The position numbers and the translations under genes were made by a program. Of a stretch of 64,000 nucleotides of DNA, positions 1-64,000 are shown one piece after another. Within the stretch, counting starts at the first letter, position 1, and every line of letters begins with the position of its first letter. The notes beneath the pieces were generated by a model. That model made no database searches, was not told the origin of the DNA, and saw only the letters and a program-made list of their open reading frames with translations. This DNA comes from Chiua virens. Lineage: Eukaryota > Basidiomycota > Agaricomycetes > Boletales > Boletaceae. The stretch spans positions 248,001 through 312,000 of the forward strand of contig JAHNUO010000020.1 in assembly GCA_019787685.1 (NCBI GenBank), in the 5' to 3' direction.

Positions 1-1820
1 GGTATGGGGCCCATGCCCTCACGGCGGTAAACCGTATAGTCATGGTAGCGATGGGCCCCGTTCAGGGATCCGTACATGGATTGCCGACGCAGCGTCCCTA
101 AGGGATGGTGTGGGGGTGGCGGCGCATACGGAGGCCGAGGGGAAGGCAACAAAACCCGAGACGACGGTCCAGGGCCAGATGGCGATAGCGCGGAAGAAGT
201 CGGAGCAAAGTGTTGGGAGCGGTGTTTCTGTTTGAGGGTAGCATGGGGAGGCGATGAGCTGTGTTTGGTGTTAGACCTGGTCCGGTCGTCATGTTCTCTG
301 CGTTTATCCTTGTCCTTTCCTTTTGCCTTGTCTTTCCCCTTGGCGCCTTTGGATGAGTCCTTGTCTTTTTTCTTCCCACTGTCTCGGTCACGATGATGCT
401 TGTTGGAGCTGTCCAGGGGCGTGCCTCGAGGACGAAGCTCGGGCATATCAATCTTGCTAAGATGTGCCGTAACGCTCGTCGGTGCAATGTATTGATTATT
501 CTTCCCCTTCCCATTGTTGTCATCCAGTTTGATAATCCGGGGACCTTTTTGTGGCACCGTCCCCTCGTTGGTATCGTACAAGACGTATGAATGAAGGTCC
601 GATTCACCTACGTCGACACATAAGTTGAGTGATGCGATCTGATGGAACGGCCCCGGACATGAACACTTGAACTTTGTGCTACGTACCTGCTTTGTGACGT
701 ATCCGCTTTATCTCTTCCACCACTTGCAATACCTTGGGAACTTGATTCGAGTCCGAGGAACGCACGCTGATAAACAGCATCGCCCCATCCTGCATGACGA
801 AATGTCGGATAAGACTAGTTACATCATAAAGGTTACTTGAAATACTCACTTTCAAAACCTGCGTGGAATGCTTGGCATAGTCACCTACCGCGCCTTCTTC
901 GAAAACAGTCACCTCGTTGACTTGTCCTCTACCGAGCTGTAACTCGGCGATGCGAGCGACACCCTTTTTGGGCGTTGGTTTAGGGGGTAGTTTCGGCGCT
1001 GCTGCTGCTGCTGCTGCTGCGGGACTGGGCACGGACGCCAAGCCCGTTGGAGTCGTGGGTGAAGTGCCATTTGGTTCGTGATACGCATCACTCGCAGTCC
1101 CGGAACGTCAAAAGTGCTGTCAATATGACAATCTCAAGTCCTTTCCGGTCTTCAATATCGAACCTGGGAATGCGATATACTGATGAATACGCGAAACACG
1201 CACACACGGCATAGAACGGGGGAAAGGCAAAAAGAGCGCACCTGTTTAGATTATAGTCCAGGATCTGGACCGACGCCGTTCTGATCCGTCCTGGTGGTTC
1301 CTTTGTCACAGCAACAAGTACGGGTGGATCCGGTTTTCGAACGATGAAGCATTCTTCGCGTTTCCATTCGAATTCATGGCTGGCGTTTGGAAAAAGGAAA
1401 GGACAGGCGTTGAACACGCGTCGATTCGTATGATTTTAAAGACGAGGACGTACGTCTCCCATTTGAATGACCATCGAAACGTGAGCGTGCCGGTGTACTT
1501 GAGCTCGACGACTTTCGACGGGTTGTAGAGCTCCACAGTCTTGTGCTTGTTCGTAGCACTGGGTGCGGTTGCACTCGCTAACAAGGCCTCGGAAAGCGGA
1601 TCTGTACTAGCGTTTAGTGGACCCACGAGCGAACTGGAGTGCATTCGAAGATCGGGTCTCACCAGTCAGTTCGATTCGGTAGAGCTGCTGCTCCGAGAGG
1701 ATGCGGCGCCTACGGTAATAGACCTGTGCCCGAGGGGTCTGTGAGGTCGATTACAGTCCCAGCCGGTTGCGAGGTGTTCTGTGTGAGGAAGAGGGTGAAT
1801 AGATTCTGATCGAGGCTCAT
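1..1820 (-). CDS. Protein with tubby-like N-terminal region and Lys/Asp-rich tail (partial, 3' end off window)
   Basis: This is a multi-exon minus-strand gene whose 3' end lies beyond base 1. My exons are <1-607, 687-789, 850-1163, 1242-1379, 1454-1606 and 1664-1820, joined by GT-AG introns of 56-79 nt. The 5' half reads as a beta-rich domain with the strings HEFEWKREECFIVRKPDPPV and DRKGLEIVILTALLTF. It resembles the tubby-like C-terminal fold common in Agaricomycete hypothetical proteins. An Ala/Pro linker follows, then a stretch with VLQVVEEIKR, then a tail rich in Lys, Asp, His and Pro. Two places need a one-base frame change that I could not explain by splicing, near 1705 and near 1095. 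The copy may therefore be damaged, contain an assembly error, or have a mis-modelled 5' end. I know of no function for the family. The assignment is by resemblance only. Confidence 0.55.
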
Positions 1821-2430
1821 GACGCTGGATGATGATCGATGATCCAGCGGATTCAGAGAACGGCTTTGGAAATCGAGGCGTGGATGAAAACAGTGGTGAA
1901 CTACTGAGACAAGCGTTTTCAAGTCGCTGATACGAAAGTCATGGCAAAGTGCGTGGCCAAGTCGAGGCACCCTCCAAGGATGACCGTAACAGCTGCGCAG
2001 AATGCATAATCCTGTGGCGGCCATTCAATTCGGATCAATCTTGATTTCCATGCTCGGGTAAATCATCATGGGGCCTGTATGTATATAGAGTACCATGCTC
2101 ACCAACAGTTAAGAATATGATCATGACGCAGTTCGCTTCCCACTGCGCAGCTGCCAGTGTTCCTTCTCGATCGACTACTTCCCAGGTATGACAAAACGTT
2201 TGTCAATACATTTACTTCGAGGCTGGTCTGATTGGTCGTTCCCCGTAGTGGATACAGAACAAAGATAGCATGCAATCATCTGCGCAGTACATGATGCACG
2301 CCGTTATGGGTTCCACAAGTTCGCGTCTCCTAACTTCGTGTTGCGCGGGGTTGCACATGACCACCTGCCTCTATGAAAAAGTTTTTCGTTCACTCATTAC
2401 GCCCACACCTTTAACTCTCTCATCTCAACT
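1821..2430. other. Intergenic stretch between divergent genes
   Basis: No convincing coding sequence is visible. It should hold the 5' regions of the minus-strand gene on its left and the plus-strand 7-TM gene on its right. A short ATG-initiated stretch at 2122-2185 followed by a GT-like donor could be an upstream exon of the 7-TM gene, but I cannot confirm it. Confidence 0.4.
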
Positions 2431-3826
2431 GATGGGCCTCGCCAATTGGTTTTTAGGGGAGATTTCCCCACTACCGACTTTGGTTGTGCTGAAGCCGACC
2501 GCACCTATCATTTCCTACAATATCGAGAGCATTTTCCTGGGTGAGTGTTCACGCCATTTATTCCTGGTCCTGGTCGACGATGTCCTCGGATAGGCATGAA
2601 GTAGGCCTTGTCATGGCCTGAATAAATACGAATCGCTCATGAATTGCCATGATTTAGTTGCGTTATATACGGATTTTGTGTCTACACGCTCTGGGGACAG
2701 AAATCTAGATCTTACAGGTAAAGCCATGTTCGCCCAGTGTGTGCAATAATGATTCCATGAAACCTTATCCAGGTTGCTCTTACTTATGGACACCGCAGTT
2801 TTTCTGCTATGCGCCATACAATTCATCCTTCGCACGATTCGCCTGTTTCTCGTGTTTACCATCCGTGATAACACTTCTACATTCGACCAAACCCTCAGCA
2901 AGTATGCAGTAGGAGTCGGAATCACGTATAACATGATTGTGATCTCCTTTTCCCTTTCCCTCTTCTATCGCTTTTATTCATTTCTCGACCTTATAGTTGA
3001 TTATCGCAGGTTTTTTTTCGGTCAGTATAGCCAATCTTCACATCATACACCCAGAGATATACGTCACATAGATCTGGCGCCTCTACGTCCTGTATAACAA
3101 CAACCTCAAAATCTGTATTCCTGCAGTGTGTCCTCACACTTCCGACTATGGTAGATAACTCACGCATGCGCTTCTAGCTCCCACTCTTAGCTTTGCAGAT
3201 TGGTGGGTAATCTCGTTGCGTCTGCTTGTATCAGCGACTAATACTACCCCAGTTGCTGATGGGCTGACAATCCGGATCCATGTGACAAGGCCAACTAGGC
3301 GACCAACAAATCAATACCCCCACCATACTCCTATGGGCGACCATTACCGCATTGAACCTTTACGTTGGAGCCTTGATATGTCTTCGCCTCTACACTGCGC
3401 AAGCGAGAACGCACAGAGTCTTGAGCGACTCCCTGGGCAAATCGGTCGCCATCCTCCTGGTGGAATGTGGCGCATTGATGACGGCGATTGGCATCGGGAT
3501 GACGGTTTTGTACTCTACGAAATATGCGTATGCTGCTTCTAGTCTAGGGATTGCAACGGAAATCGCGGTACGTTCGTTCTCTGTTTCAGTTTTCATTCTG
3601 GCAAGTCTCATTTGGCTTGGGTGGGTTAATCGTCCCGCCCCTAGGTTGCGTCTCAACTGCTCGTCACCGCACGACATGGAATGGAGACTCAAGGTCAAGC
3701 CATACTTCCCCAACACGAGGACGGGGCGGTCGATATGGAGGTGGAACCCCGGCACTCTCGATGCACCCGTATCCCCCGTAAAAATGAAAAATGTTCGTTC
3801 ACCCCCCTGGATACAGAAGACTGCTA
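2431..3826 (+). CDS. Agaricomycete multi-pass (7-TM type) integral membrane protein A
   Basis: The gene has many short exons and its model is approximate. Hydrophobic segments include MDTAVFLLCAIQFIL (about 2785), ILLVECGALMTAIGIG (about 3450) and LPLLALQIG (about 3178). A short exon ending in IWRLYVLYNNNLKICIPA (about 3070) aligns with IWRTYILYNHNLLICIPS in the next gene. The two are therefore tandem paralogues. The last exon uses the frame reading VASQLLVTARHGM, matching MAPLLIVARHEI in the neighbour, and stops at 3824-3826. Members of this family in mushrooms are orphan membrane proteins with GPCR-like topology and no known ligand. The start chosen (MGLANWFLGEIS) is uncertain, and a further 5' exon is possible. 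A 255-residue antisense frame here is only a shadow of this gene. Confidence 0.6.
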
Positions 3827-4301
3827 GGAGAAGATAGATTAGCGAAGGCTTATTGACAAGGTTTCGGCTGCTTGACGGTGCTCTCGGTTCTGTCACGACA
3901 TTAGGGCGTTGCATTATTTGACGCAAGGGTCTCGCAGGGATAACTTGTTTTTCGTCGCCCCGGATAAGCTCAGACGGAATTATTGTTGTGAATATAGGGG
4001 TTGACACAGCGGCTCGGTGCAGACTACCGATGATGTTTTTGGAGTGGGGATTGGTTGAAGCGTGGCGACTGACATACATACCGTAGCAGTCGAGCTCGAG
4101 GATTCCGCCAATTGCCGGGTTTGAAATTGACGAGACTGGATAGGAGGGGTTCCTCACAGACCTTGATTGCCAGTATCAACACACGATCAGACGTCCTTTC
4201 CTTCGTCTACCACCAACATTCACGTCTCAGGAAACTTCAATTCGAAACATGGGCAATAATTCTTGTTTCGGGGCCTCGAGTTATTGAACTACATTGAATC
4301 A

Positions 4302-5751
4302 ATGGCTCACATACTATCACGATTTTATTTTCTTTTATCCGCTCTATCTGGCCTTCTCATGGGTGTGTACATACTTGCCATCCATTCCTAGTCGTGACTG
4401 ACGTTCCGTTCAACAGGTATGAAGTACGCCGTCCCAGTTTCGAGGCTAACGAAGCATTGACCACAACCAATCTGTAGTTGTGTCTTATATCTCTTTTGCG
4501 CCTACGTGCTATGGGGCCAAAAATGTCCAGCTCGCAGGCAAGTTCGCCATATCCTCCGCTCGTCTCACAATTTGTCACACGAAACGTTTGACAGATTTGT
4601 TCTCGTCGCAAGCACTGTGCAGTTCTCTCTGAGCAGTGCTCAGGCAGTGCTCTATGTCACCTATCTCATCAGTGCTTTTGGCGATCACGCTCAAGACACT
4701 GAGAGTTATTTTCAACAAATCAGCGAATTATCCCTGCCCTGTTACATTATATACGTCATTAACGTGAGCGAGTCTGTTCCCTCAAATTGGTCTTTCTGAC
4801 GCGCACGTCACTGTTTGTTCGCTAGTTTGCTATCGAAGGCCTCTTATTGGTTGGTCTAGCCCACTTTCGTCCTCCCGTTCGAACTCACAGAAGACGATTT
4901 GAAGATTTGGCGTACCTATATTCTATACAACCACAATCTCTTGATCTGCATCCCCTCGGTACGTTCTTTCTCTGCCGTCGAGGTTTGATGGCTCTAGATT
5001 GACCACACGTCGTTAGATAATCCTGTTGGCGTTGCAAATCGGTGGGTTCTCCCCTTAAACTCGTGTGGTCACGTTTGTCGATTGGCATCCTGTCAGGATT
5101 TGGGTCTGTCACCGCCAAGGGCTTTGCGACCGAGGTCGTCTTTACAGGTTCTCTACACGCCTTCAATCTGGTCACATGGGCGCTCATTGCAGCAGTCAAC
5201 GCCACCGCCACGGTCCTGATGTGCATGCGACTCTGGGTCGCCCATAAACGCACGCACATCATCCTCCAACACTCCTCATATAAATCGACCATGATCGTCG
5301 TCGTCGAGTGCGGCGTGTTGGTCACGGTATTCGCGGTGGCCATGCTGATCCTGTATGCTGTTGCAAATCCGGGCGCGCTGGCTGGTCTCGGGTTCACGAC
5401 GCAGGTCGCGGTAAGCCAAATCTCCCCTGTCACTTTTTGTGATCGCTCATGGGTCTGGAACGTCCGTTTAATTTCGGGTAGACGATGGCGCCGCTGCTCA
5501 TCGTTGCGCGACACGAGATCGTGAGTCGCCGCAACGATCGCGACTTGCTCGCGTCGCAAGTGCCACTCCGGGTCAACATCGAACGTACCGAGCACACCCG
5601 TGTGGACGTGCCCGCGAGTTCACCCACGTTGAGTACGAGCAAGAGCATAAAACGGCGACTTTCGTTGTCTGGGTCTAGTTCCCCCACGGTGGTGGAGAGG
5701 GTCTTTAGCAAATGGTCAGGCAGCACGCAAACGGGTACCAACCCTGTTTGA
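4302..5751 (+). CDS. Agaricomycete multi-pass (7-TM type) integral membrane protein B
   Basis: This is the tandem paralogue of the gene ending at 3826, in the same orientation. It starts MAHILSRFYFLLSALSGLLMG. The long exon at about 4480-4760 contains FDRFVLVASTVQFSLSSAQA and a second TM segment. Small exons FAIEGLLL and EDDLKIWRTYILYNHN follow. The TM5/TM6 exon (about 5090-5410) contains HAFNLVTWALIAAVNATATV and STMIVVVECGVLVTVFAVAM. The final exon (about 5480-5751) gives MAPLLIVARHEIVSRR and a Ser/Thr-rich cytosolic tail ending TGTNPV. Intron positions match paralogue A. Function and ligand are unknown. Family membership is well supported, but exact 5' exon joins are not. Confidence 0.65.
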
Positions 5752-5944
5752 CTCTGGTCATACAATTGGAATGTGTTGTATAGTTCAGGTGCCCTTGATA
5801 CCGTCACGTCGCAAGTGAGCCCTGAGGAAGACGGGAGGCGTTGGCCACTCGTGGCCATCGCAGAATGCGGACCATAAGGAGGTTCAAGCTCAAGCTCAAG
5901 CCCTCAGTCAGAGGGAAGAAAAGTGATATAACACTCGAATGAGC

Positions 5945-6165
5945 TGCTGAGGGGCGCCAGTACCTCGGCCCGGGGGATGCCAAAGCTCGGACATATCAAT
6001 CTTGTGGAGACATTGAGATTGTACCGTCACGCTCTCCGGTGCAGTTCCTATAATCTTCTCCTTCCATTGTTACGGTCATCATTCAGTCTGAGGATCCGAG
6101 GAGCTTTTAGTGACTTCGGATTCGTTCGTGTTGTACACGATGTATGACATACATCCTCACTCCGA
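5945..6165 (-). pseudogene. Decayed copy of the 400-607 exon of the tubby-like gene
   Basis: This stretch aligns base by base with about 400-607 on the same strand. Shared strings include 'catatcaatcttg', 'ccattgtt' and the 'gatccg...gga' block, with scattered substitutions and indels. No reading frame survives. It is a duplicated and decayed gene fragment lying some 4 kb from its source, just downstream of 7-TM gene B. Confidence 0.65.
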
Positions 6166-6475
6166 GTCATTGTATGTACAACGTCATAAATTATCCCCAA
6201 CTTGGTATCAACCACTTGATTGTCCGCGTGTACGTACTAGCCATACAGGGAGCGCGGGTAACAACGAACAAGTTTGAAAGTCTATAGAAGAGCGTCCGTC
6301 CGCTCACTTTACGGATATGCATCTACACATCTGTCTGTCCGACTCGGGACAGTAGATGACCCGCGTCACCAGGACATGGTCGACTGCAACAAGAACCAAC
6401 TGAGATATCGATATCAGCGATCAGTGTCGCTCTTGCCGCTTCCCATGAACACACTCACATTGAAGTCAGCCGCGC

Positions 6476-7555
6476 TCAGGCGCTCGCACTGGCAGTAGGC
6501 ACAGGCTGGGAAGCACCACTAGCAGAGCCCACGGTCGAGCTCGGCACGACGCTCGGAGCAACGCTGCTCCCAGTGGGTATCGGCTGGGCAGAACCAGAGC
6601 TGCCAACCGGCGCACTTGGCACGGCGCTCGGACTAAGGCCGCCGCTCCCGCTGGGCGTCGGCAACGCGCCAGAGCTGCCAATGGGCCCAGGCACGCTCGG
6701 GACCGCACTGGGACCGCCGAGGCCATCGGTGCTGGTGGGGGCTGGCTGGGACCCGTCTGTGGTACCGACAGGCAACGTCGGCGTACCGGTGGGAGCACCG
6801 CCGTCGGTGTCAGTTTGGTGACCATGATGCCCGTGGTGACTGCCTCTACCACCCTGACCTTGACCCGGGAATCCGGATGGCAAGGTGGTCGGGATACCAC
6901 CGGTGGGGAAAGGTGGGAAACCGGTCTGTGTGCCAGTGGGAGCAGTCCCGGTAGGAGATGGGTTTGTAGGGGCGCCGCCAGCTGGGGTCGTCTCAGTAGG
7001 GTTGGGCTGTGTGGGGACAGAGAGGCCCGAGGGCGTGGCAGATCCACCCGAAGGAGCAGCAGAGGGACCTGTGGGGACACTAAAACCTGACGGTGCCCCG
7101 GAGGAGGCGGGAGCTGAGGCGACGGAGAAGCCCGAAGATGTCTGGCTCGGTGCGGCTCTGCGATTGGCGGGGTTGCGCGTACGGGTGAAACCTGTTGGCT
7201 GGGACTGGGAGGCGACAGAACTGTGATGCTGAGAGGAAACGCTACTAGGGATGGGGTAGCCTGACGATCCGGAAGGAATTCCAGAGGGTAGCGCAGAAGA
7301 GAACCCAGATGGGACGCCAGATGGGACGCCAGAGGGTAGCGCAGAAGAGAATCCAGATGGGACGCCAGAAGGGACGCCAGAGGGTAGCGCAGACGAGATC
7401 CCAGAAGGGATTCCAGAAGGGATCCCCGAGGGAGAGACGCCGCTTGAAATGGAGCTGGGACTACCTTGTCCAGCGACGTTACGACGTGCTGGGACGATGC
7501 CAGCAGCAGCAACTCCAAGAATGGCAAGTACAATAAATGACGAGGTAAGACGCAT
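6476..7555 (-). CDS. Secreted Pro/Ser/Gly-repeat protein
   Basis: This is a single-exon gene of 359 residues. The N-terminus (MRLTSSFIVLAILGVAAAG) is a clear signal peptide. The mature part is low complexity. First come repeats of the PSGVPSGxxS type (residues about 35-100), including a 16-residue unit repeated three times. Segments rich in Thr, Pro and Gly follow, with a short Gly-His patch (GRGSHHGHHGH). No hydrophobic C-terminal GPI signal is present. The composition suggests a heavily O-glycosylated extracellular or wall-associated protein. That is an inference, and no enzymatic domain is visible. The period of the repeats keeps a second 355-codon frame open on the same strand (6466-7533), most likely a by-product. 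Confidence 0.8.
   Translation of the reverse strand: MRLTSSFIVLAILGVAAAGIVPARRNVAGQGSPSSISSGVSPSGIPSGIPSGISSALPSGVPSGVPSGFSSALPSGVPSGVPSGFSSALPSGIPSGSSGYPIPSSVSSQHHSSVASQSQPTGFTRTRNPANRRAAPSQTSSGFSVASAPASSGAPSGFSVPTGPSAAPSGGSATPSGLSVPTQPNPTETTPAGGAPTNPSPTGTAPTGTQTGFPPFPTGGIPTTLPSGFPGQGQGGRGSHHGHHGHQTDTDGGAPTGTPTLPVGTTDGSQPAPTSTDGLGGPSAVPSVPGPIGSSGALPTPSGSGGLSPSAVPSAPVGSSGSAQPIPTGSSVAPSVVPSSTVGSASGASQPVPTASASA
7281..7424 (-). repeat. 48-bp tandem repeat, 3 units
   Basis: Three consecutive 48-bp units start at 7281, 7329 and 7377. Each begins 'ccagagggtagcgcag' on the plus strand and encodes the 16-residue PSG repeat of the secreted protein. They differ at only a few bases, mostly in the third unit, so copy number is likely to vary between strains. 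Confidence 0.85.
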
Positions 7556-7559
7556 GTTG

Positions 7560-8118
7560 ATCAGGGGATGTGCTGGTATCGATCAACGAGCGAGATGAAT
7601 GGGTGTTTTGCTGGGGTATGGTCGTCCATCTCCCCGAGCTTTTATGCATCTTGAAAAGCCGGATGATTCAGAGCGCTACAACCAATTAAGCTAACAAAGT
7701 AAAGAACACAGACGTCTCCGCAGTCGCCTTGACACTGACAGGTTATCGCGGTGGTTAATGATCAAATGACGGCATCTAAACATTGCCAGGGACAGGCCGT
7801 CGATAAGATTTTGCGAGTAGCTGACACGTGCAGTGTCGGGATCTGTGTACTGCGGTGCCGTTACCGTTCTTGGTTGCAACTTTGAAGTGATGCACATCAA
7901 TTTGAGGTTCCAACGAAATCGGTCTCATCGGCAGGTGGTTGCAAGGCCCAGGACAGGACAACTAGAGGAACAATGAGTAGTACTAGGGGGAAACCGCCTC
8001 GAAGAACTCGTACCCCTGATGTACATTATCAAGAAGTACTCCATCATACCGATGCCAGTGCATACTGCGCGCGTTGCTGCGTACACTGCGGCTCCTAAAA
8101 ACCTGTTTCAAGAGAGAC
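7560..8118. other. Upstream region of the secreted-protein gene, no further gene seen
   Basis: The sequence next to the minus-strand start at 7555 should hold its promoter. The remaining short open frames lack a plausible start, splice pattern or recognisable protein, so I call no gene here. Confidence 0.4.
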
Positions 8119-8406
8119 TCAAGAAGAATGCAAATGGAGAAACCCTCCCAATGTAGTCCCAATCTCGTCAAAGCACTTGCGGGTTTCCACCGTTCCCGAC
8201 GGCAATTGAAGGCAGACCATGAGGTTGCACATCTTATCCTTGCTGACTACCGTCATTTGGGCATCGAAAGCGTTACCCTGTTGCGAGGGAGGAAGTAGTA
8301 ATGAAACGTCAAGGGTAACGGGTTCGTGCTCGCAATGTGGATGAGCGATGGCGGAGGTAGAACGCAACGCCGCTCCATTGCTGTAGAACGACGGCGAGTG
8401 GGCCAA
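8119..8406 (-). CDS. Possible small gene or exon, unrecognised
   Basis: This 95-codon frame starts MAHSPSFYSNGAALRS and continues through a mildly hydrophobic middle (PVTLDVSLLLPPSQQG, MCNLMVCLQLP). The composition is more protein-like than neighbouring frames. No family is recognised, there is no signal peptide, and no flanking exon could be assigned with confidence. It may be part of a spliced gene, a remnant, or chance. Confidence 0.25.
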   Translation of the reverse strand: MAHSPSFYSNGAALRSTSAIAHPHCEHEPVTLDVSLLLPPSQQGNAFDAQMTVVSKDKMCNLMVCLQLPSGTVETRKCFDEIGTTLGGFLHLHSS

Positions 8407-8830
8407 TAAGGAGAGTACGATATCGAGTAACCACGTTTGTGCATGCCAGACTTTCTTTCTGTTTGTCCGCAGCTATGGGCCTGGCCCAGCGCTGATTCGG
8501 AATACCCGGTGGACTAGCTCCGTCGGCGTCGGTTCGATTTCGAAATGAACGTTGAATCCACGTACCTGTAAAGGCCAGTCAGGTCAAAAGGAACGATATG
8601 TATAGACCGGTGTACATAAGCTGCACTTTCAGTTTGACGCGCAAGTAACATTGCACTCGTCAGCCCGAATCGGTATCTATTTGGCCACGTTGCCCGTGAC
8701 GTCAGGCTCGGAGCGGTCCGTATGACAAATGAAACATTACAGACCGTATGTACAAAGCGCAGCATCGACTTCTAGAACGACTAGAATGATGGTAGTATTC
8801 TGCGTTCAAAGGTTTTGGACATTTGGTATT

Positions 8831-8890
8831 GCCTCAGTGTTGCCAATTGGTGGGAACACCAACTGGGGCAATCACCGGTGTTACTGAGGC
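8831..8890. repeat. Imperfect inverted repeat (hairpin)
   Basis: The outer arms 'gcctcagt' and 'actgaggc' enclose inner arms 'ccaattggtg' and 'caccaactgg' around a 4-base loop, with asymmetric bulges. The 60-bp structure lies in non-coding sequence between genes. It could be a remnant of a small foldback element or a transcribed hairpin. No target-site duplication was recognised. Confidence 0.5.
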
Positions 8891-9342
8891 TCTGAGTAGA
8901 CATGATCACCGATTCAGGGCAAAGTCATTTCATTCGGATTCTGCGAATCACCATGTCAATAGATAACCTAGCTATTATACGAAGCCGGTAAGAGGGATGC
9001 ATCCATGGTGTGAGGAATCGATGGCAACTACTCAAGACAACCGACAACCAAATTCTAGATGGGAAGCGTCTTCAGTTACAAGTACACGGCACAAGAGACA
9101 GAATGGATAGCATAAGTGGGAGTGCATGGTTCTCGAGTGGTATCAGACAAATGGTACATCAGAACAAAACAAAACCAACAAACAAAATACAAGCATTGAC
9201 TGAATCCTAACCCGGTGGCAGAAACAACAGATAGGGAAAACATAGAGTCCACTGAAATTACTCGGGGGTGCATGGAAGCAGATAAAACAATGCGGAAGAA
9301 CAACGCAAAGTGATGGCACACCTTACACATGGGACCTTGCCA
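8891..9342. other. Intergenic, probable 3' UTR of the forkhead gene
   Basis: No gene is supported. The stretch follows the minus-strand stop of the forkhead gene and is locally AC-rich (about 9160-9190). Confidence 0.4.
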
Positions 9343-11948
9343 TTAATACCATCGTGGAAGCTTCCCGGGACTTGATAAGTTCGGACTTTCGTACAATAAT
9401 CCTCGTCGATCATACAACCCTGCGGGACTCTCTTGTGCAGCCTTTGCGCCCAGCCTCGCAAACTCCTCTTCCAACAGTGCCCCTGGATCATGCGGATCAA
9501 ATATCCTCGAGGGTGTGCGGAAGGGTGACTCGGCTGCTGAGCCAGGGGTCGGAAAGACGAGCTTCTTGGGGGTCACCGGCGGGAAGTGGGGTATGGCATC
9601 CCTGTCTCGGTGGTGAGACCGCTTGCGTGAAGGGGTTCGAACATTTTCCGTGTCAAACACGGCAGGGTTGATACCATCGTCTGGATTGAAGGCTGTATGC
9701 GGGGGCGGGTCGAGGTGCGTTTTGAAGTGAGCCAGACTAGTGTTCGGTGTCATGTGCAGCCCTTTATGGGACAGAGGAGTTCGTAAGGGGGAGAACTGGA
9801 CGGTGCTTGCAGTGCCACGATTCCGAGGAGGCGTACTGGGACGTGGCGGAGGCGTTGGTGGCCGAGGGTGGGTCGCGGTTCCGGTCGTACTCGATGTAGG
9901 CTCCGGAACAAGGGCGGGAAGAGGACGAGAGAGTTGCTGACTGGCTGATTTTTTCCGTATTTTCGTGCGCCGGTCAAGAGTCGGGGACAGAGGCATCGGC
10001 GGGAGGGGACGTGATTTCTGGGGGAAATGTAAGAATAAATGTGATAAACAAAATCAGAGCTTACCTTTGGTGGCGTCTTGTGAGGTGCGACGCCCTCCTT
10101 CTGCTTACTGTCACCAATCCGAGCTTCTTCGATCGGTGTCATACCTGGCTGGGGCGAGGTTGAGTCAACGCGTGCATCCGCAGTGTCTGTCTGTGGATGA
10201 TCTTCTGAGAGGAGCTGTGGACTGGACGAGGAGTCATTATTTGGAATTAACTCGGGAAGGGAGGAAGGAGGTTCAGGCGACGTTTGAGGCACGTCAGAGC
10301 TCTTAGTTGCTGAGGAAGGGGGCAGAGATGAACTTCCGGCAGCGCCAGTAACACGCGCGTAGTGAGAAGTAGGCGGAAGTGGAGGGAAAATAACTTCTGC
10401 TGGCAATTGTGCGCATTGCTCGTAATACGGCTGATGGTGAATGGACGACGGATATGGTGGGAAAATGGGTAAGAGATGGGTAGCGGTAACAAGAGGAGCC
10501 ATCATTGGACCCTGGAGAGGGCCATGTGCCAATGTTGGCAAAGCCGATGAACTCGTCTCGGCGGAAGCAGCGGGCTCCTTTTTCGGGCGTTTCGCTTTTC
10601 GACCAGAAGCAGCGTCCTCTGCAGGACGCTTCTTGGGCGGGGCTTTCTTCGCCGCCGCGGCTTGCTTGTATTCAGCACAGAATTCTTTCCTGAAGTTTCC
10701 GTTGGCAAAGCATTCGAGATCACAATCCCAGATCGCCCACTGTGTGCGGCCAAGGCTACGATCACGGGGTACCTTGCGGAAACAGACGGTAGTGGAGAGA
10801 ACGTGGCGGATGGAATTCATCCAAGTAGTTTCATTTCTCTGGAAGTAGGGGTAGACGATCGTGATCCAGTCGTAAATCTCTTGTAACGTTAGTCTGTGTT
10901 CTGGGGAAGAGAGGACTGCTTGGCCGATAAGGGCGGCATAAGAGAGTTCGGGTTTTTTCTTGGAATAAGGACCAGGGGGAAGTGTGTAGGGTAGTTTATC
11001 ATACTCATCTTCATCTGGAACAGGTCCCATTGGGCCGGGTGACGACACGATATTAACGATTCGCTTCGTGGAGGGTGTCGCGAAGGGAGATGAGCGTGAG
11101 GGAGAAGAGGAAGGGAGGGGCGACTTGTAGTAATGGTTTCGACGTGGAGTGACGAGATTCGCGTCCTGCGACGCAGACTGTACGTGATTGGACATGCTTC
11201 CTGGACGAGAACGCGTCGGGGTGGGAGAGAGATCTCGTGAAAAGGAAGTCTGGGGGGAGGTTAATGTGAAGAAAAGGATGGAAGAGGGAACGAACAGACC
11301 TTCTTGTGACGCGAAGGGGGCTCCATAGAGTCATAATCTCTGTAGTACTTTCGGTGCTGTGGTGTAACAGGGGGAACCGAAACGGCAGCCGATTGGGACG
11401 CGTCCTATTGGGAATGTATCGTCAAGGAGGATGTGGCATTAGACAAGACGGACCTGAGGAGCGATGTTGCTCGAAAAATCGGACTGATCAGAGTCCGGGA
11501 CACGTCTAGAATCGCGTGACTGCATGAAGGCATCGAGGCTGAACGAGATGCGTGCGGGCGATGGGGAAGGAGGACGATCTCTGCCCTTTGCCTTCTTTTC
11601 GCGTTTCGCCTGGCGACTCTTGCGCTCGAGGATCATTTCCATGCTATCCATCTGTCTGAGGGGCATTGCGGGCTCGATGGGCTCAGATTTGACGGGTGTG
11701 GACGGGGACGGTGTGTGGGAGCGAACTGGTGGGATTGAGCGGGAAACAGAGCGCGTCCTGGTGGATCCATCAGCCAAGCCCTGCTGTTCGGACTGATCCA
11801 CAGAGAAAGGACATATCGCGCTGGGGTCATGCTGGGTGAGGAACTGGCGCATGTGGTCGCTGTGTCGGACGAGGTCGTCTCTGGTGAGTCCTATCGACTG
11901 CAAGACCTGAGAAATGGGAGAAATGGGTTTCACAAGAGGCTCAGTCAT
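9343..11948 (-). CDS. Forkhead-domain transcription factor
   Basis: Four exons join in frame: 11948-11454, 11404-11300, 11249-10065 and 10017-9343, giving about 819 residues. The three introns are 47-50 nt. Residues about 298-383 form a forkhead winged helix. It opens KKKPELSYAALIGQAVLSS, has RLTLQEIYDWI for helix 2, then NSIRHVLS and CFRKVPRD for the recognition helix region, and WAIWDCDL at the wing. The NSIRH(V/N)LS and FxKVPR signatures are diagnostic of nuclear DNA-binding factors. Long disordered Pro/Ser-rich arms flank the domain, with a Lys-rich stretch just after it that could be a nuclear localisation signal. The start MTEPLVKPISPIS is preferred over an in-frame ATG eight codons upstream, whose extra residues are unusually hydrophobic. 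Subgroup (Hcm1-like or Fkh-like) and target genes cannot be told from sequence alone. Confidence 0.88.
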
Positions 11949-12101
11949 AAGAAAAAGTAAAACGAAAGTCAAGGAAAACGAAAAAAAAGCGAGCTCGTCG
12001 TTGTCGACGACGACGAAAATACAAGACAGAGATTATAATGCTGTCACGCTCTGTAGCCTTGTCACACCACGTCACACCTTAGACCTCTGTGCATTGCAGT
12101 C

Positions 12102-15100
12102 ATGGTGTACCACAATCTCAAAGGTGCGCCCACCGTCCGTCACCTCGGCTGCGCTGCTCACCGTCAGAAACAGCGCTGATCAAGGGCATACGAGCATGCA
12201 AGGTATGAGTCGTCGTCCTCATCGCCGATGTCGTCGCTGACCCCGTTCAGACCGTCGCAGACGAACGCACACTCATCCAGCAGGAATCCGCAGCGATTCG
12301 GGCCTCCTTCAGAGAGGAAGATTCTTATACCCGTCACCATAATGTCGCAAAGCTGCTCTACATACACATGCTCGGCTCACCAGCCCACTTTGGCCAGATC
12401 GAGTGCCTTAAGCTCGTCGCTAGTCCACGTTTCACCGATAAACGTCTGGGGTACCTCGGTATCATGCTACTTCTCGACGAGAGCCAGGAAGTGCTCACAC
12501 TCGTCACTAACTCGCTCAAAAAGTCTCCATTTCTTCCTCTGCTCTTCTCTGTCTTCTGACACGTGCTACAGCGACTTGAACCATTCAAACATGTACGTGG
12601 TAGGCCTCGGCCTATGTACATTCGCAAATATAGCGTCTGAAGAAATGTCCCGTGATCTCGCAAATGAGATCGAAAAGCTCCTTGGCTCGAGTAATACATA
12701 CATCCGCAAAAAGGTACCCTTTCCGTCCTATTGCATCTGCTCTCTCATTCGCCCTTCATCTCCAGGCTGCCCTCTGCTCATTGAGAATCATAAAAAAAGT
12801 CCCCGATCTCTCGGATCACTTCATCACCAAGGCCAAGAATTTACTCACAGATCGCAATCATGGTGTGCTGCTTGCCGCCATCACCCTCGTTTCCGAAATG
12901 TGTCTGCAGGATGAGAACTGTTTGAATGAATTCAGAAACGTCTGTCCTGAACCCTTGTCATCTGATCCACTCTCACTTCCATTGACATAGGCCGTTCCTC
13001 TGCTCGTCCGCAACATGAAAGCCTTGGTCACCACTGGCTATAGTCCTGAACACGACGTATCAGGTATAACCGACCCATTCTTACAGGTAAAGGTCCTCCG
13101 ATTACTCCGTTTCCTTGGGAGGGGAGATCCCCGAGCGAGTGAGACCATGAACGACATTCTTGCCCAAGTACGCACTCCTTCCCCGTCCCCTTCGTCATTT
13201 CCTGAATTCTCTAGGTGGCAACAAACACCGACTCCACGAAAAACGTTGGAAACTCTATTCTCTACGAAACCGTCCTCACTGTTCTTGATATTGAAGCAGA
13301 CAGTGGGCTTCGCGTCATGGCTATTAACATTCTTGGTAAATTCCTTAGTAATCGTGATAATAACATTCGGTACCATCTCTGTCATCCCTCAGCAATTCCA
13401 TTGTGTTCACGGTCTTCCTAGGTATGTAGCCCTCAACACCCTCAACAAGGTTGTTTCTATGGATACAAGCGCCGTGCAACGTCACCGCAACATCATCCTC
13501 GACTGTCTCCGCGACGGCGACATATCAATACGACGTCGTGCCCTCGAACTCTCATACGCACTGATCAACGAACAAAACGTCCGCATACTTGTTCGAGAAC
13601 TTCTTGCTTTCCTTGAGGTCGCAGACGACGAATTCAAGATGGGGATGACTACCCAAATATCACTTGCTGCCGAACGATTTGCGCCGAACAAGAGATGGCA
13701 CATCGATACTGTATTGAGGTCGCTGAAGCTCGTAAGTGTCATTCTTCCTAAAAGTGGACCACAACCGCTGACATCTTTTAGGCCGGAAACTTTGTCAGAG
13801 AAGAGATACTGTCGGCGTTCATCCGTCTCGTTGCACATACCCCTGAGCTGCAAGCGTATACCGCTTCCAAGCTATACACCGCTCTCCAAGCAGATCTCTC
13901 GCAAGAATCGCTCACGCTTGCTGCGGTTTGGGTCATTGGTGAGTACAGCGAGGTCCTCCTCGAAAGCGGGATTATCGATGAAGAGCAGCCCAAAAATGTA
14001 CACTTTCGCCCTCCCGACGCGTGCAATATTCTAACTTGTATTACTCTACAGGTAACCGACAAGGACGTCCTTGATCTCCTCCTCTCTGCACTCGGTTCGC
14101 CTTACGCCAATCACCTTACCCGTCAATTCGTCCTCGGCGCTATCACAAAGATGGCGTCGCGTCATACTACCACCCCACCCCAACAAGCGCGGATCGTGGA
14201 TGTGCTTGCCCAGTACACATCAAATCCAGAGCTCGAGTTGCAACAACGTGCAGTGGAGTACGCGAGCTTGTTTACATTGGGTGATCTTAAAGTCGGTGTT
14301 CTTGAACGGATGCCTCCTCCTGAGCTCAAAGCGACCGTCATGGGCATTGGTTCGTCTCGCAGCTTGAACGGTCGCTCACCTCGCTGATATCCCGTAGTCA
14401 GTGAAAACAAGCCGGTGGGATCGACGAGGGGAGGGAGAGAGGTATTTTTTCGTCCGTTTTGTTGGTATCGTGCTGACGCCGATATAGGGTGACCTTATTG
14501 GCGACGATATCACTTCTCCCACTCCCCAATTTAATGGACAAACAGTCCAGGACAGTCAAGATCTCCTCGCCGAAATCTTTGGCACCGGTGCACCTTCCAA
14601 TACCTCTACTTCTGCTTCACCTCAGCCAGCTTCCTCCATCTTGCCGCAGCCACAGAAGAGCAGCATACAAGACATTCTTGGGCTGTTTGACGCCTCACCA
14701 AGTCCCACTTCTCCACTGTCAGCTCCGAGTCCGTCGGCATCCCCACTAGCACTCTCGCTACCCCAAACACAAGTTCAGCCACCTGTGCAAACACAGACAC
14801 CCCCTCCGCCGGCTCAACAGCAACCGTCGACGATACCTCGGTTGACCTCTTACACTGCATACGAGAAGAACGAGCTCAAGATTACGTTGACGCCCCAGAC
14901 ATCAGCTGCACGTCCAGGTGTCATCAATATCATGGCGCGGTTCCAAGTCTCAGGGACGAACATGGCCACGGGACTGCATTTTCAAGCCGCTGTGCCAAAG
15001 GTGTGACCAACGCTCGAAGTGGACGAGGGGGAGGCTGACACTGTTCTGGGATGATAGTCGCAGCAACTGCAAATGCTTCCCATGTCGAACCCGGATGTAA

Positions 15101-15319
15101 AGCCTGGGGCAACAGAAACGCAGCAGCTGCGCGTCATCGCTCCGCCTGGGGTAAGCTAACTTCATCCACCGTCACCCGACAGGAGCTGATGTGTACTTCT
15201 TCTTGGTCAAGTCGAACGTACGGCTACGATTGCGCATCGCTTATTCACTTGCTGGTCAAGCGACACAAGATCAGGTGGATTTCTCGGGATTCCCCCCCGG
15301 GCTGACTGAGTCTGCGTGA
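12102..15319 (+). CDS. APL4: AP-1 clathrin adaptor complex, gamma-adaptin large subunit
   Basis: Fourteen exons give 2553 coding bases (850 residues): 12102-12123, 12174-12202, 12251-12522, 12572-12713, 12766-12939, 12991-13167, 13215-13369, 13422-13731, 13782-13997, 14052-14349, 14398-14441, 14488-15000, 15058-15150 and 15212-15319. The protein opens [17 protein letters not shown]. It has the adaptin N-terminal helical solenoid to about residue 600, including [37 protein letters not shown] and [12 protein letters not shown] Ser/Pro/Gln-rich hinge of about 120 residues follows, then a C-terminal gamma-ear domain. AP-1 sorts cargo between trans-Golgi network and endosomes with beta, mu and sigma partners and clathrin. 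The length matches fungal gamma-adaptins. This is the most secure identification in the window, and every splice site is canonical. Confidence 0.97.
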
Positions 15320-15592
15320 TGGGCGGCGCCCTGGAGACGTAGATGTAGACTAATGAACCTTACTTTTGTCGTGAGATCTACACGAATGCCTGACCGATTG
15401 CTTTTTGCACTTTTGGTTTCGTGTGACTCGCGAGGGACGTGTTTTGGTTTGTTGTAACCTGACTCTAACCCGTACGGTCAGCCCCAATGTCAGCCGTCCC
15501 GGTTGTGGTCGTCAGCCCCCAGCAGGTTGCTGGTTTTCTTTCACTTTTCAGACAGCCGATTCCAACCTGGCGCTCACCGATTCACTTTAAAC

Positions 15593-17993
15593 ATGTCTAA
15601 CGACTACCCCAGACTACCACGCAAGCACCGCGGTGAGGACGACCCCAAGATGATAGGCCTCTGGAAAGTGGGCAGAACAATCGGTAAGGGTAGCTCAGGT
15701 ACGTCCATGCATACCCCCGACCCCCTCTCTCGCACACCCACCCACAGGTCGCGTCCGTATCGCCCGACACACCAAGACAGGCCAGTACGCTGCCGTCAAG
15801 ATCGTCTCCAAACAACACCTCAACAGCACCAACATCGCACGTCCCGCTGACACCCCCGAACACATGCTTCTCAGCATCGAGCGCGAAATCGTGATCATGA
15901 AGCTCATCGAACACCCTAACGTCATGCGTCTCTACGACGTCTGGGAGACCTCCTCCGAGCTCTACCTCATCCTCGAGTACGTCGAGGGCGGGGAGCTGTT
16001 CGACTACCTCTGCACGCGCGGACGCCTCGCCTCGCCCGAGGCACTCGCGTGTTTTCAGCAGCTCATCGCGGCGGTGGATTACTGCCACCGATTTGGTGTC
16101 GCCCATCGGGATTTGAAACCGGAGAACGTGTTGATGGACCACGACGGGAATATCAAGGTGGCCGATTTCGGGATGGCGGCGTGGCAGACGGGCGCGCGGG
16201 AGGGGTTGTTGCAGACCGCGTGTGGGAGTCCGCACTATGCTGCGCCGGAGGTGATCATGGGCCATGCGTATGACGGACGGGCATCGGATATCTGGTCATG
16301 CGGGGTGATCCTGTTTGCGCTCCTCGCGGGGCGGTTGCCGTTTGACGATGAGGATTTAGGGGCGTTGTTGGACAAGGTGAAGAGCGGGCGGTATGAGATG
16401 CCCAGCGGGATTGGACCGGACGCGCGGGATCTGATCGAACGGATGTTGGAACGGGACGTGGCGCAGCGGATTACGATGGCCGAGATCGTGGTGCACCCGT
16501 TCTTTGTGTCGAGCGCGCCAAAGGCCGTGAGTAGGGACATGCCTGACCTGGATGCGCTCGCGAAGCCGATCCGAGGGACGGAGGAGATCGACCAGGATAT
16601 CTTTGCAAACTTGAGGACGCTGTGGCACGGGACGCCTGAAGAAGAGTTACTCGAGGCGCTCCGAAGCGAGGCGCCGAATTGGCAAAAAGGGGTGTATCAT
16701 TTATTGATCCGGTATCGAGACGTGCGTTTGGAGAATTATGACGAGGAAGAGGAGGGGATGGCAAGAGCGGGGAGTCGGAAGAAAAGCCGGAAGGCGTCAC
16801 CACCACGGGACGTCGATGGCAGCCGGGGCATGGTACGTACGACATCACAGGCGACTGATCTTGGACGGTCGCCGTCGACTTTGCCACCGAGGGCAGCGCC
16901 ACCGACGCCTCGACGCGCTGTACGCAGGCATATGACCGAGGAGCTCGCACAACTGAGTGCACCACAGATCATGCTACATGAACCAACGCCGCCGCGACGA
17001 GGTACGCATTCGCCTTCACCTTCACGGCATTCGTCATCCACGTCGCCACTCTCTCCGATTCTCTCCCCGATCACGATACCGGACGTCAAAGATGATAAGA
17101 TGCAACTGTTCTTTAGGCAAATTGTCGACCATCTGAACGCGATGGAGATACGCGCGGGTATGGTATCTGCACCTGCCTCACCACAATTACAACCTCCGTC
17201 TTCACCGATCACGAGCATGGAATTCACGGGACAACCACGACAACCAGTGTACGATCTCAACCGGGAAACATCCGGCCACAGGTCTCCGCTGGCTCCCATC
17301 TACGGCAGCACGCCATCCAATGGTGACAACATACGCCTCGAGTTCACCCAACAAACCGGTCCATTCGGGGAACTCGACAAGGAAAATGGACATTATCACG
17401 GGCCGAACGTGACTGGGATTGTGAAGAAATCGTCACTACGCAGCAACGACGCGAGCGCGCGTAGACAACCTCTGCGAGTGCAGATCGTAGAGCCCTCACC
17501 GCGGAAACTCGAGCGGAAAAAGAGCGTCGAGGTGTCGACGCCGACGGTGGCGATGTCCCCTGCGTGGTCAGACAGTTCGTTCACCCTGCCCTCGACACCG
17601 CGACGACGTTGGCTCGGGAACGTGTTCAAATTCAAACCCGCGAGCTACCAACTGTTGTCTGTGCACGATGCGTTCACGAGCCGCGAAGAGTGCAGGCGAC
17701 TGCTGGTGGGTATTGGTGTCAGGGTGATCCACACTCTCTCAGAGGGGAGTGGCGTGCTCAAGTGCCGGTTCGACGAGACGCGGGATCCTGAGATGATGAA
17801 AGCGGTCCGGTTTCGAGCAGAAATACGAGATGTGACGGCGCAGCAAGCGAGGGCGGGTTTCCAGGGTCGCGCTGCAGTTGGTCCAGGAAAGAGGTGCATC
17901 GTCCAGTTTTCAGGTGATATGTCAGCGGTTGCGGCGCGTTTGGGAGTTGGATGTCGTTCGACCGCAAATGGGGGTGCATGGTCAGATATTTAG
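15593..17993 (+). CDS. Gin4/Nim1-family serine/threonine protein kinase
   Basis: Two exons, 15593-15698 and 15748-17993, give 783 residues. The kinase domain begins at about residue 24. It has glycine loop GKGSSGRV (31-38), catalytic Lys in AAVKIVSK (about 53), HRDLKPEN with the Asp near 157, DFG at about 175, and an APE at about 203 after TACGSPHYAAPE. This sequence is typical of the SNF1/Nim1 branch of CAMK kinases. A long Ser/Pro/Arg-rich middle follows. The last 140 residues (SYQLLSVHDAFTSREECRR onward) resemble the membrane-binding KA1-type end of Gin4/Kcc4/Cdr2-like kinases. Those kinases act at the cell cortex and septins and restrain Wee1 before mitosis. The role here is inferred from family. 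A decayed copy of the 3' third lies at 20.9-21.8 kb. Confidence 0.88.
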
Positions 17994-19650
17994 TCCGGAT
18001 CTAACAGAGGGAGGGAGGTTTTCGGAGATGATGGTGTATCCTGATTAGAATGTGTGCATTTATCTGAAAAGACTCGTAGGGCGCGAGCTCGATGGTTGGC
18101 TCGTCACCTCAGGCGGCAGAGAAAAGCCAATCAATGATTCTTCCCTTCTTACTAGTAATGTCACAGGATCAGACGTGACTATTCGACTTGGGCCCTGTTT
18201 ATACTCGGTCCTGTCAGTCCAGCAGAGTTGGACGAGTTTGTCCGCAGGTGGATTGGCATTCTCTTGTGTTATCTCGGCTTCTAACGTTTAGCTTCGAAGT
18301 CGTTTTGTATGCGAACCTGCCGCTACTAGCGTACTCAGTATACTTCCCACTTGGAACGCGCGGGGACACTTGCAGACATCGTCCTACAATCCACCACCTT
18401 TCATACCTGTTGGCCCCTCAAGTCTATGCCCACTTCACTCCGAATGTTGGACCATCCGATAAATGGCCTGCTTTGCTGAATTCAGAGGCAATGACGAAGT
18501 GATCGATCATGTTGTCAGTAATTACCAAGAGGCGTATACAACGCTCACGCCGATCATATTCGGCTCTACTATCGTACTTTCCCCTCGAGCGAAACGATGG
18601 GCAGAAGCCAAGATTCTCTCGGAACCACCAACTTCTAGGTATGACCTACGCTGGAATAGCCGTTACCATCAGAATTGGAGGCATCATTCAGACGTTGAAA
18701 AGTGGTTAGTAGCGGTAACAGGGAGTGTAAACGGAAGCGAAATACGGGGAGTGGCGTCGCCGCGTTGATCCTTCCGAACAGAGATCTGCGTTTGTGACGT
18801 CACGATCATCAATTGCGGGGAAGCTTGAGACACAAGCGAGCGCCGAGCACTTGTATGGAATGTGGGGAGGCGGGAGAAGTTGAGGGAAACCGAAAAGAAA
18901 TTTTTATGTGAATTGGGGCACCGGCCTCCATCGAATACATTACCCGGAAGCGACTGGGGAAGCGTGCTACTTGCACGTGTGCTGAGCGGGGATCAATCGA
19001 TCATAACAAGTCGTGTGAAACCAACATCTTTGCGGTGGCACACCTGGCACTAGTCGGAAATAAATCGAGGACCCACTGGCAAGCACTCGCACTACGTCAA
19101 TTTATAGTAAGTCGCTCTGTATTATGCATTTGAAGATTTCCGAGTCACAGATATCATATCCGCCGCGTAGATACTATTAGACAGGGATAGCAATCAAGCA
19201 CACATGGATGCCACCGCGGGTACTAGTATATTCCCAGAGAGCTTCAGACGGTTATCCCAGGTCGTCCCTCGCCATCATCACCGTCAACGCATCACGATGC
19301 ATATGTATCCTCAAGTGAGTCAATATGACACGTAGGCCGGCTCGGATCACGGCGATTCCATCAGACCTTCTGTGACGGACCCCGCTCGAATCAATAACGT
19401 GAAAAACAACAGTAAGTCATTCTGTCTTGCTTTGGGTATGCGCTTGCCTCAAAACGACCAGAATTTCTGACATCCCTGACGGTTACGTTGACCGTGACAA
19501 CTTTCGCAGATCTAGTAGCACACTGGCATGCCAGATGCGGGACCGCTCATTGTCACTCAGTGGTCTGGGGTGACCTCGTGGCTCAAATGAGGAAGCGAAA
19601 ATGAGAGGAAGCGAAGGAGGGTGCCGAGTCGGGTTTTCTGCCTGGCGGCA
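17994..19650. other. Gene-poor stretch
   Basis: After the kinase 3' UTR (a 'gtatcctgattag' block near 18040 is shared with the 21.8-kb copy) I find no supported gene. The open frames are short, mutually overlapping and lack splice logic. The right end should contain the promoter of the gene starting at 19719. Confidence 0.5.
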
Positions 19651-19655
19651 CAGAA

Positions 19656-19662
19656 TATAAAA
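19656..19662 (+). promoter_or_regulatory. TATA box
   Basis: 'tataaaa' lies 57 bases upstream of the ATG at 19719, in a typical context and spacing for a short fungal 5' UTR. It suggests a regulated or strongly expressed gene. Confidence 0.6.
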
Positions 19663-19718
19663 GAGAGTGTCCAGACGACGAGTGGAGCAGAGAAACAATC
19701 GTCCTTTTCATCGACACC

Positions 19719-20530
19719 ATGCCTTCCTGGAGTGCTTCAACTGAATTCACCTTTTTCAATGGGAACGCTGCGTTTCAAAATGATCCAACCATTAGTACCC
19801 CATCGTTTGACATTCTCATAAACGTTGGCGCACACAGGTAAGCCCTACCCTACCCGGCGAGTAGGACATTCCTACTAAAACACACCACACCCTAGTCCAT
19901 GCTATTACGGGCAAAAGCTCGACGACCCAAGCATTGGTTATACGTTCGTCAGTACGTCACTCGCGCACATCTTGTATTTGAAGGTATCATAATATGTTTT
20001 TAAATCCGTAGATTGGGACAGCTATGAAGTACATGAGCATGCCACCAGCGATCCGAAAGTAAAGGAGGAACTTCTGGCAGCTTCCAAGAAGGTCCTCACT
20101 GGACCACCAGGCTTCTGCAACGTCAACTTCTCAGGACCGCCGATTCCGCAGGACAAGCCCTTAATGCAGGTGACCGAACTGACTGCAAAGTCAACTTCCC
20201 AGGAGAACGGGCAGAAAGTGGGCGATATATTGTCGCAAATTGCGTCAAAGATTGGGCCGAACTTTGCGTATGGACCGACACACGAAAGTCCGAACGTCTT
20301 CCTTGTGACCTGCGGACAGACGTCAATGAAGGTAAGTTGATGCGGTGCGATGACAGGCAATATTCCGTTTGGATAGGACGAGAGTTGACACATCGTTCTT
20401 ACAGGGATCCTGGGAGGTTACTGAAGACCAGGCATTGAAAACTTTGATCCTGCAGTTGTTCCAGCTAGCCGACAAGACTATGGACATCTACACCGCGTTG
20501 ATGGCGTATCCGAAACCATCTTGTGATTGA
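19719..20530 (+). CDS. Small cytosolic protein, possible dimeric alpha/beta-barrel fold
   Basis: Four exons (19719-19837, 19896-19951, 20012-20331, 20405-20530) give 206 residues in frame. It has no signal peptide. The segment FVNWDSYEVHEHATSDPKV followed by KEELLAASKKVL recalls the 'W-x-S-x-E-a-H' motif of ABM/stress-response dimeric alpha/beta-barrel proteins. A second half (VFLVTCGQTSMKGSWEV) could form a repeat. The fold assignment is tentative. A TATA box sits 57 bp upstream. No neighbour indicates a pathway. Confidence 0.65.
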
Positions 20531-20899
20531 GGGTTATCAGGACTGCTGTTGTCGTGAACAATCTGATGTTGTAAATATGTAGTCTAAGTTGTATATCCGT
20601 TTCTGCGCTTAGCTCTTTTGTAGGCCTTGGCCTTGAAGCTTTATGGTGAAATGCAATGGCATGTACACTTATCGTCATTTTGGCTTGAATTTCAATGCGA
20701 GATCAGGAATCTTGTGATGTTCATATGATAAGTATGTCATATAAGAGGGTTGTGCGATATGCCACAATTATGCCAATATGGCACGGTCCGACAGCACCCT
20801 TGAGTGCCTTATAGAGAGCTGCCCTCGAATCGGGGAGATCTGTCGGATGATAATTTAATGCAAGCAGTTTGACTGATCGACGTTCATAATTGAAATTCA

Positions 20900-21815
20900 A
20901 GATAGTAACGGACATCAAAGATGACAAGACGCAGGTGTTCTTTAAATCTAAGTCCGATGGAGATACGCCTGGGTATGGCGTTTGCACCTGCCTCACCAAA
21001 TTGCAGCCTCCGTAATCATGAGCATAGAAGTCGGAAGATGACCACAACAAGCAGTGCACGATCTCATTTTGAGACGCTCGGTCAGAAGTCTCCGCTGGCT
21101 CCGATCTACGGCAGCATGTCATCCACGACTGGAGTTCATCGACTCACAAGCTGGTCAATTTGGGGCACTCGACGAGGAAAATGAACATTATCATGGGCCG
21201 AACGCGACTGGGATCGTGAAGAAATCGTCGTTACGCAACAATGAGGCGAGTGCGCGGAGACAACCTCTACGGGTGCAAATCGTAGAGCTCTCACCGCGGA
21301 AACTGCTGATCGCCGGAGTGTCAACGCCGACGAAGGCGATGTCCCCTGCGTGGTCAAACATTTCGTTTACCCTACCCACGCCGCGACGACGACGCTGGCT
21401 TTAGGACGTGTTCCAGCGAGCTATCAATATTGTTGTCTGCGCACAATGGGTTCACGGGCCAAGAAGGCAGGCGGCTGCTACATGGCATCGGTGTCAAGGT
21501 CATCCACACACTCTGAAGGGAATGCCGTTCTCAAGTGCCGCTTCAGGGATCCTGAAATGGTGAAGGCAGCAGGTTTCGAGCTGAAGTACGTGAAGCGACG
21601 GCGCAGCAAGCAAGGGCAGGCTTCCGGGTCGCGTTGCAGTTGGTCCTGGAAAGAGATGCATCACCCAGTTTTCAAATGAAATACCAGCGACTGCGGAGTG
21701 TTTGGGAGTTGGATCTCATCCAGTCGCAATTGGGGGTATATAGTCTATTGTTCAGTCCGGACTTTGCGAATGGAGATTTTCGGAGATGGTGGTGTATCCT
21801 GATTAGAACGTATCC
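20900..21815 (+). pseudogene. Decayed duplicate of the kinase C-terminal region
   Basis: The stretch aligns with 17080-18060 of the kinase gene, including the 3' UTR string 'gtatcctgattagaa'. Conserved peptide islands such as HYHGPNATGIVKKSSLRNNE and TKAMSPAWSNISFTLP occur in two frames separated by indels, and the kinase domain is absent. It is a partial tandem duplication that has lost coding capacity, about 3 kb downstream of its source and in the same orientation. Confidence 0.85.
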
Positions 21816-21861
21816 TGCTTGTGTGGCTGAAAATACAGTCTTTTGGTAAGAAAACGTGGTA

Positions 21862-22641
21862 TTACAAAGGACCGTCCATAGTAGTCATCGTGCTAGCAAA
21901 GCGCGATGGCGGCTCGGACAGTATGCTGTCGTCTTGATCGACGCTCATGTCCTGATCCTCATGCTGTGATGGCGCCCGATCTTCCCGCAGCGAGTGGTGG
22001 CTGCCAGGTCTTGAAATGATGACCGTTTCAGGATTCGAGCTGGATATACGGATGAACCGAAGGGTTTGGACATAAGCGGTTTCTTCTTGGTCCCATTGAC
22101 GAAAGAGCTGGACGGTCGGCTCGTGTGTGAGATCCGGGACTTCTTTGGGACGAGAAAAAAAAGTCAGTCATAACCCGTGCCCAAGCGGACGAGGAACACA
22201 CCCATCCCGGTTCTGTATGCTTCCACCTCCCTCAATTTGATCTCCTCTAGTTTCACTTCTTTTGTACTTTTTGGCCTGCCTTTCCGTCGCGCCGCACGCT
22301 CCTGGTCGAGCTCAGTGTCGTGCCGCGTAAGCCAAACGTCCCTGATGACACCGTGCAGTTCTTTGAGGGTGAGAACGCCCACCGGGGGCAATGCATGATA
22401 GAAGAAGCCGTACACGTCCGCTGGATCCGACGTCAAGGTCGTTAGCACCCAGCATCACGCAGGCCGGAACATGGCAAGGACGAACCCACATACCTTGACC
22501 AACGTGTCTTTTGGTTCGCTTGGCGGTGGCTTCTGCAAGTTTTGATTTTCTGAGGTGAGTACGTGACAGTTGAGCGGCTTTTCGAGACTCTGGGTGGAAT
22601 ATTTTCTCTTTCTTCGAGCTCGATTTAGTGGGTTTCGCCAT
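21862..22641 (-). CDS. TMA16: TMA16-like ribosome-associated protein
   Basis: Three exons, 22641-22494, 22420-22202 and 22142-21862, give 215 residues. The lysine-rich start contains EKIFHPESRKAAQLSRTHLR, the hallmark N-terminus of translation-machinery-associated protein 16. A helical region (VYGFFYHALPPVGVLTLKEL, then LTRHDTELDQERAARRKGRP) and VQLFRQWDQEE follow. In yeast the protein binds pre-60S particles and helps ribosome assembly. The first intron has a clear CTAAC branch site. Its stop lies about 50 bp from the kinase pseudogene on the other strand. Confidence 0.82.
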
Positions 22642-22773
22642 TTTATCCTGGTCGCGATGATGGTGGCAGTGTCTGAACCGATGTTTCCTAATTAGACGAG
22701 CCGAATAGTGGCCTACTAGCCTGTTTCAACTAGACTCTGGAATGTAATCTACAATTTTTATCCTCTAGCACCC

Positions 22774-24741
22774 ATGACTGCCTGGACCTTGGTAGATAAA
22801 CACCCAACACGAGGTCGCACTTTCCAACGTCCTCTGGATATCCCTGAACTTGGTTTTCTGTGGGAGGGCCTTTTCAATGGGTCCACGGACAGCATGCATC
22901 ATTTCGAACTGCGTCTCACTGACAGTTCTCGAGACGCGCACCTTTTTTCCAACTCCAACATCATCCAGGGATGGCTGTCTACCAAGAGGCGTTACCCCCT
23001 CTCAGGTGCCACATTATACTGTGATAACGTGCCGCTTGGAATTCACCTGATGCAACCTGAGGCGGCCAATGATCTTATCCCAAAGCCTACACAGGGCCGC
23101 TTTGTCGTTCAGGAACACGATCTTGCTGTCCTTCGTCCCAACGAAATCGTCTTCGAACAGGTGACTTGTCTGGAAGAGGTGCAGAAGCGGGCACCTGCTA
23201 TATTACTTGGGCCCCGTCAGCTCTCAGGTCAGCTTCTGGTACGACTTTATGTCCTTCGCGAGACCAACTCGGGGAGATCGGACGTCTTGCACTTGATGAC
23301 ATTGATGTCACATTGTGTGACAGATGGGATGGCAAACAGGACATTCGTCCGGTGTTTTTTGGATACGCTTGCGAGGGGTGGGGAGTCTGTGCCTATTCAG
23401 ATTCCGCTGGAAGAGAGGTTAACGACAACGATCTCCCCTTCGGACCTCGAACCTGTACATTTGCGCTCGCTGAGTCTCGCGAAACGACGCTGGAGAAGGG
23501 CAGTAGGGCACTTGATATATCGATCAAGAATGAAAAGATTCCAGGTGTGTTAATATCATTCTGTGGTTGAGATGGTCTGATGGGATATTGATCATTATTT
23601 TAGGGTGGACATACCCTTCCGTGTCGTTTCACAAACTTGACAACTTGCAACCCCTCGCAATCTGGCCTCGTACACACCTTGCTCACGCAGCAGCAAAGCT
23701 CTCTGGTGTTTTCGAATTGTCGTTCGTACAATATCACGTTTGGGAGCGCTTACCTCGTACTCGCGCAAGTGGCCATGACCCGAGTGCTCTACCGACGATA
23801 TCTGCGCGGTGAAATCTCAGATGAGGAATGGGACTATCGAAAAAGGCAGCCGCACATCACCCTCGGTCCGTTGAACTTCCGTCCTTACCTGGACACAGCA
23901 TGGTTTAGGGGTGGTGGAGCAGGCGAATTTATGACTTGCACAAGTTGTTATCTCTACGAGCTCCCTTTCATGACGCTGGGCGAAGAGAGCTCGCAGCGCG
24001 TTCTATCGGATGGTGCACCACCGTTCTCGGATCTCCTCACGTTTGACCGGTTTCTGCATCGTGCCGGGTTGGCGAAGAAACAAGCGTCGGCGTTTTTCAG
24101 TCACCCTCTGTTTTTTGAAATTGTAAGTGCCGCAAGGAATGTGGACGTGGAGTGTTCGCGGCTTTGTGCTCTGGAGTGGATGAAGCGAGTTAAGACAGGC
24201 GGTGGCCCAAACGGTGAGTTTCAGAACGCGGTGCAAGACAAGGTACTGGCAGTCCAGGACAGGTCAGCCGTATTCGCCCACACTGGTTCTAGTCTTGGTA
24301 ATGTGCGTCTCATCATCGCATGTTGTAATTCTGGGCTCAATGTAGTTTTCAATGTCCTTGCTCGTCTATGACAACTAGATGGACCCGATTTTTCCATCCG
24401 AGTACCCGCTGCCTCCTTCCCATCCGCTCTCACCCTACTCTCCCCTGGTACACCCAGCCAAAGCAGGCTATGTTATCCCTCCCCCAACTTTACCATCCGC
24501 CTCTGAAGCCGACATGACCCCGAAAGTCATCCTCGAAGACTGGTCAACCCGTCTCCACAACCGATCTGGAGGAGTTTATCTTGGCGCATTGACTTGGGGC
24601 GGACGGTTGAAGATGTACGCCCACTATGACGGCAATGTGTATGAGGAAGAGGTTATAAGGGAATGGATGGAGGAGCTCAAGGGAGCGGTATTGTGGTATC
24701 TTGGTGGCACTCATCTACCGCGTGGGGCTTATACAAGCTAA
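22774..24741 (+). CDS. HxxxD-type acyltransferase-like protein
   Basis: Three exons, 22774-23544, 23604-24302 and 24379-24741, join to 610 residues. Residues 180-185 read HCVTDG, the HxxxDG motif of CoA-dependent acyltransferases and condensation domains. The two-lobed layout fits: an N-terminal lobe to the motif, then FRPYLDTAWFRG and YELPFMTLGE in the second lobe. It resembles the expanded Agaricomycete acyltransferase-like families. The protein likely transfers an acyl group to a small molecule; the substrate is unknown. It lies 1 kb upstream of a terpene cyclase in the same orientation, so acylation of a terpenol is a reasonable inference. A broken paralogue lies at 28.1-30.1 kb on the opposite strand. 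Confidence 0.75.
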
Positions 24742-25742
24742 ATTTATAGATGGGAACATTTCGTGGACCCAGGTGTAATAGACGCGGAAATCATCGATTT
24801 CGTCATTGTATAGCACTCAGGCTGTGCACTAGTATCCCAGTTCGCTTCATCTTTGACAATCACCAGCACCTACAAAGTAGATTCGTCGTTTAAACGTTTC
24901 ATCAGAACTTGGCTTCCAGCACCCCATACCGCTGCCGTCGCCTGCCGCGTCGGTTCCTAGTATGTGTTCCCGATGCCGGCAAATGATTACGTAGTATGGT
25001 TTTTCTTTTATTTACCGTTACAATGTTACATACCATCTAGGTTAATGCTCCGTGCTTGTCGCTGGTCGATTGACACATGGTTAGTTTATGCTCTACTTGG
25101 CCTGAACGTTTTTACCTCTCACAGTCGCATCTGAATATCTCCACCAAGAATATTGGTAAGTCCTGTTCTTCGAAGGTGGGGTAGCGTCGGGAAACAGGTT
25201 TTATCGTGGAATAGGTGATGCGGCTTCCCGAATCCCCAAGCCGCTGGGAGTTTCATCCGGCGTTTTCTATGATTCCACAAGACATAAATAATGTCGATGG
25301 CTCTGCGTTGGACGTCAAATTAAAGACAAACACGCCACATCATAAATCCATTCCAGGTCAATCTCAGCGGTTGCCGGCCGTTCTACTACAAACCGGAGCA
25401 ATACGATGGACTGGAATCAACCCCCAGGGCTCTTTATTACTGATAGTGGTGTTTGGTGGCTGCTCTTCAGATCTCTATAGGGATGTACAATTCATCGTGA
25501 GACCCGCCAGTTGACTGCGGATGAGTTATCTGGTACGGCGTTTTGTGAAATCACGCCCGCAGGTAATGTTTCTGGCATGATGTGGCATGATGGATTCACA
25601 GGATGTAATGCTTACTCTCTTTCGCATATATAGGGCGTTTCTCGCTAAACTGTTGAACAATAGAACTACCTCATCTGAATGTTCGTATCATCATCCCGAG
25701 TCAATAGACGGCTCACTCATCTCTTGTTTATCACCAGCTTCC
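24742..25742. other. Intergenic region upstream of the terpene cyclase
   Basis: No gene is supported. A 99-codon frame (25215-25514) has no recognisable features. An in-frame ATG at 25587 would extend the cyclase by 52 residues of unlike character, so I treat that part as leader sequence. Confidence 0.4.
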
Positions 25743-27356
25743 ATGATCCCCCTCAGAACCCCCCCAGCCCTGGCGGCCAAGTCTGAAATGACTACCGGAC
25801 ATGACCGCCAGATAGACAATGTAATCTTTGACCTTGGCGATGTACTATTCACCTGGTCACCCAACACAGGCACCTCCATCACCCCTATAACATTATACCA
25901 GATTCTACGCTCCTCTACCTGGTTCGAGTACGAAAAGGGCAATCTCACAGAAGATGAGACATACCGTCTCATTGGTGCTGAATTTTTTTTAGACGCTGCA
26001 GAAGTCGCCGCTGCATTCCGTGCAGTTCGTGACAGTCTCCAAAGCAATCCCTCCATGGTCACACTCTTGCACGAACTTGAACGGGGCAGTGACCTGCGTT
26101 TTTTTGCCATGTCCAATATCTCTGCTCCAGATTGGGAAGTTCTTCGTCACGTAGGCCGTCCAGAAGACTGGGCGCTCTTCGAGAGGGTCTTCACATCAGC
26201 CGCTGCACATGAGCGGAAGCCTAACCTGGGATACTTCTACCATGTTTTGGAGTCGGCTGGAATTGAACCTCATCGTACTGCATTCGTGGACGACAAGTTG
26301 GAGAACGTTGTATCTGCACGATCCCTCGGGCTCAAGGGCATCGTATTCACATCTTGTGACGAAGTGTCTCGCGAACTGAGCGCGCTTGTGCGGAACGCAA
26401 TCGTCGATGGGGAGCGATACCTACAGGAAAACGCCAGGGAAATGAAATCAGTCACTGACACGGGTATCATTCTGGAAGTGAATTTTTCGCAAATGCTCAT
26501 CCTGGAGGCCACAAGTGATGCAAGCCTCGTGAATTACATCAAGTATCCACGGTTAAGCAATTTCTTCAAGTGTGAGGATGCCATCATCTTTCCTTTGCAA
26601 AGCGTAATAACTCACTTTTGTGTTAGCGGGGGGAGCGCTCACCACGACTTCTTTCCCCTGTGACCTTGATACTACATCCATCGCGTGTTCAGTGTCGGAT
26701 CACTTTTTGCCGGAGGTGAAGAACGAGATTATAAACGAGATTTTGACGTTCAAGAACAAGGACGGCATCATCCAGACGTACTTTGACGTGTCGCGTCCCC
26801 GAATAGGTACGTGTTCTCATAAGTTTATGTACAGTACATCCGCTCAGACCACCGGGGTATTTTAGATCCTATCGTTTGTGTCAACGTTCTCACCTTTTTC
26901 TATTCCAATGGTCGCGGGAGCGAGCTGAATGAGACTTTCAACTGGATTTATCAAGTGTTGAAGAATCGAGCCTATACGGATGGAACGTCCTATTATTATG
27001 GTGCAGACGCCTTCTTTTACTTCCTCTCCCGTCTTGTCTCCGTATCCATCTACGCGCGCCAACGGATGGGGCCTCTGTTTTCCAAGCGTATCGCAGAGCA
27101 ATTTGGCACGGAGGGGGATGCACTTGGGCTCGCCATGCGTATCTACGCCGCCGCGGCTCTCGATCTGTGCGATAGCAAGGATTACGAACGGCTTGTGCGG
27201 ATGCAGGAAGCCGATGGGTCGTGGCCAATGGGATGGATGTACAAGTACGGTGCTAGCGGCATTTTGATTGGGAATACGGGCCTAACGACGGCGTTGGCTG
27301 TGTCAGCTATACGGCGCTACAAGGAGTTGGAATGTCGCTTGCGGTCCTTTGATTAG
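25743..27356 (+). CDS. HAD-domain class II terpene cyclase (drimane-synthase type)
   Basis: Three exons, 25743-26571, 26627-26806 and 26866-27356, give 499 residues. An ATG at 25788 (residue 16) is the alternative start. The N-terminal half is a haloacid-dehalogenase fold: nucleophile Asp30 in VIFDLGDVLF, Ser124 in AMSN, Lys159 in ERKP, and Asp183-Asp184 in FVDDKLENV. The C-terminal half carries DLDTT (residues 289-293), the acid motif of class II, protonation-initiated cyclases, and a DGSW element near the end. This fusion matches the fungal AstC/AncC-type enzymes. Those cyclise farnesyl diphosphate to drimanyl or albicanyl skeletons and use the HAD part to remove phosphate. All key residues are present, so the enzyme should be active. 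The product is inferred from family. Confidence 0.88.
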
Positions 27357-28112
27357 GTCACTTCCTTGCCCTCCTGTTCAGTTTTTGCTTCCCTCTCGAC
27401 TTGGAGTGTGTTCCCTTTTTGGTTGCAAGTTAGTACGGATTAAAATCCATGCTTGAAGAAATAGACCGTCCCTGCACGGCGTTACTATCATATATTATTT
27501 CATCTATGTAAATGTACATACTCGATTGAAGTTGGTTGATACGATTTCACTGTCCGACTCCTCGGACAGTTGTGAATCTTGTGATTTATGCGCCCATGTC
27601 TCCTGAAACATAAGATCTTAAGAGTTGGTTCACTTCATGAAGATACAAGGATAAGCAAAATGAACAGCTCTTCAATGACCAGTTCCGAGGTCCCCACGCG
27701 ACCGTGTCACTGCCAACCCTCCCGTAAAGACGAAAAGGCATCTACTAGTCTTTGTTTCATCACCACCTAGGTTGACAACGTTGAAGAAATTCGGTCGCCC
27801 GATTCATACACGGACACGGACACGGAGTGTAGTGTACTATTTCGAGCGGTTGCCAGTGTCTTGCTCACTGGAAGCCCCTGAGCGGTCTACGGTGCCAACA
27901 TGGATTACTAACTTTAATACAAGTACACTTACATCATCAGAGTAGGGAGAGAGGAGTTCGTCGACATGAGCCTAGTGCGGCAGCGCCGGTGACAAGTTGG
28001 AGGTACTTGATTTGATTTCTAGGTGAACCCGTTGTGAAATGGGCACTAAGTTAAGTGACTCCGAGCGGCAGAAAACTACCTCGCATGCATATTCTTTACG
28101 TTCTTATGTACT
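27357..28112. other. Intergenic, no gene seen
   Basis: This is the 3' flank of the cyclase and of the converging acyltransferase pseudogene. Only short frames without features are present. Confidence 0.45.
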
Positions 28113-30097
28113 TCATAATTTAGCTTGCTCGACCTTCCCCAGCCCGGTTTCAACTTGGCCACTACGATTCGGGGCCTGGCGCGGCTCGTGCGTCCGACCA
28201 AGATACCATAATACTGCACCTTTGATTTCACCCAACCATTCCTTCACGACCGCCTCCTTGTGCACATTGCTGTCGTAGAGGCCATACATCTTCAATCGTC
28301 CACCTGACGTCCATGCACCGAGGTAAATTTCTCCGGGACGTGAATGGTAAACCGTCCTGATGTCCTGTATCACGATCGTCGGGGCCGAACTACCCATTCC
28401 CGAGGGTGGCTGGCCATACCCTGCCTTGGATGGGTGTGGCACTGATGAAAATGGCGAGAGCGGATGCGTGGGTGGCAAGGGGTATTCAAGTGGCAGTATC
28501 GAACCCAGCTGCCAACAATCGTCAACGCAGGACATCACGATGGTGGTAGACGCTCACGTTACCAAAGCTGGAGCCGCCATGCGTGATGTTCATCGGGATG
28601 TCCATCGGCGCAAGTTCCTCGTCCTCGTCCGCATTCTGCTCGCCGTTTTTGGCAGCGTCCATGCGTTCCAACCAGTCCAGCGTCCTTCGTTGCATATATT
28701 GAAGGAACACCGCGTCCGATGCGTGTACGATCTCCAGAAAGAGAGGATGTTTGAAAAACGCGATACTCTGCTTCCTCACTAACTCGGCACGATGCAGAAA
28801 GCGATCGAACGTGAGGAGTTCCGAGAATGGCGGTGCGCCGTTCGAGAGACCAGGATTCTGTCCACGGGGTTGGTAACGTGCTGGAGTGTCACCGAGCGTC
28901 ATAAACGGCAACTGGTAGAAGAAGGTACCAATTGCCACCATAAACTTCCCCTCCACCGCCGCTCTCAAACCAGGTATGATCAAGATAGGAGCGAAGGCTG
29001 AATGGACCTGCAATGATATGGGGTTGTTCCCTTCGATATTCCCATTCCTCCTCTGATATATCGCCGCGCAAGTACCAGCGATAAAGCAACCGGGTCATGG
29101 CTACTTGAGCGATGGCGAGGTATGCATTTCCAAAGGTGACTTTGTGGCGACGACAGTTGGCCAACACAACAGCGGTCTCTGCTGGTGTGAGGAAGATGAA
29201 GGATTCGCGGGATCGTGAAGGAATGAAAGATGTCGCGGACGTGAGGCGACATGGGAGCGTATGACCACCCTACGACAACGATATAGACACGTTGAGGATC
29301 CGTGCAAGTTCAAACTACAAGAAAAAGTGCCGACCTGTATCTTTTCCATCCGCGATTGGAATATAATGCTTGCGACAGCCTTTCGCCATAGTCGCCTTGC
29401 CGGACTCATCGAGCGCAATTGGACAGGTTCACGCTCAGTTAAGGGCGTCATCACTGGCCAACCTATCTTCCAACGGAAGCTGGGCAGGGCTCTGGCTCTC
29501 CTCCCCGAGCCAGCATGTCTAGGAAGCAACGGGTGAAACAGGCTAATGCGGTCATATCCGCCACGCAATGCATCTTCAAAGCCACCAAGTGCACCACGTC
29601 GTCCTTGCCGGTCTCGCGAAAGACATACAACCGAGTCAACAAATCCTGTGAAAGCGGGCGTCGACCATCGTAAATTTCTGCTACCCTGGAATCCACCTCC
29701 TCTGGAGACGCCACGTGCGCAAAGACGATTTCGCGTGGACGGAGGGTGGCGAGATCGCATTCCTGTACGACTGAAGTGAGGGTTCCTGGCCACGGCGAGG
29801 ATACCTTGTTCCGACTCGGCCTCGTCGGGAGTAGAACCTGGGTGCCTCTCCAAGGTGGCGCCGGCGAGGGGATAACGCCTCTTTGTGGACAGCCATGCCT
29901 TGACGATATTGGCAGTCGGAAAAGAGTTGCGCATCCTTTGCGCCAGTACCGCTGAGATGCAGCTCAACGCGAAAGATACAGTCTGAGGCCCCGTCGCAGA
30001 GGCTACCCCAGAGAAGCCAACTCTCTGCTACGTCCAGCGGACGATGGAAGGTGCGACCCTGAGTCGGATGGGTGTCTAACAATGTCCAGCCAGGCAT
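28113..30097 (-). pseudogene. Acyltransferase paralogue with multiple frame breaks
   Basis: The sequence is homologous along its length to the 22774-24741 gene, with the same exon layout, from MPGWTLLDTHPTQGRTFHRP to LKGAVLWYLG-like KGAVLWYLGR. The frame changes at five or so places. Examples lie near 29925 (LFSD to NIVKAWLSTKRRYP), near 29780 (before VVQECDLATLRP), near 29490 (two sites), and near 28945 (GGGGE to FMVAIGTFF). Where I could align bases (four sites) each is a one-base gain relative to the intact gene. The catalytic motif reads HCVADM, so the glycine of HxxxDG is also lost by a codon deletion. It is most probably a pseudogene. Clustered assembly errors are the alternative for the frame breaks, but not for the motif. 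Confidence 0.8.
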
Positions 30098-30790
30098 TGA
30101 CGAAATTTTGTGGAGAACAAGAGTGGGAGAAAGTTGAATTGAAAGCCTGGTAACAACGGCGGCCGCTCAGCGCCAATCGTAGGTTCGGAACATTTTTCAT
30201 CATGATGGATAAGTGTTGCATAGCTTCGGCTTTCATAATTGTTCCGACGAGTCGGAGGTTGTTGGTGACCATGGTCAGTTGTTCCATTGCATGAGTAGAA
30301 TGTCGAGATAGGTGTGAATATGTTGCGTCCGAGTATTATCATCACGTACCATTATGAGAACTTTTCATTGTGCATACTGAGTCTCGAGAAAGGTTGTGGA
30401 TCCGAGTCCTTTCACTTGTTTCTTGTGTTTCTTGAAGTTCAACTCGAAGCAAAATGGGTTCCTGTTTTGTTGATTTCCAAACACATTTCCCCAGATGGCA
30501 GGGTGAGGATGTTCTACTTTGACCGAGGGGTGCCGGTGATCGACTGTCTTCATAGAGGAACGTAATGCTAGTACTACAACAGTGGCATTTAGAGATTTGT
30601 TCGGAGACTTGGTCTAGTCATTTCTCGGCGAAATCTGGTCTCGTGTTCACATTTCCTCCGCAGTCCTTGCGAGCATCTCACTATATTGGGTTGCCGTTAC
30701 TAATCCATTAGACATGGCGGTACACAGATACTGTTGCATAGGATGTGGCAGTACTACACTCATCCAACTCCGCCACTCGACATCACGGGC
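30098..30790. other. Intergenic, left flank of the palindrome
   Basis: No coding sequence is supported. The last bases before the transposon (30784-30792, 'cacgggcag') are the presumed target site on this side. Confidence 0.45.
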
Positions 30791-30792
30791 AG

Positions 30793-30827
30793 GAGTTCTG
30801 TGTCGCTTGTTACCGCTCGGAGCTTTT
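30793..30827 (+). repeat. Terminal inverted repeat, outer end of left transposon
   Basis: The core 'cgcttgttaccgctcgg' matches the inner end 'tgcttgttaccacttgg' read on the opposite strand. The same sequence closes the right copy at 42369-42403. Confidence 0.8.
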
Positions 30828-31385
30828 CAGGGCTTTGTTCGGCTAACGACTTCAAGGTACCAGCATTATGGCCCCCAATGACCCCAGACACCTGCGGCGA
30901 CTGAAATTGAGTAACGTCATTATATTTGTACTTGATTGTTTTCTGTTTCGTTTATATACTGACTCGCTCTTTTCTTTCGACCATCATTGCCTCCCATCCC
31001 GCCTCGTCTTTTATCTCCCTTACTCGTCGCCACTCCCACCTGCCGCCACTCTTGCCGTCGTCTCTGCCCTGTTGCCTTCAACCCAATGCCCCTGTTAATG
31101 TGCTATTCGTGGAGTAGTGATACTGTTCGTTGTATGTGGTAGGTGTTTCAATTAATGTCGTTGCTGTGTTTATACTGATTATTGTTTCGGGTCTACCGTG
31201 CACATTAACATCCAGTGCACCTCTGAGTGCGCTGTACGTTGACAGCTGAGTAGGTTTATTAGTATTTATTGATGCTAATGTATTGCTTTGTGCCCCCATA
31301 TCGGTGCTATGTGTTGTGGTGTCTGTCCTCTGTGTGGTTGTATTCATTCTGTTTCTGGCTTCGTGTTGACGCTGTTGGATTCTAC

Positions 31386-34026
31386 CTATGTTGGCCGTGA
31401 AGGATTGTTCAACTTAGAGTGATATTGTTTACCTGTGTGGGTTATACTGCGGATTGCGCGGAACGTATGTGTTGATACAGCATCCCGTGGATTTATCCCA
31501 TGGTTGATGTGAAGGTCGATACTCGAAGTCACCCGCATGTCATATTGTTGGCCTCGCATAATGCCAGCGAGGAGAGTCAAGCCAATGCCATCTCGATTAA
31601 CGTTGCGATGCGCCTGTTCATTGCCGTTCGTTGTTGAAGGCGACGCCTTCCAAATGTATAAAGGAATAAGGCTATATGGTTGATATAGGGCAGGTATCAT
31701 GAACTTCGAGGTTTCTTTATCCTTTAACCACGCTTTCTGTGTCTCAGTATCAGTAATAGTCGCAATATGTCCAACATACCTTTCGCTTTTGGACTGCCAC
31801 GTCGAATCTTTACTAGAGTCATTTCAAAGTTGGTGTGTGGTTCTGAGGATGCAATGCTATACATTGCCTGAAGAACCTCCGGCGAAACCTCATGTTTCAG
31901 AGGTTGAATGTTCCGTTTAAAATGAACTACGCAGACACGGAAAAAACGCCTCAGATGATCATAGGGATCGAGTTTCTCGAGGCAACAATGTGGCTCATAG
32001 CGACACAGGTGTTTGTTCCCTCTGCAAAGTTCTACACAAAACTTCCCAAGCCCTGTAAAACATTAGACCAAGAAATATCAGAGATGAGAGAAAAAATACC
32101 TAAGGCCTGGCCGCGATGTCCATCAGCGATGACAGACTCGATACCTGTACCATGGATATGGAAAAATTGTACTGGGACACCGGTGTCCTGTTCTGCTACA
32201 TTGCAGATGCGGCGAAAGAGAATGACATGCGCGTCAGATGACTGTGACATCGTAAACGCACGTGCTAATACGATCACTGTTAATTGAGTGAATTATAATG
32301 AAAACAAACAATATATATATATATCAAGCTTACATCGTTGATGGGTATTATCCCAGCCTTCTATCTCGAATTCTTGCCATCCGCGTACGCGTTTGAATGA
32401 CGTGTCGATCGATATTCATTTGGCCAGCACAAGTAGGGATGACATTCGAGCAGTCATGCAAATGACAAGCAGGAAGTCATCCCCATTGGGAAGCTGATAT
32501 CGTTCGACCAGACGTAGATACCGGTGATCACGAGGCAACTTTTCATGCTCGCCAACTTGTTGTAGTGCACCTGTAATGATAATGTAACTAGGAAAAAGAA
32601 ACAAGAACGCGTGAGACATACCATGGAAACCTGTGCCTTGAGGAAAACTAGTCATCCACGAGTTGTTGATGATGCGTCTTAAATGATCGAGGTTGCCTAA
32701 TGACGGATGGAGATCGTGTGAAGAGGGATCCCATTCTGGAAGCGACCATGCAAGGGCATGGCGCAGGCTGCAGACAAATCCAGAATCAAGGGCGAGTCGC
32801 CTTGGCGTGGCATCGGCGAGTTTCCAATCGAGGCGTAATAGGAGGGCCTCGAGGCAGCTCACTAGCTGCGGTGGCGTCTTGATCGGGAGTGGTGGCGGGT
32901 GATTATGAGGATTGGTTGATACAATGACAATGCAAGGACAGTCTTGAAGATCGTTCGGAGTGTAGATATCGTACTTTGTTGGGCAGCTTTCGGCACATTG
33001 AAGGTTGCCGCGCTGCAGTTTATTGTTGCGATCACGGTGCCAATGCGCTGTAAATTTGATTAGATTGTTCGACATGCATGATTGAGTTTAATAGAAGTAC
33101 TCACGACAGTTTGATTTTTGCTCACTCGGGGATGCAGCGAACGTGCATGGGGCAAGGGGACCGACCCCCAGAGTCTTGAAAACATTCTCAGTGTGTAAGT
33201 AGCAAGTGCTATCGCCCAATAGCAGTGCATGGAGATAGTTTGTGTCGAACTCCTGTAGGTTTCGCAAAAGCAAGTGGGCCCTTGTTGGGTTGATCAAATG
33301 CTGTGAGCACCTTGAATTTCGGTCATGAGCATACTGCATAACGAAAAGAAAAATCACTTACTGTATATAAGGCTGGTTATAGCCGTCGTACAGCAGCTCA
33401 AGACGACTGTTGCACTTGGGAGTCCTGCGCTTGCGCATCGACAACTCCTTGGTGCACAATGCCAGTGGAGATTTGTTCTCCTGTTTGACGGTGTCACTTG
33501 AGTCGGGGAAATCATCAGCTGATGAAAACGCGCAGCCCTTCTTGATAAGGGCACAATAGAAGCCTAGTGTCTTGTGGAAAACCTCCACATGGGCATTATC
33601 TGTTGGTGAGGAAGCAGCGGCATGCAATGCCGTCGTATGAAGCAAGACCTCCTCGCGAGTCACAAACCAGTGTGGCGAGGCAATATATGGTCGAAAGGAG
33701 CAATAGCGGAGTCCTCTACCTGTAATTCTATTAGCACGATACGATTTACATAAAAAGGGAGTGGAGTTACATGATGTGCGCAGCTTTGAACACATGACAG
33801 GGTTACCTGACACACTCCGTAGCATCTTGCAAACGATATCACGTCATCCACCATGCCCATCTCCAAGTGAGTACTGAAAGTTGAAGCGAGGGTCGTGGAA
33901 GCAGTCAGGATTAATGTTGAAGATGTGGGCAACACTGATGCCCAGTTCGCTGCCGGTCTCTGGATATTCAACGATTGCGTCACGTGGATGCTCAACGACG
34001 TGGTGGGCGACCTTCTCATGGTTCAC
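31386..34026 (-). CDS. MULE-like transposase, left copy (interrupted by in-frame TGA)
   Basis: This is the mirror of 39170-41810, with the same exons, introns and stop codon. See that entry for domains. The in-frame TGA lies at 32416-32418. I saw no base difference from the right copy in the parts compared. Confidence 0.65.
32305..32327. repeat. TA dinucleotide microsatellite
   Basis: A run of alternating AT/TA lies in an intron of the transposase. The mirrored arm carries a run of the same length near 40870-40890. This is notable because such tracts usually change length quickly. Confidence 0.7.
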
Positions 34027-35096
34027 CTTGTGAAGGCCCTGGTCGCGCTTGGTCTCAGTGAATGTGTGGGATGGCCGAGGCCGATAGAGTGAAGCAAGGA
34101 TGGTGGGAGCAGGTGAAGATGTGGGGGTGGGTGATGATGACAGCGACGGTAAGGGAGAAGTGATCGACGAAGATGGAGAGGGAGGGAGGGAGGGAAAGGG
34201 AAAGGTCGGAGGAGAAAGAGAAGGCGGCTGTCAAGGCGGTGAGTGCGTGAACCCAAGCTGTAGCATGGGAGCACATACCTGGGCTAATGAGTGTGATTGC
34301 AGAGGTAGGGAGGAGGAGAATGGCTGAGGTGATGAGAAAGATGACTGGAATAACAAGTGAGGCGACGAGGATGTGAGCTCGGGCAGCATGAGAGCCGCCT
34401 GGGCTCCTGAGAGTGAGAGGTGAGCTGCCATCCAATGGGGGAGCGATCTAACGTGCTCACCCTTTATATATGTTCTTCAGATCGACATTATTTAGTTTAT
34501 CGATGGTGATCTGGGGGGTCACCGGTCACCGTCGATAGTTGTTGTCGCACTGGCAGACGATGTGACAGGTTTTCCTTTTTTGGTGGTACTGAAGTGTTGG
34601 GGCACAGCCATATCTAACTTTGCCACGCTCTTTGTCTCCAACCACAACGTTCACCAGTCAACACGACCCCCCCTCACCTTGACAATGCTGCTCGTATCAC
34701 ACATTTAAAAAGTAAACTTGGATCTTGTGGCCGCTTAGCAAGTACTCGAAGACTTTGCCGTGCTCGTTTTTGGAAGCTGTGGGCGCTTTTTTGGCAGGTG
34801 TGGGTAGATGTTCATGGCCAAGAGGGGTTATTTGAATGAACATTGGTACGTTAGACCTCGTCGCTGATTTATCTACTTTGGATTTTGACAGGATCTCATT
34901 TATTTTCCCTCCCACACGCAGAATTCCAAGCGCTTATCGACACTGCTGTGGCAACGTATGATCTCATCCTAATATCAGCGTTTCATTCGATATCTTCTTG
35001 GGCTGGGCATTGGAAAGGTATATAAGGGCTTGCTGCAGGTAGGACTTCCTCACTTCCAACTCTCTTTCGATCTCATCATTTTTCATCAGTTCTACT

Positions 35097-36252
35097 ATGT
35101 TTGCTGCTCTTGCCCATTCGCCATCTCCGCCACTGTTGCTAGCGATCCCCCGCTCGCCGTCTCCACCACTGTTGCCAGCACTCCCCATCGCAGCTGCCGT
35201 TCCCATCATACCTTCCATTGATGCGGTATTCCATCCCTGCATCGTAGCCCAGCTCGTGTCCAATGACATTGTCATTTATTCCCGTGATTTCGGTTGCGTT
35301 ATTACAGTTGCGTAGTACGTGAGCATAGTTCATAGAGTATATGGTGCTAACGATAATGATTCAGTCCAGTTCGGCTGTGCGGCACTCGCATTGTTCCGAG
35401 TGGCATTTTCTCTTGGATGCAGCGGCGTGGACTCGTGTTTGAGTGCTTCTGTGGGCTTGTATCAACTCAGAATACTCCAGCTCGATTTGTTGATGAGTTT
35501 GCCTCTGGACATACTGTAGTGCGCTGCCACTATGTCGAGAACCATTGTGGATTTTATCGTAAGCCTTCCTTCAATGTTCCAAGGACAGTGCTCACTCAAC
35601 TTGTCTTTAGTTGACCTGACGAAGATCCGCTTGATGACATTGTATGAATCCACCTATGAGTACCTCCCAACATCGAGTAGTAGTAAGCTTGATGTTTGTT
35701 CCCTGAGTTCTGCTTTTGTGCTAATTTCTACATAGTTGGTGCACCCAGGCCACAGATCAACAGAATTGTTAGGCAATGGCAGGACAGTGTTCGGCGAGAT
35801 ACAACATTGCTTCATCACTCTGCACCTTTTGTCGAAGGATATTTTACTATCCACACCTCACTCTATCCAGAAATTCAGCAGCTTCGCAGTGGCCTTTCAC
35901 AGCCGCTTGCACTGGCTACACCTCGTCGCTATCACCCATACAATCAGCCACAGCGACATGCACGTAGGTCGAACACATTCTATAAACATAACTATACACT
36001 AACAGTACCATAGGTGAATCTACTTCTGCATTGCATCACTACATGCAGTATCAGTCACCACATCGCCATACATCTGATAGAAACTCACGCATAGATGTTG
36101 CTGGCCCATCAAGACTTGGACATGGCCTACCACAGTTCAGCGAGCGTGAGATACATACACTAGACGCACTTCAAATGGGACTGGGAGTTACTGGGTTTGA
36201 GATGGATGAGCTCTTTGAACAGTGTGATCACTGCAGCAGGAGTTTCATGTGA
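35097..36252 (+). CDS. Transposon accessory gene, left copy
   Basis: A spliced gene is read away from the transposase. Coding islands include IVPSGIFSWMQRRGLVFECF, TPARFVDEFASGHTVVRCHY, RPQINRIVRQWQDSVRRD, and a C-terminal exon ending MDELFEQCDHCSRSFM with a CxxC pair. The Cys/His content suggests a metal-binding protein. No family is recognised. Genes of this type riding with the transposase could be DNA-binding helpers. The exon boundaries are approximate. The mirror copy is 36944-38099. Confidence 0.45.
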
Positions 36253-36532
36253 AGTGCACTGCGTGTACATATCAGGGAGGTAGGAGAGAGCCAAGAAACT
36301 GACTTCGAAAGAGACAATGAAGTGGATGGATAAAGTAAAGGTCGATGAAACAAAGAAGCATTGGCGAAAGGTATGCAGGACAAGGGAAATTTTCTTTGAT
36401 CATGGTATGCTTTATATAATGGATGTGTTATTGATTTTTTTAAATCACTTGTTTATCAATGTTTTGTGGTTTTTGGGGGCTATACTTTACGAGATGTTCG
36501 GACTCTTGTTTCTTCTCTTGAAAATACCCGCT

Positions 36533-36567
36533 AAAAGCCCCAAGTGGTAACAAGCAACACAACACCG
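36533..36567 (-). repeat. Terminal inverted repeat, inner end of left transposon
   Basis: It faces its mirror image at 36629-36663 across the 59-bp spacer. It differs from the outer repeat at 8 of 35 positions, and identically in both copies. Confidence 0.8.
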
Positions 36568-36576
36568 TATTGTTAG
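36568..36576 (+). repeat. Target-site-like 9-mer, inner side of left copy
   Basis: 'tattgttag' directly follows the inner end of the left copy. Its reverse complement 'ctaacaata' directly follows the outer end of the right copy (42404-42412). MULE elements typically make 8-11 bp duplications. Confidence 0.65.
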
Positions 36577-36627
36577 TACAAACGCGAGAGATCACGTACA
36601 GGCGCCGATGATGCTGTTCTCCTGTGA
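36569..36627. other. Palindrome spacer (59 bp)
   Basis: This is the only non-mirrored sequence between the two transposon copies. It contains the left 9-bp target-site copy at its left edge and an unrelated 9-mer (36620-36628) at its right edge. Confidence 0.85.
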
Positions 36628-36943
36628 ACGGTGTTGTGTTGCTTGTTACCACTTGGGGCTTTTAGCGGGTATTTTCAAGAGAAGAAACAAGAGTCCGAAC
36701 ATCTCGTAAAGTATAGCCCCCAAAAACCACAAAACATTGATAAACAAGTGATTTAAAAAAATCAATAACACATCCATTATATAAAGCATACCATGATCAA
36801 AGAAAATTTCCCTTGTCCTGCATACCTTTCGCCAATGCTTCTTTGTTTCATCGACCTTTACTTTATCCATCCACTTCATTGTCTCTTTCGAAGTCAGTTT
36901 CTTGGCTCTCTCCTACCTCCCTGATATGTACACGCAGTGCACT

Positions 36944-38099
36944 TCACATGAAACTCCTGCTGCAGTGATCACACTGTTCAAAGAGCTCATCCATCTCAAA
37001 CCCAGTAACTCCCAGTCCCATTTGAAGTGCGTCTAGTGTATGTATCTCACGCTCGCTGAACTGTGGTAGGCCATGTCCAAGTCTTGATGGGCCAGCAACA
37101 TCTATGCGTGAGTTTCTATCAGATGTATGGCGATGTGGTGACTGATACTGCATGTAGTGATGCAATGCAGAAGTAGATTCACCTATGGTACTGTTAGTGT
37201 ATAGTTATGTTTATAGAATGTGTTCGACCTACGTGCATGTCGCTGTGGCTGATTGTATGGGTGATAGCGACGAGGTGTAGCCAGTGCAAGCGGCTGTGAA
37301 AGGCCACTGCGAAGCTGCTGAATTTCTGGATAGAGTGAGGTGTGGATAGTAAAATATCCTTCGACAAAAGGTGCAGAGTGATGAAGCAATGTTGTATCTC
37401 GCCGAACACTGTCCTGCCATTGCCTAACAATTCTGTTGATCTGTGGCCTGGGTGCACCAACTATGTAGAAATTAGCACAAAAGCAGAACTCAGGGAACAA
37501 ACATCAAGCTTACTACTACTCGATGTTGGGAGGTACTCATAGGTGGATTCATACAATGTCATCAAGCGGATCTTCGTCAGGTCAACTAAAGACAAGTTGA
37601 GTGAGCACTGTCCTTGGAACATTGAAGGAAGGCTTACGATAAAATCCACAATGGTTCTCGACATAGTGGCAGCGCACTACAGTATGTCCAGAGGCAAACT
37701 CATCAACAAATCGAGCTGGAGTATTCTGAGTTGATACAAGCCCACAGAAGCACTCAAACACGAGTCCACGCCGCTGCATCCAAGAGAAAATGCCACTCGG
37801 AACAATGCGAGTGCCGCACAGCCGAACTGGACTGAATCATTATCGTTAGCACCATATACTCTATGAACTATGCTCACGTACTACGCAACTGTAATAACGC
37901 AACCGAAATCACGGGAATAAATGACAATGTCATTGGACACGAGCTGGGCTACGATGCAGGGATGGAATACCGCATCAATGGAAGGTATGATGGGAACGGC
38001 AGCTGCGATGGGGAGTGCTGGCAACAGTGGTGGAGACGGCGAGCGGGGGATCGCTAGCAACAGTGGCGGAGATGGCGAATGGGCAAGAGCAGCAAACAT
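36944..38099 (-). CDS. Transposon accessory gene, right copy
   Basis: This is the mirror image of 35097-36252, with the same coding islands and the same C-terminal CDHC motif. Function is unknown. Confidence 0.45.
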
Positions 38100-39169
38100 A
38101 GTAGAACTGATGAAAAATGATGAGATCGAAAGAGAGTTGGAAGTGAGGAAGTCCTACCTGCAGCAAGCCCTTATATACCTTTCCAATGCCCAGCCCAAGA
38201 AGATATCGAATGAAACGCTGATATTAGGATGAGATCATACGTTGCCACAGCAGTGTCGATAAGCGCTTGGAATTCTGCGTGTGGGAGGGAAAATAAATGA
38301 GATCCTGTCAAAATCCAAAGTAGATAAATCAGCGACGAGGTCTAACGTACCAATGTTCATTCAAATAACCCCTCTTGGCCATGAACATCTACCCACACCT
38401 GCCAAAAAAGCGCCCACAGCTTCCAAAAACGAGCACGGCAAAGTCTTCGAGTACTTGCTAAGCGGCCACAAGATCCAAGTTTACTTTTTAAATGTGTGAT
38501 ACGAGCAGCATTGTCAAGGTGAGGGGGGGTCGTGTTGACTGGTGAACGTTGTGGTTGGAGACAAAGAGCGTGGCAAAGTTAGATATGGCTGTGCCCCAAC
38601 ACTTCAGTACCACCAAAAAAGGAAAACCTGTCACATCGTCTGCCAGTGCGACAACAACTATCGACGGTGACCGGTGACCCCCCAGATCACCATCGATAAA
38701 CTAAATAATGTCGATCTGAAGAACATATATAAAGGGTGAGCACGTTAGATCGCTCCCCCATTGGATGGCAGCTCACCTCTCACTCTCAGGAGCCCAGGCG
38801 GCTCTCATGCTGCCCGAGCTCACATCCTCGTCGCCTCACTTGTTATTCCAGTCATCTTTCTCATCACCTCAGCCATTCTCCTCCTCCCTACCTCTGCAAT
38901 CACACTCATTAGCCCAGGTATGTGCTCCCATGCTACAGCTTGGGTTCACGCACTCACCGCCTTGACAGCCGCCTTCTCTTTCTCCTCCGACCTTTCCCTT
39001 TCCCTCCCTCCCTCCCTCTCCATCTTCGTCGATCACTTCTCCCTTACCGTCGCTGTCATCATCACCCACCCCCACATCTTCACCTGCTCCCACCATCCTT
39101 GCTTCACTCTATCGGCCTCGGCCATCCCACACATTCACTGAGACCAAGCGCGACCAGGGCCTTCACAAG

Positions 39170-41810
39170 GTGAACCATGAGAAGGTCGCCCACCACGTCG
39201 TTGAGCATCCACGTGACGCAATCGTTGAATATCCAGAGACCGGCAGCGAACTGGGCATCAGTGTTGCCCACATCTTCAACATTAATCCTGACTGCTTCCA
39301 CGACCCTCGCTTCAACTTTCAGTACTCACTTGGAGATGGGCATGGTGGATGACGTGATATCGTTTGCAAGATGCTACGGAGTGTGTCAGGTAACCCTGTC
39401 ATGTGTTCAAAGCTGCGCACATCATGTAACTCCACTCCCTTTTTATGTAAATCGTATCGTGCTAATAGAATTACAGGTAGAGGACTCCGCTATTGCTCCT
39501 TTCGACCATATATTGCCTCGCCACACTGGTTTGTGACTCGCGAGGAGGTCTTGCTTCATACGACGGCATTGCATGCCGCTGCTTCCTCACCAACAGATAA
39601 TGCCCATGTGGAGGTTTTCCACAAGACACTAGGCTTCTATTGTGCCCTTATCAAGAAGGGCTGCGCGTTTTCATCAGCTGATGATTTCCCCGACTCAAGT
39701 GACACCGTCAAACAGGAGAACAAATCTCCACTGGCATTGTGCACCAAGGAGTTGTCGATGCGCAAGCGCAGGACTCCCAAGTGCAACAGTCGTCTTGAGC
39801 TGCTGTACGACGGCTATAACCAGCCTTATATACAGTAAGTGATTTTTCTTTTCGTTATGCAGTATGCTCATGACCGAAATTCAAGGTGCTCACAGCATTT
39901 GATCAACCCAACAAGGGCCCACTTGCTTTTGCGAAACCTACAGGAGTTCGACACAAACTATCTCCATGCACTGCTATTGGGCGATAGCACTTGCTACTTA
40001 CACACTGAGAATGTTTTCAAGACTCTGGGGGTCGGTCCCCTTGCCCCATGCACGTTCGCTGCATCCCCGAGTGAGCAAAAATCAAACTGTCGTGAGTACT
40101 TCTATTAAACTCAATCATGCATGTCGAACAATCTAATCAAATTTACAGCGCATTGGCACCGTGATCGCAACAATAAACTGCAGCGCGGCAACCTTCAATG
40201 TGCCGAAAGCTGCCCAACAAAGTACGATATCTACACTCCGAACGATCTTCAAGACTGTCCTTGCATTGTCATTGTATCAACCAATCCTCATAATCACCCG
40301 CCACCACTCCCGATCAAGACGCCACCGCAGCTAGTGAGCTGCCTCGAGGCCCTCCTATTACGCCTCGATTGGAAACTCGCCGATGCCACGCCAAGGCGAC
40401 TCGCCCTTGATTCTGGATTTGTCTGCAGCCTGCGCCATGCCCTTGCATGGTCGCTTCCAGAATGGGATCCCTCTTCACACGATCTCCATCCGTCATTAGG
40501 CAACCTCGATCATTTAAGACGCATCATCAACAACTCGTGGATGACTAGTTTTCCTCAAGGCACAGGTTTCCATGGTATGTCTCACGCGTTCTTGTTTCTT
40601 TTTCCTAGTTACATTATCATTACAGGTGCACTACAACAAGTTGGCGAGCATGAAAAGTTGCCTCGTGATCACCGGTATCTACGTCTGGTCGAACGATATC
40701 AGCTTCCCAATGGGGATGACTTCCTGCTTGTCATTTGCATGACTGCTCGAATGTCATCCCTACTTGTGCTGGCCAAATGAATATCGATCGACACGTCATT
40801 CAAACGCGTACGCGGATGGCAAGAATTCGAGATAGAAGGCTGGGATAATACCCATCAACGATGTAAGCTTGATATATATATATATTGTTTGTTTTCATTA
40901 TAATTCACTCAATTAACAGTGATCGTATTAGCACGTGCGTTTACGATGTCACAGTCATCTGACGCGCATGTCATTCTCTTTCGCCGCATCTGCAATGTAG
41001 CAGAACAGGACACCGGTGTCCCAGTACAATTTTTCCATATCCATGGTACAGGTATCGAGTCTGTCATCGCTGATGGACATCGCGGCCAGGCCTTAGGTAT
41101 TTTTTCTCTCATCTCTGATATTTCTTGGTCTAATGTTTTACAGGGCTTGGGAAGTTTTGTGTAGAACTTTGCAGAGGGAACAAACACCTGTGTCGCTATG
41201 AGCCACATTGTTGCCTCGAGAAACTCGATCCCTATGATCATCTGAGGCGTTTTTTCCGTGTCTGCGTAGTTCATTTTAAACGGAACATTCAACCTCTGAA
41301 ACATGAGGTTTCGCCGGAGGTTCTTCAGGCAATGTATAGCATTGCATCCTCAGAACCACACACCAACTTTGAAATGACTCTAGTAAAGATTCGACGTGGC
41401 AGTCCAAAAGCGAAAGGTATGTTGGACATATTGCGACTATTACTGATACTGAGACACAGAAAGCGTGGTTAAAGGATAAAGAAACCTCGAAGTTCATGAT
41501 ACCTGCCCTATATCAACCATATAGCCTTATTCCTTTATACATTTGGAAGGCGTCGCCTTCAACAACGAACGGCAATGAACAGGCGCATCGCAACGTTAAT
41601 CGAGATGGCATTGGCTTGACTCTCCTCGCTGGCATTATGCGAGGCCAACAATATGACATGCGGGTGACTTCGAGTATCGACCTTCACATCAACCATGGGA
41701 TAAATCCACGGGATGCTGTATCAACACATACGTTCCGCGCAATCCGCAGTATAACCCACACAGGTAAACAATATCACTCTAAGTTGAACAATCCTTCACG
41801 GCCAACATAG
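39170..41810 (+). CDS. MULE-like transposase, right copy (interrupted by in-frame TGA)
   Basis: Islands of one protein are linked by short introns (about 39416-39475, 39839-39885, 40092-40149, 40575-40626, 41096-41142, 41417-41457). An N-terminal zinc-finger-like part includes CPCIVIVSTNPHNHPPPLPI, a C...C...HxH arrangement like the WRKY/GCM1 fold of MULE transposases. Next come SIDTSFKRVRGW (likely first catalytic Asp), FFHIHGTGIESVIADGHRGQ (second acidic region) and VVHFKRNIQPLKHEV. The conserved C-terminal SPSTTNGNEQAHRNVNRDG is known from the expanded Agaricomycete family. Just before SIDTS the frame carries TGA at 40778-40780 with no splice signal to remove it. The copy is thus probably inactive, or needs readthrough. 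A start further upstream (38761 or 38765) is possible. Confidence 0.65.
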
Positions 41811-42368
41811 GTAGAATCCAACAGCGTCAACACGAAGCCAGAAACAGAATGAATACAACCACACAGAGGACAGACACCACAACACATAGCACCGATATGG
41901 GGGCACAAAGCAATACATTAGCATCAATAAATACTAATAAACCTACTCAGCTGTCAACGTACAGCGCACTCAGAGGTGCACTGGATGTTAATGTGCACGG
42001 TAGACCCGAAACAATAATCAGTATAAACACAGCAACGACATTAATTGAAACACCTACCACATACAACGAACAGTATCACTACTCCACGAATAGCACATTA
42101 ACAGGGGCATTGGGTTGAAGGCAACAGGGCAGAGACGACGGCAAGAGTGGCGGCAGGTGGGAGTGGCGACGAGTAAGGGAGATAAAAGACGAGGCGGGAT
42201 GGGAGGCAATGATGGTCGAAAGAAAAGAGCGAGTCAGTATATAAACGAAACAGAAAACAATCAAGTACAAATATAATGACGTTACTCAATTTCAGTCGCC
42301 GCAGGTGTCTGGGGTCATTGGGGGCCATAATGCTGGTACCTTGAAGTCGTTAGCCGAACAAAGCCCTG

Positions 42369-42403
42369 AAAAGCTCCGAGCGGTAACAAGCGACACAGAA
42401 CTC
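42369..42403 (-). repeat. Terminal inverted repeat, outer end of right transposon
   Basis: Exact mirror of 30793-30827. Confidence 0.8.
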
Positions 42404-42412
42404 CTAACAATA
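42404..42412 (-). repeat. Target-site-like 9-mer, outer side of right copy
   Basis: 'ctaacaata' is the reverse complement of the 9-mer at 36568-36576. It is in the wrong orientation for a simple insertion and in the right one for an inversion between two copies. Confidence 0.65.
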
Positions 42413-42660
42413 GACTGTCTAAATGACTAATGCATTGACAGGCGATGATGTTACTCCACTAGTTAGGCCTCAGCCAAACGATCTGTTCCGCGAGTCGCCC
42501 GAATTTGCAGTGTGACCTCATACTTGAACTTGAGCAAACACATCATATAACTTAGTGCCAATAAATATCAAACCGTACCGTATATCATGCAAATGACATG
42601 GTCCGATTCAGCGCAGTGTTCGCATCGTATAGCTCATACACCTTGTTCCAATCCCGACAT

Positions 42661-43234
42661 TCATACGTCAATCCCATCGATCGACAATGCTCCTGACGGG
42701 TGTACGGTCGCGGGGTTTAGCCGGGTGTTGGCAGCACAGAGCACCATCTGTCGAACGTAGTTGAAACAATGATGGGCGTGATACCGTCCTTGGACATCTT
42801 CCGCTGGCTGGAGGATCGAACGGCGGATGCGGTCGAGACAGTGCAGAGTGTGAAACATGGCCACAGCGTATGGACGCGGATTCGAGTCAGGGCCCATGAG
42901 CACAACCGAGTGGAGGTCATTGGGCAGGAGCGATTCCCACTCGAGGTCAGCGAGTGGGCCCTCGACGGGGTAGTGCGTTGTTTCTTCGGTGAAGAGGGTG
43001 CGTGTGGGGGCGGTGGGTAAGTCGAGTTGAAAGAGCTCGAGCTCAGGATGGTTTTTGATGTGTACCGAGGGGTGTTAGATCAGAGTTTGTCGTATTCAGA
43101 TGGAACGTACTTCGACGTGGTTCGGTAATGGTGCGGGACGGTGTTGGAGCTCCCTTGAGCATGAAGGTGATGTTGAACAGGCCGAGTAGTATGACTATCA
43201 GCTTTACGAACGTGAGCGCTGAGAATGATAGCAT
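42661..43234 (-). CDS. UstYa-like (DUF3328) oxidase-type protein
   Basis: The 5' exon encodes a membrane anchor (FVKLIVILLGLFNITFMLKG). The main exon carries FTEETTHYPVEGPLADLEWE and two HxxHC motifs, HTLHC in FHTLHCLDRIRR and HAHHC in RYHAHHCFNYVRQ. The paired HxxHC motifs define the UstYa family. These copper-dependent enzymes cyclise or oxidise RiPP peptides and some other metabolites. The length (about 170 residues) is slightly short for the family. The join between exons is unclear: a good donor (gtacgt) and a CTAAC branch site are present, but the expected acceptor reads 'ctcgg' rather than ending in AG. Either the gene is splice-damaged or my model is wrong. No repeat-type RiPP precursor was recognised nearby. 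Confidence 0.68.
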
Positions 43235-43588
43235 CTGTCTGACGAAGGCCTTAGACGAGGTTCAAGACGAGTAGCAAACGGTCACTGATACCACGAGAGT
43301 CAATAAGTTGGTTTAGTGTATGTGCGCAAATAAATGATAAATCCATGATAAATGTAAAGCGTTTCTATTCTATTCATGCTTCCCTCGTTTTTCGGTACCG
43401 AGTGACCATGATACTTTGACACGAGTAGAAAGGAATCCGAGGATTTCGATATATTCGCACGTGAGTGTATTTTGTTGATGGTGAGCTACGATGTGAAAGC
43501 TGGCGATATCAAACGAAACGGGGGCCACGGATGAATCTTTTCTTGTTGGCCGTCGATATGTATTTCTCGCCTCCCGGCCAACCAAGAT

Positions 43589-44804
43589 CTAGACTTGTTC
43601 CACCTCAGGCCGGAATTCGTGCGTGGACGAGTTAGTAAAGCCTTTTCTGTCCGAATCCGAATTGCTTCCACTCCCCGAGGAGCGTTTCGTGGCCTTGAAG
43701 ACATCCGACGCTTCGTGTGCACTACTCCGTGCACGCAGAGTTTCCGACGCGAAATGTATTGTGCTCAATGTGCCATTCCTATACCCGTCCGTCCCGAACG
43801 AGATTCCACGCGCGATACGATAGATGATCAACGAGGGTGCAATGACCTGAAGACCAGCAACCAGACATGAAAGCGTGAACCTGAGTAAGTCGCCCTCCAT
43901 AGTAACCAAAGTGAGCGAGGCAACGACACCCACCTGGACGTTTCCCAACACTGGGAAAAAGAGGTTTAGAAGCGGACTGTTGGTCGTGAACATCGCCAAC
44001 GTGATGATGACGAACACTGTATACAACACCGCGCTCTCGAGGGTCATGGCCAGATAACTGAGATAAAATTGACCCTGCTCTGCGCCGATCGCCTGTGAAA
44101 TAGTGCGTCGGTATAGCAAGAGGCGTGCGGTGATGATCACGGACGTGGTCATATTCATTACGACGGAACATGAGAAGGCGGCGGTGCCGGCCACTTGGAC
44201 GTGTTGTGTACTGTAGACGGCACCAGGTACGGAGTCGACCACGAGCCAGGCAATGGAAGCACCAAAGGTGGCAAGGTATATCAATGCTGGAAAGACGACC
44301 ATGCGTTTATTGCCCATACAGACGGCATAGCATCTATAGAGCTGATCCTTCCTTCAGCACCGTGTGTATGCAGCTGGAAAAGAGTACGCACAAGAAAAGC
44401 ATCGGAGGCTAGGGTATTGACGAGGAATGCAGCATCGCAGACGAGGGCATTCCAGGGGAATAATTGATCTGGGCCATTATGGCTGTATAATCCGAATAGC
44501 CCCAAAAGGTCTCCTGGTTCGCTGTACAGCGAAATGATCAGATACAACGTACTGATCACGAGTTGGAAGAGGGTAAAGGCCAGGAGGATTCTGAATCTCT
44601 TTTCATGAAGGAGACTCAAGTTTACTCCTGCAATAGTGACATAGATACCTGCGGACGAGGCATGAGTAAGGCATGGAAAGGGAACAAGATACGGGAAGGG
44701 GTACCCCAGAGGATGCAACCCAACGCATTAGCCTCGAATCCAATGGTGTATTGATTCAAGAGCTCGACGGGCGGGAACAGGGGTTGAGTCTCGTTCCCAG
44801 ACAT
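43589..44804 (-). CDS. Agaricomycete multi-pass (7-TM type) integral membrane protein C
   Basis: Four exons, 44804-44705, 44648-44392, 44341-43934 and 43846-43589, give 340 residues in perfect frame. Seven hydrophobic stretches are visible, starting with YTIGFEANALGCILWG and including LLAFTLFQLVISTLYLIISL, ALIYLATFGASIAWLVV and VLYTVFVIITLAMF. The motif APSLIIYRIARG follows the last TM. The cytosolic tail is Ser-rich. The layout resembles the orphan GPCR-like families of mushrooms. The gene has a truncated paralogue at 46.8-47.7 kb in the same orientation. Confidence 0.8.
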
Positions 44805-46819
44805 TGTGATTACAGGGAGTACCTGAGATGTCCTAAAGGAAATCAAAGAAGTAACGGGATATAGAGAGAGGGAGAGATGCGGGTGGATAGTATGTAAAGC
44901 CGGACATCAGTACTGCCACTTATCGAATGCCTTGCGCATGGCGAGGCGCCGGATTCGAATGGAAATAATCGGTGATAAAAATATTTTACAACCTAACAAG
45001 GAATCAATATGAATCGCATCGCAATTCTGATGCGCCTGGTCACTGACCAGTACAGTACCCAGACTAGATATAGGGCCGAAAGTCAGCTAGCACCACATTA
45101 TCGACGCAAGGTTGTCGACCGGACGTCGAGTCGCAGAATTACAAGTACAAAGCCCAAACCTGGACCAACCATTTGCAGATAGCGACTCGGAAAGCTGCGA
45201 AACAACCGTACCTTTTTTTTCCATTCCATTCGTCCTCCCTCCAGCCTCAAATTCCCCTTTTTTGATCCTCCTTAACGAGCTCGAAGCCATCATGATCATC
45301 AAAATGACCTGACTCGGAAGCGAAAGGATACGAGTGGTTCCGAAATATCATATTCGATTCAGAGGACGGTGAATGAATTCCATTGATGGTGATTGCGAGA
45401 GGGACGAAAGTTGAGAAGCAGTGGCGCCGCCACAATGCCTCTGTAGAGTGTCCGAGTCCGAGTCCGTCTCAGGCTCTCAACGTGCGGAATCGCGCATATA
45501 CGGTTGGTTGGGAGATGTAACTCAGTGAGTGCGTAGACGCTTTTGCATTTTCTTTTTGCCTCGACGTCATCCATGCAGTTACAGCTGGTTTCCGACTTGT
45601 GCTTTTCAAAACCATTTTTCACCATGTCGCTCATCCTCTTGACGTGCACGACGGTCGCACGCGCTGTTGGTGAGTCCAACTCGGAACGCGCCAACCTTCT
45701 CCCTCGTGACATCCAACACAGTGCAGCCATCAACCCAGAAATCGCACGTACGGCCGTCGACAGTGGTACGTCTGCTTTGCTCGAATGAAACAAACTGGAA
45801 GTCTCACTCGTTCTGATGACTTGAAAGACTGTCTCTGGCTCTCGAGACGGGAGGATGTCCAAGGAGGATTGCTTGGTGCCTCTAAGCGTCAGTTATGTCT
45901 CCCGGAGGTTTCATCTTGGCACCAACGATCTACGTTCGATATAGGGGATTCCGAAAGGAGTTGGTTCAGGCCTGAGTCGCGTCTTCCAGGGGTCTACGAA
46001 AAAAATAAAGAACGACGCTCTGCGTTTCACATAGGGGCGGATAGCGGTTAGTTTAACGCCGTAGATCTCTCTGAGCGTGAGTCGCGTTGATCTCAGGCTG
46101 TTCGTTTCAAGCTCACGACTGACGGATTGTGCGTGACAGAGGAGACAAAATGAGGTCAGGCGGTTCTAAGTGGCAGACCTCTGGAGATGAGTCACCGTGG
46201 GTCTGAAGACGGCATAGGGATGTCTGGCGTGCTCACGCTGAGAGTCATACCCCCTTTTCACGGAATCTATCGTGCTCCCACCCCAGTATATTTGTGTACG
46301 GAAGACAGACTATTTATACATCTTGTGAGAGTGCCGGGATATCTGCGGGTTTTGCATCAACTTGAGCCTGTGTCGAAAGTTTCTCCTCGTTGACCTACTA
46401 GGTCGGTGTCAAAAGTATAACTTATACTAGGTATGTAAGCGCGAATCCGAGATTCGAATAGGAATCGGGGCTGGTATCGCTCATTCGCAACAGGACAGTA
46501 CAGTATGTAGATATCGCATGTAGGCGTATAAATTATAGATGGTTCCTTTCCACTCAGCTTCTCCCTCCCCTTCCTTTTCTGCGCTTGGTGTCAGGGTCAC
46601 GCGTAAAGAATAACGAGCGCGACCATCAAAAACATGAGGGAACAAAAATCCGCGAGGTTCCGAAATATCCGTATCCGTAGTGTATGAACGAAATCAGTTG
46701 ATGGTGATGGTAAGAGACGAAACGAAAGAGAGTGACGAATCCGTGACAGCGTGGGCGGACCGACCGTCCTCCCTTTTCATCCTGGTGGTCGCTGGTTTTA
46801 CTTGTCAATGTTACGAGGT
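44805..46819. other. Spacer between paralogous 7-TM genes
   Basis: It is mostly non-coding. A block near 45330-45430 resembles the 3' flank of the truncated paralogue near 46670-46735 (shared 'ggttccgaaatatc' and 'ttgatggtgat'). This suggests that a third copy or its 3' end was once here. One weak small-protein candidate is listed separately. Confidence 0.4.
45624..45788 (+). CDS. Possible small secreted peptide
   Basis: A 54-codon frame starts MSLILLTCTTVARAVG, a short but plausible signal peptide, followed by a polar peptide with a basic site (LLPRDIQH) that could be a protease site. An ATG 17 codons upstream is also in frame. It may continue through an intron (gtacgt at about 45774). No family is recognised, and evidence is limited to composition. 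Confidence 0.25.
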   Translation: MSLILLTCTTVARAVGESNSERANLLPRDIQHSAAINPEIARTAVDSGTSALLE

Positions 46820-47735
46820 CTAGACTTGCTCGTGCTTGAGCTCGTTGGTAAACGAATCGGAACCGTCCCGTTTCGACATAGTGCTGCCGTCTGAGGAGAG
46901 TTGCATCGTCTTTGATGCATCCGAGAACTCGTGCCCAGGCATCCGTCCGATCTGGCGACGTAGAGGACCAGAAGCGAAACGTAGTGTGCCCTCTGTGGAG
47001 TCCTTGCCATACCTGTCCGTCTCGAACGAAATCCCGCGTCCGATACGATAAATGATGAGCGATGGCGCAGTGACCTGCGGGAAAATAGGTCAGCTGTAGA
47101 GCGGAAGAAATGGGTCGCTTGACGCACCTGAATGGTACCCAACACGGGGAAGAAAATGTTGACGAGCGGACTGTTGATCGTAAACACGATCAGCGTGATG
47201 ATGACGAACACGGTGTACAAGACCGCGCTCTCGAGCGTCATGGCAAGGTAACTGAGGTAAAAACGACCTTGTTGCGATCCAACTGCCTGGGAGATGGCGC
47301 GACGGTGCATCAGAAGGCGTATTGTAATAAGTATGGAGGCGGTGACGTTCATTGCGACGGAACACGAAAAAGAGGCGATTCCAGCGATCTGGACGGTTTG
47401 GGTGCTGTAGACAGCACCTGGTGCGGCGCTGACGGTCAACCAGGCGAGTGAGGCACCGACGGTGGCAAGGTATATCAACGCAGGAAGGGCTACCATGGGC
47501 TTGCTACCCATGCCGACGATGTAGCATCGATAAAGCTGATCCTCGGTTCAGCATGCGGGTGAAACGATGGAGGTAGAGACACGCACGAGAAATGCGTCCG
47601 AGGTCCAGGTGTTGAGGACGAATGCAGTATCGACGACGACAGCGTTCCAGGGTGATAGTGCATCGGGACCGTCGACACCGTATAATCCGAATATCGCCAA
47701 GAGTTGTGCCGGACCACATAAATTCAGCAAAACGT
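46820..47735 (-). pseudogene. 7-TM protein D, 5'-truncated paralogue
   Basis: The last three exons match gene C one for one: about 47735-47587, 47535-47128 and 47074-46820. Shared strings include ALIYLATVGASLAWLTV, LESAVLYTVFVIITL and APSLIIYRIGRG. Reading upstream, similarity to gene C stops within exon 2 at about 47735, where the sequence becomes a GTPase-derived fragment. Exon 1 and the first half of exon 2, encoding two TM segments, are missing. Inference: the duplication that placed the 47.7-51.5 kb segment here cut off its 5' end. An ATG in the remaining part could still give a shorter protein. Confidence 0.75.
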
Positions 47736-48010
47736 GCCGGTGCTCACCGCCGCAAACTCTTGGATCTGTGCTGGATCGACCTGATTGCAGACGATCAGTG
47801 CACCAGCGAGATCAGAAATCCAAGGATAGCATGCAAATGCACCTTTCTTCCCTTTTCGTTATAGATCTCTGGATTCTCCGTCGAGTTACAAATTTGCTTG
47901 AGAAGGGTCATCCCGGCCGATGACAAGGATTCGGAACCGTCCGAATCTCTTTCTGATGCATGGTAAGAATTGAAGCGGGTGGCTTGATGGATAGGTATTA
48001 GTGTGTTGAG
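47736..48010 (-). pseudogene. GTPase 5' fragment lacking its P-loop
   Basis: It aligns with 60260-60540 of the GTPase gene. LLKQICNSTENPEIYNEKGR matches LLKQICNSKENPEIYDGEGK. The segment coding GRANAGKTT has collapsed to a few residues through a small deletion, so the nucleotide-binding loop is gone. The exon coding VDLAQIEESAE is only partly kept. It marks one edge of the segmental duplication. Confidence 0.8.
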
Positions 48011-48267
48011 CGTTGAGCGCAAGAGAACGATTCGAGTTGCTTCTGAGTCATCCCATAAATTTAAAATCGGTGATGTGACCCCCAGACTCATGAGCCAGCG
48101 AGGGGGGAGGCGAAGGCGAAGGTTATCACTGGAGCTCATTCTCCAACTAAACGACCAACGACACTTGCCGCGACGAAATGATACTCAAAGAAACAAGTCA
48201 ATATGATGCTCAGCACGACGATCGCACCTACTAGTACATCAGGATCTTTCCAGTATTGAACCCGCTA

Positions 48268-48901
48268 CTAAATGATCGTTAGTGACGGTAGAACCGATTC
48301 GACAATGGTAAGTAGAAGATGGCGGAAAATGTCGGGGTATTGAACGGACGTAGAAGTTGAGTTCTTTAACATCGCTGCGAAACGTGGGATGCTGAGAGCC
48401 GACGGAAAACTACGAAAAGCAGACCAAATTAATGAGAACGCAGGAAAACATGGTTTGTGATCCCCTTGTGAACGGCCCTCAGTGTACCCACTGGCAGTTA
48501 CCTTCTTCATACGATGCTCACAATTCCAGATAGAAAGACCAGATAGAAAAGCAAGGCGTGAAATTACATAGGGCATCCGAGACACGACCACGGTGTTATT
48601 GAGTGACCAAATCACGAAAATGTTCTTGTACATGTCTCTCAAGATCCTACACGACGTCATAAAGAAGACTTTCGTACACGATCGTTGAACAGAACGCACC
48701 TCTTTGGCACTGGTCCCTCCACTGCGGACGCCACATGCACGGAAATAATGTCGGTTCGTCAAAGCTAGGGTCCGAGAAGTGAGGCGTCGGATCTGGCATA
48801 GTCTCCAAATTGCTTTGATCAGCACTGTCGATATCCTCGAGAATCAGTGGAACGGGCGCAGGTTGCGAGGTCCCCTGGCTGCCACTGCCAGCCATCTTCA
48901 C
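48268..48901 (-). other. Unassigned sequence private to duplication copy 1
   Basis: A start-like frame at 48901 reads MKMAGSGSQGTSQPAPVPLI and a hydrophilic stretch up to CMWRPQWRDQCQRGAF. Further fragments downstream are in several frames. No family or consistent exon set was recognised. It may be a remnant gene inserted in copy 1. Confidence 0.3.
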
Positions 48902-48904
48902 AAG

Positions 48905-51532
48905 TTTTGAGAGCTTGGACCTAAGAGATTTCCTCTCGTTCTAGAGCAAGAGGATCTTGTGACACAAATCTTTTCGTTGGACGCTGCGTTGTTGCGCCCA
49001 GCCAAGTTTCCGTGTCTCAGCGTCGAGGGATTTGTTTTCCGCCGTTACATGGCCGCAAAGATTCCCGAGCTCAGGGACTTGCGTAGCTCTCGTACGAAGT
49101 TCGTCATTCGCCCTTGCGTCCTTGTCTTGAGGAGCTCCGCCAACCCTTTCCATCGGGCCATGTTAGCGTGAAAAACCTTTTGATATCAGTGAGCACCATT
49201 GATCCAAATCGCTGAGTCGAAGAAAAGAGATACCTCGTAGAATGCCTTGATTGTTGCGACACCTTCATGTGCCTGTCCCTCAGCTACTTTCACCCTCATC
49301 TCCAGCTCTAGGTTCTCATCCCGCACGGAACTGACGAGCGCGGGTGCTTGTGCATATTGTTCGCGGAAGAAGTCTGTCTTCCTAAGCAGAGACCGTGGTA
49401 GACCTCTGCGACTCCACGGATGCACGGACTTCCTCGATAGAACGTAACAAGGATTCTTATTTTTCCTTGACCCACGAAGTCTTCTTGGCCTCCGACCACT
49501 TCACCCGGTCCTTGTCCAGTTCCCCGCAGACTTTGGCTGGCGCAGTCAACTCTTCTGGTCGTTGTGTCATGGCATTCAGCAGAGGATCGCGTTTCTTCGT
49601 CCAGGCGACACGCTCGGCCTCCAATCCCGATAACTGGATATGAACTTCTTCAGTTCGTGCAGCTGCGTCCCATAACTCGGTGACACGCACCAGGAGAAAT
49701 TCGTCCTTTCCTCGGACTTCGCCTTGTGCTGCGTCTACCACGCCAAGGAATCATTCTCCCACTTGCAACGCTCCTCGGGCCATCGAGCGTGCTCCACTTT
49801 TCAGGCAGTGAGAACGGGGCCTGTCAGCTCCGAGGACTGTCGGACGACGAGCTTGACCGTCAAGCCCTGCAACCATTTGCGCTCCTCAGACAGCTCGCAT
49901 TCAAGCGCTGTTGAATCTCCTCGGACTTGACGTTCAGCAAGGAAAGGACTTCGCTAAGCCATCTCTTCGGCGAGTCGGTCTAATCAAGGATAGTGGTGTG
50001 AGCTTGTATCCGAATATCGTAATGGACAACGTACCAAGATCTCCGGGACCGGGCGGCAATGAGAGTTGGCTAGTTGATTAGATGGCGATGAAGCCATGGC
50101 TGTTTCTTTGTGGCATGGTTCTTGGCTGATCTGAACAATAACGCTGGCTTGTTGAAGGTCTGGAAGGACGTTCGGGATGCTCAACGTCTATGATTTCTTT
50201 GCTGTGGAGGGAGTGCTAAATCACTTGTCAGTTACGCTGAACACTAGCTTTATGAGACGCAAATCGGGCACTTGCACAACATTCCCCTTGCCCACGACGC
50301 CAGTACGGGAGGTGGTAGGTAGACGATCTTCTTGACGAAGCCGTATATGTAAGCGGTTCCTCTCTGCCTGGCTCATTCGCCTCGCCTCACTGTACTCCAG
50401 GAAGCGTACTGTTCGTCCCATCGGATTTGTGATAGGTATCATTTGAGTGGCATTCCGTGCACACGCAACCTGTGTAACATGGAAGGGAACACCATTGGTA
50501 GCGTCAGTGCCCGTGACCTGACCACAGAAGAGTGTAGTCCTCTCGTGCATTGAAAGCGATTCGTGCATCGTGGTGGACGAGTACGATTCAGGACTTGAAG
50601 GAGAGAGCGCAGGGCCGGAGAAAGAGAATGACAGTAGAGAAGCCACCTATGCTTCAGAGAGGGTATGACGTTCGTATCAATGTCTACGCCTGGCTCAGGG
50701 CTCGCGAGACGACGATTCAGGTAGTCGAGTATCAACTTGTCGTCACTGCTCTCCCCCATCTCTGTTTCCAGAGTGTCGAACACGGCATGAAACATTTTCT
50801 TGCCCACATGGGTGGTCATCAAAACCTATTCAAAAATCAGAAAATCGATCAATTCAAGCACATAGGCGACACACTCTTCGCTCAGCTCCATCCTCGAACT
50901 AAATTTAGTAGCGGTGATGCTTCTCCAACGTCTGGTGTCTCCACACGGCAATAACTTTCGGAGGGGCTATCAAGATCGCTGGACGTCCAAATATAATAGA
51001 GAATCCATTGGCGCCGATAGCTCCGCTGTCTACCAAGGACAATGGCATCCCTGAACGGGGACAGGTGAGAGAAACGAAAAGAGGGGCATGCCGGGCGTCG
51101 CAAGGGAACGAGGACCTATCGAAAGAGTTGTCGTATTGACAAAAATACCAAGATTCGACTGCCAACGTTGAGGAGTGACAATTGACGACAGTGATCTTGA
51201 GAGCGATGATACGAGTACGCAGGTCCGTGATGCCGAGAGCGGCGAAGTCAATCGCGTACGACTGCTGGTAGGGGAGGTTTCAACAAAAGAAGGCTGTTCG
51301 TCGTCTTCATTCTATTGCAAGTGGAGAATAACTGATCTCATGGTGCACTGAGCAAAAAGGGGGACGACAAGACTAGATACAGTAACGTACCGTCATTTGC
51401 TTCCCCTTTGCTTCGAACCACTGAACCACGTTGTTCGGCGTTGTACTGACGTTGTAAGACTTGGCGATCAAACGGAATCGCAAGCTCCCAACTAAGAGAG
51501 GTTGTCACTTCTTCGAAATAAAGATCAGCCAT
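48905..51532 (-). CDS. Unrecognised coiled-coil protein gene, copy 1 (probably degraded)
   Basis: Several coding islands lie on the minus strand. An N-terminal exon ending VVQWFEAKGKQMTV is followed by a beta-rich part (ESWYFCQYDNSFDRSSFP; SGAIGANGFSIIFGRPAILI) near 50900-51170. A polar part (GVPFHVTQVACARNATQ; SQAERNRLHIRLRQEDR) lies near 50221-50560. Heptad-like helices (TEEVHIQLSGLEAERVAW; VCGELDKDRVKWSEAKKTSW) lie near 49457-49741 and again near 49000. The same islands recur in copy 2. Frames break between islands more often than introns can explain, so at least one copy is likely decaying. No function can be assigned. Confidence 0.4.
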
Positions 51533-52250
51533 GCTTCCAGAAGAACGAAAACAACATGCTCACTACTCGAGAATACCATCAATCGTCACACTGACCACTC
51601 TCCCGCCTTCGTCCGTGCCACCAATCTACTCCTGCACTGACGAGGATGCGCGAAGAAAGAGCGACGGCACGAATACTATTGAAGTGACCGGTCAGTTGTT
51701 GAACGTGACCAAGCCTGAGGAGAACAGGATTGTACTTAGCTTATGTAATCGGTAGCCGTACTCCAACAAGTAGTGCACGTTTTGAGTACCCGCCGATCAT
51801 ACGGACACGATCTACTCACACTCTGCCACAGAAACCCGGATCGAATTCCAGTCTTTCTTCGAGTAACCACGATACTCGGAGGACCAACGGTTCGTACAGC
51901 ACATCTACTTCTGCCAGCTCAATCTCACCGGTCAACCAGGCGAGTTTGACCCGCATTAACCGTGTCCTCTATCAGGTAATTTCACGACCTCTAACGCCAA
52001 CTCTCGAGCATATCGTCCTCCCACCAGCTATTCTGAGCGCGTCCGAACCCTTGCACCACAGTCTTCTCTCCCCCCTTGGCGTCCACGTCAGCACACATTG
52101 ACACGCACCCGTGACCCCCAATGCTGTACGACATGCTTCGCTCAGGAAACCACTCCTTTGCGCAGGGGTCCCCTCATTTTTGCTGCCACAGCTGCGCCAC
52201 AACCCGCTGCTAAGGGTCCTCTGGCTTCACCACCCACGAGGCCCACGAAC
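51533..52250 (+). other. Upstream region or 5' exons of the conserved fungal gene
   Basis: Open frames at 51531-51755 and 51730-52101 are rich in Ser, Thr and Pro. They could be 5' exons of the following gene. I see no conserved feature that proves it. Confidence 0.3.
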
Positions 52251-54632
52251 ATGCAGAATGTCTATCCCTCGCCGCCTGTCGAATACGCATCTCTCCAGCC
52301 CTCCTCTCCCCCGTGTTGCAGTGGCCCTGCCTCCTCCGCGCCACGAGGGTTATTTCCTTCTGACCTGCATTCCCGGGGCACTGTAACCATCAGCACGACG
52401 TTCTATTCCTCAGAGCTTCCGCCTTTGACTCGCAAGACGAGCAAGAACAATTTGCCCGCAGAGCATTCGCCGACCGTTGGACTCAGGGTCGATCCTGGAT
52501 CTGAACATGCCCGACGCGTCTTGACAAAGGCACGCCCCACCACCCCTCAGAAACCCGTCGTGCCATCTTCCCAGAAGGCAATTCCCGAGCCGGGTGATCC
52601 TTTACTCCTAGATGATGACCCGTTCACGAAAGCCGAAGGTGTGAGAATGCTGAGGCCCCAGGCGCGGCCATGTTCTAGAAGCGGTTCAACTTCCTCTGCA
52701 AGTCTGCGTTTGAGCAAGGAAGATGGTTTTCGTAGCGAGGATGGACACGCCAAGTCCCCAAGTACTCCGCTGCCGCCGGCTCCTGGAACACCTTTACTTT
52801 GGACGCACACGCTTCTTTCGCTCCCGAAAAGTCCCTACCACCCTGACGATTACAAGGTTGCTCGTCAGCAACGTCGGGGTCTGTGGTTGGAAAAGGCTCC
52901 GCCACCACTAGTTGCCGAGGTCGCAAAGCAACTATCCATAGAGCAGGAGAACGAGCAGGTGGAAGAACCCCCTCGAGAACTGGCACCTCCGCCAACATAT
53001 TTCTCGATCATGACATTCATGTCCAACATGAATCTTTTCCGACTCTTGCTGTCGTATTTGTCATACTCCGAGTGGCCGGCGCTCTACAGTGCGAACAAGG
53101 AGGTTCTGGAGTTGCTCCAGAGCAGGATTCTCCGTGAGTTTGTTCTCGAACGATACCTCAGTATAGTCGGGCATATGAATGGGCGGAGCCACTTGAGTTA
53201 TCGTTGAAGGCAAGTTTGACTTGTAATTCGCGCGCTCACATATGATGACATACTCATTAGGACCTGCACAACTACCTACGTGGCGTGGCCATCCCAGCAC
53301 ATCAACATGCTCGTCTTGCTGCCGCGTACCTGCAACCTAAAGGAGCGAAGCGGGATGCTCCGGTGACGTCCGAAACACTGGATATACTTGCGCTGGCACT
53401 CACAACGCGGGCTTACACCCGAGTAGTTCTTCGTCTTCGTGCTCAAGCCGAGTCCGAGGTCAGGTACATCAAGACACTGCGTTCGGCCGAATCAAATCAG
53501 GTTTCGAATCCTTCGCATCCAGGCACCCGTCAACCCAGCGTCTCCAGCTGAGCTCTGTCGCCCACTTCTTCCCATTCCCACTCTGGTAATTATTCACATA
53601 GAAAGAATGAACGGAACCCAAGTTTCTCATCAGCGGTCTCCAAATTCAAATCGCCTCTCTATCGACCCGGGCGCGCCCCGGTATTGAGAGTGTTCGTGCC
53701 TTCCCCTGAGGGAGATTGGTTATCTGATGCGGGTGTCGTGGAATGTCAGGCCGAATTGAAACGTTCCGGTGTTCTGAAACTTGTCCGAGTGGGAGATGTT
53801 GTGTGGGACGTTGCTGTCGGGGATGAAGGGAACCTCGGTCGGCTGATGTGGGACGGGAGCTATCTTGTGGTGCGTCTCATCATAGATTCGTATTATCGAA
53901 CAGCCTCAGACGTATGAATGGCAGGATCTGGATTATAGATACTCCCGTGTAGGTGAAGTGTCGCCATACTTCCACAGCTTGGCGTTCTCTCCATCGTACT
54001 TCCATTGAGTCATTCGCATCGGTGGTTCTGCGATGCACAATCCCCATTGTAATTCCATCGTCTACCTTGACGTAAGTCCATGGGGGCGCGAGATTGCGGC
54101 CAATTTGCAGTCGTTGCAGGATCGGGCTCGAACCGAAACGTGCGTATTGAATCAACAGGCGTTCAAAGCATGCTCACGCTCCTTCCATAGACCTCATGGG
54201 GCGTTGCACGATGTTGTTCGTTGGGTTTCACCGGACCACGTTTACTATCTGCCCGCCCGTACCGCCCACACAATCGCAAACACACTCCCGACCGCGCGCT
54301 GTTCGGGTTCCTATTCCCAACGTTGAAGGATTCCACATCGATCCTGGCTGGTATGGCAAAGTTGTCTTCGAGTCTGAAGGAATGCACGAAGATCTGGCAG
54401 ATCTTCAGGCGCACTGCGGACATGGCGTCTTCCCGCCCAGAGCGGAGTCGCTCGCCACCAAGATTCGGAACGAGAAGGAGAAGGACAACAGACGGGTGTG
54501 GCGAATCTTACGAGAAAAGAGGTACGTATTTCGTGCTGGGGTTACATGTGACGCCGGAGCTGATACGCGCGCAAACAGCCGTCCGGGGAGATATGGCTCC
54601 GGGCTGTGCAAGTCAGCGAACGCGTAATGTGA
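52251..54632 (+). CDS. Conserved basidiomycete protein with F-box-like segment
   Basis: A long Pro/Ser-rich N-terminal region starts MQNVYPSPPVEYASLQ. It leads to an F-box-like helix pair, NLFRLLLSYLSYSEWPALYSANKEVLELL (near 53030-53120, given in part). Next is DLHNYLRGVAIPAHQHARLA with TTRAYTRVVLRLRAQAE. Then RAPVLRVFVPSPEGDWLSDA and VGDVVWDVAVGDEGNLGRL lie in one exon. A C-terminal part has YLDVSPWGREIAANLQSLQ and GWYGKVVFESEGMHEDLADL, ending RPGEIWLRAVQVSERVM at 54632. I recognise this order from conserved Agaricomycete proteins of unknown function. The F-box-like segment hints at a ubiquitin-ligase adaptor. An apparent GC-AG intron begins at 53210, just after a frame discontinuity near 53175. 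Exon boundaries are approximate. Confidence 0.65.
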
Positions 54633-54913
54633 TTGTGAACGGTGAATGGCTATCTCTTATCTGAACGGATGTGATCCCCGTGCCGTTTGATGCGATATTT
54701 CGGAACCTGGGGACTCTTTATCTTTCATTTTCTTTCTTCATGTCGACGTATGCATGGTGCCTTGACTCGATGTTTTTCTGTCCTCATCTCGCCATATCCT
54801 AGAAAGAGAAAGGGGTGTAGTTTATTTGCACTTGTATTTGCTTTTCATTAGTGTTTTCATTCCTTCGGTAGGTTAGTTGGATCACGACCAGTTAGCAGTA
54901 TGCAAATATCATA

Positions 54914-56316
54914 CAGTCATTTACCGGCACTTGAGCCACGAAGATTTTGATCACCTCCTGATTTTTAACAACAACAATTTATTAAGATCATATGGTATAG
55001 ATGCTTCAATATATACTCGAACATATAGTAGAAAAAAAGCAAGTAAAAAGAGAATGTTATACTCTTGCAATTAACTGATCAAAGATTGAGCCCTTATCAC
55101 TCCAACCCCACCACTTGAGCCACTACCAAAAAAGGTATCGCACCGATTTGCATGGGCCAAGCGACATCTAAGCAATACCGCCGGTTACCGTTACTCCTCT
55201 GCACTCTCACCATCACTATCAATGTTCTCGTCACTTGGCTCATCTTCACTGGCAATGACATCTCCATTTCCCTCACCTGTGTCCCCACCTTCACCTCGCT
55301 TGGCTCTCAGCTTTGGTGCCTGTGGCTCTAGCTTTCCCAGCTTTGGCTTTGCCCACCTCGCACGTCTTCCCTCTTGCTTTGCAAGTTCAACCTCCTCCTT
55401 CCACAAGTGTGTTGCCTCATGGTAAGCTTTTCTACACTCGGCATTCCTTTTTTTCTGTGCGGACTCCACCCTTTTCCACTCAACCATCACCATCCAGAGG
55501 GAAACCTCTTGCTGCGAGATTGAGGCAATAATCTACCATGTTATCCTCCTCTTTGGATGTAAGCCAGGCATGATTTTCGTCATTGGCTTGTTGACAGCTT
55601 CTTCCTCCCCGTAGCCGTCTTGAAAGGGTGGCCCGGCTGATGGTGACATCTTTCTTCTGTTTCTTCATCTCTTCTTCTGCCTCGTGACAAATCACATGGA
55701 GGCTTCGCCGCTCTTTCTCCAGCTTCTCCTCATCCTCGTTCCACAGCTTCATGGCATAAGCTAGACCTTCCTCCTGATTAGCAATTGCTGTCCTTTGCTT
55801 CTGACACTTGGATTTTGTATGACCAACCATAATCAGTGTAGCTGGAAGTGACAAATGATAGTTTTATTTACACTGTCAAATTTTGAGTCCTGCTCTGAGT
55901 TGGAGCATATGAGTCATACTGACTATTCCGCATTAAGTATATCATAGTACTGATAACTCCTTCACCTCGCTTAAGACTCGTCTCTCCGGCATCATGCTGG
56001 CAAGCCCAGGCATCACTGATCTGTATACAATATGTTGGGATCATCAAGCTGACAAGCATATGTATATATTCCTGTAATTAAAATTGCTATAATATTAGTC
56101 TGTAGTGTTGTAGCAATGAAATACTACAATTTTCAGTCAAACTTGCCAGCTGTAATAACAACGAGAACAGCAAACAGGCCCCATCTCATAGCTAAGCATA
56201 GTGATATATCATATCCTATTTTTACAGTAGTTGATTTGATTGTTGTGGTTGGAATTCATATATGATTTGGATTTGGCTCAAGTGCCGGTGGTGGCTCAAG
56301 TGCCAGTAAATGACTG
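54914..56316 (-). mobile_element. Pogo/Tc1-type element, internally deleted
   Basis: It is bounded by 26-bp terminal inverted repeats: 'cagtcatttaccggcact...' at 54914 and its near-perfect complement ending at 56316, with one mismatch. The flanking dinucleotide is TA on both sides, the target-site duplication of Tc1/mariner/pogo elements. Subterminal copies of the 'cacttgagccac' motif lie near 55120 and 56276. At 1.4 kb it is too short for a full pogo transposase. See the coding remnant at 55191-55854. Confidence 0.85.
55191..55854 (-). pseudogene. Pogo-type transposase remnant (N-terminal helix-turn-helix and charged C-terminus)
   Basis: The 5' frame (55854-55480) encodes a helical region with TISRATLSRRLRGG, a psq-type helix-turn-helix. 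WLTSKEEDNMVDYCLNLAARG follows, the start of a CENP-B-type DNA-binding domain. The 3' frame (55493-55191) encodes a Lys/Glu-rich tail (WKRVESAQKKRNAECRKAYH) ending in acidic residues. The central DDE catalytic domain is missing between them. The element can at most bind DNA and would depend on an intact relative to move. Confidence 0.75.
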
Positions 56317-56511
56317 TAGTTCTATGCACGTGATCAGATGCGTCATGAATTTCATCACTGTCGCGCATTGATTGAATGTGTCAAAAGAAATTCAATGATT
56401 TACAATTTGCATTTACAACCAGTTTCCATTCTACCGAAATATTGTACACTGTTGAGGCATTGTTGAAGATACTGAACTTTTCACACAGAGATATTCATAG
56501 CTAAAGTTTGT
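56317..56511. other. Intergenic, GTPase 3' flank
   Basis: AT-rich, no gene seen. Confidence 0.4.
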
Positions 56512-59500
56512 TTAATCAACTTGTACAATTGCACAAAAGTGTGACTTACATATGAGATTCTTTGAAATCAGATCCATGATTGCCACAGTCATCCCCTCTG
56601 TGTCTTTGGGATTGTGTTGATCAGCTAGCAGAGTCACTGCTTGTTGAACTTTGGCACATGTGCCAGATGATTTGTACAATTTGGCAGCAGTTGCAACTGA
56701 TTCTGGATTGCCTTGCTGGTGGAGATGGAAGGAATGCACCATAATGATGGCAGAATCTATACAGATATTGAAGGGGTGGGAATGGGATACCAAACAAGAC
56801 TGACCAATGCCCAATAAAAGGGCTTTTTTCCATGGTTTCAAGGTCCATGGGAACTGAATTATGCAAAGTATTGTGGGAATTTGAAACATGTTCTAGCATG
56901 AAAATAGTGCACGTACCATTGATTTTGAGGGTGTTGAGTGTGCTGTGGCACCATATGGAACTTGGTCCTGATGTAAAACAATGTGAGAATTTAAATCTAA
57001 ATATAAGAAACTTGATAAATAAAAATACCTGTGGAGAGTGTAGCAACTATATGAAATGACATTAATCACTGATTTGGTGAAAGTGAGATAGTACAACAAA
57101 CCTCCTGCAAAATAAAGATGAAAATGAAGTAAAAAAAGAGAATGATTTGGTTTCACCTTCTAGAAAATGGAGATAGCACAAAAAGAGTATTCAATGATAT
57201 TGCATACAAGGCTTCAAATATGTCTTACATCCTGAGGGATATTAGAGGGAGCAAGATGGATTCAATAACTTGTAACTAAGACTTACAAGCTATGAATGAG
57301 AGAGCATGGTGGGAGCAGACATGGACATGGATCAGAATCACTCTGAGACCTCCAAGAACAGTCAGACCACTTACTTCCTATGAATGAGAGAACATGGTGG
57401 GAGCAGACATGGACATGGATCAGAATCACTCTGAGACCTCCAAGAACAGTCAGACCACTTACAAGCTAAGAATGAGAGAACATGGTGGGAGCAGACATGG
57501 ACATGGATCAGAATCACTCTGAGACCTCCAAGAACAGTCAGACCACTTACATACTATGAATGAGAGAACATGGTGGGAGCAGACATGGACATGGATCAGA
57601 ATCACTCTGAGACCTCCAAGAACAGTCAGACCACTTACATACTATGAATGAGAGAACATGGTGGGAGCAGACATGGACATGGATCAGAATCACTCTGAGA
57701 CCTCCAAGAACAGTCAGACCACTTACATACTATGAATGAGAGAACATGGTGGGAGCAGACATGGACATGGATCAGAATCACTCTGAGACCTCCAAGAACA
57801 GTCAGACCACTTACTCGCTATGAATGAGAGAACATGGTGGGAGCAGACATGGACATGGATCAGAATCACTCTGAGACCTCCAAGAACAGTCAGACCACTT
57901 ACAGCCTATGAATGAGAGAACATGGTGGGAGCAGACATGGACATGGATCAGAATCACTCTGAGACCTCCAAGAACAGTCAGACCACTTACAACCTATGAA
58001 TGAGAGAACATGGTGGGAGCAGACATGGACATGGATCAGAATCACTCTGAGACCTCCAAGAACAGTCAGACCACTTACTTCCTATGAATGAGAGAACATG
58101 GTGGGAGCAGACATGGACATGGATCAGAATCACTCTGAGACCTCCAAGAACAGTCAGACCACTTACAGCCTATGAATGAGAGAACATGGTGGGAACAGAC
58201 ATGGACATGGATCAGAATCACTCTGAGACCTCCAAGAACAGTCAGACCACTTACAGCCTATGAATGAGAGAACATGGTGGGAACAGACATGGACATGGAT
58301 CAGAATCACTCTGAGACCTCCAAGAACAGTCAGACCACTTACTCGCTATGAATGAGAGAACATGGTAGGAGCAGACATGGACATGGATCAGGATCACTCT
58401 GAGACCTCCAAGAACAGTCAGACCACTTACAAGCTATGAATGAGAGAACATGGTGGGAGCAGACATGGACATGGATCAGAATCACTCTGAGACCTCCAAA
58501 AACAGTCAGACCACTTACATACTATGAATGAGAGAACATGGTGGGAGCAGACATGGACATGGATCAGAATCACTCTGAGACCCCCAAGAACAGTCAGACC
58601 ACTTACTTGCTATGAATGAGAGAACATGGTGGGAGCAGACATGGACATGGATCAGAATCACTCTGAGACCTCCAAGCACAGTCAGACCACTTACAAGCTA
58701 TGAATGAGAGAACATGGTAGGAGCAGACATGGACATGGATCAGGATCACTCTGAGACCTCCAAGAACAGTCAGACCACTTACATACTATGAATGAGAGAA
58801 CATGGTGGGAGCAGACATGGACATGGATCAGGATCACTCTGAGACCTCCAAGAACAGTCAGACCACTTACAAGCTATGAATGAGAGAACATGGTGGGAGC
58901 AGACATGGACATGGATCAGAATCACTCTGAGACCTCCAAGAACAGTCAGACCACTTACTTCCTATGAATGAGAGAACATGGTGGGAGCAGACATGGACAT
59001 GGATCAGAATCACTCTGAGACCTCCAAGAACAGTCAGACCACTTACTTGCTATGAATGAGAGAACATGGTGGGAGCAGACATGGACATGGATCAGAATCA
59101 CTCTGAGACCTCCAAGAACAGTCAGACCACTTACAGCCTATGAATGAGAGAACATGGGAGCAGACATAACACCAATGGACATGTATCAAAATCTCTCCAT
59201 TTCTCAATTTGATCACATTTCTTACCTGCCAATATTTGTAAGCACTTCACATCCATATAGAAATTCCACACTTTCTTACATTGACATGTGGGAACCATAT
59301 ACCCATTCTTCTCATCAAGGACTCTTGCTCTTTCTGATCAAATCTTCCTACTGGAGACAATTTGCCACCAATGAATGGCACCAAGGTTCTATGACATATA
59401 TCATGTGTAATTCACTAAACAATCCTGAACATTAATAAAGGGTCACATACCTGTCAACAGCATATTTCACACAAAGCATGATGTTTGCATTTTGTGTGGT

Positions 59501-60504
59501 CACAAACAGCATTTCCAAACTTTCATCATTCAAAGCAGCTGCAGTCTTTTCTAGCACAATCCTGCATCCTTCATTGGATTTCTGCATATCTGCAAAAAAA
59601 TTCACATAGTGAGATACCTGTATATCAACCCCAATTTCATACAGACCTTTGACTTCAGCATACACTTTTGGGGGATTTTTCCTTTTTTGCAATCTTTCCC
59701 AAATTCTACTATTCTTTACCATGCTTTCCTCGACTTCCTTCACCTTGGCAAGTCTTTCCTGCTCAGGTAGTTTCTTGTCCTCGGCTGTCAATGCAGCCAC
59801 TGCCAACACTTGCAATGCATCACATTTTGTGAACAGAACCACAACAGGTACTGTCCCGAAAGTACAGTAAAAATAAAACAATGAATGGACATTTAAGAAA
59901 AGCCTACCATTTCCTGTTTCACATTGATCAAAAAACTTTTCCTCCGCGGTCAAGATAGCGCGGTGTATCTGATCCATCGGGATACAGTACCTATCCAACA
60001 GTTGTGGTTAGCACGTCATAAATGGATCTGTGTTTACCATATAGCGTGGACACGCTTCTTGAGGAATGTCACCTTAGCTCGCTCGGCGACAAAGTCCTTC
60101 ATCTTGTTAAACTCGTCGACACTACCGGCTTCAAACCCACGGGAGTCATGGAAGACAAAACCGGGGTTACTTTGAAAGACCATCTCGTTCTCGATATTGT
60201 GTTCTCCCCGCTTGGGACATGTGAGATCGTGATAACGAGGGTTGATGTCTAAACCTGGTATTCACCTCCGCAGACTCTTCGATCTGTGCCAGATCGACCT
60301 GATCACAGGCCATCAGTCCACCTGTGAGATCAGAAACCCCAGGTTGGCATACAAACATACCTTTTTCCCTTCTCCGTCATAGATCTCTGGATTCTCCTTC
60401 GAATTACAGATTTGCTTGAGAAGTGTCGTCTTCCCAGCGTTGGCCCGTCCGATGACAAGGATTCGGAACCGTCCAAATTTCTGTCTGATATCATCGATCT
60501 GCAT
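56512..60504 (-). CDS. G-domain GTPase with an array of single-codon exons
   Basis: My model has 36 exons and 1323 coding bases (440 residues): 60504-60361, 60298-60266, 60210-60038, 59990-59908, 59850-59647, 59589-59451, 59388-59280, then 22 three-base exons at 88-bp steps from 59137 to 57287. Three more three-base exons follow (57231-57229, 57159-57157, 57104-57102), then 57046-57029, 56967-56917, 56853-56805 and 56756-56512. Domain signs are P-loop GRANAGKTT (residues 19-27), G3-like HDSRGFE (Asp81), and G4-like FTKCD. TLVPFIGG...IWFPHVN is the signature after the G domain in related Agaricomycete GTPases, and FPWTLKPWKKALLLGID starts a C-terminal helical domain. All joins keep frame. The role of these GTPases is unknown. 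The first ATG is uncertain, since the frame is open further upstream. Confidence 0.8.
57102..57104 (-). other. Predicted single-codon exon GAG
   Basis: It is flanked by 'ttttgcag' and 'gtttgttg' on the minus strand. Flanking introns of about 52 and 55 nt are unrelated to the 88-bp array. Confidence 0.6.
57157..57159 (-). other. Predicted single-codon exon AAG
   Basis: It is flanked by 'ttttctag' and 'gtgaaacc' on the minus strand, between introns of about 69 and 52 nt with unrelated sequence. Confidence 0.6.
57229..57231 (-). other. Predicted single-codon exon GAT
   Basis: It is flanked by 'ccctcag' and 'gtaagac' on the minus strand. It is the first codon after the repeat array. Confidence 0.6.
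57287..59137 (-). repeat. 88-bp tandem array: 21 units of 85-nt intron plus one variable triplet
   Basis: Variable triplets start at 57287 and recur at exactly 88-bp steps up to 59135, 22 in all. On the minus strand each is preceded by 'attcatag' ('attcttag' once) and followed by 'gtaagtgg' (by 'gtaagtct' after the last). The 85 bases between triplets differ by only a handful of substitutions across all units. The triplets take seven values: CTT five times, TAT five, GCT four, GAA three, CGA two, CAA two and GTT once. Variation is concentrated in the triplet. A shortened piece of the unit (lacking four bases) forms the 3' end of the intron entering the array (59138-59166). Confidence 0.95.
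59221..59230 (-). other. Zero-length exon or recursive splice site
   Basis: Inside the intron before the array the minus strand reads 'ggcag|gtaag', an acceptor joined directly to a donor. This would allow the 139-nt interval to be removed in two steps. Confidence 0.45.
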
Positions 60505-60619
60505 GATAGTAAGAATTGAAGCGGGTGGCTTGATGGATAGGAATGGCGTTGAGAGCGCCTGCGACTCGGATTGCTCGTTAGAGCGTGTATCAACAACCCA
60601 CAACAACCCATCCGAGTTT

Positions 60620-61190
60620 GTGTTATCGAGTTTAAATTTGTTTACACAAAGCTAATCAGTCGAGCTAGATAATTCCTCGCCCTCGTCAAGGTCACCATCT
60701 CCTTTCCTATTTCTCCGCCCGGCCTGCCGAGATTGATTACAAGGACATGGGTTGGTTTTTCCTTCCAGCCTTCTCATCGCCGTCTCACCAGGTGTACACT
60801 CTGTTTTCTTTTTTATCCATTGGCACTTTTTCTCGTCGTCTCGTCAGTGTATAATACCAGCCGTTTTGCTTACCTGTCCCTCCTACGCCCTTTGTGTTGT
60901 TGTAGCTCTCCTCACGGTTGATTTGTCCCACAAGATTGGTCATGCGATTTGTAGACACAGTATGCAGAGTAGATACATGACTATCAGTAAGATGATTGTC
61001 TCACGAACCGAAGCATAAACTTCATTGTTACCCCAGCATACTCGGCGTTTCTGGCGTTAACTGAGATCTGGGAGAAGGTACTCTGGGTAGCCTCATTCAA
61101 CTAAATGACCAATGACGATCTTCAGATTGGCCCATGGCGCAGCAACGAAATGAGTCAAGGAGACAAGTCGACATGATGCTCAGTACGACG
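60620..61190. other. Region upstream of the GTPase gene
   Basis: No gene is supported. A pyrimidine-rich tract (60740-60910) is present. The GTPase promoter should lie here. Confidence 0.4.
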
Positions 61191-61429
61191 ATTGTGCCTA
61201 TATCAGGGTTTCATGCGGTTCTTTGATTGCGGAAACAAAGTAACCAGGGAAGCCAAAACGACCAAGATCGACGGAAGAAACTTGATATTTTCGGCAGCGA
61301 ACCTCCGTGGCGGTAGAACCGATTCAGCCGATGTAGCAGAAAGCGTTGGGGAACAACATTGCCTCATGATAATATTCGCTGGAAAATGTGGGTGTTCAGA
61401 GCCGACGGAGCTTAGACTCAAAAGATGTC

Positions 61430-64000
61430 CTCTCGTTCTGAAGAGGATCCTGCGATACAAATAGTTTCGTTGGAAGACGCTGCATTGTTGCGCCCAGCCA
61501 TGTTTCAATGTCTCAGCTTCGAGGGATTTGGTTTCCGCCATTATACGGCCACAAAGATCCACAAGCTCAGGAACTTGCGCAGCTTTCGTACGAAGTTCGT
61601 CATTCGTCCGTAGGTCCTATTCTTGCAGGAGCCCCTGGACCGTCAACCCTTTCTATCGGGCTATGTCAGCCTGCAAAGCCTTGAGACGACAGTGAGCACG
61701 CTGATCCAAATCGCTGAGTCGAAGAAAAGAGATACCTCATAGAACGCCTTGATTATTGCGACACCTTCATGCGCCTGTCCCTCGGTTATTTCACTCTCTT
61801 CTCCAGCTTTAGGTTCTCATCCCGCACGGAACTGACAAACATGGATGCTTGTGCATAATGCTCACGGAAGAAGTCTGTCCTTCCGAGCAGAAGCCGTGGC
61901 AGACCTCTGCGACACAACGGATGTACGGACTTCCTCGAGAACGTGACAAGGATTCTTATTTTTCCTGCAGCGCCGCACGCTCACCGTCTAATCCGGCTTT
62001 TTCCTCGACCCATGAAGTCTTCTTGGCCTCCGACCACTTCACCCGGTCCTCGTCCAGTTCCCCGGTCCTCGTCCAGTTCCCCGCAGACTTTGGCTGGCGC
62101 AGCCAACTCTTCTGGTCGTTGTGTCATGGCATTCAGCAGAGGATAGCGTTCCTTCGTCCAGGCGATACGTTCGGCCTCCAATGCCGACAAATGGATACGA
62201 ACTTCTTCAGCTCGTGCAGCAGAGTCCGATAACTCGGTGACAGGCGCCAGGAGACTCGTCCTTTCCTCGGACGTCGCCTTGTGGTGCGTCTGCCACGCCG
62301 AGGAATCACTCTCCCACTTGCAACCCTCCCTGACCTGTCGAGCGCGCTCCGCTTCCCAGGTAGCGAGAACGGGACCTGTCGGGTCTGAGAACTGTCGGAC
62401 GGCGAGCTCGGCCTTCAAGCCCTGCTGAATCACATCGGACTTGACATTCAGCAAGGAAAGGGCTTCGCTGAGCCATCTCTTCGGCGAGTCGGTCTAAACG
62501 ATTATAGTGGTATGAGTTTGGATCCAAATATAGTAATGGACAACACACCAAAAATTCCGGGACTGGGCGGCGATGAGAACTGGCCAGTTGATTAGATGGG
62601 ATGGTTGTTCCTTCGTGGCGTGGCTATTGGCTGACCTGAACAAGAATCCTGGCTTGTTGAAGGTCCAGAAGGACATTTGGGATGCTCAACGTCCGTGATT
62701 TCTCCGCCGCGGAGGGAGTGCTAAACCACTTGTCAGTTACGCTGAACACTGGTTTCAAGAGACGCAGATCACCCCTGGGAACCCGGGAGCGGGCAGTTGC
62801 ACAACATTCCCCTCGTCTATGACTCCAGATACAGGAGTAGACGATCTTCTTGACGAAGCTTTTTCTGTAAGCGATGCCTCCCTGCCTCGTTCATTGGGGA
62901 GTCCGAAACCGTACTGTTCATCCCTCCATTCAGATCGATCGATCACTCCATCCCATCGGGTTTGTGTAATAGGTGTCCCTTGAGTAGGGTTCCGCGTGCA
63001 CACAACCTGTGTAACATGGAAGGGAACACCATCGATAACGCTGGTGCTCATGACCCAATCACAGGAGGGTGTAGTCCTCTCGTGCATCGAAAGCGACTTG
63101 TGCATTGTTTTAGCGGAGGTGGGCGAGTAAGATTTAGGGCTTGAAGGAGAGAGCGCAGAGCCTGAAAAAGAGAATGACCGTAGAGCAGCCGCCCATGCTC
63201 CAGAGAGGGGGTATGTGGCTCAGGGCTCGCGAGTGGACGATTCGAGTAGTCGAGTATCAACTCGTCGTTACTGCGCTCCCCCGTTCTGTTTCCAGGTGTC
63301 GAACACGGCATGAGACATTTTCCTTGCCCACGTGGGTGGTCATCAAAACCTATTCAAAAATCAGGAAATCGATCAATTCAAGCGCCTGGACGACACACTC
63401 TTCGTTCAGCCCCCGTCCGAACTACATTTAGTAGCGGTGACGGTTCTCCAACGTCTGGTGTCTCCACACGGCAATAAGTTTTGGAGGGGCCATCAAGATC
63501 GCTGCGCGCCCAAATCTAATAGAGAATCTCTCGGCGCCGATAGCTCCGCTGCCCAGCGGGGACAATGGCATCTCTGAACAAGGAACAGGTAAGAGAAACG
63601 AAGAGAGGGGAAATGAGGACCTATCGAAAGAGTTGTCGTATTGACAGAAATACCAGATTTGACTGCCAACGTTGAGGAGTGACAATCGAACAACATTGAG
63701 CTTGAGAGCGATGGGAGGGTATGAGTATGCGGGTCCATGATGCCGGGAGCGGGTTTGGAAGGCAGAGTTGGGGAAATCAATCGCGTACAACTGCTGGTAG
63801 GGGCAACAAGAGAAGGTTAGTCCTTGTCTTCATTCCATTGGAAGTGGAGAATAACAGACTTCGTGGCGCACTGAACAGAAAGCGGGACGACAAGACGAGA
63901 TACAGCTACATACCGTCGTTTGCTTCCCTTTCGCTGCGAACCATTGAACCACGCTCCTTGGCGCTGTACCAACGTTGTGAAACCTGACGTTCAAAATGAA
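61430..64000 (-). CDS. Unrecognised coiled-coil protein gene, copy 2 (partial, 5' end off window)
   Basis: The coding islands are the same as in copy 1. VVQWFAAKGKQTTV lies near 63930 and SQIWYFCQYDNSFDRSSFP near 63650. VPFHVTQVVCTRNPTQ lies near 63000. A longer uninterrupted coiled-coil stretch at 61981-62454 includes LATWEAERARQVREGC, LSALEAERIAWTKERY and VCGELDEDR. A further helical piece (LCGRIMAETKSLEAETLKHG) lies near 61530. It contains a short internal duplication near 62040-62085 ('cggtcctcgtccagttccc' twice). Frames shift between islands. The first exon starts beyond base 64000. Confidence 0.4.

Follow-up and report, generated by a model that had tools for sequence, protein, structure and literature searches.

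In the coding minisatellite of the PRDM9 zinc fingers, the repeat is read through in frame, and fungal introner-like elements, which sit in many unrelated genes, populate a genome with large numbers of near-identical spliceosomal introns. The PRDM9 source describes near-identical tandem repeats with hypervariable codons and turnover of alleles by gain and loss of units (PMC3890296). The HNWD/NWD nonself-recognition genes, such as het-d and het-e, are a multigene fungal family in which, according to the source (PMC1805685), near-identical tandem units are exchanged within and between loci, the WD repeat is translated, four residues per repeat vary, and the number of units is variable. For minimal exons, the Fusarium gene CYP621A offers one conserved 1-nt microexon, described as far below normal exon size, with canonical splice sites and missed by annotation (PMC12940212).

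The locus studied here lies on the minus strand of a 64,000-nt stretch of the genome of the bolete Chiua virens (the window), and its array of triplets between splice signals resembles each of these systems in part. Unlike the HNWD/NWD repeat, the C. virens unit is ~96% intron by its signals and exposes a single residue. It shares with the PRDM9 repeat near-identical units that vary in few codons; however, its length is not divisible by 3 (88 bp here, mixed lengths elsewhere), and in place of in-frame translation of the whole repeat, the codon alone forms the predicted exon and the remainder is intron by its signals. In contrast to the single CYP621A microexon, there are ~8 to 48 consecutive hypervariable predicted ones per gene. 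As with introners, near-identical introns were found at many positions, but the copies are tandem and, among the matches listed (100 of 263), are confined to one gene family and not dispersed over unrelated genes. A search at the level of titles and abstracts, with subscription papers and preprints mostly outside its scope, returned no description of such arrays.

Results

An array of predicted single-codon exons in a GTPase gene. The 22 triplets of the original prediction and their exact 88-bp period were borne out, the first (GCT) at 59137-59135 and the last (CTT) at 57289-57287. Each has CATTCATAG in front (CATTCTTAG in a single case) and GTAAGT behind. In minus-strand order they are GCT CAA GAA CTT TAT CTT CAA TAT CTT CGA GCT GCT GAA GTT GCT CGA TAT TAT TAT CTT GAA CTT, giving the predicted residues A-Q-E-L-Y-L-Q-Y-L-R-A-A-E-V-A-R-Y-Y-Y-L-E-L. 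Among the 21 copies of the 85-nt intron, 8 of 85 positions vary, each in one to three copies. Variation had been said to fall in the triplet rather than to be spread evenly as in a neutral minisatellite, and across nine arrays the ratio of triplet to intron pairwise divergence was indeed 12 to 144. The start of the array in phase 0 also held, as the upstream exon (...GIWFPHVN) is followed by GTAAG and has a phase-0 end. The pattern CATTCATAGNNNGTAAGTGGTCTG, with at most two mismatches, had 1,564 matches genome-wide and the reversed control had 0, so the array pattern is not due to chance; the search for the 85-nt intron elsewhere in the genome, proposed with the original prediction, gave 373 matches. 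Beyond that prediction, the analysis added a 23rd triplet, further candidate single-codon exons, a downstream C-terminal domain, and 67 further family loci (Table 1). The GTPase exceeded the Pfam MMR_HSR1 gathering cutoff (25.4 versus 21.9 bits). The internal CAG/GTAAG of the leader intron, seen in 11 of 14 close family members, could be a zero-length (recursive) splice point. The 22 triplets are likely single-codon exons of the GTPase gene, and they would be joined in phase 0 into a hypervariable segment between the GTPase domain and the conserved C-terminal domain.

Table 1. Features of the GTPase gene and its array, in positions of the window
Feature	Positions	Strand	Basis or remark
GTPase first exon, P-loop GRANAGKT, ATG at 60504	60361..60504	-	Pfam MMR_HSR1; exon ends judged by eye
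ORF with further GTPase exons (VPVVVLFTKCD, ...MLFVTTQNANIMLCVKYAVDR)	59432..59998	-	Sequence matches
Last pre-array exon TLVPFIGGKLSPVGRFDQKEQESLMRRMGIWFPHVN, phase-0 end	59280..59388	-	Homologous codon then GTA in 14/14 close loci
Leader intron ahead of array	59138..59279	-	Internal CAG/GTAAG at 59226/59225
Array: 22 predicted single-codon exons and 21 near-identical 85-nt introns, 88-bp period	57287..59137	-	Read from sequence
Terminal predicted single-codon exon GAT (D), after distinct 55-nt intron	57229..57231	-	Identical in 10/10 aligned loci
Candidate single-codon exon AAG, tentative	57157..57159	-	Acceptor TAG, weak donor GTGAAA; CAG in 4/10 aligned loci
Candidate single-codon exon GAG, tentative	57102..57104	-	Donor GTTTGT, nonstandard
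Linker exon DQVPYGATAHSTPSKSM, both sides phase 0	56917..56967	-	Matched in 12/22 loci; AG before same codon position in 12/12
Exon FPWTLKPWKKALLLGIG, C-terminal domain start	56805..56853	-	Ends judged by eye
C-terminal helical domain exon (DSAIIMVHSFHLHQQGNPES...DLISKNLICK)	56545..56756	-	Lower end is match end, not stop codon

Arrays across the gene family. One GTPase family accounted for 68 counted loci in the C. virens genome, and all 40 loci that were fetched contained an array, with array sizes of 8 to 48 units. These 40 loci held 988 units of the form YAG-NNN-GTAAG[TA], in which the conservation of the signals is partly by construction, since units were picked by them. The gap between acceptor and donor was 3 nt in these 988 units, and gaps of 0, 1, 2, 4, 5, and 6 nt numbered 12, 2, 1, 0, 1, and 0, respectively. 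Of the 12 zero-length gaps, 11 fell in the leader introns of as many close loci and one in locus L024; with gaps of 3 nt, the arrays are not of the recursive-splice-site type (AG/GT, zero-length exon). Exact-pattern counts over the whole genome were 263 for a gap of 3 nt, 1 for gaps of 0 to 2 nt, and 7 for gaps of 4 to 12 nt. Between loci, introns differ in sequence and length, with the triplet constant at 3 nt and in phase 0, and the gap was kept in nine arrays whose introns differ among themselves by ~8 to 32% (L019, L022, L027, L028, L030, and L034 to L037). Identical introns also occur on different contigs.

The upstream exon ended in phase 0 in 19 of 22 loci, and a C-terminal-domain match lay downstream on the same strand within ~7 kb of all 40 arrays (places compared by hand). 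Among the matches listed (100 of 263), 99 were near a GTPase-exon match and one was near a C-terminal-domain match. Modal introns began with GTAAGT in 18 of 22 loci, and 17 of the 22 had a CTRAY-like branch site that lay 40 to 42 nt upstream of the acceptor and was not followed by an AG; among the 22, the site was absent from those of L020, L021, and L026, misplaced in L023, and at 29 nt in L025. A genome search with the GTPase exons for an intronless copy gave no match spanning both pre-array exons in one piece; in a second search, whose query did not include the array, some matches continued across the intron that separates the query's last two exons.

Composition of the triplets. Stop triplets numbered 2 (TGA) among 1,036, against 74 expected from independent base frequencies; four were found in all, one each in L048 and L050 and two in L026 that lay beyond the main run used for the count. 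With TAA or TGA as the triplet, the exact single-codon pattern had no match in the genome. TAT, which forms the donor-like GTATGT with the acceptor G, was the second most common triplet (127), so avoidance of donor-like sequences alone does not explain the missing TAA and TGA. The third base was A or T in 1,008 of the 1,036 triplets versus 53% of 4,348 family exon codons (47 matches, 22 loci), and triplets ending in C (1) or G (27) compare with 18.5% and 28.5% of those codons, respectively. This near absence of NNC and NNG was the sole general part of the palette. Since NNC before GT always creates a CpG, C-to-T decay might explain the scarcity of NNC; that of NNG is unaccounted for. A splice-competition rule (avoidance of NTA, NCA, and NGT) came near to fitting in only the 14 close loci (NTA, 0; NCA, 0; NGT, 9 of 339), a group in which nearly all residues are encoded by a single codon each, and was rejected because GCA, CCA, TCA, and ACA are common elsewhere.

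The encoded segment in relatives. The proposal of consecutive single-codon exons in phase 0 is supported by the 3-nt gaps and the phase and, indirectly, by intronless, transcript-like proteins of related boletes from contigs of 1.1 to 2.3 kb, which carry a variable segment at the array's place. The lack of introns and the contig sizes suggest that these contigs are cDNA; their source labels, jgi and lgn, were read in what we take to be their usual meaning. The segment reads WFPHSQ-ERFEVFREFVFEF-... in P0004 and WFPHIW-ARYYYDDVRDLDVLDLLRDLDVLLLL-KREKLDRSDCEKMQSRL in P0079, and in P0121, compared among these proteins, the flanks are near-identical and the middle is unrelated. Segments of few residue types were limited to P0004, P0079, and P0060, which is truncated; the range is wider in P0021, P0030, P0121, P0122, P0128, P0129, and P0131. 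Segment lengths were ~13 residues in P0004, 26 in P0079, 33 in P0121, and ~40 in P0129. P0130 equals P0129 in the segment, plus 17 residues inside it, as though an intron lying at a codon boundary had stayed in.

At the loci examined, the public gene models for these fungi appear to be wrong, being truncated near the array or translating introns. NCBI genome models P0062, P0080, P0107, and P0124 have only a short segment, and annotation may skip the array. In Suillus, the gene models contain a translated 22-residue repeat whose copies are separated by 1 to 4 variable residues (not strictly one); by eye, 7 of 12 had a GTPase or C-terminal-domain stretch and 5 (P0135, P0139, and P0141 to P0143) had neither in recognizable form.

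A helix-like peptide, as originally proposed, did not gain general support: in pooled arrays, periodicity at 100 degrees had a P value of 0.85 and that at 180 degrees a P value of 0.07. Residue order showed almost no similarity between paralogues and no amphipathic periodicity. Structure prediction made the segment helical with moderate confidence in one relative and gave low confidence in another. In Foldseek searches with the predicted structure of P0004, the IRG/dynamin-like GTPases Irga6, GM4951, and BDLP were among the best matches (E values from 3e-6; query-normalized TM scores of 0.30 to 0.38; identity of 10 to 12%), and the model likewise suggests a G domain followed by helices. We know of no IRG with such an exon array.

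Divergence between arrays. The arrays look as if they were born diverse. In L044, 26 identical introns showed 0 differences in 2,158 bases, yet there were 8 triplet types, and L029 had one intron difference in 2,656 bases. Triplet diversity was unrelated to intron diversity over 33 arrays (rho, 0.16; P = 0.37). Nine pairs of loci had upstream flanks with an identity of 99% or more; their arrays were in register in three pairs, partly so in one, and unrelated in five; loci with near-identical flanks differed by three units or in the whole array. Continuous targeted mutation at the triplets was rejected, as the triplets of in-register pairs changed no faster than their introns (0/57 versus 2/1,520, 0/63 versus 20/1,611, and 1/77 versus 58/2,100); if targeted triplet mutation is real, it would be episodic. 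Neighbor structure of the introns was likewise discarded as a sign of triplet scrambling after copying: the result (P < 0.05 in 8 of 14 arrays) was inflated by the distinct terminal intron, without which 6 of 31 arrays showed such structure for introns and 2 of 31 for triplets.

Discussion

A noncoding minisatellite within one long intron, with triplets never included and intron ends that look conserved because the repeat is young, is improbable. Its units would be tandem and near-identical, as found, but the signal gap stayed at 3 nt while intron lengths changed (988 units) and persisted where introns have diverged, stop triplets are rare, the third base is unlike that of the family's exons, and a variable segment occupies this place in the transcript-like proteins of relatives. 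Even less credence goes to an introner-like invasion, in which a mobile intron was inserted between successive codons of a preexisting exon. It would fit the identical introns beside diverse triplets in L044 and L029 and the five Suillus intron-repeat models without a recognizable stretch of either domain; however, insertion exactly every 3 nt has no basis that we know of, triplets ending in C or G are much rarer than family exon codons doing so, and codon orders are unrelated in five of nine pairs with near-identical upstream flanks. In C. virens, this part of the original prediction was not supported, since all matches among those listed (100 of 263) were at one family's loci. It is conceivable, if rather doubtful, that the triplets are exons of which each transcript uses a subset, in combinations or by mutually exclusive choice, with many isoforms per gene. 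All units are interchangeable and frame-neutral, and transcript-like segments range from that of P0004 to that of P0129; against this, P0079 and P0121 lie within the genomic range of unit numbers, suggesting that most units are kept, and P0129 and P0130 have a long order in common.

How the diversity arose is a separate matter, compatible with single-codon exons. The other suggestion of the original prediction, amplification of a unit made of an intron plus a codon that is free to differ, came closer, although more divergent introns do not go with greater triplet diversity. On balance, ordinary concerted evolution with diversifying selection is probably enough, recombination homogenizing introns and selection keeping codons different, on the lines of PRDM9 and the WD-repeat het genes of fungi, which provide precedents (PMC1805685, PMC3890296). 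In its favor are a whole-unit copy-number change (L034/L035), the identical introns on different contigs, the unaccelerated triplets of in-register pairs, and a weak linkage of intron similarity to the neighboring triplets (P < 0.05), which among 30 arrays was seen for the upstream triplet in 6 and for the downstream one in 3. However, zero intron variation beside fully diverse triplets needs recombination between every triplet and its flanks, identical variant intron pairs share triplets no more often than chance predicts (upstream, 24 of 151 versus 28.8 expected; downstream, 28 versus 24.4), 17 of 19 arrays lack higher-order triplet repeats, and triplet and intron diversity are uncorrelated. 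We also consider, with less expectation, that boletes have an active codon-directed system in which bursts build or rewrite identical-intron arrays with fresh single codons. It would give each allele of ~70 GTPase genes a new random peptide of ~10 to 50 residues and would represent, in eukaryotes and by way of splicing, the equivalent of a diversity-generating system, with introns as the scaffold and the triplet as the sole variable letter.

Under single-codon splicing with all units joined, each unit would add one phase-0 codon to the hypervariable segment. As every unit is one phase-0 codon, gain, loss, or skipping would keep the frame, leaving arrays free in length and order. The donor signal would be wholly intronic, freeing the three exon bases to vary, and introns may act as interchangeable recombining spacers. 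Selection acting on the encoded residues would maintain segments that differ among genes and alleles, probably in the service of nonself or partner recognition, the GTPase being putatively IRG/dynamin-like. With regard to a possible role in fungal allorecognition, variability was seen between family loci with near-identical flanks.

If the triplets are spliced in, the number of single-codon exons in a single gene family of this genome would be well above 1,000, and the number of consecutive minimal exons per gene would, to our knowledge, exceed any other. Splicing would then require the ordered ligation of dozens of 3-nt exons, on which intron-definition models could be tested. Such an arrangement would also be a new route to a hypervariable protein, with one residue per repeat, a frame safe under any rearrangement, and the recombining DNA removed from the product. 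Two questions, the splicing of the smallest exons and the diversification of codons between unchanged flanking bases, would become directly testable in ordinary mushrooms.

The triplet array and its gene

On the minus strand of the window, the 22 triplets of the original prediction were borne out at an exact 88-bp period. Each is flanked by CATTCATAG (CATTCTTAG once) before it and GTAAGT after it, and across the 21 copies compared, 8 positions of the 85-nt intron are variable. The gene encodes a P-loop GTPase (Pfam MMR_HSR1), and the exon upstream of the array ends in ...GIWFPHVN at phase 0. On the downstream side, three features were kept across 10 aligned loci: the last CTT, a GAT that follows an intron of another kind (55 nt), and the linker exon that precedes the C-terminal domain. 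The CAG/GTAAG of the leader intron, also present in 10 other loci close to the window gene, is a possible zero-length recursive splice point; recursive splicing is treated in PMC13149111. In loci L020 and L021, AG stands before this CAG, which reads as a CAG triplet.

Coordinates of features in the window
Feature	Position	Strand	Remarks
Exon upstream of array	59388-59280	minus	
Leader intron	59279-59138	minus	
CAG/GTAAG in leader intron	59226/59225	minus	
Triplet array	59137-57287	minus	
Linker exon	56967-56917	minus	
Palindrome, 11.6 kb	30791-42405		Centre near 36598; 99.7% identity between the sequence and its reverse complement; ORFs in mirror-image copies; possibly an inverted duplication, or a fold-back introduced by the assembly
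Repeat pair, ~1.6 kb each	49892-51472 and 62405-63995	same strand	78.6% identity to each other

Scale of the family

With two mismatches allowed, the junction pattern matched 1564 times genome-wide (reversed control, 0), and the GTPase exons that precede the array were present at at least 68 loci (82 matches, counted by hand), 14 close to the window gene (79-95% identity) and 54 distant (43-62%). All 40 loci fetched (14 of 14 close and 26 of 54 distant) contained an array; by manual comparison, each array was followed on its own strand, no more than about 7 kb away, by a match to the C-terminal domain. Modal introns of the first 22 loci were mostly 82-86 nt long; 20 ended in ATTCATAG and 18 began with GTAAGT. 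Despite these common ends, the intron middle was unlike between close and distant loci. Full-text literature searches found no description of such arrays among the titles and abstracts listed; PMC12940212 presents a 1-nt exon in Fusarium as the smallest reported from fungi.

Evidence that triplets are probably exons

When exon lengths of 0-12 were counted with the pattern YAG...GTAAG[TA] in the 40 loci, length 3 occurred 988 times, lengths 0, 1, and 2 occurred 12, 2, and 1 times, and lengths 4-12 occurred 0, 1, 0, 1, 0, 0, 5, 0, and 1 times. The 12 cases of length 0 were the leader-intron sites of 11 close loci and one L024 site; in L020, L021, and L024, the CAG of that site was counted also as a triplet. 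The first 22 loci gave 532 of length 3 and none of length 2, 4, 5, or 6, and two of length 3 turned up elsewhere in the window with both strands counted. Genome-wide, the exact pattern yielded 263 of length 3 (control, 1), 1 of lengths 0-2, and 7 of lengths 4-12, of which five were copies of a single sequence.

Stop codons were scarce, with no TAA or TGA triplet among the exact matches genome-wide. Main-run triplets held 2 stops in 1036 (TGA, in L048 and L050) versus 74 expected from independent base frequencies, a crude model; the L048 TGA position is CGA in its near-identical partner L049. Two further TGA triplets lay outside the main run in L026, and an AG-TAG-GTAAG match upstream, in the GTPase exon region of L013, was left out of the count. 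Under three models for the first 22 loci, close triplets had 0 stops in 339 (9-15 expected) and distant triplets had 2 in 214 (15-29 expected). Of the 1036 triplets, 1008 had A or T as third base; in family exons, C and G made up 18.5% and 28.5% of third bases (4348 codons, 22 loci). Triplets ended in C once and in G 27 times, and 68 began with A; CpG decay may explain the scarcity of C-ending triplets. Of 22 loci, 19 had the upstream exon ending at the homologous codon with GT after it (no usable match was obtained for L023 and L026, and the L024 match was not followed by GT), and all 12 linker-exon matches began in the same phase. By all available sequence tests, the triplet is likely an exon.

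Segments in proteins of related fungi

Several NCBI models of such genes end near the array, and P0062, P0080, P0107, and P0124 have only a short segment there. Proteins from intronless, transcript-like short contigs (1.1-2.3 kb; sources jgi and lgn) continue through it. Between WFPH and the C-terminal domain, P0004 carries ERFEVFREFVFEF and P0079 carries ARYYYDDVRDLDVLDLLRDLDVLLLL; in P0121, which shares 76% identity with P0079 across the region searched, both flanks are near-identical and the middle is unrelated (ADGFRRDDLRFVSSIRFLSDDRFSLSRDLRFDF). A wider residue range was found in the segments of the transcript-like P0021, P0030, P0122, P0128, P0129, and P0131. P0130 equals P0129 in the segment except for 17 more residues (ASRLIPHYLCLLIIIYQ) between NTY and TYYF, which fits an intron retained at a codon boundary; from the protein, this would be a GC-AG intron with a GCAAGT start and a CAG end.

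Suillus gene models contain a translated 22-residue repeat (VSVSILVRATAMLIQVVAHRSQ and variants) with Y, A, EA, ER, RR, DDE, and similar residues between copies. Entries P0132-P0143 and P0126 are probably wrong, because the intron repeat is translated in them as protein. By eye, 7 of 12 Suillus models have a GTPase or C-terminal-domain stretch, and their protein sequences suggest the same layout, built with a different intron and exons of 1-4 codons. No such stretch was recognizable in the other five (P0135, P0139, and P0141-P0143), so the repeat may also occur in other genes.

Variation of triplets and introns

In nine close arrays, per-site difference was 12 to 144 times higher in triplets than in introns. 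Identical introns with a non-consensus variant formed 151 pairs within arrays; in these, triplets agreed upstream in 24 (28.8 expected) and downstream in 28 (24.4 expected); in the six pairs with at least two variants, upstream triplets agreed in 3 (1.0 expected). Intron similarity was correlated with the upstream triplet in 6 and the downstream triplet in 3 of 30 arrays (p < 0.05; coefficients up to 0.27), and linkage is therefore weak, not nil. Resemblance between neighbors exceeded chance in 6 of 31 arrays for introns and in 2 of 31 for triplets, and triplet order was repeated off the diagonal more than in shuffles in 2 of 19 arrays (p ≤ 0.05). Triplet order was similar (p ≤ 0.05) in 1 of 66 paralogue pairs. 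It was also similar (p ≤ 0.05) in 10 of the 82 locus pairs whose upstream flanks had 90% identity or more, a comparison that includes shared terminal triplets; four of these 10 pairs had flanks at least 99% identical.

Triplets were diverse even among uniform introns. L029 has one substitution in 2656 bases across 32 introns of 83 nt and 7 types among 33 triplets, and in L044, where all 26 introns are identical (2158 bases), there are 8 triplet types, including the terminal GGT. Across 33 arrays, triplet heterozygosity was 0.70-0.91 over intron diversities of 0 to 0.32 (Spearman 0.16, p = 0.37).

In nine locus pairs, the 330 nt of upstream flank were at least 99% identical, and longer upstream flanks differed at 0-3 of 417-487 bases in six of them. 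Three pairs were in register, L034/L035 (differing by three whole units), L036/L037 (identical triplets), and L048/L049 (few changes), with triplet change no faster than intron change and downstream flank differences of 2/1326, 52/1426, and 9/919, respectively. L044/L045 shared triplet order in part (3/495 downstream). Five pairs had unrelated triplet orders: L038/L039 (20 and 35 units; 2/82 downstream), L042/L043 (19 and 28 units; 7/647), L011/L012, L016/L017, and L011/L016. The commonest intron was identical between copies in L044/L045, L038/L039, and L042/L043. The predicted peptide is lysine-rich in L043 (contig C42; QYQKKKKGYGKKFKEKEARACKVFEEKD) and composed of G/P/Y/L in L042 (contig C41; GPYPYYLGPGPGYGLYPLD), with near-identical flanks.

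Near-identical pairs may derive from recent duplication or from the two nuclear haplotypes of a dikaryon. Assembly or polishing error is conceivable in principle, but it would hardly produce diverse triplets at constant spacing.

Proposed mechanism and function

Single-codon exons would be spliced by intron definition, probably sequentially, with each intron removed placing the next donor at most 3 nt from the junction. With a complete GTAAGT as the usual donor, exon bases need not contribute, and every unit of intron plus triplet is frame-neutral, so gain, loss, or skipping of units is harmless to the frame. Introns would serve as recombination spacers, and selection on residues would maintain segment differences. 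Our conservative guess for the renewal of triplets with introns unchanged is shuffling among units of a common library, combined with selection; a codon-directed process is a bolder guess. The G domain resembles those of IRG and dynamin-like GTPases only loosely. The allele-like variability recalls the fungal nonself-recognition genes described in PMC1805685, and from this variability together with the G domain we would guess that the family may have a comparable function.
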